This document shows, one piece after another, positions 1-64,000 of a DNA stretch of 64,000 nt. The notes beneath the pieces were generated by a model, which was given only the letters and a program-made list of their open reading frames with translations, was not told where the DNA came from and searched no databases. Each line of letters begins with the position of its first letter. Position 1 is the first letter of the stretch. A program made the position numbers and the translations under genes. This stretch comes from Ulota crispa (lineage: Eukaryota > Streptophyta > Bryopsida > Orthotrichales > Orthotrichaceae), in contig OY987245.1 in NCBI GenBank assembly GCA_963920765.1, positions 1,256,727 to 1,320,726 of the forward strand, read 5' to 3'.

Positions 1-972
1 TATGTGTTGCTGATTGTGGGGACGTTGTCCTGATTGCATTTAAAATAGCTCGCTCTTGCTCTTGCTCTTGCTCACCCAGGGTGATCTTTCAGCTCTTTGC
101 ATTATGCTCTTGGAGCCCTTGGAGATGGATGAGTTAGCTTTGCGACAAACTTGCTACTGATATCAGGTACCATCGTTTTGTAGTAAGCACGTGCACTTGC
201 ATTTGTTGTTGAATTATACTTTTGTAGCAGGAAGTTGCTGAGAGTCGGCAACTCTTCACATGTGAGGGCGGAAATTGGTGAATTATTTAGAGTTTTCAAT
301 TGCACGTCAGATCTGGCAGGCTACATTACTATAGAATAGTAGCACTATACTATCGTTTGCATCCTTGTGTTCTTAATCACTCCCCTGAGAATGATTTCAG
401 CTACCTCTAGAATGTGGAAACCTGTTGAAGAATCTCTCGACTGAACCTGACTTATTGATGTGTTTGGTTGCTCAAAACTTTGTAGCCTGTCAGTCTTCGA
501 AGTAATGTGCTTTGGTATGTAAAGCATGCCAATTCCATTACTGCTTAAATAGTTGGTTCATCTTTTTCTGTATTATATTTATCCTACATTAGATGGGAGT
601 CTGTCTAGAGCAAGCCTCTGCAGTTAAGAAGCCTGAATCCCCAAACGTGAAGCTGGAGCTCGAAGTTGAGTATATCAGCTGCCGTAATAACGTCACAAAC
701 ATACATTGTATATGATCTTCAACCTCTGCTATAACTCAAGGTGACAAATGTAGGCAACATTGGCGCTTCCATGTGGAAGCTTGTACTTTGAATTATGCTC
801 TTGAGTGACTGATCACAGTTCGAGTGTGAAGCTTAATACACACTTGTCGTAATCTACAGCTAGCTAGCTGGCACAAGAGAGGCGAAGACATGTGCACAAG
901 CTGTTACAAATAATACGAAGGAAGGTAATTCAAGGTCTTTTTACACTAATAATGTTAGCAAATAGGGTAGAC
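1..972. other. 3' flank of the IQD gene, no gene recognised
   Basis: Only short open frames are present and none resembles a protein family. A small GCTCTT-type tandem repeat lies at about 50-75. The stretch probably includes the 3' UTR of the minus-strand IQD gene that ends at 973, but I could not identify a poly(A) site with confidence. Confidence 0.4.
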
Positions 973-3900
973 TTATCGATACAGAGGTCTGACCCCTGAT
1001 ACATCAGAAGAGGCATCACCTTGATCATTTGGCAAGGATCGCTGGTCGGAGCGGAGACTAGGGCTGCGTTGCGCATACGGCGTGGGCCGGAATTGCCTGA
1101 GAATGATGGACTCGGAGCTCAGATTCTCAGCAGCAGCAACTGGCAATGACAACCGCTTCTTCCAGGAATTCGTGTCTTTTTCTGGCGTACCAGGCCGCAG
1201 CTTGGGTGTGCTGTGAGAGCGCACTTTGGCCTTGGCAGATTGAGTGGCCTGCATGTAGTTCGGCACCGAAGGGGAGCTTGCCAAGCTCTCATCATCTCGG
1301 CTCATCAGTGACCCTGCGTTGCTATTTCGAGCTGCGTTGTAGCGAGAGGCCATGGATTTGGCGGAAACGGTGCTGTTTCTTTCTTCGATGTCTTCTCGTC
1401 GGATCCTGCTGCGAGGACTGGCGGACCGGATGAGCACTGGCATGGATGACTTGTAAGGAGACGGTGGAGTGACTGGAGCTCCCTGGCTTGCTGTCCTCTG
1501 CATGGTGTACTGGCTGTGCGGGGTGAAGGACAGGACTGGAGGGCGAGAGACTTGGTTTGTACCATTTTGATCAGGTCGAATTGCAGGTGCAGGTGCTGGT
1601 GCAGGTGCAGGTGCAGGTGCGTGGGCTTGGTAGGAGCTGCCTGGTTTGACGAGACGAAGAGGCGCCCGCAAACCTGCATCTGTTGTTGTGGATATCTTCG
1701 GGATGTACTCGTGGTTGTCACTTTTTACAGAGTAGCTGTCGAAAACGTCTTTGGAAACGGAAGTGGTGTCGAAAACGCGGTTCTCCCAAGGCCGCGCTGC
1801 CATCCAGCGTTCCAGCCAGCTCCACCCCCAGTGAGGTTTGTCTGGCTCGCAGTCTATGTATAACTGAGATGTCTGGTTAGGGTCTCCCTTCCACAACTGT
1901 CAGCCATTGAGACCCAGATTCAGTAGGTGGCTTACTTACTAGGTTTCTCAAATTTACAAAGTGACCCCATTTCTAGCGTGAGCATATTTCAGTGTATGCA
2001 ATTAAGGTAACAGCACGTACTAGTGACTGCGAGCATAGTTCATATTATTATAATGACTCAAAATTTTAACCATCTTGTTCGCAATCTAAAGGCAACTCCA
2101 ACGCATTTTAGCTTGAACAAAATAAGTTTTATATGAGGAATTTCAAAGTTTGATGTATGAATTTACCAAAAACGACGAACCTAAGCTTAACTATACAGAT
2201 AGAGTGCATTCTCATAATCAATTTCTACATTTTGGCTAAGATTTAGTAGGGGTTGCTTTTAGGTGTTTACTTTGAACGACAGTAGAGTGACACGGATACC
2301 TGATGTGAAAATGCGTATGCTAATGCCCTTTCCCTTTTCAATGCAGCCTCATGTTTATATTGGATTTTCGCTTGAATCTCCTCGGGAGTTTGAGTGCTGT
2401 CGTCCCAGCCTCCGTCCTGCCGTGAGACACAGTATACGGTAATTGGTCACATAACATTCTCATTTTTCCAAATACAATTTTTCTTGCTTTCTTCTCTGCC
2501 AGAATATACCAACACTTGCAACCTCTAGTTGGAGCTCTCTTTTTTGAACTCCCTGATCCTAGTATACTCTCATTTTTTATACTAATTCAACCTGCCCGAC
2601 ACTAGTTTGAAAGTCGTGGAGAATGGGTCCTATGCATAGGATCATGCGTAGGAGAGGTACGTAACCTTTTTGTTGAGTACTACCTTGATAATCACTACCA
2701 ACCCTACTCATTCTGCGCCAAACTGCCCTTGTAATTACTAACAAACAAACACCAAGCAGGAGTATGGTATGGTATAGACATACCGTGGATTTCCTTGGTA
2801 GGCAGTCCTGTTGCCTTCGTTCCCATATTTGCCTCTGCACGGCTTGGCCTTCCTCGGACATTCGAACGCGCCGGGCACGAACACGGGCCTGCACTCTCAC
2901 CAAGGCTTGCATACAACGGAGTGTGATGGTGGCTTGTCGACGTACAGTGTGGCCTCGCACCAACGCCTGCAATCGCACTAAGCCTTTCAAAGCACGCAGC
3001 GCTCGACGTGCCTGTGTGAAGTGAGTGCCAAATGCAGCAATAAGAACCAAAGCTGGAAGCAAGCAGAGGCAGTTTACCACATTCTATGGTTCGTGGATTT
3101 CTTACTGTCTTACCCCATGACATTCTTAAGTTGTTCTACGAGTGCACCTAATTTACAGGTTGTAATTAAACAGGATATTTGGGAACTACTGAACCTAGCC
3201 ATTGAAGGAAACCTTTGAAATGATTGGTACGAGTGGCTACCATCTCCACTATTCTTAAAACTCATGATAGGAAAAAGCGCATATCAAGTAAATGTGTCAA
3301 AAATTTGGAACGTTTTGTATGTCCTGATTCTTCCGCAAGCTAAGAGTTGGGCCCAAGGTGTAAGGAGTTCCCCTTTTAATATTTAATACCATTTCATAGG
3401 TAATCAACTGAGAATTTTTGCACTCTATGATGATGCTGTGTAACTTCTATGACTAGCAAGGACGCTTGAAATTAATTCTTCACAAGGAGAAATCAAGTGA
3501 TGGAAAGAGAACAATAAGCAATTGTTCAGAAGGTCAAAATGGTTACCAGGTATGCTCGAAATGCAGCTTGAATTTTGATGGCGGCCAAATCCTCAGGGGA
3601 GTACACGCGGGTTACAATGGGGTGTAATGGAGTGGGACAGCGGCTAGTTGGGAGAGACGTATTCGGAGTCGTATACGAGTAGCTTGAGTGGTTGTATAAC
3701 TCAGATTCAGCCTTCCTATAAGGACCGATCTCCTTTGGTTCTGTGCAAGACGGCTGCTGCGTCGACTTACCGAAACTCCATCTCCTCCTGCTTTTGGGTT
3801 TACCCTGCTGGCACGAAAAATCAATGCTTACATCAGCAGATTAATCTGCTAGTGCAGAAGAGACTGATAACTTTTGTGTGTTCTGACACTTGTTACTAAA

Positions 3901-4412
3901 ATCAACTCATTTCTTCCACTTCACGAGGTTGGCAAGTCATGTGTAAGCATGATTCAGCTACTGCCACTGATTCAGACGTGGCCTACGACCTTCTACTTTG
4001 TAATTATTGAAATTGCATTAGAGACTCCAAAATTTGACCGGGACAGACTTAGCTCTTTCATCTAAAGATATTTTCAAAGAAAACTGCGGTCTCCTGATAA
4101 TCCTACTCGTACACATGTCAAACTAAAGTACTTAAAGTGGGGAAAAAAGTGGGCTCCAAGTTCTGAAGCAAAGTTCAAAAGATTGTAATTGTTGCACATA
4201 GTTGAACGCCAATGAATTGCCAGTTTTCACTCTGCATTCTACAGCGGAAAGAGTGAAAAGAATGTAATTACTGGCACTTCAACTGGAGACGGATTTGGAA
4301 ATGGCTGAACACCACGTTTGGGCACATTTTTTGTAACGTCCTTCTCTTTGTTTTTAGCAGGCGACCGAAACGCCTTCTTCACGGCACTGAACCATGTTCC
4401 CTTCTTCCCCAT
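973..4412 (-). CDS. IQD family calmodulin-binding scaffold protein (IQ67 domain), 5 exons, 555 aa
   Basis: Spliced as complement(973..1896, 2300..2416, 2784..3011, 3547..3804, 4272..4412). All four introns are GT-AG and phase 0, giving 555 residues. The start [15 protein letters not shown] is typical of IQD proteins, as is RRRWSFGKS at residues 53-61. IQ motifs run from about 118 to 185: [13 protein letters not shown] is split from [15 protein letters not shown] by the intron at the position usual in this family, and [17 protein letters not shown] follows. [20 protein letters not shown] is at 269-288 and a DUF4005-type block ([17 protein letters not shown]...) at 459-483. An Ala-Pro run follows residue 338 or so. 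IQD proteins bind calmodulin and commonly associate with microtubules, plasma membrane or nucleus; those roles are family knowledge. The gene looks complete and functional. A non-coding leader exon may lie upstream between 4.5 and 6 kb. Confidence 0.95.
1583..1622 (-). repeat. GCAGGT-type hexanucleotide repeat inside the IQD last exon
   Basis: About six tandem GCAGGT-like units encode the alternating Ala-Pro run of the IQD protein on the minus strand. The array keeps the frame. Length variation would change only the number of Ala-Pro pairs. Confidence 0.85.
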
Positions 4413-6650
4413 TTTGCAACAATTGCAGCCACAGCAACCTACATTTATGCCACGACATCACCTTCCCATCAGAAGCTAGAACATTATCCACCCTCTCGAC
4501 TTAACATGTGCAACTCCAATCAGCTGGCTACGCAACATGACAAATTCTAAGTAAAAAATGAGAAATTTGCAATTGCAGAGCATATTATAATCCACCCTTC
4601 TTCTTCGTTCGATCAGTCAAGACTGTAGCGCCTTCACTGAGACTATGTAAGGTGACTCCAATCTAGAGCCTGGTCGCAGAAAAAGTATACCCTTCACCCC
4701 TTGCAAAGCTAACTATGTACATTTTTCTACAACCGAGCTGCAGGTTTGAATGACCTCGTACATTTATATTGGCCATGAGGAAATCGTTAGCGACTGAAAT
4801 CAGAGCTATCGAATCTATAACTGACTTCCTAGATGTTGAGGTTATGGTGGAGGAGGGTTGAATAGGCTCAAGATTTGGCAAAATACAAGAGAACAAGAAA
4901 ACCGTAAGTGATTTGGTTCAGCGATACCTGCGCATGTTTTCATATTCGGCATCGATACCAACTGCACTACTCTACACATGGCCATTATACAACAGAGGCA
5001 GCTTGATACACCCGAGCCATCCAGATATGGGCATTCTCTACTGTGTGTATGTTGCGGTGCTCACTATGGGCATCAGAGTTCAAGGCTTGTTTGTGCTCCA
5101 AGTACGGAGATGTGAATTGAGAGTTTTGCAAAGTATCTAGTACTTTGAGACAAGAATCTGGCTCTTAGACCTGAAAAGGTTCAACCGAATTGAGTGGCTG
5201 TCATCATGAACTGCGACCCCATTTCCCCCCCTACCTCTGGATATAATTTTTTTTCCTTTGGAAATCTAACATCTTCGTGAAGTGAGGCATGTGCGGTGGA
5301 GCCAGGGACCAGATTTAGCATTTGACTATTTGGGATCTGAGAAGCAAGCAATAATTTCTTACACAGCAGAGGATGTGTGAGTTTCATAGAGGCGACTTAC
5401 AGTTGGCATTCGAAAAGATTCACGCAACAATGGCCATAGCCAGCTGCAAGTGTGCAACAAGGAAAAAAGCAGATACAGAAGTACCTGGATCTGAAAGGTG
5501 GCTAGTGATCACCCTGTCTGACAGACAGAGAGAGAGCCTTGAGGGCCAGCTCCCTCACATGCTCAACCACTGGTACGAGTCGATAGCCCCACCACGCTGA
5601 GCATCTTCCCGATTGAAGAAGCCTCCTGAAGCAGATGCTGCTGCATCAGTCATAGCTGTTGCTCTCCGAGTCCGTGAAGCGCCGGAAGCTCCATGGTTGT
5701 CAACTCTGGTGACTGGAGATGATCTCGTGTCCCGGCATGGAAAAGACTAAACAATCACAGACTGACAGGGACCATGGGCGCGCTGACAGACGTCGAGGAG
5801 GAAGTGACCGGTTGGAGACTCTTCGTTACAAGAAATACGTGGTGAAAATGGATATCTTCCCTGCAGACACGGATGTTGAATGGGCAGGAGGAGGAAAATA
5901 AACAGAAGAAATGATATATTCTGGATCCAGGGTCAGACGTGGGAAGCGCCATAGGGAAGGGTCTAGTCAGGACAGCGGATCGATAAGGACGAGCAAGAAG
6001 AGCTTGCAATGGTGGTGGTGGTGATGTGTGTGTTGCAATGAGTTGGAGGCTGGACGGCTGCTGCTGAATAGGAGCAGGGCATGTGCTCGTCGTGCAATGC
6101 AGCAGCTTTGCCAGTTTCTGTGCACTCAATGCATGCCTCACACGGCATGTAATTTCAACCAAAACTGTATCTGTGACAGACAGTCTATATAGCTAGAAAA
6201 TATCGCAAAACTTTCACCAGCTCTAGAGAAAAAAACGTGTTAACTTCAGTTTTTAACTTGAGTTTCTCACAATCAGGCCCACCGATTGTTTCAGTCTGGG
6301 AAGTGCTCCAGTGTAAGTCAGCAGTTTCTTTCTGCACAGTGAGTAATTGCATCAATCACCACCCGCACTAAAACACTAAGGAGGACCTGCCCCTGCATCT
6401 TATCACGCAAGGCGTAATGAACAAGGCGACGACTATTCCCGTCCTGAACTGAGGCCTCTGTAATGGCGACACAATGAGTGACAACGTAGCTGGGCACGCT
6501 GCTGCTGCTGCAGTACTGGGTAGGTACTGTTGGTGATCAATTATGTGCCAGAGCCACCACACCAGCGAGCTGACAAACCCTCAGTCTTTCCCATCTACCT
6601 TGCTCCTTGACCAGCAAAACTTCTTCCCATCTTTTTCTAGCTACAAGTAA
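4413..6650. promoter_or_regulatory. Upstream region of the IQD gene, moderate GC
   Basis: No conserved coding frame is visible. Base composition between about 5.4 and 6.2 kb is closer to that of the genes than to the AT-rich repeats beyond 6.6 kb, which would fit a 5' UTR exon plus promoter for the minus-strand IQD gene. No core promoter element could be assigned with confidence. Confidence 0.4.
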
Positions 6651-9600
6651 CGTGAATACGACATTGTCAAGTTTGAAAGTTTAGCACACTTAGCAATGAT
6701 ATCACCCTATTGTGGCCTGTTTTTAGCTACTTGAGCTTATTTTGAAAATCACGTTAGAATCACAAACTTACAGTAGACTATCAGCATCCGGCCTTCAGCC
6801 GATCCTTGTGGAAGGTGAAGCTGACAAACCAAGCGACGTACATGGCTCCAACGTAACGTCGGATTACCTTTAACTTTGCTCATTTCCCTGACCCCCGCCA
6901 GAATTGTCTGCTTTATAAGGCACACATACCAATGTTCCTTCGGATCAAGTTGGAGCTTAAATATTGCTTTCTTTGAATATAGTAAACTGTGGTTAGGGAG
7001 AGATTCTTTAAACCCCTGCTTGAATTTCAATGTTATTGGCCTATTGGGATGAACATTTCGTGATTAATGTTGATTCACTTTTGAACACCTTCCAATGAAA
7101 ATCTACTTAATATCCAGATTTGTTGGAGGAAATACTGAACTGGCATTTGAATTATCCCACCTTGCAGAGCATTGTAAGGTGGTCCAGCTCACTTGCTACA
7201 CTAAATAGTGCATTTAGGTTGCTCCACACTCATTTCTCAACAATTTTCACTCTCCAAACACTTACTAATACTTACTGATAGTACAATAATCTTCATCAAT
7301 AATTACGGCAATAAACAAATTTTCAAGGGTTTGGTAACAACGTTGCAAAAAGACAAACTAACAATATTTAGGTCATGATTCATGTGAAACCCTAATATCT
7401 AAAAAGCTGCATATATCTCCAGGTGACCAAGCAATGAGTCATGAAGTAATTTTTCAAGATAAAGCAACCTAATTATTAAGGCAACCTAAATACATTAAGA
7501 TAGGAGATCCATAAAATGACCTTTTAACCCTACCTAACTCATTAATGATAATAATAGATATTTGCAGGAACATGTCACTCTTTCCTAAATACAGAACTCA
7601 TTTAGAATATGATCAGTTTATGGACCTCTTTCCTTATTTAGTGTAGTTGCAACTCCTCGTTGCTTTGCATTTTGGGATCTCCCTATGCTACACGTGTCAA
7701 AAAAAATCACCGTCATGGCAAAAATTCCCTGCCAGTGGTCTTGAATTTTTTGCCAGTTCGCAGTGGTTATGGTCTTAGGGGAATAATACTTCTCTCCGGG
7801 CCGCTAGTGTAGCCGAATTTTTTTCTCTTTGTCTATGCTTTATTGATGTACTTAAATGAATGATTACAGAGACTGCTGCAATATTCAGAGGTCGAGACTC
7901 GAGAGTTCAAGGACTGTTGCTTGCAGAATTCAGATTTTAGAAACTCTATGTCTATTGCAGAGCCTAGAAATGATGGCTAGGTTTTGTATTTGGTTCTTTC
8001 TTTTATTATGTAAGTACATATTCGTTATTTTTTTTTGGTTGTCTTTTTTATCTGTTTTTTCATTTTTGTTTGTTCCATTACACTTCCATAACAATGATAA
8101 CTAAAGCTCATAAAAGTTATTAATTTCAATTTCTCCCCTTCTCGGTAGCATCTTTTAAAAAACCAAACAAGTTCCCATGTACCCCAAACTCAAAGACATG
8201 AGTACGGTATGCAGCCAAGGCCTAAGGGGTTTTAGTTGACAACAAAAAGGAGAAATCAATATACAATAACAATCTTTCCGCTTTACAAGTTATTAGCAAT
8301 TTAGCATGTTTAGTCTCAAAATAAAAATGAATGGTTCCATCTGGTGATTCCATCTTCTATTTTGAAAGTCACTTAACATTTAATAAACTTGAGATTGAAC
8401 AATTGCATCTCAAAGAGGTTCCACTAAGGCACCTACTTTTGAGTTTTAACAATTGGCAAAAGAAAAACAAAGAAAATTACACAAGTTTAAAGAATTCCAT
8501 GAAGGCATCGATTTTTAAGTTTTACAATCTAAAAATATATCATAGTTTAGAGTCAAAGGATTGATTCTCACAAACTTATAATGAAAATGTAAATTTGATA
8601 AACGAAGCACATTTTACGAGACAGTAATATTTGTGTCCTCTTTCAAACACTAAGTTCAGTCTTCTTTCAAACTGCAAGCTCTTTCTTCAAGTCCCTTCTA
8701 TTAGGCCTAAAGAGTACTGAATGCTTCTCAAAGTTTATGCTTTAAGGTAAAACAAGCAAAAACTCTACAAAAAAAATGATCTGTAAATGCAAATTGGGAG
8801 GAAATTCCATCCAAAGGTGTTAACATGATGAAAAAGGTGTGAAAATGATTAAAGAAAGGGAAGAGGAGGCCTATTAATACATTGAGCTCAATACCAATTT
8901 TTTTTTTTTTTTTCCATTTCATCATCAGAAGGATTAATGTTCTCTTCTTTTTACAAAGCCGCTACATTTTTTTCTATTCTTTGCATACAAATTCCAAATG
9001 GCAAACTAACTTTGTCATTTAGTTCATGATTCCCAGTTTTATATAAAATATCCTCACTTTCTATATAAATTGGCTGTCAAAGATTCGAAAGTGTAGAATT
9101 TGGAAAGCCTAATAACTTCTGATATTGAGTTAAGGCCTAAATTATATTTTATTTGAGGAAACCAGCTGTTTTAGTATTCTCAAAAAGATTGAGAAAATAA
9201 AAATCATCTTTTATCTTGCTAAAATTAAAATTTTAGCGTTGCTTAACTATTACCGTATTGATCCAAAGTTTAAAAATTCACGGTAATAGGAGTAAAATAT
9301 TATTTTTTAATTTTAGTGAACAAAATGAATTTGAAGTTTTTTTTGTTGTTGGACACTTAAGGGCATCTTGTGCAGCACGCTTTCCAAGCCATAGAAAAAT
9401 GAGGTTTCATGGGGAGAATGATGCAAACCTTTACGATGAGGCTTGAAGTTCTATTGCAACCCTAGAGGTTTTAGAGCTTGCACCTGTATTACAACAAATC
9501 ACACAAGTACACCTCGCTATGGAGTGGGGTCGTACGTGAATAGTCCTTGATAGGAACCATGAAGTAGGCTTGGAGAAAGCTTGGATTTGACGGGAACAAG

Positions 9601-9799
9601 GCTCAATCTAAAAGCCTCGCGACCTACACATGGACGCACTGAGTGCTATTGGGGACTTGAAATGCGAAAGCCATTACGGCTAGGGAGCAAGGGATTTTTT
9701 TGTTGTGCTACATGAGATGCTCTTAGGTAGGTTTTAGTCTATTATATCCTTCATTTTATTGGCGGTGAAAAATTTACCTCCTCCCTTAAATGTAAACTT
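6650..9799. other. AT-rich intergenic DNA, no gene recognised
   Basis: The stretch is AT-rich with homopolymer runs and only short open frames. None of those frames shows a recognisable family, splice structure or conserved motif. It probably consists of decayed repeats. Confidence 0.5.
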
Positions 9800-9860
9800 G
9801 TATAGTACCCTTGCATATCTTTACGCCCAACCCATTCTACCATTTCAAAAACTTAGCATT

Positions 9861-10005
9861 CACATGTAAAAAAATGGGTCTACAATGATTAAGTGAAAAT
9901 GACTAAACCATGACTGTACATTCATTTTACAGTCATTTTTTAGTTGTTGTTTAGTCATTGCAGTCATTGTCACTTAGTCGTTGTAAACCTGTTTTTTTAC
10001 CAGTG
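9861..10005. mobile_element. CACTA-like MITE, 145 bp, ATT target duplication
   Basis: The terminal inverted repeats read CACATGTAAAAAAATGGGTC at the left and, on the reverse strand, CACTGGTAAAAAAACAGGTT at the right. They continue as imperfect repeats through most of the element. ATT occurs on both sides (9858-9860 and 10006-10008), and the opposite arm of the host foldback lacks the insert. CACT(G/A) ends with a 3-bp duplication are characteristic of the CACTA superfamily. Confidence 0.75.
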
Positions 10006-10757
10006 ATTTTACACAATACAATTGGCGTTTTTGTAATTTGTATCATTGGCCTATAATTCTTATACAATCCTAATCAAGCATGCCAAATTTTGAGTTTCAA
10101 AAATCAAAATCCTATTTTTGGTGAATTATTTTAGACAAAATTCATGGTTTTACTTGACAATTGATTAAAAAACATTGGTGATGAATTTTTGAGATTTGAT
10201 TGCATGGGTATGTAGGAATCATCCGTATGCACATCTTCCCTTGGAACTGAAATCTTCAAAAAGTTTCAAAATTCCTTCTATAGAGATTTTAGTGTTAGGC
10301 ACATCATGACCAAATCTAGTAAAATAGATATCTCCATTCTTTAATTAGATTTAAAATTTGACTCATACATTGTGGTTGGGTTTGCACCTTTGAGCAAAGC
10401 AATATGTTTATTTTGTCAAAAACTAATTAAAGAATGGAGATATCTATTTTACTAAATTTGGTTATGATGGGCCTAACACTAAAATCTCTATAGAAGGAAT
10501 TTTGAAACTTTTTGAAGATTTTAGTTCCAAAGGAAGATGTGCGTACGGATGATTCCTACATATCCATGCAATCAAATCTCAAAAATTCATCACCAATGTT
10601 TTTTAATCAATTGTCAAGTAAAACCATGAATTTTGTCTAAAATAATTCACCAAAAATAGGATTTTGATTTTTGGAACTTAAAATTTGGCATGCTTGATTA
10701 GGATTGTATAAGAATTATAGGCCAATGATACAAAATACAAAATTGCCAATTGTATTG

Positions 10758-11489
10758 GGGTAGTTGCAAGAAACATTTCACAATTTTGTCTCAAACACCC
10801 TTAAAACTTGTAGTACTAAGTAGTACTATGAGCTTTTGAAGTATTTTTTTAAATAAAATAAAATATAGATTATTTGTAAATCCCTTAAAATAGCATACTC
10901 ATGAAAATTCCCTAGAAAATTTTATTCTAAAAGTTATGCACAAATATAAAGGGACAGAAATTACCCACAAAAAGACAATTTCCTTTTTGCATTTTAGAAA
11001 ATAGTAAAAACATTCAAAAAAATAAAACACAAAATGGCCATTTTTTCTCTATTCAAGACGCTTTTATGGATGTAATTGCTTTTTTGGAGAAGTTTGTTTT
11101 CTTTCTCCAATCATTGACCAAAAGATGCCCACTTTGAGAGCATGTGGAAGGCAGAGAATTCACAATTTTCTAGAACCCTTCTAAATATCCATGTAAGGCT
11201 CTATGATGAACAACTTCCCTAATTTGTGGCATGAGATTTGCTTTTTTGGACCCAAAATAGTACTAAAAACCCCTAAGATGGCTAAGGTAGACACCTATTT
11301 GGGGGTTGTTTAAAAATAGTAAAATAATTTAAAAATTTGCAAAAATTATTGAAGGTCTGTAACTATGTCATGTACCTTCTTCTGAAATTTCAGCTCAAAA
11401 GAACTTTCTGAGAGTAAGTTACAAGCCCAAAAACACCTACAAGAGGTGATGGGGACAAAAAATAGTACAAGTGTTTCTTGCAAGCACCC
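10758..11489 (-). mobile_element. Non-autonomous TIR element, GGGTRRTTGCAAGAA family, copy A
   Basis: It begins GGGTAGTTGCAAGAAACATT and ends with the complement of GGGTGCTTGCAAGAAACACT. It is inserted in the right arm of the foldback. Compared with the intact opposite arm, only ATT or ATTG appears duplicated at the target. The 732-bp interior is non-coding and is the diverged reverse complement of the copy at 22109-22841. The superfamily is not settled from these ends. Confidence 0.75.
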
Positions 11490-11603
11490 ATTGTGTAAAA
11501 TGCTAAGTTTCTGGAATGGTAGAATGGGCTGGGCGTAAAGATATGCAAAGATAGTGTACTAGGCTGTTTTTCCAATTTTGATGTTTTGGTGGAAAATTGC
11601 CAC

Positions 11604-12158
11604 TAAAGGCCGTTTCACACTATGACCAGCCAAATCGAGAGGCCATGGGATTGAGTGGCCAAATTATGGTGAGAGGCCAACAAAATGGGCTAAAGAGAAG
11701 TTCAATAAAATATGGATTTTGACACCTTTTGCAGCCCTTAGTGTGAAGCCTCCAAAGGCCAAGTCCAAAGGCCAAACTCTTGGCAATGAGCTTCCAAGGC
11801 CTCTCAACTTGAATGACCATAGTGTGAAGCCTCCAAAGGCCAAGCCCAAAGTCCAAAGTCATAGCATTTACTAGACCTTCCAAATCCAACGGCCAAGATT
11901 TTATAAGCTTTTGATTATTTTATGAAAAAAATGTAATAGCCTCTCAATCATTGTTTGGGTCTCCATTTTTGCTTGACCCAAACTATTGCCAAGAGGCCGT
12001 CAACTTTGGATGATAAAGTGCTACCATGTAGATATGATGGCCTTTGGAGTTTGGCCTCTAGTGTGGAGGGTTGAGAGGCCAAACTCTTAGTTTCTTGTAA
12101 TCTAATTGGTGGAAACTGACGGCCTCTTGACCTTTGGCCATAGTGTGAAGCCGCCCTA
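11604..12158. mobile_element. TIR element with TTCACACTATG ends and an internal duplication
   Basis: The left end TAAAGGCCGTTTCACACTAT pairs with the right-end reverse complement TAGGGCGGCTTCACACTATG. Inside, a block of about 70 bp beginning AGTGTGAAGCCTCCAAAGGC near 11750 is repeated near 11820. Open frames within it are by-products of the repeat structure. TA(G)GGG-like ends suggest hAT, but I see no clear 8-bp target duplication. Confidence 0.65.
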
Positions 12159-14000
12159 GTTTAAATTTGGTTGTTTATAATACACTTGATGCCATCTTTT
12201 ACGAGGTGGACAATTTTACACTTAAGGTTATAAAATGCCATTTTTAGCTTGATTTTTCTAATGCATTTCCACCCAATCATATATGGACATAGTTCATTTT
12301 CCCATATTATTTAGATACATCTTATTTCATACAACTTAGTAATAGATTTGGACCACTAATATGCCTTTTAATCTTTTGAGCTCTTTATTTTGAAATTTTG
12401 TTCTTACAAAAGGGCTAAAGTATAAATTTTAGATTTGATTGCTACTTTTATTTTTTGACTTTCTGCCATTTGATTTTGTTTTTTATACAAGAACTCATTT
12501 ACTATTGTCTAAAACATAGAAAAAATTGTGAATTCTAGAAGGTTATTTAGGAACTTACTTGTACCATTCTTCTCATTGAACATTGAATTATTTGAGCAAG
12601 TTAAATTTCTTGTAACTTTAACATATTTCCTTACATTCTATTTATTACACCTTGATATTTCTTATACCATACCAACTCCTATACCATACCTCCTATACCA
12701 TATTTTGTACACTCTATTATCTTTCACCTTATTTTTCTATATTTTGTTTCCTACTCCCTACACTCTAGTTTCTACATCCTATTTGTAGTGTTACAAATTT
12801 TGGCAAATTGCCAATGGCTTTAAAATAAGATTGCCTTTAAAGCTCTGAAATCTTGAAATCTTTCCACATGCATTGTAAAGCTTCTTTACAATTCCAAATA
12901 GCCTTTGGGTGCAACACTCTTTGATTAAATTGGTATGCAATGAATTTAGCTCAAAACCAACTTCACATGCCTTTTCTAAAGAGACGTGTGGGTGATGGAA
13001 GGTGAAAGGCATGTAAACTTGAGTGTTAGACATTTAAATTCATTTAAGGAGGAGCTACAAGGACTAGAATTTGTTCTCTTTTAAGAAAAAATAGAATTTA
13101 GTTTGAATTTGAAAAACTATTAGATCAAATGAGCTAGACTAATGAGGGCTAATACTTGATGATAGGGTTCCAATTTCTCTAAATCAAAAATTTGTTCATG
13201 AATTTTAAATATGCAAAGCAATAGGAAGAGTCTTTAGATGATGGAATGTTGTTTTAGCTCAAATGAGTCTTGGATTTGAGTTTCACTATTCTACTAAAAC
13301 AACATTATTTGATTTATACTAAGAATAATAGAGATTCATGCAAAGTACGTGCCTACGTAGACTTTGCTTCTCTATGAGCATAAGAAGAAATAAGTCCCAA
13401 GATTAGCCTTGAAGCTATTGCAATTGCATTTGTATGTAATTGATAGCATGGATGCACATGTAATTGTTTATATAAAACTATCCAAAGGTGAGGCAAATAG
13501 TTATCCATGATTACAAAAGGGAAAAATCTATTAGATGATTGAAAACAAGACAACTAAATAATCATCTATAAAATGGTTATATTATTAGCAAAATTTGCCT
13601 AAGGTTTAAAAATATTATTCATAAAATTGAAATAGTTGCTATTACCACATATATCACTAAAAGTATTGAAGTATTAAGATTTTAATCCAGGCATTGATTC
13701 CCCTTTTTTATATATAATCCGTTATTTGTTAATTTGGGAAAAGTGTACAAAATGAGATTTCTGGCTTCTATTTTCCAGAAAATGCCATATTCATTGAACT
13801 GGGAATTTGTTGATTGTTTTCTAATGAAATGAGATATATAACATCTAGAAATATACTCTTTTTGGACAGAAAGTTCATTAGCTTTTAAAATTTTGGACAG
13901 AAAGTTCATCAATTTCTAAAATTTTGGACTAATGTTCATTAACTAGGTTTTAAATGACCTCTTTAATTTGAATTAAAATGATAATTTTGAATTAAAGTGA
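12159..14000. other. AT-rich intergenic DNA with a short tandem repeat
   Basis: No gene is recognised. Short frames here are low-complexity. An imperfect tandem repeat of about 31 bp containing TTTTGGACAGAAAGTTCAT lies at about 13855-13945. Confidence 0.5.
13855..13945. repeat. Imperfect 31-bp tandem repeat, about 2.5 units
   Basis: The core GGACAGAAAGTTCAT followed by an A/T-rich AAAATTTT segment appears twice, and a third, partial unit (GGACTAATGTTCATTAAC) follows. Confidence 0.7.
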
Positions 14001-17000
14001 GGTATAAAATGGTACACATCATTTTTCCAAATTAATAAATAACATGTTGTTGGGTAGAGAAGGCGTGCTTTGGGAACACGCAGGGTGTCTAGCTGTAATT
14101 GTATATTGCTAATTAAAAAATGTCATTGATCTTTGATCTTTATTCTTTAAATTTTCAATCTTTTGTTGACTTATGCTGTATTTGGTTTCAAAGGTATAAG
14201 GGTCAAAGTAGGAATAAGAGTCCACTGGATATGGGACGTGTAAATTGAGATAACAGACACAAGTTGCCGTCTGTATGACGGGACCCTAAAATCAAATTCA
14301 CGAACTGCTAACCAGAATTCTAGATCGTGAGAACAGAGCAAATCTTGACCCTGTGGATGATCAATCCCACTTTGTCACCACAATAATAAATGGGATTAAG
14401 TTTGGTTTAATTCAAACTGCCCGTAACAAGGTTTACAAAATATAATGGAAATAAAATGACAAACGAGCCTCCAAAACCGGCTAAGAATAATAAAGCCACA
14501 TCCTACATATACATAAAAAATAAACTCAAAACATTCCTCTTAATATCTTGATATTTTCAGATCTTCAAGTCTTCAAGTCTTCAAATTTTTATGTTTTAAT
14601 AAAAACAATTACAATCAACAAGTCATAGAAATGCTGCGACCTTCTATCTGATGTCACAGATGGTTCAAAGATTCAAATGCTAAGTGTAATAGCATTTTAA
14701 AAAGCCCTTTTAACCTTCTAATATCCTTTTAAATTATAACTCATTCTAAGCTACTGTTCAAAAGTTATGCGGATTCAAAGTAGAGACTGTTTTTCTACCT
14801 TGCAAACTAAAAACTGTCTCTTTGAATCTTTATAACTTTTGATTTATATATCATCCATACAAATGTAATGTCAATTTAAAAAGATGATACCATTGGCTAC
14901 AATTTGTAAAATTTTCACTACAAACTAAAAATCTGTCCAAAAGTTCTAGTAAATCAAAATTTGGGTTTCAATTTTTTAGAGAGAAACCAACCTTGCAACT
15001 TCTACACACTATAACTCTTTCAATATAAATTTAAATAAAATAATTGATGACAATTCAGAAAGCTCTGATAACAAACTATCACTTCTAGAAGTTTTAAAAA
15101 AAAAATTATACTGTCCAAAAATTGTAGCTCCTCAAAGTTTTGGCCTTCTTCTAACAAAAAGACAGCCACCTTCAATTCTTCACACCTCCAATCCTTCACA
15201 CCTCCAATCCTTCACACCTCCAATTCTTCACACCTCCAATCCTTCAAACCTCCATAACTTTCTTTTCCAAGCTTCTAATCACAGGTTTAAGGACTTTCTA
15301 GAAAAATAAGACTAAAATAAATGCTCTTTTTATATTTTATTGCAAAATGACATACAAATCGTAAGCTATGGCTTGTCAAAGTCTTAGTCCTTCTTCAAAG
15401 TATAACTTTTTGACTCTAAAATTCAAACACTTGTAACTTTTACATTCCAATTTCAAATTAAATTTGCAAATTTATTTTGGAAAAAAAATCACACAAAAAA
15501 CAACTTCTCCAAATTTCAATTCAAAATCAAATATATACAGAATATTCTTTCATATCAAACTTTTGGGATTTCTTCCCTTTTCCCATCAATATTTATACAT
15601 TAATTTCCAACGTACAAAAGAATCTCTCCTTCTACATTTCAACCATATCCAAGATAAAGAGGTAAGACACATCAGCCCGTACCTTTTTCCATCCTTACTC
15701 CACCATAGATGCCAAACCTTTCTTTTTTTTACACTTCTCCAAATCACTTATATATTTTTAATATTTTTATTCAAATAAAGATAAAATATATAAACCTTCC
15801 TAAATATGTAGATAAACATATAAAAAAGAATAAATACAAGATAAACACCACTGTAAAATAGCCACGTGCCCTTACGAGCATATAATAGCGTCAAACACTT
15901 GTCGTTAGTTGCTAAATTGTGGATTTGGTTGACTAGAGAAGTGGTCGTTCTTTGCCGCACGTTGGTTTGGGTTTAAATCCAATCAGATTTGTTGAATGGT
16001 AATAGCGGTCCACAACTTGGCACGCTGGTGAGGCAGGAAATTGGCCCAGCCCATCTACTACTTATTTTTCTAAGCTGTGCATGTGACAAGACAGCGCAGA
16101 GCTTTGGAATTTATAACCGCTACGCTGCCATCAAACCGTGATTCTCACCACAACCATCTATTTTGCCCTCGACTATTGATTTATTGAAATTAATACAAAT
16201 ATAGATAAATAACATGTATCTATATGATTGCGGCATCTCCATCAGGACAACCCTCTATACTATTTTCTTAACAATATGCTACAGATAATTACAAAATTAT
16301 AACACTATATACATTATATCTCAAATTTGTCATACTGAATTGAATCCTCTGTTCAATTGGCTGTAACATAGCCTCATAATCCTCTCTTTACACGTCCAAA
16401 ATCAAAATTGACAATCTGAATCTTTAAACAAAAAAAAGTTACAACAACACTATATTTATTAAATTGCAAAAACAAGATTCCCAAGCTGTACTCTAATGGT
16501 CAATTTAAATTGGTCATCTTAAACCCTAAATGTTACAAAATTCTCAGTTTAATGAATATGGTGTTGAACGCTTTTCACAAATCTTTTTTTGCTGATGTAT
16601 CTCATAATCTTTAGCTTGTGCTAATAAGTTTTGTATATCAATTCATAAGCAAATCTTATTTGTACCTTCAAAAAATTTCTAATTTACATATAAAATAAAA
16701 ATAAGGAATTAGTTGTGGCTTGGGTCAAATTAAAAATATATATGTATTATACAAAATACAAGACAAGGGGATTTAATTTGTGTGGATAATAATAGTTTTT
16801 TTAGATTATTAAATTAAATTTTATATTTTAAATCTTAGTAGTATTGATCACAATTTTTTTATATAAGTTTTAGATTTAGATAATTACAAGAAGGAATAAG
16901 AAAAAATAGACAATTTATCAATAACATTAAAACTCTAAATTGGAAAATAAAGATCAGCAAGAGAAAAGTGATTCCTTTAGATGGCTAGCTGCATGGCACT

Positions 17001-17550
17001 TGCTTTCAGTCAAATGACCACCATCGCATTGATTCTTTTTCAAATTGCACATAGGATGATTTGTTGGAATCACAACTTTAAGCTGTATGAATTCTCCACT
17101 TTTGATAGTAAGAAATTTTTTTTTTTAACTTAGAAAAATTATGAGCCCTCCAAAAGGCCCTTATGGAACCGTGCCGTATTACATAATAGAAGTAAAAAAA
17201 TATTATTATTGTTATTATTTAGTATTAAAACGGCTGTGGCACATGATTTGATTGCTTGCAGATGTCAGATCTAACTGACAGAAATGGCAATTTTTTTCTC
17301 TATTTACACATTTTTTAACCTTTGAAGGGCCCTTGGGCAGAATTACGATACTAAATACGGTCACAATCAATATTTAGAAGTTTGAATCAGCTGGAAATTA
17401 AATGTTATAATCATACATATTGAAAGGTTATATGATGGTGGATAGTGATCCCTAAACTGGCTAAGAATTGGCCAATTTCTACATAATAAACATGTATGTG
17501 AAAGAAACATTAGAAGAATCTTACAAAATCTCAAGATTTGAGCCAGAAAT
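14000..17550. other. Repeat-derived intergenic DNA, no gene recognised
   Basis: AT-rich sequence with a short GC-richer patch near 14050-14400 and another near 15950-16140. These could be fragments of retroelement non-coding regions, but no terminal repeats, primer-binding site or polyprotein motif could be established. Confidence 0.4.
15170..15253. repeat. 17-bp tandem repeat CTTCACACCTCCAATCC, about 5 units
   Basis: Five near-identical head-to-tail units are visible, with small differences at C/T positions (CCAATCC versus CCAATTC). This is a plain minisatellite. Confidence 0.9.
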
Positions 17551-17559
17551 CATATGTGG

Positions 17560-18960
17560 ATGAGCGACTGTCGCGTCAACTAATGTGACAGCGCAGGAGA
17601 TGTTGCGTCCATCCGCTCCTTGCCAAAGCCGCGTTGTTGCAATTTGCAATTGTGGCTATCCCTGCTTCGTTGATGTGGCTGCATCTTGGCCATTCATTTT
17701 GCGCCATACCCTAAGCCCTGCACGCACAAGTAGCAGGTGTCAGTGCCTCCGCCTCAGTAGGGTTTCCTTCATAGCTCTGCAAATTTTGCAGTAATGCGCT
17801 ACTAATGGAGGTTATGGAATCGCATGCCTTCTCCGTGCAAGCCAGAGGTTTAGCTAGTACTGCCTGACAAGGCCAGTGTTTTCTATTGAAGAGGGCGAGT
17901 TCAAGATTTCTCAAAGCATGCAAAATGTAGGCGTAAGTTGACGTGGAACTTGGAAGAGGTAGAGCCAAGGACTTAGCCACGTACCTGCAATTCTCTAGCA
18001 ATTCTCCATCGTCAATGCACTCAACTCCTCAGTCATTGCTGCCTTGTTAGTGCCTAAATCCTTGGGCTTGTAAATGTTGAGTGCCGTCACTGAGTTCTTC
18101 TTCTGCAATATCATGTGAGTGCAATCACTGCAATCACTGCACTGCAATCTCTAGAAGGCAATAGATTTAGAGTATTCTGCTAGCTAGGGTAGTGGGGTTT
18201 AGGGTGTTGGACGTTGAAGTTGTTGAATGGTGCATCTTCCGACATTTGAGATTTCCTCACTGGTCCGTTTTTTGGGTGTTGTGAAATTCCAGCGACGCCA
18301 ATTTCCCCTCTTGCATTCACTGCGTTTAGGTGATGGATCTGCGATGGGTCTAATACTCCAACCCCGGATGGCTCAAACAAAAGAGGTGGTGTGCTGGTGT
18401 AGCGTAAGGCTGTAAGCAGCATCAAAGGAGGCATTGTCTCTGATAAAGTCGACCAGGTGTGTCTACCTAAACCTGCAATTCATTTGCTCAACACAATCTT
18501 TGCTCTTTCAGTATTGTTGATCTTGCTGCCTTCTTGCATTGCTCTCCTCAATTGGGTGTCTTCTTTGTGCTTTGATTGGGTTAGAGGCTTTGTGTAAGCA
18601 GATTGCAGATTCTTTCTTTTCTTTTGCCTTATTGTTGTGGTCCTATTGATTCATCGAGGGCCTCCTTTGGCAGGATTCAAGGTTTCATAGTTTGCCCCTC
18701 ATACTAGTTTTTGCGTGATTCAATCACTTTGTCATACCTCTTTCTTCCTGGCCTTATTGTGCAATCTTTTTTCCAGGCGCTTTCCTAAATCCTGGGTGCG
18801 GGTTTTGCCTGGTATCAATGGCTTATAGTGTCGCTTCCTCTCCTTTGTAGAGTGGAGGTTGTCTTATTGGTGCCCTTCACGTGTGGTTTTCTCTAGGATT
18901 TGTGCAGTTTTTGCAGGTGCAAAACTAGGGTCTCGATGGCGTCAAAGTTGAAATTACCCC
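17560..18960. other. Higher-GC island in the repeat region, possible relic
   Basis: The base composition rises sharply against the neighbouring AT-rich DNA. The longest frame is complement(17711..18001), 96 codons, with no family I recognise. The remainder resembles untranslated or retroelement non-coding sequence. TGGTATCAATGG at about 18809 loosely resembles an initiator-Met-tRNA primer-binding site, but no LTR pair was found. Function unknown. Confidence 0.3.
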
Positions 18961-19770
18961 CAAATTTTTGAGTCCATGCGTTTTGTTTGAGCCATAACAC
19001 AAACAGCATAGGGAAATACCTTCCACTTGCTCCTCAGGCTGACCAAGTTTTGGAGACTCGAGCTGCCCAACATTGACAAATTTTGACACTTTTGTCGCCA
19101 ATTTGGCTTTCTTTGGCCAAAAATAAAAGGTTGATTAGAATTTGATTCTTACTCCAAATGAAGGAAGTTTGTACGTTAAGAAAAGCATTTATTTGGAAGT
19201 TTCAAGGCTAGCTCACTTTTGCATGAAAAATACCTTCAAGTCTAATGCCTAAGTATTCAAACAACACAACAACCAAATCTCTGTTCATTTGGATGAAAGT
19301 TAAATTTTTCATCTTGTTTGAAATAAATTTTACTCAAGCTCTTTAGAACCATAAGGAGAAGGTACATATGCTCACAAACTTCAATTCACTTTCTTTAATA
19401 GAAAAGTAGATATTAAAAAAATCCAAGGTTACATAAAACGAACTTCAACCCTTCCTTTTTCAGGTGTAGAAATGCTTCTTTCACATTTGTGATGATACGC
19501 TACTTATTTTTTTATTTCTCAAGCTTTAAGAGTTTCAAAAAGAGGATTAGGCGCTTATTTTACTAATATATCATAACAAGAAAAAATAACTTACCCCATA
19601 AAAAACTAAAAACACAAGTCAAAGTACAGTACAAGAGAGGTAAGAGAGAAGAGAAAGGAGGAGGGAGGAGACATGCCAAAAGTGAGCGTTAACAATGAAC
19701 TCTCTAGTCAAGCATGTTTCCTCATCCATTTTCCACCCCTCATCTTTATCTTAAGTCAATATTGTCTCAT
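18960..19770. other. AT-rich intergenic DNA, nothing recognised
   Basis: There are no open frames of note and no terminal repeats. A purine-rich AGAGAGG-type stretch lies near 19630-19670. Confidence 0.45.
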
Positions 19771-19772
19771 AA

Positions 19773-20135
19773 GAGCATCTCCTGCCACCCGCTAAATGAG
19801 CCCTTTGAGTTCAACTCATAATGGCTTCTGCAATTCAAGTTTCCAACAGCACTGTACTCGTCGATGTGCAAGAGCGGGGCCTCTTAGGCTTGGCCACTTT
19901 CATGTCAAATTTGAGTTTTCTTCAAGCTCTCTTTACAGTCCTTGCCAACCACTGTTTAAGCTGCGACATCACTTTGTAGCCAGATGTACTAGTGCAATTT
20001 TTTGTAATGCAAGTGGAGGCCAGCAAACCTTACAAGCTCCAGGGAAACTTCAAACCTATTGCGCTACTTCCTGCTCCCATCCCCCTCCAAACCTAATTGC
20101 CAAGGGCTTCATTTGGCGGGTGGCAGGAGATGCTC
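19773..20135. mobile_element. PIF/Harbinger-like MITE with GAGCATCTCC ends and TAA duplication
   Basis: The left end GAGCATCTCCTGCCACCCGC matches the right-end reverse complement GAGCATCTCCTGCCACCCGC and continues into AAATGAGCCCTT-like sequence. TAA lies at 19770-19772 and again at 20136-20138. A 3-bp TWA duplication is the hallmark of PIF/Harbinger elements. The interior of about 290 bp is comparatively GC-rich and has no convincing coding sequence. Confidence 0.85.
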
Positions 20136-20420
20136 TAACATGTCATAGCACATCATAGTGTTATTTTAAGAACAATGAATAGAAGTTTAATCCTTAAAGC
20201 TAATCTTCTTCAACTTGGTAGATTTTTTTGTTGACAAACATTATGGTTGGATTCAAAACACTTTCCACCTATAAGATGTATTGCTAAATTATATTCATAA
20301 AATTGAGCTTTTCTAATTAAAACTTCAAAGCCTTGTAAATCAAAATAATGTGTAGTTCTTATTCTGTTTTTTATAATCAGCCACGGCACTAAGTAATATA
20401 CTCACTTACTTTTTTAACCC

Positions 20421-20499
20421 TTAACCCCTCACTGCTTGCGGTTGTCAAATAAGACAGCAATCAGGGCCAAAAATGGCCGCTTGGGCAGTGAAGGGTTAA
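20421..20499. mobile_element. 71-bp TTAA-flanked mini-element (piggyBac-like)
   Basis: TTAA at 20421-20424 is followed by CCCCTCACTGCTTGCGG. The other end, ...GGCAGTGAAGGG, is followed by TTAA at 20496-20499. TTAA duplications with CCC-starting ends are the signature of piggyBac-type elements. An additional TTAACCC directly precedes it at 20414. Confidence 0.6.
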
Positions 20500-20912
20500 A
20501 GGACGGACTCTAAACCCGTGCCAACCCTAGGCTCATACCAAGGAGAATGCACTATTCATGGGCAATGAACATCATGTGGCATGTGCCCACTAAAGATATG
20601 ATTCTCCTCAAAAGAAGGAAAAGTCAAGAGTGCATGCTGCCCTCACAAAATTGTAAGAAGGGCAGTAGGAGACTTTGTACGTCTCTTCACAAATTGGTGT
20701 TTTAAAAATTGAAAGCCACTATTTTTGGCATTTAGTGGTATGGCATATCTCTGTGACCGCTTTTTTTTAGATTGGAAAAAACTTTTTTTTTCCACCCTTG
20801 GGGTGCTTTTTTGGCATTGAAAGGACGATTTTTGTCCTCTTGGACATTTAGGGGTTAAACTAAAGGCACTTATATTAATTTTTATGTAGTGGCCATGCCA
20901 AAAGCTTGTATC

Positions 20913-21148
20913 TTAACCCCTGAGCACCCGGAGTTGTTTTAGGGTTTAGGAGAAAATGGGAGGTTTAATGGCCACCACAGCTTGGAAAATTACATCCAGA
21001 AAAAGTGACCGTAGGATCTAAAAAAGGAATACCTTCTTTGCTGATGGGAACTAGCCACAACTTTTTCACAATATGGATTGAGAGAAAAAGTGAGATAAAC
21101 TTGGGATCCCAACAACAGAATCTCACCGTTGCGGCGCTTACGGGTTAA
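20913..21148. mobile_element. 228-bp TTAA-flanked TIR element (piggyBac-like)
   Basis: TTAA (20913-20916) then CCCCTGAGCACC at the left; GGCGCTTACGGG then TTAA (21145-21148) at the right. The reverse complement of the right end is CCCGTAAGCGCC, which matches at most positions. There is no coding sequence. Confidence 0.6.
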
Positions 21149-21655
21149 GTCATGTAAAATTCTTAATAATACATTGTGTCCTTTTCCTTCACTTCTTGTC
21201 TTCCTCATATTCATTCTTTTGCATTTGTCTATTTATTTTTTCTTGGCAAAGTAAGGCTATTTGAAGAAATGTCAATCCTATGAAGAATTGTACCCTATCA
21301 TTTTCCCGTAGTAATTACAAAGAAAGGGGCGACATATCGATTCTTCCAAATTCCAGGTGAAGATAAGATGAAAGAAGTGCTATTCTAAGTGAATTTCATG
21401 TGTGGAATGAAGAACGTTTGCAAAGAATTTTCAAAGGAAGATCTTGAAAAATAAAGCTTCAACAAATATTTACTTTTTTAAATTTCAATAAAGGAAAAAA
21501 AAAATCATCTCATAAAAATTCCCTGCAACAAGATTTTGATCGAACGAACCACACAAGTTCCTTGTTTAGGGAGATTTTTGAATACTATCCTTCATCCATT
21601 TTCAATTGATTTTTCATGTGTCTACACAAAATATTGTATATATTTATGCAATATA
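21149..21655. other. Intergenic DNA, nothing recognised
   Basis: AT-rich sequence without a coding frame, terminal repeat or RNA gene that I can support. Confidence 0.45.
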
Positions 21656-21659
21656 TATA

Positions 21660-22029
21660 AGGAATTGATATATGTACAGTGGACGTTTGTGATATGTACA
21701 CCGGGGGGAGGAGTAAATTTTTTATATTTATCATTAACAAGTAGGATTTGAGAAATCAGAATTCACATTTGGATTTACAAAAATTGATTTAGTCCAAAAC
21801 CACAAAGAAGGGTACAATTGAACAACATCAAGGGGAAAGGCTTAACAGTTAGGGGCAAAATGTTACTTTTATTCATGTTTGTAAAAAAAGCTAAGTTTAT
21901 TCATTAGGTGTTATTCAAGTATATCTTCCTTTGTGGGTTTAGGCAAAATCAAGGTCTCTAAATGCAAATGTAGATTCAAATTTTTCAAAATCTACTTGTT
22001 GATGGCAAATATCTAAAGTTTACCCCCTT

Positions 22030-22030
<1 letters not shown>
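21660..22030. mobile_element. GGGAATTGAT MITE, copy 1, right end lost
   Basis: It starts AGGAATTGATATATGTACA. Its interior shares with the copies at 22852 and 29291 a sequence arranged as two long inverted arms (AAGGTCTCTAAAT..., AACAACA...). The expected right terminus is replaced by a (GT)n(TA)n tract that begins at 22031. Confidence 0.7.
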
Positions 22031-22107
<77 letters not shown>

Positions 22108-22108
22108 T
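22031..22108. repeat. (GT)n(TA)n microsatellite
   Basis: A short GTGTGTGT block is followed by more than 30 TA units and ends in ACATATAT, directly at the left end of the TIR element at 22109. Open frames encoding Tyr-Ile repeats here are artefacts. Confidence 0.95.
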
Positions 22109-22841
22109 GGGTGATTGCAAGAATGACATGTACTACATTTTGTCCCCCTCACCTTTTGTGGCTTGTTTTTTGCTTGTAACTTTTGCAAAAGAAGTCATGT
22201 TGACTTGTCCTTTTAGAGTAATGTGAACATGCAAGTTATTGATGTTCAATGATTTTTTCTTGTTTTTTAAAATTATTTTGCTATTTTTAAGCAGCCCCAA
22301 AAATAGGTGTCTATCTTGGCCATTTTGGAGGTTTTTAGTACTATTTTGGGTCTAAAAAAGCTTTTCTAGGGCTATAAATCAAGGATGTTGTTTATGGAGC
22401 ATGCTTACATGCATTTCTAGAAGGGTTTTGCAAAATTATAAATTCCATGGCATCTACATTGTCTCAAAGTGGGCATCCTATCTCCCTTCATTGGCAAAAT
22501 ACAAAGAAATTCCTCAGCAAAGCAATTATACCGTGTGAATGTGTTTAATGGATTCTCAAGTGGCCAATTTTTATTTTATTTTTTTTGAATTATTTTATTA
22601 TTTTCCAGAAAGCAAGAAAGAAATTGGCTTCTTGTTGGTAATTTTGTTTTGTGCATAACTTTTAGAATAAAAAATTTCTAGGTCTGAATTTTCACAAATA
22701 TACTATTTTTAGTGCTTTACAAACTATCCATATTTTATTTTATTTAAAAAAAATTATTTCAAAAGCTCATAGTACTTCAAAGTACTACATAGTACTAAGG
22801 GTGTTTGAGACAAAATTGGCAGGTCATTCTTGCAACTACCC
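22109..22841 (+). mobile_element. Non-autonomous TIR element, GGGTRRTTGCAAGAA family, copy B
   Basis: The ends are GGGTGATTGCAAGAATGACA and, on the reverse strand, GGGTAGTTGCAAGAATGACC. The interior of about 730 bp is homologous in inverted orientation to copy A at 10758-11489, sharing for example TAGTACTATTTTGGGTC and GTCTCAAAGTGGGCATC. It is inserted in TA-repeat DNA, so the target duplication cannot be measured. Confidence 0.8.
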
Positions 22842-22851
22842 ATATATATAT

Positions 22852-23281
22852 GGGAATTGATATGTGTACCACACCCTTTCAATTACTATACCACACCCTT
22901 TCAATTATTGTACCACACACCAGAGTAAATTTTAAATTTCTACCATCAAAAAATTGAATTTGAAAATTTCGAATTCAGATTTGGACTTAGAGACCATGAT
23001 TTAGTATAGAACCATAAAAAAAAGCTACAATTCAACAACACCCAATGAGAAAGTTTAGTTAGGGAGAAAAGTATTACTTTTACTTTTGTTTGTAAAAAAT
23101 ATATGTTTATTCTTTGGGTGTTGTTGAATTGCTACTTTTTTGTGGTTCTAAACTAAATCATGGTCTCTAAATTCAAATCTGAATTCCAAATTCTCAAATT
23201 TAGCTTTTTGATGGTAAAAATCTAAAATTTACTTTTGGGATGTGGTACAGTAATTGAAAAGATGTGGTACACATATCAATT

Positions 23282-23284
<3 letters not shown>
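22852..23284. mobile_element. GGGAATTGAT MITE, copy 2, 433 bp
   Basis: The left terminus GGGAATTGATATGTGTACCA is matched by the reverse complement of the right terminus, and the arms pair over much of the element. Both sides are TA repeats. Left-end motif repeats (ACCACACCCTTTCAATTA) are present. Confidence 0.85.
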
Positions 23285-23361
<77 letters not shown>

Positions 23362-23468
23362 ATATATATATATATCTATATATATATATCTATATATATC
23401 TATATCTATATATATCTATATCTATATATATCTATATATATATATATATATCTATATATATATATACA
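23285..23468. repeat. (TA)n / (TATATATC)n microsatellite
   Basis: About 180 bp of TA dinucleotides with interspersed TATC units, immediately after the right end of MITE copy 2. Confidence 0.95.
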
Positions 23469-24155
23469 TTAGTTCAGGTACCTATTGTACCCAGAGAGGC
23501 AACAAGAATATCCTTGCAAAAAGAAAATTTAGCAGGATTGATCTTACCACAAAATTTGGCCAATTAAAAAGTTTAAACCATGAGTGATTTATAACTCACA
23601 AACGCCAACAATGTGATTGAAAATAAAATCTCAATGTAAACCATTCTATACATGTACCCCTCTCTCCCCTATTGGTCCTTTGCTAAAAAGACAACCAGGT
23701 CAATTGAGGTTAGGGTTTTTTTTTTTGGCAAAAATTCACCTAATCCTTACCTCAAATTGTCACTAGCAACCATAACACTGAAAAAACTTAGTGGAAATAT
23801 GGATGAAATTGCTAAATCCATCTTCCATCAAATATTAAATTTGCCAACTTTTGGATGAAGTTTACTAATATTAGTATAATTTATGGATGAACATCCACAT
23901 GCTGACAATTCTATCCTATTCTATCCATCTTTTCCTTAGTGGCTTATGTTTTGGGTGCCAGTCAATCTGGCAACAAAACAAACAAAAAAACAAACTCTGC
24001 TGTAGGTTACACCATGACACTCTCTTTAGAATGAGTAGCTTCATTGGAATCCTAAACCAAACAGATATTGCAATGAAATGTCATTTAAAATTCAATGAGT
24101 GTTTTTTAGAATATATACCTGCTAGCAATACACTGACAACTTGTTCTCTATAGTA
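23469..24155. other. Intergenic DNA, nothing recognised
   Basis: Short frames are present but none shows a motif, splice pattern or composition supporting a gene. Confidence 0.45.
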
Positions 24156-24455
24156 AGGTAAGATGCTCGTAAATTGACCATCTAAGAGCTGAAACTAAAT
24201 TTTGGGGTGGTGGAACTTCTTGAAATATTTTTCAATAAATTTTCCTCGAAAGAGGAATTGGCATCTAAATCAAGTTATTTTATATTTTTAGAGCAATGTG
24301 AAATTAGTTATGAAATTTTGAAGTAGAAAGATCATAAGGCTCTAAAATGGGTGCACCTCCTCAAATATACGTGCACTGTACATTATGGAAAGGCTATGAA
24401 TAAGTCATGTACTGACTGAGATCATTTGGGGAGGTGGGCCAAATTAGTGACCTAA
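24156..24455. mobile_element. AGGTAGTNTGCTC MITE, copy 1, right end lost
   Basis: It starts TA|AGGTAAGATGCTCGTAAATT and is collinear for about 250-300 bp with the reverse complement of the element at 35561-35887; shared blocks include ATTTTTCAATAAATTTTCCT and TTAGTTRTGAAATTTTGAAG. The matching right terminus is not found, so the right boundary is approximate. Confidence 0.65.
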
Positions 24456-25230
24456 CGGAGTTCGAGCCTCCGACCTTTAAACCGTCGCGAGGGTGGCTTT
24501 TGGTTGTAAACCAACACCAGCAGAGTCCGACGTGTGGAACCCGTCGTGGCAAATTTAGCGGTCGGTCTCGGTGGCCGTTGTCTGTCCTCATGCGGTGTTG
24601 CATGCCGTCAGCGGTCTCCGTCGTTTATACTTTTGCAGCTGGCCCTCTCAAAATGCAAAACTTGTGGTGTCGTCGAGCGCACTCCGTCGCCGAAGCCAAA
24701 CTTCCATCACCACAACTTTTCTTATCGACCGCTTGAGCGACCACCGCGTCCTCCCGGGCCTTTTCGCCCCGCTCCTTGCATTCCTCAATATCTGGCTGCT
24801 CATAATTCCGTCGTCCCTTCCATCATCACGAGCCATCCACTTGTTCCGCGCTAACACCATCTGCGTCTCTTCATGAAAACAGACCTCCACTCCGCTCCAT
24901 TTCTTCGTGTTGCTCCAGATCCGTCCTTCCACTGGTCAGCGTCTCAACTAACTCATCCATTTGGAGGGTCACTCTCTGTCCTGTGTTTGTACTACTACTT
25001 TTTAATACTCCGTGCCATTCTTTTACTGCTTCGATTCGACATTGCTGTGGTGCTTCTTTCCATGTGGGTTATTCTCAGCCACACCAACCTTCTTTCCTTT
25101 TAGCTAACGTACGTAGAGCTGAATAGACAATGAACATCGAATTCCAGATTGTGCTATGTGGGCGGATTTCTGAGGTGACGCTGTGACTGAAAGAGTGCAG
25201 TTTGAAGTGCGAGGGTGAAGTATTTCTGCA
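24456..25230. promoter_or_regulatory. Upstream region of the dioxygenase gene
   Basis: A GC-richer stretch with several overlapping short frames on both strands, none recognisable. Its position directly before the start codon at 25231 makes it the likely promoter and 5' UTR. No core element could be assigned. Confidence 0.45.
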
Positions 25231-27228
25231 ATGGCGATGCTGTGCTTGCATCCAGCTTCACCATGTTTGCTGTGGAGAAGCAACAAGACCCCAGTTGCCA
25301 AGCTTTCAAACCTCAGTCAATTCTCTCCGCGACTTGCAGCACTTACACCTCATTCGTCTTCGTGTCTAGCCACTTCGATTAGACGTCGCGATGTGTCCAT
25401 ATCAGCGAGCTTGCAAGTGGAGCAAGCTGCCCCAGCTACGGCGGCGCCGGAAGTCGAGCTCGACCCTCCTACTGTGGTGGAAGTGTGTATTCCTCCCGAA
25501 TCGTTGGCTGGGTTCGAAGCTGATTACGAGCGCGTTGCGGCGTCCTGGCCGGCTGATCTGGGCACCACCACGGATGATTACAAGGTGGAGGAGTATTTGA
25601 GCACGGCTCATGCTTTGGTGCGGCGATGGCTGCCTCATGAGCTCGTCTCACGCCTGGAGTGCTACATCCATGACCCCAATCAGCCGCCGGCGCTGGTGAT
25701 CCGCGGCTTGCCGATTGACCGCGATTTGCCGCCCACGCATCCGGATATGCTGACCCAGAAGGTCGGGAAGTACATGAGCGAGACGTGGCTGGTTGGCATT
25801 GCGAGAATTGTTGGCCAGGTGTTCATATACGAGTACATGCGCGGCTCCCAAACCGGGCCGTCCACGCTTGTTCGGCAGATTTATACCACTGCTGACAAAG
25901 TGGACCAAGTAAGTATCCTCTGCTTGTACCATATCTCCGAAAATTTGTAACGAATTATCAGCATAACCTCTTCGTTGGACAAGAGTGCCAACATAGTTTC
26001 CCTATAAGTGTTTACAGTTCCCATGATGCTTTCACTTGAAACAGGTCTATAATGGCATCTGTCTTTGGGTCTGGTATGTGCCAAGCCCTCGTTTTCTGTC
26101 GCAAATTCCTTCTTCAACAGAGGTGATCATTAGCATCTCAATCTAGGTCAATCTCTGCGCACGATTCCCCTCGGGATCTTTTCATGGTCTTTTTATCGAG
26201 TGTCTTGCTCTAATTAGAGATCACATAAATTTCAACTGCTTGTACAAACATGATCAGGACATTAAGAATTGACAGGGTTTCCAGGTTTGTAGTCTTTGAA
26301 GATCGTGGGGTTCAGCCCGAGCCAAAAAGGGGTGTTTGTCATCCCAATTTTAGGTTTTATGAGGTTGGGTTTAAGGGGTATAATATTCAACTCCTTGCTT
26401 AACAGCTAAATTAACTTAAGCCATTGGACCAGTCCATTATGTTCGATTGTCAAAAATAACTTCAGCCTTTGGAGGCCAATGGTTGATCTTCCCAGTGTCG
26501 TCCTGCAATTCAGATTCATTATGGATTAAGGCCTTCAGGAAAGATTTCCGACTTCAGGCGAATTCAAGCCTTCAAGATTAGTTTGAGTGAACTACTAATC
26601 TCACCTTTCTTCTGCTGAAAATTTGGCAAAACTTCAGATCAGCGCGGAAGGAAGCCGGGAGCAGCTCAACTTTCACATCGACTTCTTCCAACTGAAGCCA
26701 CAGTGCTTTCCCAACGCGTTGGTGTTTATGGGCATCAGAGGAGCGCAAGGCCAAGAAGGCAAGACTCTGTTGTGCGACAATCGCCGCCTCTACCAAAAGC
26801 TCAGCGCAGCTGAAATTAATGTGTTACGCACGGAGAAGATCACTTGGAAAATGCCATATGGCACGCAATTCTCAAGGCATGTGATTCAAGGCTCCGAAAC
26901 CCACCCCCAGTTCAACATCTTCGAGGAGAATATCATCGGCATGACTGGTTTTGACGGCCTCGTGCATGGAGGCGACGAAGCCAAAGCTGCTTACAAGCGA
27001 GTGAAACAACTCACTGAAGAATTGGTGGAAGGGGTTTGGCTGGGAGCTGGGGATATGCTGCTGCTGAACCAAAAGAAGACTTCGCATGGCCGAGGTCCTT
27101 ATGAGGCTAAGTACGATGGCAACGACCGATGGTTGCAACGCACTTATGTCAACAGCGGAGGGTTTTGGGAATCTGGCATGTCGCAGTGGCCCAAGCGCGC
27201 GGTGCAACTTGTGCAGGATGATGACTAG
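25231..27228 (+). CDS. Predicted plastid Fe(II)/2-oxoglutarate dioxygenase, clavaminate synthase/AsnO/TauD type, 2 exons, 422 aa
   Basis: Spliced as join(25231..25908, 26638..27228). The intron begins CAA|GTAAGT, ends TTCAG|ATC and is phase 0. The first 53 residues are rich in Ser, Leu and Arg with no acidic residue, as in chloroplast transit peptides; mitochondrial targeting is possible. The catalytic core is in exon 2: HID at 239-241 supplies the proximal metal ligands, NQKKTSHGRGPY supplies the distal His (376), and YDGNDRWLQR the 2OG-binding Arg (390 or 394). This HxD...H...R arrangement and the spacing of LLLNQKKTSHGRGPY and DGNDRWLQR resemble bacterial amino-acid hydroxylases of the clavaminate synthase-like group, rather than the plant DOXC (GA-oxidase/ACO) type. 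The substrate is unknown; free or carrier-bound amino acids are usual in that group. The frame is intact. Confidence 0.88.
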
Positions 27229-28171
27229 TGTGTATCCCTTTCTCAATACTAGTCCCCTCAATCCATTTTTGGTATGCGCATGAATTCAGTGTGCATCGTA
27301 CTGTAGATCCAACTACCGGTCTTGCTTTTACCGTGAGTTTCGATGTGTAGCTTGTCAGATCGATATCTGAACCTAGTAGAGCAGGAACTCAGGATGTGAT
27401 TGTATGTTTATGTGTACAGAATTGAAGAAGTTTTGGTTACAAGGTGACTGCCTTGTCAAATGTAATGTTATGCTGAGAGTTACTCCAGTGTAGATATGAA
27501 TACCAGAATTTGTTATTAAACAGTTTTTGACTACAGTGTCACAACTACAGGATAACTGTATGCAACGGCATGTTTACTGTCATTGACGATGAAGTAATCC
27601 TAGTTGACCATATCTTGAATGTTGAGTCGAAGTTTACAATGTCACTGTTTTCGCTGTCTGGCTCAAGAATGTCAATTTTAGATGCTTTTTTATTTAGTGA
27701 TTCACTGGTGTGTTTAAGACACCTGCTAGTTTACGATTTATTTAGTCAGTTGACCTGGTTGTTACATCATCCTCCCAGCTGTACTGTAGTAAGGTACAAA
27801 TAATATAAACGGTTAAAATGAGCCATTTTAGCCTGAAGATATGAGGAATTTCTTGAGAAATTAAGCTCAATCTATGGAGAAACAAGGACAAGGAAGAGTG
27901 CAAAACAAAACAACAAAAATTACTCAAAAATGAATATTTTATGCAATATAAATGTGAATTTAAGGTTTGGACCAATTCTTGTTTCATATGTGCATTTTAA
28001 ATGGCTACCTCTAGAACCTTGTTTTGAAACAAGTTTGAACCAATCAAATGCAAGGAAATAACATCTTTTAAAATATTTCAAAATCTTTTTCAAATTCAAC
28101 TATTGTTGGTTTCAAAACAGTCTACTTCTCCAAGTAGAGGCCAGTAACCATTTATGGTATTCCTACCTTAC
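27229..28171. other. 3' flank of the dioxygenase gene, no further gene
   Basis: The first 300 bp probably contain the 3' UTR; ATTAAA-like signals occur near 27515. The rest is AT-rich with only short frames. Confidence 0.45.
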
Positions 28172-28302
28172 TAGGGCATCCTTCCATGTGGGGGGTGGGG
28201 GTGAAGCTCATCAATCATTAGTTAAATGGGCCTCGGTTTTTCTGAAGCTCCACCAATATTGGTGAGCTTCACCCACCCCCCTCACATGAAAGGACGCCCC
28301 TA
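28172..28302. mobile_element. 131-bp MITE or hairpin with TAGGG(C) ends
   Basis: TAGGGCATCCTTCCATGTGG at the left pairs with the reverse complement of the right end, TAGGGGCGTCCTTTCATGTG. The arms carry G- and C-runs and CACC/GGTG blocks. No target duplication is evident. Confidence 0.7.
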
Positions 28303-29236
28303 AGGTCTTCATGGTTAGAGGGAATTTGTCTATATGTAATGCGATAGAAATCTCAAATATGTTAGTGGTTATCCTATATTTGTTACATACTTTTGAAAAC
28401 TTGATTTTTCCATCTTCCCACAAGCCCACTACATTGAGATCTAATTCTTTCTTAGTTATTCTCAAAAACTAAGGGGATGGGTTGGGTTTTGAGAATTTTT
28501 TTAGTTTTTGAAATTCCTTTTGTTGAGCTTCTTTCTTGTCACTAAAAAAATATAAATGTATGTGTAGCTATCTATACCTTAAATTAGGTTATTTGTTTGT
28601 TTGGATGTTTGGATGTTTGTTTGTCATGTTGAGGTCTCTTGAAACATGTATCCCCCGTTGCATGCTTGTTACCATTGGAAAGCTCTTAGCAAGGAGGGGT
28701 GCACATGTTTGATTTCATGGTATTTGGGCCTATGATGGAAAAGTTATTGAATTTCAAAGTTTTTTATGGATTAAAAATTTAAATAAATACTAATTGGCCA
28801 AAGACAAGTTTTGTGTAAAAATAGGGTAGAGTACAAGTTTAACTAATGTAAAATTTGGATGTCTACTTAAAAATAAAGTAGAGAACAAGTTTAATTGAAG
28901 TAAAATACAAATTTAACCATGAGTGGTATGAGGAAATGGCATGGGAGGGGGTAGTGAAAATTGGGCCAATGGCACATGGCCACACTAGTAGTTTAGTAAT
29001 GAAGACATCAAAGTGCTTTTTTGGTTTTCTTTATAAGCATGACACATACCCTACCCAAGAGTTATATCCTCCAAGAGAAGTTGTAATCTTGACACCCACT
29101 ATTGACACACTTATGGATGTTGAGAAATTTAAATTTTCTTTATTGTTGTGATTTGACAATAATGACATTTGATGTAACATGCAACTTGATATAGCTTGTG
29201 GTGGGTACATGTCACTACTTTTTGCTTAGTAATTTA
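28303..29236. other. Intergenic DNA, nothing recognised
   Basis: AT-rich sequence with no supported gene. The 71-codon frame at 28936-29151 has no recognisable motif. Confidence 0.45.
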
Positions 29237-30159
29237 GGGCATCCTCAATCCACTCAGCATAAAGGCCACATACTAATCTTGATTTATTAAGGGAATTTAT
29301 ATGTGCACACCGGGGGTTGATATTTGCACACCCCTTGGGAGTAAATTATAGATTTCTACCATCAAAAAGTTGAATTTGAGAAATTTGAATTTAGATTTGA
29401 ACTTAGAGACCATGATTTAATTTAGAACTATAAAAAATAGTTGCAATTCAACAACACCCAATGAAAAAATTTAGCTAGGAGAAAAAGAATTACTTTTACT
29501 TTTGTTTGTAAAAAAAGAAAATATTTTTCATTGGGTGTTGTTGAATTGCAAGATTTTATGGTTTTAGACTAAAGCATGGTCTCTAAATCCAATTCTAAAT
29601 TCTAAATTCTAAAATTCAACATTTTTGATGGTAGAAATGTATAATTTACTGCCCAGAGGGTGTGCAGATATCAATCCCCCGGTGTGCACATATCAATTCC
29701 CTTTATTAATAGCACATAGTTCATCACATAAAATTTACATGATTTGAAGGGCGTGAAAATTTTCATTTTAAAAATGTAATAAAATTTTGATTTAGACATT
29801 GCATGGTTTAGAAAATCTCATCAAATGTTAATGAACTTCCAAAAAACTTAAAGGCCTCATCAAATCAAACCTAAATAAGGAAATTTTAGTAAAAGGGTTG
29901 GTAAAATTGTTATCCACTTTATTAAAATTTCCTTATTTAGGCTTGATTTGGAGAGACCTTTAAGTTTTTTGGAAGTTCATTAACATTTGATGTGATATTT
30001 CTAAAATCATGCAATATCTACATCAAAATTTTGTTATGTTCTGAGAATGGAAATTTTCATGCCCTTCAAATCATATATTTTTTGTGTGATTAAATATCTG
30101 CTATTAATAGTTCATAATTGATATACGAGGCCTTTATGCCAAGTGGACTAAGGATGCCC
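29237..30159. mobile_element. Foldback element with GGGCATCCT ends, interrupted by a MITE
   Basis: The left end GGGCATCCTCAATCCACTCA pairs with the right-end reverse complement GGGCATCCTTAGTCCACTTG. The arms continue inward to a centre near 29900, with CCAAAAAACTTAAAGG matching its complement. The left arm contains the complete MITE at 29291-29701; without it the arms realign at TTTATTAATAG. No coding capacity. Confidence 0.8.
29291..29701. mobile_element. GGGAATTGAT MITE, copy 3, 411 bp, 8-bp duplication TTTATTAA
   Basis: The ends are GGGAATTTATATGTGCACAC and the complement of GGGAATTGATATGTGCACAC. TTTATTAA lies immediately on both sides (29283-29290, 29702-29709). An 8-bp duplication points to hAT-type transposition. 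The interior is homologous to copy 2 at 22852. Confidence 0.85.
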
Positions 30160-30717
30160 TTATTATGAAATGTACCCACAATTAAGTTGTAACAACCATA
30201 TGAACATGTGCAGCATTTATCTTAGATCTTACAAGATGTATGCAAGGGAAATGTAGACCCTAAAAGTATATGCCCAAAGATTATTTAGATGGGAATGACT
30301 ACAATGAAGTTGAACATTTATATTTTTTGGATTGTGAATAATAGAGATATAGAAATTAATATAGATCGAGGACATTTGATAGCTTTGATTTAATTCAGGC
30401 TAATCTGTAGCTTTGACTTAATTCAAGCTAATCTATACATAAATTTGCCTTATATGGATTCTTGGGTTGATTTTGATTTGAATGTTTTAGGTTTATGATA
30501 TAGTTAAAATAATCAAAACTTTATCCAACCACAAATTCATGTATGTTTTTTGTAACACCTTCATTCATCTTGTATGCATCATTTGCATGTGTCTATACAT
30601 GTAACCTAAAACAATTTCATCATGTATCCATCATACAAATCAAGGAAAATCAAAAAAAGAAGGTAATGGGATATAGATTTTGTTTTTTTTACTCATTTGT
30701 ACAAATTATTTCTTGAG
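30160..30717. other. Intergenic DNA, nothing recognised
   Basis: AT-rich, no supported feature. A near-duplicate pair of segments (TAGCTTTGA(T/C)TTAATTCA) is present at about 30380-30430. Confidence 0.4.
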
Positions 30718-31142
30718 TTAATCCCTAAACAACACAACGTGCCATTACAGCCAAAATAGGATGTTTTTTCCGTATTTAGAGGTGTTGTTGTTTTCAATTT
30801 CACTTGGATTTTTGAGGGTTGTGTATTGATGTTCTTCTCCACCTTTTGCAATGTTTGGCATGTTTATGCGATCGTTTTTCCAACTTTGCAAAGAGTTTGT
30901 ACTGGAGGTGGGTTACAAATACGTAGCTAGAGCATATCTGCGATTTATGGAACCCTACGATGGATCCTTGAAATGAACACACTAGCAGAGCACCAGGAGC
31001 AAGCGCTGTTGTCTAGCCGCTCCAATTCACAATCCACGTCAAGAAAAGAACAAAAACCAGATTTGAGTTGCTATAGAATTACGATATGACCGGGAATCTA
31101 CGATTTCCTGTGGTTGTTTAGGTGTGATCATTTAGGGGTTAA
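30718..31142. mobile_element. 417-bp TTAA-flanked element (piggyBac-like)
   Basis: TTAA (30718-30721) then TCCCTAAACAACAC at the left; ATCATTTAGGGG then TTAA (31139-31142) at the right. The right-end reverse complement is CCCCTAAATGATCACACC. The short C/TCCCTAAA end recurs in the element at 60698-61966. The 60-codon frame inside has no known motif. Confidence 0.5.
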
Positions 31143-31221
31143 GTGAAGTCTAAAGGTGGCACCTAAATGTGACGTGAAAACTTAAAAATAGTCAATCAAT
31201 AGATATATTTGGTAGGTCCAT

Positions 31222-31303
31222 AACATTGTTAACCGGGGAGGTTCTTTCCCTAGGTATATTCCTCCCCATATACCTGGGGAAAGAACCTCCCGGTTAACAA
31301 TGT
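31222..31303. repeat. 82-bp near-perfect hairpin
   Basis: ACATTGTTAACCGGGGAGGT... pairs with ...ACCTCCCGGTTAACAATGT across arms of about 36 nt with one bulge and very few mismatches, around a loop of about 8 nt. It could be a very small MITE or a small-RNA precursor; the sequence alone cannot decide. Confidence 0.85.
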
Positions 31304-31928
31304 AGAGTCTACATTGAACATTCTATAACTAAGGTTGAAACACACTTTTCAATGAGACTGTAATTATCATTTGAATTTGTGATGCCTAGTATTGGGTACC
31401 CTTATAAACAGTAAATGCATAGCTCTAGACGATTCTTTACGAGAGCATACATATTCCCAATGGCATTTAGGGCTAAGAACAATGGCTGAGACATACACTA
31501 GGAGTAGCCCTTCTGATTGCTCTTGGGTTATGCTAACTTCCATATTCCAATTGCCTACTGCAAAAGAGCAGGCACATTTGGCCCAAGAAGGCTACTCACA
31601 GTGACAGTATTCATTAGGCGGTTCAAATTTCTGTCGATCACACAAAGCAAGACCAAATAGAAATGACTCATACCGTAAATCAATGTCAGAAAATCGAGCA
31701 CAACATGCTTTCTCCTCTCAATATTTAGATTGTTTTCACACCGATTGTGAAAGTGTCAGGAAAAAAACCTACATAAGAAACTAAAATACAAGCAACATGG
31801 TCACGAGTGTGCGACATGCACAAGAAAGTGATTTCGTGTGTTGAAATTTACAATTGTCCACTACACTCACGCTACGGGTCGATGATTGCCAGATGCAGCA
31901 ACATTTGTCTTATGCCTGGTAAGACGAA
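31304..31928. other. Intergenic and 3' flank of the LysM gene
   Basis: No gene is recognised. The part nearest 31928 is probably the 3' UTR of the minus-strand LysM gene. Confidence 0.4.
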
Positions 31929-34887
31929 TTAGGCTGAGTTTTCCTCTTCACTCTTCTCGGGAAGACAGATGTGGTCTCCTGCACATGTCACGAGTACCCA
32001 AAATGGTCAGAAATCAAGAAGTTACTGTAAGGAACTGCCGAACAGGGGACAGTAAATACTCGATTGCGCTAACAAGACCAAACCACAAACAACTAAAGAA
32101 GACAAAGGAAACAGTGAGATTACCTTCGTGAATGAGATTAGGATCATTTATTCCGTTAGCGCTTTGGATGGCTTCAATACTCACGCCAAATTGCTTCGAA
32201 ATACCATATAGTGTGTCTCCCTGCGGTCAACATTCGGGCCACTGTACATTACCAAGGAGACCTGCTATAGTATTTCTGCTCAGTAATATTTTGGTAAAAA
32301 AGAAAAGAGTGCACAGCTAGTCTTATAGAAGTGCAACTGAGTTCGTGCACAAGGAGCTGCACGATATGAAAGAATAGAAAATGCTTCAAGACCGTGCTAC
32401 ATGCCAAGCAATTACTTGTTTAAACAAAAAGAAGTACCTGCTTGATTTGATAGGTTCGGGGAATCCAAAGCTCCTGTCCAATACTTAAGTTGCGAGGATC
32501 TTCAATGCCGTTTGCCTACCAAAAGACAGACAGTAAGTAAGAAGATATGAATTTCAATAATTGCCCTCCAAAACTCCACGTGGACCTCCATCCATTGCTG
32601 CTACAGCTTACACCATTTTCCTTTCAGAAAAGGAAGGAATTAGAAAATTTCTCTTCGCTTTTCAATGAAACTTTATGCTACTTTATTTAATTAAGGGCGA
32701 GACAGCTTTTGGAGTTTGTATGTCTTTTCATTTGGATTTTGAAACAAATACGACAACAGTAGCATTTGACAACCGCAACCTCTGTGATTCACAGTGTATC
32801 CTTCACTTTCTTTTACTGGAAAAAGCATCCACAACCCTTCATAGTCCCTGAAATACCTCCAAATCACCGCAAGCCTGATGCTTTTATGAAGTGCTTAGGA
32901 AGAAGACCTAACTATTAATAACAAACGTGCAATCCAGTATGAGTTTTGTTCTGTCCATACCTCCATAAGAAGCTCAAGAGAGCAATCGTGCCGCTCAGAG
33001 AGGCCATACAATGTGTCTCCTTTCTCAACCGTGTACAAGAGATCTCCTTTGGGCTGCTCACATCAGCCCCAAATTCCAAGTCTCTTAGTTCAACTTGCAA
33101 ACATCACAAACCCTCTATAACAGCAAATTGACAGCATTGTGTCCCCAAGTACACTTCCAACATATCAAAATGAAAAGTTCGGAGTCCCAAAGCAACTTTA
33201 TCACTACCAAAAGTGTAAATCTGAAGGTTCCAGATTGAGTAGAGGTACTTCTAGATATACCCACTCGAGCTCTCAAACCTCCCTGCTCTCGAGCAACATC
33301 GACTTAAAAAACCAAATCCAAATCATCTGTTGTAGCCTTTGATACTAATAAGACTAGCTGGAAAATCATCAAGGGCAGATGATATCTTTTAGCAATTACC
33401 AAATTCTTCTCCTTCTCTATTCTCTTGTGGTCTGCAAAGAGGCCATCCTTAAAATTCTGGAAAAATCTGAATGGATTGGGTCTGCCATCACATCAAAACC
33501 AACAATTGAACTCAGTGATTAGAAGCAAGAAACCAACTGCAAGAGATTTCAAAGACCAAACAAACCTAAAAATCGCAAACCCAAGGTGCTACTGTAAATA
33601 GCAAAACTCTGAAGCTTTCAATGTGGCTACGTTTGGAACAGGGGAACCCAAACCTGGCGTTCTATAGAGCATGGAAAGCAACGATGTCCTATCAAAGTAT
33701 GAAGGACTTACAGTATTAATGAAAATCAAGGGTCCATGAGAAGAGCCCCTAGTAAACCCATTCTTCAGGGAAAAAAAATTACAGCTTGAGATTTTTTTTA
33801 AATTCGAACCTAACCATACTTTTTCTGCTTCATAGGGCTTGTGATATATGAGTGCCTTCCAAGAGCACCGTAAAGACCAAATTTGAGGTCTTCAAAGCAT
33901 CGGCCCCAGAGGAAGAAACCTGTGTTTCCTCCTCCAGATCCTCAATATCATATAACATAGCGTCCTTACAGTAATACTTGCTGCTCAAATTTCATGTCAT
34001 ATGACAACCAAATCTATACAAACTAGCAACCAGATTAATGAAAGTAGAGTCTCCCAAAAGAACATACCCGCCACCAGTACCGCCACCGCCACCAGCTGTG
34101 TTTGGCCTCTGGGGATCACGTCCTTCAGACATTTCTTGTGCCTCCCTTGGATTCAGTGGCAACCTCGAGCTCCGCACTACTGTTCTGTACGACCTCTGCT
34201 TCTGCGTGTTCAGTTTAGAACACCAAGAAAACGATCAACAACTGGTTCCCATCAACGACTGTTTGCAGAAATTTCTAACAACAGTAGCCACCATTTCCTA
34301 AACTGTACAAAATATATATGAATCATCTTAGGCCTCCTCAGATCCATGAACAACACCTCCAGCATAACACAACATTCTCGAGCCACTTAAAAGACCATCC
34401 GTGTGGGAGTAAATACGTATAGGCTTGTGTAGAACCAAAAGGGGATAGGGAATAGTGAAGTTGATACTGGAACAACCAAATGGCTATGAGAAAACGAACA
34501 ACTTGCGAAAAATATCACACTTATTATGCAAAACATCCACTTACCATTCTGGATCCAATCTAACATTCTTAAGACAAATGAAAGAGCACGGAGAGAATGG
34601 AGTAGATCTTACAATTGCAAGAGTTAACCTAATATCTATGTGAGCAAATTTATATTTTGTGGGGGATATTGACAACGAAGCTCAAAGAATGTTATGATTT
34701 CAGAGACTCTTTGAGTGCAAGTATCACGACTCTGTAGCTGGAAAACCTAACATGGTGGAGCTCTTACTGGGTAAGCAACAACACGGCTTGCAGCTTGTTG
34801 CTGGAGCTGCGCAGAATCGCCAGTAGAAAAATGAGGCAGAGCAGCAAGAGGAGCAGCTCCGATCACAGAACTTCCGAGCAGCGCCAT
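31929..34887 (-). CDS. Predicted plastid protein with two LysM domains, 7 exons, 217 aa
   Basis: Spliced as complement(31929..31978, 32124..32220, 32438..32515, 32961..33053, 33400..33481, 34068..34201, 34768..34887). All introns are GT-AG and the phases agree. The N-terminus (MALLGSSVIGAAPLAALPHF...) is Ala/Ser/Leu-rich and nearly free of acidic residues over the first 40 residues, as in plastid transit peptides. A Gly-rich linker is at about 76-85 and a charged block NPFRFFQNFKDGLFADHKR at 87-105. LysM 1 covers about 119-162 (YTVEKGDTLYGLSERHDCS ... IGQELWIP) and LysM 2 about 165-208 (YQIKQGDTLYGISKQFGVS ... EGDHICLP). A short acidic tail ends the protein. LysM domains bind N-acetylglucosamine-containing glycans such as peptidoglycan or chitin. 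No transmembrane segment or kinase domain is present, so it is not a LysM receptor kinase. The acceptor of exon 4 could lie one codon earlier. Confidence 0.9.
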
Positions 34888-35560
34888 AACTAAGTTACCT
34901 CCTCTCGCTACCAGACAGATTGTAAACTTAATGAAAGCGTCGTGTAGGAATATAAGTGCAAAGATGCGATCTCCTGGTCCTGCAAAATTGAAAACGTTTG
35001 ATGAGTCGATCGGAACAAGGTTTGGCTTCTTCTTCGTTCGAGCTACCCTCTTGAGATATGCTTTGCCAGGTGGAGGATAGATCGTGGGACACACGTCGCC
35101 AACGCACTTGTCTTGACCCTCATTCGCCAATCTAGTCTCTGGACCAGAATCTTAGATTGTTGTACATGTTAGGGGGCACTAGGTCGCAATAATCCAATAG
35201 CGAGCATGTTCACTGAGATCGTACATAACATTCAGTAGCATGAAGAGAGGCGGCCTTTCCCTCTCTTCAGGTATCATCCAGGAACTTCATCTTAAACTTC
35301 ATCTTAAAGAAACAAAAAAAAGTCTTTTTTTTATTTTTTATTTTTTATTTTTTTATTTTTTTGACACGTCTGACTCTCTCGATGTGTGTGCACTAAACTA
35401 AACCTCTTTTTCATAAACTCTAACAAATTCAGCCAAGTGTCCCCATACCTATAGAAGGGTGTGGAATATTTCACACCATTCTCTTGGAGGGAGGGTAGCC
35501 TTTACTAGTGCTACTGAATGTTATGTACTCAAAAAATGTGTTCTCATGAGTTTTTTAATA
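34888..35560. promoter_or_regulatory. Upstream region of the LysM gene
   Basis: The frame of the first exon extends upstream without a stop to about 35130, but the stretch has no features of a conserved protein and the Met at 34887 gives a typical transit peptide. A T-rich tract is at 35320-35365. No core promoter motif is assigned. Confidence 0.4.
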
Positions 35561-35887
35561 AGGTAGTCTGCTCATAAACCGCGCAGGCTCTAAAATCGCT
35601 CACCTCACCAAATGTATGCTTTTTGTACATGTTCTTTTTCATATCCTTTCAACAATGTACAGGTGATGTACATTTGAGGAGGTGGGTGGTTTTAGAGACC
35701 TATGGCCTTTCCACTTCAAAATTTCACAACTAATTCCACAAAGCTCTAAAAAATATGAAACAACTTGGGTTAGATGTCAATTCTTCTTGTCATTCAAGGA
35801 AAATTTATTGAAAAATAGTCCAAGAAGTTTCACCTCCCCAAAATTCAGTTTCAACCCTTAGATGGACGGTTTATGAGCACACTACCT
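35561..35887. mobile_element. AGGTAGTNTGCTC MITE, copy 2, 327 bp, TA duplication
   Basis: The left end AGGTAGTCTGCTCATAAACC pairs with the right-end reverse complement AGGTAGTGTGCTCATAAACC. It is flanked by TA on both sides (35559-35560, 35888-35889), as for Tc1/mariner-type (Stowaway) MITEs. It sits exactly in the left target-site duplication of the next MITE. Its reverse complement matches the truncated copy at 24156. Confidence 0.85.
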
Positions 35888-35889
35888 TA

Positions 35890-36299
35890 GGGAATTGATA
35901 CATGTACCATCCCTTCTTCACCATTCTACCGCACCCTACTATATATGGTCAATATTTACAATAATAAAATAGGTGTGGACCACAAGAAAAACATCACTAA
36001 TTTGAAAATACAACTAGACGTAGAAATTGCAACTATAATTTTGCTTTGGATTCCACTCACAGTATCAATTAAAAAATCCAAATTATTTTTAGTTTAATTA
36101 TATATCTTTAAATTGATACTATGAGCGAGATTCAAAACTTAAGAACAAAATTAAAGTTACAACTTCTATGTCAAGTTGTGTTTTCAAATTAGTGATGTTT
36201 TTCTCATGATCCACACCTATTTTATTATTGTAAATATTGATCATATATAGTAGGGTGTGGTAGAATAGTGAAGAAGGGGTGGTACATGTATCAATTCCC
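35890..36299. mobile_element. GGGAATTGAT-ended MITE, copy 4, 410 bp
   Basis: The ends are GGGAATTGATACATGTACCA and its complement. The arms pair almost completely (CACCCTACTATATATG..., ATTTACAATAATAAAATAGG...). The interior differs from copies 1-3, so it shares the termini but belongs to another subfamily. TTTTTAATA follows the right end (36300-36308) and precedes the adjacent MITE on the left (35552-35560). That marks this element's original 8-9 bp target duplication. Confidence 0.85.
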
Positions 36300-38970
36300 T
36301 TTTTAATAATGTATGTAAATAGATATTTATCGAGAATAGATGTAATATGACACAGAAACTAGGGCATAGATTGAGAAAAATTACTAACTCAATTTGACCT
36401 TGTAGTATTTCAAATTTCATATATCATTTTTGAATTTTGTGTAATAAGATTTTTTTTGCATATATCTTACAAATTAGAAGTCATTTCCACATATTTGTCA
36501 AGAAAAACTTGTTCAAAAATAATTCTACCTATTATTTGTTAGTCTTGAATGAGCATGCAAATGTCCATGACCCTTGGATTCTTTAAACACAATGTCCTAT
36601 CTAACTAGGCTCCTCAATATTAGAGGAGAAAACGAAGAATTTTAAAGGAATGCATGGCAAAATCACATGTTTGTTGTTTGATGTTGATTGTCAATTGTTG
36701 AAATCAATTTGTATGTTCCTACATGAATGAGATGTCAAATTTTTACAAAACAATCTAGATTTTTTTCAAACATGATAATCATAGCAAATTGCAATTTGTC
36801 AAACTTGATTTCTTTTTCAACTGGTCAGTTTGTTGAATGATTTGATGAGCAAGTAGGACAAATTATAATGCATCAAAAATGGATTGTTTGGATACCATGT
36901 GTTAAAGCTATTGAAATATAAAGATTTGTCACTAGAATGTTTAATATGCTAATACTACTTTGGTGATGATCCCATGTTTTTGATGTTAAGTGGACATGCA
37001 TTCTTAGTATGAGCTGCTTTTTGCTCAGGGCGTGCACTCCCCATTTTATTTAAGAACACGTGCAATCAAATGAAGGGTTATTTTAATTGCTTTGGTCCTA
37101 AATTTTTGACATGCTTTTAAAATAAATAAGGGTCATTGTAACGTGTATATGGTCTTTATAATTAACAAAGGATATTTTATATTGATGAGTTTTATATATT
37201 TTTAAATTCTACAATAGGGCTATTTTATTAGAAACAAAAATCCAAGAATATAATAAGGTAGGGTCCGGTATAGGTTTTAGTATAAAATGTATCTGTAGAA
37301 TCCAAAGCAAGTTTCCAATGCGCCCTATATGCCAGCTGTCCTAGGGTTTACAATGGATGGCGCTCTCTCTATACTACACGTGGCGGGACAAGGGGATTTA
37401 GGGTTTAGGGTTTAGGATTTAGGATTTAGGGTTTGGAGGATGAAATGAAAAGTTTGTAGTTCAGAATAATGGATGAAATATAGTTTCAAGATGGTTTAGG
37501 GTATTACTTGTCTTTGCAAGAGGCTTGGTAGGGATTCCTTATCTTGTTACTCTACAGCTCTGAAAGTTTTGTTGTTCGTCTAGTACATGTTTTTATAATG
37601 AAAGTAGGGACCCCTAAAATATCACAATTTATTTTTTATAATGAAGCATAGGGTTCATTTAATCTTAAGAATTTAGAAATTTACCTAAACATAGCCCTAT
37701 GAAAATACACAAAATTTACCTACATAGCCCCCCTTGAATAGGGCCTTGAACGCAGGGTACCCCTAAAAATTTGATATAGTGCACTCCCCGAGGCTTTTTG
37801 TTTGAGATTTTGAGATGTCACATTTAGATGAGTATTGCAAGTAGAATTAATTTCTTTAATTGAAATTGTTAACCTATGTAGTACAATTTTATTATTTTCA
37901 ATACCCCCACATGTCTCCTAGTAGCTATCAAGCTACTAGGTGTTTGTTGTACTAGATGTCTATTGGTTGCGAGATTGGTTGCAACCTATTGTAATCAATC
38001 TATCCAAAACCACTTCATGATTATGTATTTGTCACCCTTTCATGGCAATTTTCTTGAAATCAAATCTCCAATCAAACAAAGTTGTGTTCCTTCTTTTTTG
38101 TTATAAGTGAAACCTGGAGCAAGACCTAGAGTGGGGATAAGCTATTTTGCAAGTGTAAAATGGTGAGCCATGAGCATAAAGCAGGGATTTTTGTGCAGAT
38201 TTTTTTTTATTATTAAAAAATTCTAGAAGTCAAAAAAATAATTCAAACTTTGCAATTTTTTTTTCAAACTTTTTGCAAGAACATTGTTTAGTATTTCTGT
38301 AATTTTGGGACATCCTATGACCGTGGGCTTGCAGGACCTACGACCAAGTGTATTTCTGTATATATAAAATCAAGATTTATTTCCGAGGACCTATGACCAA
38401 TTAGATTTCTGCAAATAAAAATTATGAGTTTAGTCTAGTGAGTACATATTGAAGGTAAAAGAACATTCATACATTTAGTCTTTAACATGATGTAAATACT
38501 TATTGTATAGTAGAAAAGCTAGGAAACGGGCACACAACAATGAAGAATGAATGACAGCATGTATAAGCAAGGACAAAGTATCTTGAGAAATCCAAATAAT
38601 TTATAGATATGAGCCATGCTGCATCAACAAAAATAGACGGGCTCTTATAATGACAAGTTCACCAAAATTGGGCCCCAACTCAAATACCTATATGTAGGGC
38701 TAGAATCATAAGAAGTCGTTTGACCTCTGAAAAACTAAATGAAGGGGCATGCATGAAAATGTCGTGATCTGCATCTAATCCACAGAGTACTGTGAAAATA
38801 TAATATAGATGCTTACAATGCGTCCACTGCCTACGTTTTCCTAATGCACCACTTAGCATGTCCTTAAAATAAGGGCATGAACATTCAAGGAATGAACTAA
38901 TGGTGAGCATGTACTGTTCAACTTTGTTCTTGGACTTCAAATTGAGAGATATGATGCAGCCGAACCCAGG
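36300..38970. other. AT-rich intergenic DNA, with a telomere-like tract
   Basis: No gene is recognised. At 37396-37432 there is a short, imperfect (TTTAGGG)n run. Between 38320 and 38420, GGACCTA(C/T)GACCAA occurs twice. A 86-codon frame at 38680-38940 (minus) has no known motif. Confidence 0.45.
37396..37432 (+). repeat. Short interstitial telomere-like repeat (TTTAGGG)n
   Basis: Five head-to-tail units are present: three of TTTAGGG and two of TTTAGGA. TTTAGGG is the common plant telomere unit, but so short a run is also frequent in plant promoters and introns. Confidence 0.7.
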
Positions 38971-41900
38971 TTACGGGATGAGTGTAACTTTCTGAATTCC
39001 ACCTTTCACAAATTTAGCAGATGCACAGTTGTTGCACTGCTTGGTTGTTGGGCCCTGTAGACTTTGCTTGATTGATTTACCTAACCTACTTTTGGGGTAC
39101 TCATCAGGTAAGGCAGGTGCTGGAAAAGATGACAAATCAAACGCTGTGGAATTCTCCCCAAATAGGCGACAAGGAGAAATTTTAGTCTGTTGGGGCAGTT
39201 GAAAACCAACATATTCAAGTGCCAAAATTTCCTTGCAGCTCAAGTTTGTTCCACATTTCACAGGCCAAATGAGTGGGAGGTTTGGGCAAGAAACAACCCA
39301 TTTACATTTTGTATCTTTCACGCAGCGATGAATATTGTCATTGCAAAAGAAGAATTGCATAATGTCCACTTTGTCCTCCTTGTAATTAGTCATGCCACTT
39401 GTATATGTTGGCGCTGCTGTACTGGAACTATTCTACACAATTCGGGCTGTACATTTCTTCTTTGTATGAGCTTGTTGAGCAAAACAACATTTTGCAAAAT
39501 TCTAGAAATATGCCATTCATTGACATTACAGTCAGTCTCCATAACTTTGGTGACACGCGGCATGGACGGCTGATCATCAATAGGGTCAACAAGTCTGACT
39601 TCCACATCCATTTAGGTTTCAAGGATTGGCAATCCTTTAGGAATTGAGGTAAAAGTGGGCCCCCCACTTCTGGCACCGGTTCTTTTCATTCCAACACGAG
39701 GGCGAGAGAAGTTTACCTTGTCAGGTCGATGGGAGTCCAACTTTGAACCCAAAGGAATATCTGCCTTCCTTTTAAATGTACCAAACACTTCCTCACCTTC
39801 TAGATGAAGGCTCCTAGTGCAGAATTGCTGAGCATTAGATAAAAAGTTAACAACGACGGTGAGTTTCAAAGGTTCCCCGGTTGAACTGCCATTTGTCTCG
39901 TTACTTGCAATTTCAACTTTGCTTTGTCTGGTCCTCAACCTCCGTTATCTCCTTGCAGAAACTTGTGATACTGCACAACTTGCATAAATGCACAAATGAA
40001 GTCATCTACAGTAGCTGTGTACAAATTGTCTCCACAATCCCCCAATTGATGCTGCCACTTGCTATGCACTGACTCCGCCAAATTGCAAGCTGGCGTTTTA
40101 GCCAATTTGGCTTTGCTCAATTTCTATATTGAATAATTACCAAACAACACACTAGCATCAGTGTTAAAGAACATGAAGAGTCTTTATAATTCATTGGATT
40201 CTAGCACATGTGTGCACATTAGCCATGTGAAATTCATTGCGCAGAAATTAGCGTCATCAAAATGAGAGAATGATCCGCTGCTGATCCCCTTGTAGCCAAC
40301 AAGTGAGGCTTTGAATTCAAAGGCTACTCTAGGAGCTCTAGGGAGATTGACCAAAACAGAAATTTCTGATCTCCTTGACGCTTGCAACTGTAGTTTTGGA
40401 TCCAAAGGCTACAGCTGAAGCTTCAAGGAGATCACAAAATCAAAGGAACTGCATGATTTGCATACAAAATCGGACAATTTTTTCAAACATAACTACGAAT
40501 TCGATGTGCGCAATGCAGGAATCCTAAACCAAATATTACAATGTCAATGAAACTTACCAAATCCATGAACCCTCCTCATTGTCTACAACAAAAGTGCCAG
40601 AATGCCAACTAGAGCTCCAAGCGAGGCAGGGAGACAGGATTTGCAGCTCTAGAAGAGTGCCACCACGCACAAATGGCAAGATACCTAGTCTCAGCTTCAG
40701 GTATGGATGTTGAATTCTTGTATTGCTTACATAATTGCTTGTGTTGATGTTGCAAGTCTGCACGAATGTCAGCTTTAGTGTGTTTCTCTAAAAATTGTGC
40801 CCAATGGAAAAGATAAGTACGTTGTCAATCCACCATAGGCACAGATGCATCACCTGTGCCATACACTTGGCAAACAACATTCTAGTTAGCCTACACACTG
40901 GCAGCCATGAAACCTTTAAAGTTAGGGACATTGATGCCATTCCGCTCACAAATTGCATTCAAGTTCTTCCATAAAATCATCTGCGCAGCAGCATCCTTAG
41001 ATTGCATATTGCAAACTGCAATGGTTATCACTCGGCAGAACACTAAATCATACACGTGGCAAGCCATTGTCGTCTACTCCTTCATGCGTGTTACATGGTC
41101 GAACATCATCCAAGAATCTTGAAGGTCTCCACCATGTTGCATACGTCAAACTAAATCCACCCCACTTCCAAGACCCACCTTGGACATCTTGAAGACAAAC
41201 ACCTTCACCCCATCCACTCCTTGACCGAGAAAAATGTTGTCCTGAAAGAATGCCCAGTGGGTGCAGCCTCTCAATTTTGTAATATTGTCCATGACACCAA
41301 ACTTTTGAAAATCACAAAATGTAGCTACTTTGTTTCTCACGTTAGGAGATGACATGGATCTACATTTCTCTAGAACTAGACGCAGCTCTTGAATGTTGAA
41401 ATTGTTGGACTGGATCCCATCTGGTCGAAGAAGGATCTTCCCTAGAAGCTCCTTTGTAGCTTCTAGAACTATTGCGGAAGTCTTTGCAAAAGGGGACCTC
41501 TCCACTTGCTTTTGGAGCAATGACAACGTCCGTGCTGCCATGTCACGCTCCACACCTAATTTAATAGGATGGATATGGGTGTCTAAGTGAACACAAGCTA
41601 AAGTTTGTTGCTGTTTAGCAAACACATAGTACACTCAAGCACTACAGGCTGCCACACAAATAGGGACAGACTTACACATCTTACACACTATTATGGAACC
41701 AAAAGGAGTCAAAGCCCCAACAGAGAAGGACAAGGCTATTGAACCTTCCTACTCTATCTTGTTCACATTTGTTGAACGGTGCATACAATCTAAATAAGGA
41801 CAATTTTCATATGAACACCTCAAATGACCTACACACACGGATGTTCTAAAATTTAAGCCCAACATGTTACAAATATTCAAAGTGATTGTCTTGGTCCAAG

Positions 41901-42579
41901 CATGACCATCGTGTCATTTATCCATGCCTTGCATCCTCCCAGCTGAAGATTGCAAAGTATTTTGTAACAATATTGGGAGCTCAAAGATGATGTCTCCATT
42001 GAAGGCTAAGGGAAAGTATTTAACCTTGACTACTAGAATAATGTTATAGTCTAGACTCTTAAAAATGCTCCTTGAGCCTTTTGAAGCCGGAATTTCCTTG
42101 AGCAAAACAATAGCACTTAGGGTATGGAAGGGCATTGACAATGGATCATTATCAAAGCCATAGTTCTCAGATCTGACAGGCTCCTCCCGCATTGAGCTTT
42201 GCAATGACTGACCAATAGGTGGGGCAACAACAAGGGAGTTTGCATCTAAATCATCACTCAATACATGCACAACCTTGTGACTTGCCTCAATTTTCACTAT
42301 AGTTAGGACATGAGTATCTATAGATGCAACAACTAGAGTTGCTAGAAGTACTGGCGGAAGAAGATCAACTATAACAGTACTGACTGCACCAAAGACTCTA
42401 TAGCGTCCGGGAGGAAGTGACCATTGCTTCATTGTACTGCTTGTATCTAGAAGCCGATCAACAAAATACGACAAAATGCCGGTTGAGGCATCGCGCACCT
42501 CCTCATCAATATGCAAAGACTTTGTCGTCAGTGAAAAGAACTGAGGCAATCTACACGCGGAAACTCTAGAAAACAACAA
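38971..42579 (-). pseudogene. Degraded MULE-like transposase gene
   Basis: One reading frame runs from 42579 to about 40560, broken by scattered stops, and coding-like segments continue to 38971 in other frames. The first part (42579-41914, 221 codons) is unrecognised. Next comes a Cys/His-rich segment (CVGHLRCSYENCPYLDC near 41800; VCKMCKSVPICVAAC near 41665). YYVFAKQQQTLACVHLD and AIVLEATKELLGKILL follow. The core (VYDLVFCRVITIAVCNMQ near 41010, GFMAAS, QRTYLFHW near 40810, then HTKADIRADLQHQH, AWWHSS and LAFWHF) has the order of the MULE transposase domain before its C/H motif. ACNLAESVHSKWQHQ (39935-40120) belongs to the same protein type. The acidic residue I expect in GFMA(D)S is Ala here and the Cys of the CxFHW-type motif is Tyr, so it is inactive. 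The family placement rests on motif pattern only. Confidence 0.7.
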
Positions 42580-42979
42580 TTCTCTACCGAGAAAAGTATT
42601 GGAACATCAAATGCATGGTGATAAACAATAGCCATTTGAACAATTTGTTCACAATGGAGAGGGTCGCCCATCTATGCAAAACTAGAACTTCTTACAAATG
42701 TTACAATAAAATTGGACAGAAAGATACAGCAGAACATGGAACTTGTTCACAAGAAAAGTGTTTAGCATTGTGGATTGAGAGGCATAAGTAAGGAATAAAT
42801 CGGGAAGGTTTGCCAATCGCAAAATGGACCAAAAATTGGTCGAGGAGTTAAAAAATTAATGCAGCCCTACATACAAGACAATGGTATTGCAATTAAAATT
42901 ATATCTATGACGCCGATGGCTGCTGACAACTTTATTGTCCTATGCACTATTGATGTATGAAACGGCACTATTGTCCATG

Positions 42980-43640
42980 CATTCACTCACATTTTTGTCA
43001 CTTGGCCTCTATCAAATATTTATGAAGTCTGGAACTGGGGATTTAGATCTCACTTTTGGACGACGGCTACATAATTGCAAATTCAAATTTGTTCATAGAG
43101 TTAGTAGGGGTCCAGCTTAGTCTCCTCAGTGAATGTAGACATCATATATGGATAGCACATCATTTCACATTGTGGAACTTTGCTAGTCAACTTTTTCCAA
43201 AGGGAGTATCTGTTAATCATGACCGGAGAGAAGATGTCAAAGATGAAGTCCTGCCTCTTGTTTTCAAGTGTGAAGGACTTGCAAAAGGCAAAGCTACATT
43301 GCAAGTTCTTTTTGGCAAACACAATGACTGATGAACTATCAATGCGCACTTTAGTTCTAGATGGTGGCAAGGACGATAGCAATGATGTCCAGCTAGAAAA
43401 ACAATGTAGAAGGCGGAGGTTGCGCTGAGTGATTGAGATTGACAAAAGCCATTGTAATGACAACAGCTCCTCTAGAGTTTACAACATTGAGATGGTTGAA
43501 GACAACTCCAGTAGCCAAGTGAGTGCAAGTTTCAAAACATAGTTGTGCATGACATAGTTTGTGGATATCCAATTGAAAGAACTGTATTATGATTGAATGC
43601 AATGAATGGGTGGAGGAGCTTGAAGTTGGCAAAAGAGGTT
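42980..43640 (-). pseudogene. Possible 5' exon remnant of the MULE-like gene
   Basis: Minus-strand frames at 43101-43463 (120 codons) and 43393-43632 (79 codons) continue the transcription direction of the degraded transposase, but neither has a motif I know. They may be N-terminal or leader exons or simply chance frames. Confidence 0.25.
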
Positions 43641-45404
43641 TTAGCTTTCAAAGAAGTTGTAATACATTTGAAGAAAACTTAATTTATATGACGTTCTTTT
43701 TGCATCTTATTGGTATCCAAGATTCTGGCATTTGGTAGTGCAAAAGTGTACACACTTCCTTATACATGTTGACAGTCTTAGCTCAAGGCTATCCAATTGT
43801 TCTTAAACGATCTTCAAAAGGTCTAGATCTAGAGAATGACGTGAATAAGGAACTACATGTGCTAAACGCTCGGATTGTAACACTAGTGCATGATGAGCTC
43901 AATTTAGTAAATCCAATAATATTAGCAAGGATTAACATGCACAACCCACATTCTCTCTTGCAACAACTACTAATGTTTCCTTTGTTGAATTGTCATCAAC
44001 CTCAGAACCCTTGTGCAATTGCGTCGCCAAAGCGGCCCCACCTTTGGTGCACTAGCAATTGCAATGTCTTGGTCCCGCCTGTCACGTACCCCTCAGCCCT
44101 TGCCACTGCACCTAGACCTTTGCTGGCAACTCTTGAGCCCTAGCCGCTGCTCTAGAACCCTACTTCCTAGGGCTATGGAGCATCGCTATCGCTGCAGCAC
44201 CTCGACCTTGCCACCATTGCACTGAGTACCTCCCCGCTGCACAAAAATCCTAGCTCTCTCCCTCTCGCTGCAACACCACAACTCTACTTCTTCTCCCTCT
44301 CACCGCTGTACCGCAACAAGCCTTTTGTTGCGCTGATTGGCCTTTGCCTGCGCACCAAAACCCTCAGTCTCTCTTTCTCACATGCTCCATGCGCTAGAGT
44401 TTGTTTTCTCGCAACAATTTGATGTGTGCAATACTCCAGCACTTAGAAATCCGTTTGTTGGAGTTGGTAGATACGCGCTATCCAAACCCTAGTTTGTTGT
44501 TGTAATGCCTCGCCAAGGATGCATGAGCATGCCTGTTGATGCAACATTGCACTTGCTGCAAGGAAGAATTCTAGCAATCACTTGTACTTCACTACGCCTT
44601 CAGTTGTTATCTCAAAATCTACGTCTATGTTGCGAGGGAGTTGCACTTACTTGATCTCCCGATCCGCCGTGGAAGTTCCAAACTTACTCTTGCAGTTGTT
44701 GGAGTTGCGAGGCATCGGAGTGCTTTCCCTTCATGTAATACGCGCACAATGTACTTGCTATTTCCGCATACATTTTGATTGCACGTTGAATGTAAGTTCT
44801 GTGCGTCTCTTGATGCTTAAGCGGCCATTTGAAGTGATGACATGTTTGGTTATTCTTCTTAGAACAAACAAAACCAGTAGAAGATCATAAGTTTATTGGA
44901 GCTCCTTTGCTATAAGCATGTACCCTTTGGCTCCAAAAGCTTCATTCCTTTTGCGGAGGAGCTCAAATGATGTTGCCTCAGAGTCGTGTGCTTACCAAAA
45001 AACTCTACTACCGTCGGAATTTGAATAGCTGTCTAGAGGTGCCACTAATGAATACGTTTATGGGGCTTTCACTATAAAGTTTTGCCATTTTTAAGTTAAG
45101 TAAGGAATTTGATGTATCATTAGTCATGTTGGAGTTTTTGCCATCCCTGCCTTGCTCTTGGTTTCAACATGAGCATCACCATCATCAGTTCTTTAGTCAC
45201 GTTTTATGCAGCAATGCAATGGTTACTCAGATACAAATGGTGAATTCATGAAGTTGATCTAACAGAAATGTAGTTCATTTTACTGCTGTGGAATATGGTC
45301 CTTTACATTTTGCTTGCAACAGAGTTCTGGTATTGCAACTGAGTTTCAAATCATGTCCTTATTGTCTGTGCTTATCAAACATGTTCATATGTGTGGGTTG
45401 GCAG
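43641..45404. other. Spacer between two divergent element genes, CT-rich leader-like
   Basis: Between 44040 and 44560 the sequence is C/T-rich with many CTCTC and AACCCTA motifs, resembling a transcript leader. A short plus-strand frame beginning at 44505 (MPRQGCMSMPV...) and one at 44582-44890 have no recognisable family. The position suggests a shared promoter region for the leftward and rightward genes. Confidence 0.35.
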
Positions 45405-48400
45405 GTATTACCTGCTGCTGCAATGGAGCAACTTCTAGCACCGATAGGGGTATAGGAGCCGCGACAGCAATCTACATTACAGCCTGCAGCTTTTGGTTCA
45501 CATGGTCAGCCTGAAGCAATAGAGGATTAGACCATGGTAGATGAATACTGCTTGCAGCAGCAGCATGTGAACATTGTCGTCGCCATTGACAAGATGAGAA
45601 TTGAACCAAAAGCTTTGTCAAGGTTCAACATTCCCCTTTGCAGGATGATCACCCTTTCATTAGTTAGGCCGACCCTCTCTGCGGATGTAACAAAGATTGA
45701 ACATTTCTTTGCTCATGGCTATCGCATAGGAAATTGTTGTTTTTATGTCTCCATTACATATGAGAATGATCTTGAAAAGCATTACACTCTTGAAGATTTA
45801 GAGAATTGGGGACCCCGCTAGATAGCCAGGAGTGACGAGTTTGAGGAGTTCCTTGCATCAAAACCAGACTTGGAGTACCTAGCTTGGCAAATGTTCTACA
45901 TTTGTGATGGCAATCATTGCCATCAGCCTTGGATAGCCTACATCAAGAGGCACCATTCTAAAGATTTAGCGTGGCACTACTCAGTGGATACAAGTTGCCT
46001 TGATACTTGTGGGAAGACCGGCCTACTTATGAACTGCATGCACGATGTGAAATTGGTGCGTAAGCCTTTATACTTCACCCTAGTCTTTGCAGTTTGTGTT
46101 TGCCAAAGTCCAAGGTTCTAGACTTAAGGGGTTAGTGACTAATGAAAAATTGACTATTTATATGCAAAGGCAATGAGACATCGTTCATAAAGAATAACAT
46201 GGTGGACACGCTGCATCATGTGCAAGCATTTGGACTGCAGTTGCTGGAAAGTTTGAGACCGAGCTTGACAATGACAGAGTATGCAAAATGTATCAACAAC
46301 CCCAACCAAGAGAAGACTTGGTACTCCTTAGCTACCGATGTGTTCATCAACGTCGAGTTCAGGGTGCATGAATCCCAAACTTCACTCTATATTCATCTGA
46401 AAATATTATATGAATTCTGATATTAATTTGCATATAGTGAAATGCAGCATGACATTGCAGATGCCTTTGATTAGGCATCACAATTATACTGGATTGATAA
46501 TACAATCAAGGAGAAAACTCAGCATAGCGCAATGCTGGTAATGCAAGATGCGTTGGCCACAAAACACGGAAACTTGAAAGGGTTGTTCAGTAAGTAAATG
46601 GCATTGGTAAATTTGAGCTTGGAGGACTACTTCTTACAAGAGGTATTTTCATTGGAAACTCTCGCATGATGCAATATTGTTCATTCAAGTAGCTACTTTA
46701 GAAAATTTAGCATTGATTATATGATTGCAGCTTGAAATTCCCATTAATACTGCCACGCATCAACCATGGTGTATTTGGGGTTGGGGTGCGCAATGGGCTA
46801 GGGTGCAAGCCTCTTGGCGCTTGCATCCAAGCCGTTGGACCCAAAGGCTCGGGTGCGAGCGCCAAGGAGCTTGCACCCTAGCCCATTGCGCATCCCAAAC
46901 ACGCGCGTGGGTGGCAGTCCAAGCGCGCTTAAGGTGCACGTTGTGGCCTAGGTATGAGCGCCAAGGGGCTTGCACTCTAGCGCATTGCGCACCCCAAATG
47001 TACGCGCGGGTGGCACTGCGAACGCGCTTAAGGTGTGTACTATGGCGCGAGTGCGAGCCCCTTGGCGCTCGCACCTGAACCTTTGGATTTGAAGGCTTGG
47101 GTGCAAGCGCTAAAGGGCTTTCACTTGAGCCACAACGATTACGCGCTGTGCACGAGCTGCGCTTCATGCGCGCACATAGAGCTTGCGTTTGGCGCCAAGG
47201 GAGCTCTCACCCTTGGCGCTATGTGCACGTGCTATGCGGGCGCGGATGGCGCGGATGGCGCAGCGCGTGCGCATTGCGCTAAGGGTGAGAGTTCCCTTGG
47301 CACTTGCATGTCAGGCGCAATGCGTCTCCAAAGTTGTGCGCACGTTGCGGTTATCTTGTTTGCGCACAGCGAAAGCGTGTTGCGCCTCCTTTTTGCGCCC
47401 GCTGAGGTGGTATGACGCGCTTCCGCTATGCATGCGCACAATGTGGGAAGCACATTGCGCCTTGCATTCTAGGCCATTGCTTCTAGCATTAGTACTGCAG
47501 GTCCTAGATGGCTTGTTTTTGCTACTGTTGCTGTTAGAGAATACTTGGAAGCTTTTGGGTAAGCTGAGGACTCTTTGTCCTTTCTATGCATTTCATCAGC
47601 TAACTTTAGTTTTTTGGTGCTTATCTCGCTGGTTACAAAGCACTGGAGCACATGCAACATATCCAAGATTTAGATGACCGTGGAGAAACTTCAATTGGTG
47701 GCCACGGCTCATGCAGTGCCTCAGCATAAGCTGGTTTGGCTTTGCTAGTGGAATGCTAGTGACTAGTCCTAGAAGGCTTACCGTTTCCTTGCAAAACTGG
47801 TCATAGAAACCGACTTGAAAAGCTGTCTCAACAAGGCCTGCTTTTATGCTGGGGTGTGTATTATATCTTATGATTCCTTTAATGACTAGTTACTTGCCTT
47901 TGTTATTTTGATCAATCATTTTTGTTTTGCATTACATGTTCTTGTTATTATGTTTTTAATGATTGATTGTCTCTTTTCTTGCAGTTGGAGGACTTGTTCA
48001 TGGACTTGCATTTTGTGGTCATGGAGAAGGACCGGATTGTTTTGAGGAATCAAATGGTTCTAAACCTTTGAGTATCCCTGAGTATGTGACTCTTTGGCGG
48101 TTGAAGTTATGGGATATTAGGTTTGTTTTTTTTTTCAAGGGAAGTAACCCTTACACATGTTTGAAGCCTTTTGAGCAGCAATTGGGTATTGATCTAGCTG
48201 TGGAACGAATTTTGTTCAAGTTTGTTTCTTTTGCCATTCAATTTCATGACTTCCCATGTTTGGCATTGAATGGGTTATGATGATTTCCAACAAACTCTAA
48301 TTTCTATGAGAATTCATGATGCAAGTACTACAAGTATGTGCTTTTGGCGATGGGTTTCATTACAAAGTCTCAATTATTGGTGATTTTTAAAACCTAGGTT

Positions 48401-50494
48401 GACCCTATGTCAAAGGATTGTATATATAACCCTAAGGTGTCCTCTAATTGGTCATCATCACATCTCCAAGCATGGTTCTAGTATCTTGATTGCGCGTATA
48501 GTACCTGCCCTCCTGAGGAGGTGGCGCTGAAAGCAGCACTTGACGCTGCTAATTCGCAACCATCTCACAAGAACTTAGACAATGATGGTGAGGCTGCCAG
48601 CATTAGTCATTTGGACCCAAAAGAGCAGAAGAAAATTATTGCTCAGCAGGATAAACTTGCAGAGAGAACACAATTGTAGCAGTTGAAGGAAGTTGATGCC
48701 ATTGCTAAGCGGGAGGCTGTAGCTGTTGAGAAGGCAAGGAAGGCACAAGGGAATGTTAGTCAAACTTCTGCCTCGGGTTCTAGGAGGAGCGCCAGGGTTG
48801 TTGCAACAACTCAGCTCTCTAACTTGCTAAGACCAACTTCTCCAGCCGCATCTCTGGCTGGTTTGCAGTCAACAGGCTAGTTGAAGCGTCCCGCTGCAGG
48901 CCCTGCTCATTCGAGTGCAAGTTTTGATGTCCATCTTTGCCCTGCATTCCTTGAGATTGGAGCTACTTCTTCAGAGCCAATGGAGATCTTATATCATGGA
49001 TCCTTAGCCTCCATCAAAGCTCACCATGTGGACTTTGGCCAGTTTCCAACAGAGTTTATGGATATGATGGCGTTTATTAACAAGGTATGCCATACAAGAT
49101 AAAGGTCTTGTTTTGTTTGGTCCTTGTAATATTTGCTATTTGATTACCTAATCTTTATATCATATTTGTTGCACATGCAGTACATGAGCGGGCGCAAGAG
49201 GGCATTTCATGGTGTGTCTACAGCTCGCAGTGCTGTGGATCAAGTTAACGCTAACATGCCAGAGAACTTACCTGTGCCTCGTATTTCACTTCTAGTATCC
49301 TCTATTCCTACTTGGAATGCGCAGAAGCCGCTGTTCCTTGAGTCTTTGTTTCATTTTTCTAGGAATCTTTTGCATGACAATGGTACGTTGATCCTTTGCC
49401 ACTCCGATACCTTGGACATGCCTTTGTTTTGAGGCTGCCTTATTACTTACAATTTCAAGGTGCTGAAGCAGTGGACTGGAGTGAACCGGATGTGCCTCAC
49501 GGACGCTCTTGACCTTTTTGGTTGGATAAGTTTTTAGTTTCACATCACAGTTTTGTTCATTTTTAGAATGTGGGTTTACATTGCTTTTATTCTTAAATAC
49601 CTCTTTTTTTTCTAAACAAACTAAGCTCTTTACCATTAAGCTTCTAGTTTGTGAGATGAACGCGCCTTTGGTGAGTGGGTTTTGTTTCCAGTTTGTGGCT
49701 GATCTCAAGGACGTGGACCTTGACTTAGCAAAAGACATCGTGATACATAATTGTGTGACAATAGAGACGCAAATGATGTATGAGGGCAAGTCGCTGCGAG
49801 GGGCACAAGAGAAAGATTCTTGCTTAATTCAGATGTTGATAAGGTTAGCTACTCTACCTGGCAACATTGTTGTGGATTGCACCGCGGAAACAAGTTTGTT
49901 TCTACCCTAAAACTCCAGCTTTTTTGTAAGTTATTGTCTTCATTTTTGCTTTGTTAGTGCTTTAGTATGTGTATAATTGTTCCCATTTCTTACGTGTGAC
50001 TATTATTGGATTTTTTAGGAGCTAGCATTGAGGCTTGTAGGGCGGCAAGTAGGTGTTTGATAGCATTATTTGATGATGAGGTTGTTTACCACAACATTCT
50101 AACACCTCTACTCACATTGGATGCACCTATTGCGGCAAAAAAGGCACGTCTAGATGCAGTGGTCAACATTGATGACGAGGAGGTTGAAGACATAACTGCT
50201 GTTGTTCTCCCTAAGGACAACAACACATTCTATACGTAAACTTTCTCTTCTTTGCGTTTATTGTCATTCTTGCCAAGTTCTGCCTTTATCTATTATTTTG
50301 TTATATTTACTGTGGGTTCTCTAATGTCTTGTAGCTCAAATTTGAAGGGCAGGCACCCTTCTCCAAGCTTGCAGAGTTCCATGAATAGTTCAAGCTCTGA
50401 ATCAGACTTTTTGTTACCTTCATATGCAGAAGCTCAAGCTCAGTGGGAGGAAGCATTTGGTGGTGTTATTAGAGAGCCAAGTGGGTTTAAATGA
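45405..50494 (+). pseudogene. Degraded ParB-like plus DNA amino-methyltransferase-like fusion gene
   Basis: From 45405 a Gln-rich segment leads into one frame (45534-46121, stop at 45819) holding KHYTLEDLENWGPR, FEEFLASKPDLEYL and YICDGNHCHQPWIAYI (45900-45947). The DGNH..xAW pattern resembles the GHR motif of ParB/sulfiredoxin-like domains. A frame at 46199-46420 continues it. After a GC-rich insert come a Lys/Glu/Ala-rich segment (48470-48760; TAG at 48677 and 48878), then exons about 48683-49084, 49181-49520, 49692-49893, 50019-50235 and 50335-50494, nearly all with GT-AG borders. RISLLVSSIPTWNAQK (SIPTW at 49301-49315) resembles the DPPW-type catalytic motif and HDNGTLILCH follows. RGAQEK...LATLPGNIVVDCTA resembles the SAM-binding motif, completed across an intron by ASIEACRAASRCLIALF. 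Motif order (catalytic first, SAM-binding last) is that of beta-class N4C/N6A methyltransferases. Several stops and altered key residues make it non-functional. Confidence 0.7.
46735..47470. repeat. GC-rich, GCGC-dense imperfect tandem/inverted repeat island
   Basis: An abrupt GC-rich block in AT-rich surroundings. Motifs such as CGCGCTTAAGGTG recur about 100 bp apart (near 46926 and 47025). Short palindromes like GCGCCAAGGG/CCCTTGGCGC and GGGTGCAAGC/GCTTGCACCC recur throughout. The overlapping frames on both strands (Ala/Arg/Cys-rich) are by-products of composition. It lies inside what looks like an intron of the methyltransferase-like gene. Confidence 0.8.
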
Positions 50495-51235
50495 GATCCT
50501 AGTGTCCTCTGATAGATCACTCTTTGTATGTTTGGGTACCCCTTGTGCGACAAGGGGGTATTTCTTAGGGGGCTATTTACCTCCCGGGTATGAATAAGAG
50601 GGTCCCTTTAATTACATAATTTGGGATATGAGCCTATTTAGTGACACCCTATAATTACTTATAAGACCTAGACACTCCCATTTTTTCCACACTATATTAT
50701 TTATATTTCAAATGTAGTGGTTAATAACTTTGGACAATTTCTTTTTTTTGCAATATGAACATAGAGAGCTTAGGTACAGCCAAACCTACAATGCAATGAG
50801 AACTCTATCTCTAGCATGAAGATTTCTAACAAACTTCACAAAAAGCCTTAACGTTTTAAAGAACTTCAATGGTAGAGTTATTCATTCACTAACATTAAGC
50901 AATGCACGGATTGTGGTTCAGGGGGGTTGAAGGGTTATTTGTTTGTTGTTCAAGCAATCTTGTGTGCAGGTTAAGGTTCACCTTAGCAAACCCTGCTTTG
51001 TCCAAAAAAGATTCAAGTATGAGGCAGAAAGAGTGGTTTAACATTTACAAGCATTGGAGTATTGCCTTGACTGTAAAGGCGCTATGTCTTTACAAAACAA
51101 GGGCTGCAAGCAAAGCAATAACTGTATTGCTTATGGACCATCACAAAACAAAGACCTTTGTAAAATGGAATGTATGTGAGAAAAGAAAAACTTGCAGCAG
51201 CCCTCCCCATCTACCAAACCAAAAAGACGTGAACC
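50495..51235. other. Spacer between element genes
   Basis: No gene is recognised. The plus-strand frame at 50902-51264 has no motif and is probably chance. Confidence 0.4.
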
Positions 51236-51763
51236 CTAAGCCTGTGCACATAATTGGTGTCTAACGGCAGAGGAGGGGTATGACCCAAGCATCAAGGTCC
51301 CCTGCACTTTGATCTCCAAAGGCGGGACATTGAATTTGGTCATCCAGCCCATAGTTAAACACTCCCGCAATTCAACGAGCTCTTGCAATTTCATCTCAAT
51401 GAACGTCAAATTGCGGAGCGGACTTGACAATGGACCTTGCAACACCCACAATCTTTGTAGCAACGCAAAGTCCTGCTCAAATTGCTGCAAGCGGACATAC
51501 TCAAGTCGGGGCTGGATTGTCGGAAAAACATGCATTGCCAGTCGATAAGCTGCAAACTTTGGTGTGCTTGCGACAAGAATCCAAAGGCGGTTGTTGATGG
51601 CAGCACACTTCCCCATCGTCTGTAGCGCTGCTCCTTGTCTTGGTTCTGGGTAATCTAAATAGTCCCATCTTGTCCACAAAGGAATTGACTGCATGGCCCA
51701 CGACGCAAAAACCTCCAAAGCAAAGGTAGTTGCTGCTGGAGCAATCAGCTTCTTATTTGCCAT
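51236..51763 (-). CDS. Intact ORF of unknown function in the element cluster, 175 aa
   Basis: An uninterrupted frame from ATG to stop, in a cluster where every other large frame is broken. It starts MANKKLIAPAATTFALEVF and includes SIPLWTRWDYLDYPEPRQG and a Leu/Gln-rich helical stretch (RLQQFEQDFALLQRLWVLQG) followed by a Leu/Glu-rich segment. There are several Trp residues, no transmembrane segment and no metal-binding pattern. I do not recognise the family. It lies between the methyltransferase-like and second transposase genes, on the strand of the latter, so it could be an accessory gene or a downstream exon of that element. Confidence 0.45.
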   Translation of the reverse strand: MANKKLIAPAATTFALEVFASWAMQSIPLWTRWDYLDYPEPRQGAALQTMGKCAAINNRLWILVASTPKFAAYRLAMHVFPTIQPRLEYVRLQQFEQDFALLQRLWVLQGPLSSPLRNLTFIEMKLQELVELRECLTMGWMTKFNVPPLEIKVQGTLMLGSYPSSAVRHQLCAQA

Positions 51764-53409
51764 ATCTGCTTTTTGATAGCAACAGCCAACAATTAGTTCT
51801 AATGGTTAGCATTTTGTGAATTAGAATTGCTTAATACAAATTGAAGGGTTCATGAGACTATGGTACTACTTTGGGGGTAGGAATTAGAGAAATTCTAGCA
51901 TCCAAGATTACGATAAATACAAAGAGAAACAAAATTAAATCACGGAGAAACAACTTCATATGCCTTTGCAAACCTAAATTGCTAATTTAAAACAAGCAAA
52001 AGGAGATAGTGTTAGCAAAATACATGAACCAGCCGGGAGCACGGTGAGCTTAGAATTTTGGAGGTGTTGCAAACTATGAAGTTGGGCTCACAAGAGAATG
52101 ATTTCTGCTACAACAAACAGAGTGCGCAGTTTAGGGTTTAGGGGAGGGTTTACATAGAACTTCCTTCAATCTATTGTAGGATTAGGGCAGTTTAGTTTAG
52201 GCTGCAGGATTAAAGCTACAGGATTAGGGATATGGGGGTCCGCTAACTAATGTAGGGAAAACTTAGAAATACAAAGGGGTCCTTCACTAAACCTTGTTTA
52301 CTATTGAGCTAAGGGGGGGTAAGTTTGCTCTTTAGGAGCCTTAATCTTGAAGAGGCATTTATGACTACATAGTAAAAGAGGGGTAATCTACTTGAGTTTG
52401 CAGTCCAATTCCTACCCTATAGTAATAGGAATTAAAGCCCTACTAAAGAAGGGAGACTAAAATCCTCATGACAAGCAGCATACACCTTAACAAATCACTG
52501 AAGCTTACAAATAATTAATTAAAACACTACATTAGGAGAAATAATAACAAAATGGAAACAACTAGAATAAGAAACTAACTTACATGGTATACAGGGAGAA
52601 CAAGGCCACATCCAAAAGCAATGCCTCATCATATTTTCTTGTTGTACCATCTCAGCAAACATGGTGGAATGGATTCAAAGGTGACAATAGACAACCCTAA
52701 ATTCACAAACTCTAGTTAAAGGAGGCAATTGTAACATGATTGCAATAAGTCACGTGAATTCTTTGTTGTAATTCAGAGGCAAAAAAAACTTGAGCTCACA
52801 AAGCACCCCCGCCTACCCCTTGGATTTTAACAACACATACCACTTCTCCTTGACTATAGGACATACCATTAGATTTGGTGAATTAGTACATATTGAGAAT
52901 CCTCCTACTCTATTCATCACAAAAGTAACCAACCCACAAATTTGTTTGGCCAATTCACTGTTTATTCTAACACTGCAAAGAAAGAAGTATAGGGTCTAAT
53001 TTGAAAGGAAAAGGAAACCTTCATTTTTCACGGCTCAATGGAATCTTTGCATAAAAACTTATGGGCTGAAAAGAATAAACTGACATGCGCATTTAATGAC
53101 ACAACAAAGCATACCGTCACCGGCTGAAGGTTTGCAGCTCCCATTGAGTTTTAAGCTTTTGTGCTGTGCATACAATTACCAAATGTGCAACAAACCAAGG
53201 TTATTTCTTTCAAGTAGAAATAACAAAAATGGTCAGCCAATCTTTAGAAATGAAACCACCCATTAAAATATAAGTAAGCACAACATTGCAACATCTGATT
53301 TTCAACAAATAAATAGCATTACTTTTCCAAAATGAGCTGCTGTTACATATTGCAAGAACAACCAGGTTCATGGATTCACAGTGTTTTTTCTAGTAACAAA
53401 CTTAGTGAG
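51764..53409. other. Spacer or 3' region of the second transposase gene
   Basis: AT-rich DNA with telomere-like and GGATTAGGG-type words near 52130-52240. No coding frame or terminal inverted repeat could be supported. Confidence 0.4.
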
Positions 53410-56400
53410 CTATTCCGCGTCCTGCCTATCAAGGGTGTAGATTTCACTAACTGGGTTGTAATTCATGGTGACTGTGCTGATAACACAGTCAATGTCTATC
53501 CACTTATGATCGTTGTAGTTGTACTTGAATTTGTTGTTTCCAATATGCTTGCGATAATATTGAAATATGACTTCAATATGTGGATTTTGGGGTTTCACTT
53601 TACCATTCTCTTCCATTCTAGCCAAAAGGTCAACCGGCTGCCTTAACACCCCAAGTTGCCTTCCATTTTGTCGCCTCATGGCCTGCACCCTTCCCACACA
53701 CCAAGAGCCCTTGTCTACAGGATGTAAAACATTAGTAGCATTGCCTAATGCGGCTACATTTGATGGACAGCCCCTTTTACATTTTGCTGCAGTTCTAACG
53801 GTGGAGGAAATTAATGTGGTGCTTTGCTAAACAAAATGGACACCGCAGTCAAATCCTATACTTAATAAACCGGTTCTAGAAGACAACCTTGAACGCATGC
53901 AATTATCATGATTATTAAACTTAATACTCTGTTTAATTCTTGCTAATTGATCTTTGGATAGGAAATTGTTTCCTTTCAGTTGAGATACAAGCGTGGACTT
54001 GTAAATGATATGCCCCTCTACCTCAATTGTTGGCTAAATCTTCTCAGTTGATACGCTGTCTGATGTTGTCACATGAGCCTTCGCATGATTTAGGTCATCT
54101 GTTATTGCATCTGTGGTTTCTTCTTGGAGAATCTATAGATGATCAAGGCTATCGTCTACTACTTTGTCATCCCTCAAATCCCTCATTCTAAGCGCAAGAC
54201 CTTTGACAGAAGAAGACAACATTTCATAATGTAACTTGTCCCTTAAAACCTCAGAGTTGCCGTCCTCTCCAAATACTGCCCTTAAACTTGGTTTGTAGGC
54301 AAAACTTTTAGAGTCAGACCTCTCAAGTAGCCACGGTTTTTTGAACTAGATTTTATTCTTTGAAGAGCACTGCGTGGAAGGCACCATGTTCAAGGAGCGG
54401 AGCATCCATTGGGCAACTTTCAGCCCCTCCTGCAGCGCATTAATGACAGCAGCGTTATTTGGAATGTTGTTGTAATCTCCAAGGTTGTAGCGCTCTTCAC
54501 CAACTTTGAGCTTGTGCAGGTTCTCCCAAATGTTATCCATCTTGTTGTGCTATTTTTTGAAGGCTAACCCATTCTTCCTGTACTCTGTTGCAGACAAGTG
54601 GTTGAGGGTATTTGCTGTATTGAAAAGCTCGTGAAAATCGTATGAGCGTTCGTGGCCATTCATACTCCCAATCCGAGAGAAAAAAATCTCGCATGAGTCA
54701 CTTCCAGTCAAGTTGAGTGGAATAGCCAGATTAGAGTACTTGTTCCTATAATGGAATATCAGCAGTATAATGTAATGGCAAGATAACCGTATATCAATGA
54801 AATATTGAACACTTACAAAATTTCTCACCTCCACTAGTTTTCGGAAATTACCAAGCACACCGTGATCTTTGTGCTGTAACCAAAGTCTCTAGATTTTGAA
54901 AAAAAAAAAAAAACCTTCCCACATAGTACAATCCTCTGCCGTAAATTAAATCTAGGGGAACAGAAGACATCAATATAGTTAGCGCATCTCAAGGTAACAT
55001 TCTGTTCCTAGGGTATGTTCATGACGGGCAAAATCAGGGGCACGTATTATTGCAAGACACACTCAAACTTTAGACTGGTAGAGCCTTTGCGCTGCTCCCC
55101 AATTTTGCCTATCCCTTCTATCTACATCCTTACCTTTCAACCCATGCTCTTCAGCCAAAAACTATTAGAAAACCTGCTCCACATGACTATGTAGACACAA
55201 GTCCCCGCCTAACTGTAATGTTCTCACAGCAGATAAGAGCGGGTTGATTAATTTTTCCCGTTATGTATGTAGTCCTGGTCGCGGAGACCCGTAGCGTCCC
55301 CGTGCATGTCTGTAGAGGCCGTAAACATCCACCCATCCCAACCTATGTTGTATTGGTTCCTCTCAATGCTCTTATAATTAGCAAACATGAGCTGCCTCCT
55401 GCAAGAGTCTCCGTCACTTGCATGGCCAATTACAAGCCTAACAACATCAAGACACTCTTTCTTCCACAACCGGTCAATGACTTCCTATTAATTTCTAACC
55501 CACCTTGAATTGAAGCAATTACAGGTATGGCAAGCAACAAGAACAAGACGTGGTAATTTGTCGTATAGAGGATTAACAACCACTACTCAGGCAAAACTTC
55601 TGGTTCTGCTAGTTGAGAAAGACTCTATTATTTGGTGGTATCTCTTTTCTCCACTCCCGACAATAGGCCTGAAATCCGACAAACAAACATGATTTTCAGA
55701 GGGTCCACAAAAATCGGAAAGAATATCCCATTTTGGCTCCCAAGCGACTCTACCTTTAACTTTTGTTTCATCTTTAGCCAAGATTACAGGTATTGGCCCT
55801 AAAATGTTTTGTGCAATTTTAGCATCCATGTATATTTGTGCAACTGCTGCAAAAACTTGGATATGTTCCCGAGGTAGAAACTAAATACCCTTCCTGACAT
55901 CCCTCTTAACCTCACTGTAGCTAGCACCCTCGAAATTCAACGCAAACAAATCAACCATTCTACGCCCTCCATAAACCTTCATAACTTCCCCTAAGCACTT
56001 GGTATTTTCCTTAAAACGATTACCACAAGAATCCCAATTAACATTACGGGCCACATTAGTAAGAAAATCCCAGAGCACAGGTTTTCTCCCAAAAGCTCCT
56101 GATTGATGGGCAAAAATGATGCTATGGCAAAATTTCATTATGTTGTGTCCATTTGTAGCTTCTCTTGCTAGTTTGTGCAAACTAGGACGCCAGACTTTCA
56201 ATTGAACAATCCTAGCGCGACCAGACAGAAGCTTCAATTTTTCCCTATTAAGTTTTTTACTTATTTCACGTGAATGCTTAGTGAGTTCAGAAATTGAAAG
56301 ATAACCTAATCGTCTACCTCTCCTAGTGCTCCTGGACCCTCTCTTCTTGACACAACAATCTTCACGGAATACCCTAAGATAGAAATCCATTTGCAGAGGT

Positions 56401-57971
56401 ATCAATGAGCACATCAAGCAGGTATTATTCGGAAACCCTAAACTTGAATAATTGACCCTACTGCAAGACCTATGTCTAAATGTGCCACTAATGTCATGTA
56501 CTTCCCCATTCATGACAAACAAGGCAGTAGCATGTGCTTCCGGATACCAAAGCGCACTCGTATAAGGATCATTTAACAGCTCGCAAACTAAATAAGACAC
56601 ACCTCCGTATGTGACATTTGGACCCCTGAATCCCCAACACAACAAACGCAACATCCTATTCCTATCTAAGGTAGAGGTCTCACCTAGCTCACTCTCTGCC
56701 TGTACAGCTTCAGCACCCCACCATCGTCCAAGACTAGGTTGGTTTGAATGCACACTAACCCCGGATGACAGAGAAGGCTGCCCCCTTTGACCGCCAAGAA
56801 CTGGCGCTTTGTTTTTGACCATCGCTTTTGATTGCTCAATGGCTTGCAAGTGCTTCAATGAGGTAAGGTGATTTTGCAAATTCCACTGCAAATTCTTCTT
56901 GGGCGGGTACAAGCAGATCAAGTCTCGATAGTAGAAACACCTTACCTTCATCCAAAAGCTTCTTGGAGAACCCTCATTGAAGGACCCCAAAATGCTGAAA
57001 GGCTTTTGCGTTCCCTTAGTATTATTGTTGACGTCATCCATTATATGAACTCCTTCCTTGATCAGTTTTTTGTGATTCTCCGGAGTCACGAGACTACACT
57101 TTCCTTTTGGAGCAGCGGATTGTGGATGATCGGCGTACTGGACGTCGTTGTGGGCACACCAATTCTTGACATGGTTGGTGCTGAGCAAGTGCTTGGATTT
57201 GAAGTTATTAAATAGGTTTTGAATGTTAATTTTGTCATGCTTGCCGTTGTCTCCTCCAATCTCCTTGCAGCACTCAGCATAGAAGATCTTGACAACGGCA
57301 TTCCCACTAAAATCTGAAGTACACAACAACCAACGATTGTCTTCTTGCAACAAGCACCTTAAGTCCCTTTTCATCCTCTTTGCCTACTCCACATATCTCT
57401 TCCAAATCTCCTTTGAAAGTAGCGTGGACTAAAGCTGGTGGTCTAGAAAATCGGTAACCCAGAATATTCCAGCAATTCTAGAACTTCCAATGGGATCTAC
57501 TTGCTGGACTCTATGATCTTCATCAACTAGGGAGGGGCCGGCATTTCCTTCCAAAGGTGCACTTTTTGCACCTCAATCTTCCACTCAAAGCCGTTTGGAG
57601 GAGTTGTTGTTTAGGGATTCAACTGGCAGAACAAAAATGTTGACCACCACGTCGATCAGGCCTTCCATTTTCTGCCGTATCCGGCACCTCTCTTCATTGT
57701 CCCAAAATTGGAACGGCCACTCTAGGGCGACCTTATCCTCCAACCGCACCCTAAGAGATGCATAAGTTTTGTCTAGCATAACCTTGACATTGCTATAGAA
57801 AGACAAAATCCCAAAATCCATTTCCATTGTCCACTTTTTCAATTGAATTGCTATGACTCCGAAACTCTTCAACCAAATCCCCAGCCCACCACACACATAT
57901 AGGTAAGTAGTTGTTCTTCTATTTGAATGCAATCCAAAATTTGAAAATGGAATATCTAGAGCATTATTCAA
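53410..57971 (-). pseudogene. Degraded zinc-finger/DDE-like transposase gene
   Basis: One frame runs from 57971 to about 55250 with only a handful of stops, then shifts by one base at an A-run near 55253 (continuing LINPLLSAVRTLQLGGD and RRDRQNWGAAQRLYQ). After an intron near 54740-54830 it runs in one frame to 53410. In order: Cys/His segments (YAECCKEIGGDNGKHDK; KVRCFYYRDLICLYPPKK with NLQNHLTSLKH); TCLMCSLIPLQMDFYLRVF; PVILAKDETKVKGRVAW, a candidate first acidic residue; VNPLYDKLPRLVLV with CHTCNCF; GHASDGDSCRRQLM, the second; GLRDQDYIHNGK; then LNLTGSDSCEIFFSRIG, a candidate Glu; and KCKRGCP...LHPVDKGSWCVGR. This suggests an RNase-H-like DDE/DDD transposase. The superfamily is not assigned. 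About ten stops (for example near 57585, 55879, 55587, 54547, 54343 and 53827) make it inactive. Confidence 0.65.
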
Positions 57972-60560
57972 ATGAAATTAAAACCAAAGATTAAAATCAA
58001 TCCCCTAAAAAACATGTAGTGTAGAGCAGAGAGCCACATACCTTCTGGGATCAAAATGTAAACCGCTTTTGCTCACAACTCCAACAATTGCTTCAGCCCC
58101 TGTGTCATTGTAATTAAGCATGGAAGTAAACCAAAACTGACAAACACAACCCTAAATGCCAAAGTACTTGTCTGAACCTCATTCGAAGTCGCAAGCAAAT
58201 CATAGAACTACATAGAAGAAACAAAAAAACAAAACACACAGCGGTTTACTCCCTTGCTAAACCCTCAACAACCTGCACAAATAAAGGAGATGGAAAAGGG
58301 AGAGTGCCATACCTTAAAAAGCAAGAACCCTAGCAACAACAACTTGCAGCAGTGATGAATAGTTTACTAAGCACTGAGAACCCTACACTAAGGCAAAATT
58401 GCGGCCCACAATGAACTAATTGGATCAAAAAATTCAAGGCTTCAAACATATCATTCTTATGCATTCAACATGCAACCACCACTACTCCCCGCACAGTTGC
58501 GCCTTGCAGAAAGGAAGCGTCGCAAATTGCTACTAAAACCCTAAACCGTGGCCTTCCTCAAAGACGTTGCAGACAAGGCGCCACATATTAGAAAACCTAA
58601 TAGCACGACCAACCCTCACGACAAATCCTTTTTTGAACAACAACAGAAGTGAAGTCAATACACCAAATCACAGCCAACCTTAACCCAAGACCTTTTTGAA
58701 CAATAAGCTAGTTCTTCATAAGCAAACCCTCGCATACCAAAATTAAGCAACAACAACAACATGCGCTCTTGCAAATGCTAAAGCAAAGTTGGCAATGCGT
58801 AATGTGGCAAGCAACTAAATTTCGTGTAAGGCTAAGTCTCAAATCCTAGAACTGTAACGCGCAAACCCTACCAAGAAAACCTAGACAAAAAAGTGTACCT
58901 GAAAACACATTCATCTGATTGACTTCACCTTTTCATCCAACAAATACGGTACACCAACGATATTAAATACCACTCCAGGCCTAGCTTGGTATACATAGGA
59001 TACTTGAAGGTACCTTTAAAATAGTAATCAACCCCTACAATACTTCTACAAAAAAATAATGCACCACTATAATACATGTCTCTATATTATTTATATGGCA
59101 TTTATCAATTTTAGTGCTCCCTAATTTAGTTGTAAGTTTTTTATAAATTTTACCTCCAATGAATAAACCCTTTGCTATATTATGTTGCACGTCATTTCTA
59201 AAATGCACTAAGTGATCTACCCGGGCCAATGTCTTACTATACTTGGATATCTCAGGTGATGTTGGTGTAGCGGAAGATGTAGTTTCACCCTAAACCTTGT
59301 TGCTAGAAACGTGCACCCTTTAGCACCTTCTTTGACCTATTTGTTGCCGATCCAATTTACTTCTGCCACTTCTTTGATGGATTTGTGAGGAATGACTCTA
59401 TTCTCTTACCTTTCTATGTTGTTGTTTCCAATTTTCTAATAATTTTGTTTTCTCATTAACAAGCATATTATTCTTGTTTGTAATTGTTGACAGATTCCTA
59501 AGACCCTCTAATTCCTAACCCCTAAACCCTAAACCCCATTTCAATTCTGAATGAAGCAAGTCATACAATTCATATTTATTTATTCTAATGTCCTAGAACT
59601 TGCACATGCCCTAAGCTAAACCTTGAACTTCTACGTTAATTCCCTAAATCTTAATCATTTTTCCTAATATCTACTTTGTCTCCCTATGAATATGTTTTAT
59701 TCAATACCCTCTTTTTCTTTCCTTTGTTTGTGAAGTCAACCCTACTTGTTAATTGTTTTTTCTTCAAGAAAAGTGTCATATTATTTACATCATGGTCGCC
59801 CAATATCCATTGACTTGTCTTCACACGATTTTAGGTCTTCTACCCCACGGCATTACATCTTCTTTGTTTTTTTTCCCCATGGTCTTAGAACTTTTACATT
59901 TTTTTCCATAAATTTTCGGCTCATGGCTCATGGCTCATGGCTCACGGCTCATGAAATATCATCTCCCACCTAGATTGTTGGCCCTCTTTCTCAACTTTCA
60001 AAATGTTTGATTGCATTTAATTGTAAATCAAAATATTGATTCCTTATTATGTTGCAATGATAGTTAGCCTTTCTTTTGAGTCACTAAGCTTGAGTATTTT
60101 TGGTGGTGAGATTTCCTTATATAAAAACTTCAATCTTTTTTATCTTTTACCTTGTTTTGATGTTGGAAATTGGTGATTGGTGAAGACTAAGTCAACTAGA
60201 TAGGATACCATCATGCTTTTGCTTTAGCATTGAACAAGAATACAACAAAGTGGGTGAAACATGATTTTTATGCTACATTTTCAAGTGCCACCAACCTCAA
60301 AACAAAGCCGTTTTCAAAAAGATAGTATGCAATCATAAAACTAAATGAACTAATGAAATGAACTCAATTTTAATGAAATTTTTCACAAGAGCTTTGGTTC
60401 AATAAAACATTTGAAGTGCACATGACTATAAAATGTAGAAGGCTATATAATGTTGTTAGTAGGTGTAAAATACAATTTGTAATATCTATAATTCAAGAAT
60501 ATGTAAAAAGAAATCTAGAACACCATATGGGAGACTGGGCACCTCTAAAAATAACCAAAT
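57972..60560. other. Upstream flank of the second transposase, repeats only
   Basis: Leader-like sequence with many AACCCTA/CAACAACA words up to about 58900, then AT-rich DNA. An inverted telomere-like tract (CCCTAAACCCTAAACCCC) is at about 59518-59536. A GGCTCATG 9-10 bp tandem repeat lies at 59919-59953. No gene is supported. Confidence 0.45.
59919..59953. repeat. Short tandem repeat (CGGCTCATGG-type), 4-5 units
   Basis: GGCTCATGGCTCATGGCTCA continues with CGGCTCATG. Unit length is 8-9 bp with one T-to-C change. Confidence 0.85.
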
Positions 60561-60561
60561 G

Positions 60562-60652
60562 AGACATAAAACCTTTCAATTTTAGGTCAAATTTGAAAGG
60601 TTTTATGTCAATTCAGCTCAAATTGAGTTGAATTGACATAAAACCTTTTATC
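60562..60652. repeat. Overlapping palindromes built on GACATAAAACCTTTCAA
   Basis: GACATAAAACCTTTCAA at about 60563 is followed by its inverted copy (TTGAAAGGTTTTATGTC) about 20 bp downstream. The forward word returns again after AATTCAGCTCAAATTGAGTT. The segment can form two alternative hairpins. Confidence 0.8.
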
Positions 60653-60697
60653 AAATTTCCTTTAAATTACCTCTCATTTCAAGGGAAAATTCTCATT

Positions 60698-61966
60698 TTA
60701 ACCCCTAAAGGATTAGGCCCTTTTTTTTGCCAAAATCACTAAAAATTGCCACTCATTACAAGGGATTTGGACCCCCCAAAGAGGCCCCTTCCCCCAAATC
60801 CATGGGAGCTTTGGGAACACCTTCCACATGGGCAATGTGCTGCAGGCCAGGCTGGCACTACATCAACCGCGTTAGCCTATATTATTTTTTTATTTTTTAT
60901 TTTTTGAAAAAAAAATTCAAAAAAAAATTCAAAAATTTCTTATTTTTTCTAAGACTTTTTTTTTTGAATTTTTTGAATTATTCTTTTTTAAATTAATTTT
61001 TCTGACAACCAGCAGGGGCTGGTTCCCAACATCAGGAACAAAAAAACTCAAAGCCCCTTTGGGATTCCAAATTCCTTGTAATGTCTAGGAGGTTAAGAAA
61101 AAAAGGATTTTATGTTTTGTTTTTGGGAAATCCAACCATAGGGTCTTGCCCTAGACTGGAAGAGGTAGTTGTGGGAAAAAAATCAGCTCATTCCAAATGG
61201 AGAGGAGTGAGATATTTATATCTAAAACAAAAAAAAGTTTTTTTCCATGCTGCCCAAAATTTTCAGAAGCCTTTGACCACTCTTATAACAAAAAAATTGC
61301 TCAACCCAAAGTTGTGCTTTATCTTTTCCATGTAGAAGATCAAATTAGGTATGTATGGGAGAATTTTCAAATCAATAGGAACTTTACAAGACATGGGAAA
61401 AAATAGTAAGTAAATAGAAGTAGAGAAAGAGTCAAACACTAAATTGTTAAGAATTTAATTATGGAAATGAAAAATGCAAATCCTAGTAGTGATAATGTTG
61501 TGATAAACAATCTAGTTCCATCAGTTTGATTTTTTTTCCAAAATATTGAAAATTGAGTAAAATAAAGGACTTCAAAGTTTATTTTAGAGTAGAGATTCCA
61601 TAATTGCCCGTAAACAAAAACTCCTCATAACTTTCATGTCATTGATTGAAATTGAATGATTCAAAGCTTCTCATGAATAAACAAATCTAAAGAACCAATT
61701 TCAAATTTGTGTTTCAAAAAATAATAATTTTTAAAGAAGTTTTTGGGCTGCCCGGACAAGCAGTCCTCCCCAAATTTTCATAAATTCATGCATAACAACT
61801 TCTTTGTCAAATGTCAGAATGAAGAAAAAGTTAGATGCCCAAGTAGGTCTTTGAATTCCTCACCTTTGGTAAAAGTTTCAAAAAATCACACAAAGTAGTT
61901 TAGCCATAGGTATATGCCCAAAGTCCAACTTGTCCCTCAAAGGGACAACGATCCTTTAGGGGTTAA
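60698..61966. mobile_element. 1.27-kb TTAA-flanked element (piggyBac-like), no transposase
   Basis: TTAACCCCTAAAGGATTAGG at the left is mirrored by GATCCTTTAGGGGTTAA at the right (ending 61966). TTAA plus a CCCC(T)AAAGG terminus fits piggyBac-type ends. The interior is AT-rich with long A/T runs at 60880-60990; its short frames encode no recognisable transposase, so it is non-autonomous or not an element at all. Confidence 0.5.
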
Positions 61967-64000
61967 TGAATATGGTGTTCTAGGTAGCATATAATGTAGC
62001 TTGGTAGGTAAAAAAATTGCTATGGAGTTGACATTTATCATTTCTATAGTTGAGTGAAAAGTACATTTACACATCATTATTAATATGCTTTTCATCCCAA
62101 TCTCAAAAATAACAAATTGCAAGTAGTATCAACTAGAACAAATCAACTCCTAAGTGTGTCCAAGGATACTCTAGGACTGATTTACCTAAAACAATAGATT
62201 CAAAATTATGATAACCATATATTCAAATCTCGGGGGGGTCACACCCCTTTATGATTGGATACCACCTGCAATAATGGGGTCATTAAATGGGGGATATTTA
62301 GATTCTTTAAGGTGATTTTACCTCCATTTTTTAGATAAAAAGCTACTTTAGTGTATTTTAGGGTATCCTATGCTTATTTCTAAATGGTTATATGACCTAA
62401 TTTTCAGACCCTATTTTTTTTACAAACACAAAAGTATCATAAGAAAAAATTATGTGTACACAGTGGGTTTATAGAAGACTTTGGCCCGCAAGAAAATAGC
62501 GTAAGAATTTAACACATAGCAAGTCCCTCAAACCATACTTACAAAGCAGCTTTCCTAAATTCTAATTCATTCCTAAAAATTCAAATTATCTTCAACCACA
62601 TGCAAACTCACAAAATGGCAAACAATGAGCTTTGAAGCACTGAACCCTAAAATGGAGAAGAAATGAGGAAAGGAAAGAAACCAGGCAAAAGACAGCAGGT
62701 AAGTCTGAGCGTGAACCCAAGCTCTTATTGTCAAGAACTGCAGAAAGAACTGAGCAGTAACGCCAATATCCACCACCGTCGTTGGCGGAAGAAGATAAGA
62801 AATCCAACTTTGAACTCAAACCCCACTGAGCTCACACTCCCGCGCTTGCAAGTACAGCGCTGTGTGGGAAATTCTATAAGGAGGATGATAAGCTTCAATT
62901 GCACAGCACCCTTGCCGCTACTTTCAGTGCTTAGATAATCTGAGGAGAGAAAAATTGCAAACATCAAAAAAGCAATCTCAAATCTAAGAATCCCAAGTGC
63001 CAGGTAAGAGCAATTGTAAGCTTAGCATAGTAGCGTGTAAAGAAGCCAGCGTATAAAGAATCCAATGTACGTGCTTGCTAGCACAAACCCTGCTCTCAAG
63101 ACTCCACAACAATGCTAGCCTTTGCCAGCACGTCCGACCCTTCTTCAATTATTCTACAACCTGCTGCTAAACCCTAAACCGTTATAATCCAAAACCTAGA
63201 TAGAAAAAGCCAATTTTCATCCATATTGCTCAAGAACTCTAAACCCTATACTCATCCTACTAAACTCTTTTAGGATAATCTTATAATTCCAACCCTTTTT
63301 TTTCTACAGTATTTTAAAATAGAGGATTATACACCACCATATTTTACATATAATGAAGCAAGACATATTTTTCCAATACTATGGTAAATCTAAAAAAGAT
63401 ATAAAATTTATCTCCAATGAATAAAATTGACCCTATTTTTTATCTCACATAGTTTATTAAAAATTGGAGAGTCACCCCCAAGATTCAAATCAACAACCTT
63501 TAACGTAAAATTGCAAATTGCAACTCAATTAATTTTGTATGAGAGTTGGATGAGCTGCATGAGCATGATTAATCTAGTGCAACAAAAGAAGTATCGTTTG
63601 AAAACCATTAGTTCATCTTGAGAATAATGGATGCCCACTCTTTTAGGGGTTCAAAAAGAAAAATTGTTTATTTGTAGAACTAAATTTGAAGCTTACACCA
63701 CGAAAAGTTTTATGGTTTGAGTGAGAATTTAGTTGCCCTGCAATCAACTTGGGATTACCATTCTTAAATCAACTCTAATGGAATTCATAGTTGCAAGCTC
63801 ACTTAGATTTTGAAAAAACAAAGTGGGTTTGACCTGACAAAACTCTAGTGTAGCATAAAAGAATCGAATTGTGTCCAATTTAATAACAAACTGTCGAATT
63901 GCTAACTAAAGGTCTCCGTATAAGGTATGTACACCCATAAGCACCACTGTCCACATAACTGTCACCTCTAAAATTTTGGAAAATTTGTGGAAGTGAATAG
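61967..64000. other. Intergenic DNA, with a possible element end
   Basis: No gene is recognised. From about 62600 to 63430 the word use (AAACCCTAAACC, CTTGCAAGTACAGCGC, then an AT-rich tail ending ATCTCCAATGAATAAA) resembles the 58.3-59.17 kb flank of the second transposase, including the shared tail at 59148-59166 and 63408-63425. It may be the 5' end of a related element that continues beyond the window. Confidence 0.35.

Follow-up and report, generated by a model that had tools for sequence, protein, structure and literature searches.

A gene of Ulota crispa that appears to join a ParB-like domain to a relative of DNA amino-methyltransferases raises the question of what such a protein may do in the company of transposases, and whether it methylates DNA. 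The window, that is, the whole stretch of 64,000 nucleotides that was analysed, corresponds to positions 1,256,727 to 1,320,726 on the forward strand of contig OY987245.1 (GCA_963920765.1). The original prediction had described a spliced gene beside transposase genes, and had suggested an element with an N4C/N6A methylation function of its own.

The transposon and its copies

The window element is a decayed, dead copy of a large DNA transposon, approximately 13.1 kb long without a nested insertion. It has two genes, a transposase-like gene on the minus strand and a ParB-like/methyltransferase-like gene, the accessory gene, on the plus strand.

38124..38133, no strand: left 10-bp TSD ACCTAGAGTG, matching the right TSD at 9/10 bases
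38134..59967, plus strand: whole TIR DNA transposon with TIRs and TSD, both ends matching the ends of other copies
38134..38154, plus strand: left TIR, GGGATAAGCTATTTTGC...
38974..42606, minus strand: decayed transposase-like gene in several open pieces, DDE-like core at about 40612-41634
45405..50494, plus strand: decayed ParB-like/methyltransferase-like gene of about ten exons, exon edges approximate and set by eye
50507..59225, no strand: nested 8.7-kb insertion, itself multicopy, edges good to a few bases
59918..59952, plus strand: five tandem 7-bp repeats GGCTCAY adjoining the right end
59947..59967, minus strand: right TIR
59968..59977, no strand: right 10-bp TSD ACCTAGATTG, pairing with the left TSD

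The left TIR pattern occurs at 36 genome places with at most 2 mismatches, compared to 1 place for the reversed-pattern control, and the 10-bp TSD matches at 8 or more of its 10 bases in 11 of the 13 copies for which both ends were recovered. TIRs with a TSD of 8-11 bp are given for Mutator-like elements (MULEs) in the accessible part of one account (PMC6446971), and the TIRs and 10-bp TSD found here fit that range. However, the TIRs are short and imperfect, and the transposase had no match in a Pfam search that included the MULE models. A PDB profile search of the transposase gave nothing useful. By eye, the transposase shows a DDE-like order that includes a C-x-x-H step, and its N-terminal part is rich in Cys and His; the putative Mutator-like assignment was made from these by-eye motifs and the TSD length.

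The accessory gene is not a chance arrangement, because its exons recur in fetched copies and genome-wide. Of the 20 copies fetched (L009-L028), 18 contain the ParB exon piece and all 20 contain the motif-I exon piece, with one copy (L023) retaining the last exons only. The motif-IV exon has 131 genome matches (127 after merging), and the ParB exon has at least 150 (150 of 192 candidates scored), which merge into at least 132 places. Of the 132 merged ParB places listed, 91 are followed within 20 kb by a methyltransferase exon in the same orientation, 89 have a transposase upstream on the opposite strand, and 76 have the complete set of ParB exon, methyltransferase exon, and transposase; about 2% would be expected by chance. 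The predicted link to transposases was thus upheld in kind and corrected in place: the gene lies inside the transposon, not beside it. An ordinary host gene with no transposase link, the outcome set against the original prediction, does not apply, and the linkage recurs genome-wide. A host gene adjoining transposases is also ruled out: TIRs with a TSD enclose the gene, and its copies are repeatedly accompanied by the transposase.

A close relative in prokaryotes or viruses was considered as donor and rejected: viral contigs were scanned with both domain alignments and a genome contig collection with that of the ParB part, and neither scan confirmed a relative; a search of phage records returned one match at E 3.

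The accessory gene and its two domains

The accessory gene encodes a protein estimated at roughly 1,100 residues, in which a middle region separates the ParB-like and methyltransferase-like parts. The spliced structure proposed for it agrees with the data: exon breaks of GT-AG-like type follow the ParB-like peptide, and the gene end given at 50494 coincides with the end of the final stop codon.

45531..46057, plus strand: ParB-like exon with DGNHCHQPW
46642..47640, plus strand: long GC-rich intron carrying the palindrome array, edges approximate
49181..49519, plus strand: methyltransferase exon with motif IV (NMPENL where DPPYNL is expected), then SIPTWN
49632..49893, plus strand: methyltransferase exon EKD...GNIVVDCTA, carrying the first half of motif I; its start is approximate
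50019..50237, plus strand: methyltransferase exon ASIEACRAASRCLIALFDDE, the second half of motif I and motif II

The window copy has at least six in-frame exon stops (at 45819, 48395, 48479, 48677, 48878, and 49430). Each of the 20 copies L009-L028 has one or more matched stretches with a stop, a count in which a few stops may be intronic because some matched stretches run a few codons into introns. The gene has been under past protein-level selection: dN/dS is below 1 in 25/25 methyltransferase-exon pairs and 11/11 ParB-exon pairs with dS under 1.5, drawn from 171 and 190 pairs, respectively, of which the others were saturated or undefined; the pairs are not independent.

The ParB-like peptide that had been picked out, DGNHCHQPWIAYI, is in frame at 45906-45944. 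Its Box II has the GxxR pattern in a G-N-H-R form (G in 25, N in 33, H in 31, and R in 19 of 34 non-gap rows), and the window copy reads GNHC. The conserved motif order is P-L-V-R-P-T-L, G-Y, F-Y-V-S, D-G-N-H-R-x-x-A-W, and V-D-x-I-x-L, in which the likeness to Boxes I and II was judged by eye; Boxes I and III were likewise assigned by eye alone. Pfam, PHROG, and PDB searches and profile comparisons of the ParB part yielded nothing significant, consensus queries in which X stood for undecided residues found no match either, and a single-sequence structure prediction of the exon was useless (mean pLDDT 33). The predicted ParB family therefore stands as far as the motifs, which it fits, and goes no further in the database searches and profile comparisons. 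The lack of a significant ParB match would suit a different N-terminal domain whose NHR motif is convergent. We consider this improbable, since the conserved motif order resembles Boxes I and II of ParB, and the better of two profile comparisons with Spo0J-type ParBs (E 0.43, then 0.096; controls 0.16-0.61) sets GNHR on the ParB GERR motif, weak as that alignment is. In addition, a pairing of both domains is published for algae, in the accessible part of that report (PMC12477816).

By profile similarity and motif order, the C-terminal part is a relative of beta-class amino-methyltransferases, as had been proposed for the region after the ParB-like domain in the same spliced gene. PF01555 is listed for 5/9 members at E<=5, with a best E of 2.3e-4 that was not judged by Pfam's curated cut-off, and a single hhalign comparison with phage methyltransferases gave E 6.7e-6, compared to 0.2-0.56 for four controls. 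The motifs run in the beta-class order, IV then I. VVDCTA and ASIEACRAA, two stretches named beforehand, flank an intron at about 49894-50018. In contrast, the reading of SIPTW as a DPPW- or DPPY-like motif had to be rejected, because the alignment sets motif IV upstream at NMPENL and SIPTWN on the subsequent W-D/N stretch.

Methylation by the element itself found no support. Of the 127 merged places, 37 copies were examined, and none of these keeps DPPY; most read D-x-P-[KE]. The [DNS]PP[YFW] pattern did not hold: the fourth position of motif IV is E in 17, K in 15, D in 3, N in 1, and Y in 1, so that 36/37 lack an aromatic residue at the catalytic aromatic position. Because no copy examined keeps DPPY, the methyltransferase-like domain is probably a pseudo-enzyme whose catalytic residue has apparently been lost. 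Motif I reads DCTAATGAS-like, compared to DPFxGxGTT, and is split by an intron whose junction residue was supplied or changed in 6 of 10 covering rows. An active N4-cytosine/N6-adenine methyltransferase, aimed by the ParB-like domain and marking the element's own DNA, would be in keeping with the beta-class fold and motif order, and such an activity has been suggested for the Ectocarpus Sola1 protein in the accessible text (PMC12477816). It appears very improbable here, with E or K at the catalytic aromatic position in 32/37 copies and a motif I that also looks altered, though its intron-junction residues are uncertain.

Palindrome arrays in the long intron

The long intron of the window copy carries five palindromes.

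46803..46826, no strand: palindrome 1, GTGCAAGCCTCTTGGCGCTTGCAT
46853..46876, no strand: palindrome 2, GTGCGAGCGCCAAGGAGCTTGCAC
46952..46975, no strand: palindrome 3, GTATGAGCGCCAAGGGGCTTGCAC, with 2 arm mismatches
47051..47074, no strand: palindrome 4, GTGCGAGCCCCTTGGCGCTCGCAC
47101..47124, no strand: palindrome 5, GTGCAAGCGCTAAAGGGCTTTCAC, with 1 arm mismatch

Two palindrome patterns, both derived from the copies themselves, were searched in 275 Mb. The first, with at most 1 mismatch, occurs at 11 places, all between ParB and methyltransferase exons (in 6 copies). The second occurs at 29 places, 19 of them between such exons (in 9 copies) and 10 not near these genes. The share of the genome within 8 kb of ParB or methyltransferase exons is 1.1%, and reversed-pattern controls gave 0. 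In 11 of the 22 bounded copies, palindromes are enriched beyond every one of 20 shuffles; in copies L021, L027, and L030 they were looked for and none was found. Palindromic sites tied to a ParB-like gene, as in ParABS, are thus present, though the enriched copies amount to 11/22. The palindromes look like binding sites, and we read them as candidate parS-like sites.

The arrays could also act as RNA, as splicing-control hairpins or a source of small RNA, rather than as protein-binding DNA. Their intronic position agrees with this, and the paired changes seen in the half-sites are equally compatible with a hairpin and with a DNA dyad. We nonetheless find it somewhat unlikely, since a similar half-site (GCRAGCNCC) recurs with different spacing in two copy groups, which suits a dimeric protein, and the gene that carries the array encodes a ParB-like protein. 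The partly tandem build of the array (periods 99, 106, and 127-128), together with the 10/29 places of the second pattern elsewhere, could instead point to a passenger: GC-rich DNA, either a tandem satellite or a foldback insertion, would have entered the intron and multiplied along with the element. This is hard to square with two different palindromes occupying the same place in different copies and with the absence of the first pattern elsewhere in the 275 Mb, and it seems to us rather improbable.

Possible function and known relatives

With the palindromes read as candidate protein-binding sites, we put at about even the chance that the accessory protein of this dead two-gene transposon, with its dead methyltransferase domain, recognised its own element through the palindromes and shielded it or helped its transposition. 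The palindromes would serve the ParB-like domain as loading sites for a dimer, in the way that parS serves ParB, and from there the domain would spread along the element DNA; the methyltransferase-derived domain, devoid of methylation activity, would help to bind DNA or SAM. Recognition of its own element could shield it from host silencing or aid transposition, in the manner of VANC in VANDAL elements. A fuller version is offered tentatively, as a possibility that we would not call probable: a eukaryotic transposon with a self-contained ParB/parS-like system, in which a ParB-type clamp joined to a dead DNA methyltransferase would load at sites in its own intron, so that only element DNA is recognised and coated, as a shield from silencing or a mark for transposition. 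If true, a bacterial-type clamp-and-site system would be at work for a selfish element inside the nucleus of a plant.

ParB-methyltransferase transposon genes are already published for algae, and it is the palindrome arrays in the gene's long intron that are new. As described in the accessible part of one paper (PMC12477816), Sola1-1_Ec32 of Ectocarpus has ParB-like and N4/N6 methyltransferase-like domains in one 1,104-residue protein, encoded in a large element on the strand opposite the transposase; similar proteins are stated for green and red algae, and that part mentions no palindrome arrays. The Ulota crispa element likewise has both domains, ParB by motif, in one gene opposite the transposase in a TIR element. 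It differs, in a comparison made by description without the algal sequences, in that each of the 37 copies examined has lost DPPY and in its intron palindrome arrays. Sola elements have a TSD of 4 bp, compared to 10 bp in this plant-type genome. For land plants, our search of the open-access literature turned up no account of ParB-methyltransferase transposons, nor of palindrome arrays in them. For the question of what the algal accessory genes do, the Ulota crispa family offers two handles: the loss of DPPY argues that the methyltransferase part is a binding module, and the intron arrays name candidate DNA sites by which element recognition becomes testable experimentally.

VANC of the Arabidopsis VANDAL (Mutator-like) elements is an anti-silencing accessory protein with tandem short target motifs, some intronic, that differ between related elements, according to the accessible part of its description (PMC5735166). 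By description, the present element shares an element-encoded accessory gene and arrays of short motifs, here intronic; binding and anti-silencing were shown for VANC and are proposed here. Fusions of a ParB-CTPase fold with an N6_N4 methyltransferase (PF01555) are frequent in phages and prophages (PMC12704722). The Ulota crispa protein combines the same two domains, and is set apart from these prokaryotic fusions by the lack of near relatives in the viral and bacterial collections scanned and by its missing DPPY, where DPPY or DPPF is present in 34/59 phage methyltransferase frames.

A decayed gene in a multicopy transposon

The ParB-like/methyltransferase (MTase)-like gene is situated inside a DNA transposon with terminal inverted repeats (TIRs), which carries a transposase-like gene on the opposite, minus strand; the window also contains genes of plant type, one of which, a DUF4005 (IQD-type) gene, lies at the start. 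The main features are as follows.

38134: left element end, GGGATAAGCTATTTTGC
about 45405 to 50494 (last base of the stop codon), plus strand: ParB-like/MTase-like gene, spliced and decayed
46803, 46853, 46952, 47051 and 47101: five copies of a 24-bp dyad in the intron after the third exon
59967: right element end, sharp, bearing the reverse complement of GGGAGATGATATTTC

The genome searched, of which the window is a part, is chromosome-scale and comprises 274.8 Mb. The exons carrying the SAM-binding motif I gave 26 matches, and 20 copies taken as 10-kb stretches contained the motif-I exon piece in all 20 cases and the ParB exon piece in 18, in identical order. The gene described in the original prediction is real and unusual. 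Wider searches, reaching ~25–40% identity, gave at least 150 matches for the ParB exon (150 of 192 candidates scored; 132 merged places), 131 for the exon with the catalytic motif IV (127 places once neighbours were merged) and 122 for the transposase exon (120 merged places). Among the matches listed, 91 of the 132 ParB places have an MTase exon in the same orientation no more than 20 kb downstream (median 4.2 kb), a transposase exon lies upstream on the opposite strand at 89 (median 5.4 kb), and the complete set is found at 76, where the chance expectation for such linkage is ~2%.

The family similarity breaks off at ~50506 and picks up again at ~59226, so that 50507–59225 represents a later, nested insertion. 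The element ends are flanked by the ten bases ACCTAGAGTG and ACCTAGATTG, and 10-bp duplications are perfect at two other copies, L017 and L028. A search with the left-end pattern returned 36 places versus 1 for the reversed control. In nine further copies (~12.3 to 17.9 kb long, from coordinates), whose left ends came from this search together with the flank, eight show a duplication with 8–10 of its 10 bases matching, the non-matching one being L012; the flanks of copy L025, judged by eye, carry none. The duplication is thereby present in 11 of 13 copies (the window, L017, L028, L025 and the nine), a count from which one more left end, that of L188, was dropped for want of the corresponding right end. 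The 10-bp length of the duplication fits the 8–11 bp reported for Mutator-like elements (PMC6446971). Since no Pfam model matched the transposase, which is MULE-like in appearance by eye, we can only infer a Mutator-like superfamily. Of 18 right ends, 17 carry at least one terminal 7-bp GGCTCAY repeat in their final 120 bp.

Other features of the window and the genome are as follows. The 8.7-kb nested insertion has a 500-residue open frame at 55884–57383 on the minus strand, with no Pfam match (best E 0.11), and is multicopy (a 1-kb piece has 14 genome matches, 6 over nearly the whole length); TGTC on both of its flanks makes a short duplication likely. Several open frames on both strands of the left half of the element (38683–44140), among which a third gene may lie, have no Pfam match. 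A subgroup of copies (L017, L025, L026 and L028) is 82–87% alike, has partly lost the ParB exon and lacks the transposase stretch in between; two of these copies, L017 and L028 (~6.5 and 6.9 kb), being complete at both ends, have therefore probably moved in trans. Six identical TIR-like variants, GGGATAAGCTATTTAGTGAG (C4:12150751, C5:7529255, C7:20749106, C9:17881444, C10:1637982 and C10:9183513), none at known copies, are perhaps the ends of a short non-autonomous family. A TauD/TfdA-family gene at 25219–27228 on the plus strand (PF02668, E 4.5e-8) has bacterial clavaminate synthase and arginine hydroxylases as its best PDB matches, and its origin may be horizontal.

An altered methyltransferase and a ParB-like domain

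For the joined C-terminal exons, N6_N4_Mtase is the sole Pfam family listed (at E ≤ 5 for 5 of the 9 members, with a best E of 2.3e-4), and the exons of the window alone have no Pfam match. CcrM ranks first, weakly (E 0.065), when the 9-member profile is compared with PDB chains. Set against phage methyltransferases in a single profile comparison, the MTase part gave E values of 1.6e-6 (9 sequences) or 6.7e-6 (13 sequences), versus 0.2 to 0.56 for four controls (wrong family, reversed template); the alignment spans motif IV to motif I and places VDLIIADIPKGLP on VDLIFADPPYNLQ. The original prediction placed the C-terminal part in the correct family, the amino-methyltransferases.

Motif IV was examined in 37 of the 127 merged places (17 copies from the earlier set plus 20 divergent ones, mostly selected for a stop-free exon). 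Along DPPYNL, position 1 is D in 30, N in 6 and G in 1; position 2 is C, I, M, V, L or Y; position 3 is P in 26; position 4 is E in 17, K in 15, D in 3, N in 1 and Y in 1; position 5 is G in 17 or N in 17; and position 6 is L in 36. These residue counts indicate that the frame of the pocket is retained and the catalytic aromatic residue is lost. The suggestion that the element carries its own methylation function is unsupported, as DPPY is found in 0 of the 37 copies.

The ParB-like part gave nothing significant in library searches, a PDB search or profile comparison, and structure prediction of the exon in the window gave no usable fold. Its conserved core, taken from an alignment of 33 rows that each exceed 100 residues, reads PL.RLVPMPMVRPTL..D...LE.EF.HGY..G..VFYVS.TN ... 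F[FY][VI]CDGNHR..AWM..I ... WH..VD.I.L.TK, with a GNHR step similar to Box II of ParB. ParB-like appears to be the best name for this N-terminal domain and is kept because of the motif order, the in-register best weak ParB alignment, and the same domain pair reported in Ectocarpus, where the gene is on the strand opposite the transposase (PMC12477816). According to that report, green and red algae also have proteins of this sort. An arrangement of this kind was therefore already known in algae; new to us are its occurrence in a plant-type host, the loss of the catalytic motif and the palindromes in the intron.

The dN/dS ratio is below 1 in 11 of 11 usable pairs for the ParB exon (median 0.22) and in 25 of 25 for the MTase exon (median 0.56), most pairs being saturated and the usable ones not independent. 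Values below 1 indicate selection on the proteins during the active life of the element, with motif IV in its altered form.

Palindromes in the intron

The third exon is followed by a repeat-filled, GC-rich intron (GC up to 0.62), whose five dyads in the window compare with 0.31 expected (300 shuffles, maximum 3). The 22-bp core TGCRAGCSCCWWGGSGCTYGCA, with at most one mismatch, occurs at 11 places genome-wide versus 0 for the reversed control. All 11, in 6 copies, lie between the ParB and MTase exons or just upstream of the MTase exon, the latter being cases with one exon absent from the match lists; motif-I exon matches were added for L025 and L026. At the corresponding place in L031, a divergent copy, a 106-bp unit is repeated 6.4 times in tandem, and this array contains a different palindrome, GCGAGCACCTTTG-N4-CAAAGGTGCTCGC. 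When at most three mismatches are allowed, the latter palindrome has 29 places genome-wide (control 0), 19 of them in the ParB-to-MTase exon interval and spread over 9 copies; with at most two, 9 of 11 are in the interval. The genome share within 8 kb of such exons is ~1.1%. Because these same copies supplied both patterns, what counts as the result is the exclusiveness of the palindromes and not their presence. In a general palindrome count, all 20 shuffles were exceeded in only 11 of 22 bounded copies; three copies (L021, L027 and L030) had zero palindromes, and L016 has one core palindrome, yet no enrichment.

ParB clamps are described as loading at palindromic parS sites and then spreading (PMC12704722). 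A ParB-like protein encoded beside a long-palindrome array nearly exclusive to its own gene suggests, by analogy, the same logic, in which the protein of the element would recognise its own DNA. The protein could bind the intron palindromes and thus find the element, spread along its DNA and, once bound, counter silencing; the terminal GGCTCAY repeats would be a second possible target. The closest functional parallel, were the protein to act in this way, is VANC, an element-encoded protein reported to bind short motifs in tandem arrays, introns included, and to lift silencing, with target motifs that differ from one related element to another (PMC5735166).

A related palindrome, mostly GGGAGCACCTTTGTSSACAAAGGTGCTCCC, is found at eight places with no ParB or MTase match nearby (C1:133646, C1:6439652, C1:6439780, C2:29875206, C3:10249691, C3:21451320, C4:10925068 and C4:17884373). 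One of these, C3:21451320, is separated by 1 kb from C3:21450306, and this pair could belong to a copy missed by the searches or to a different system.
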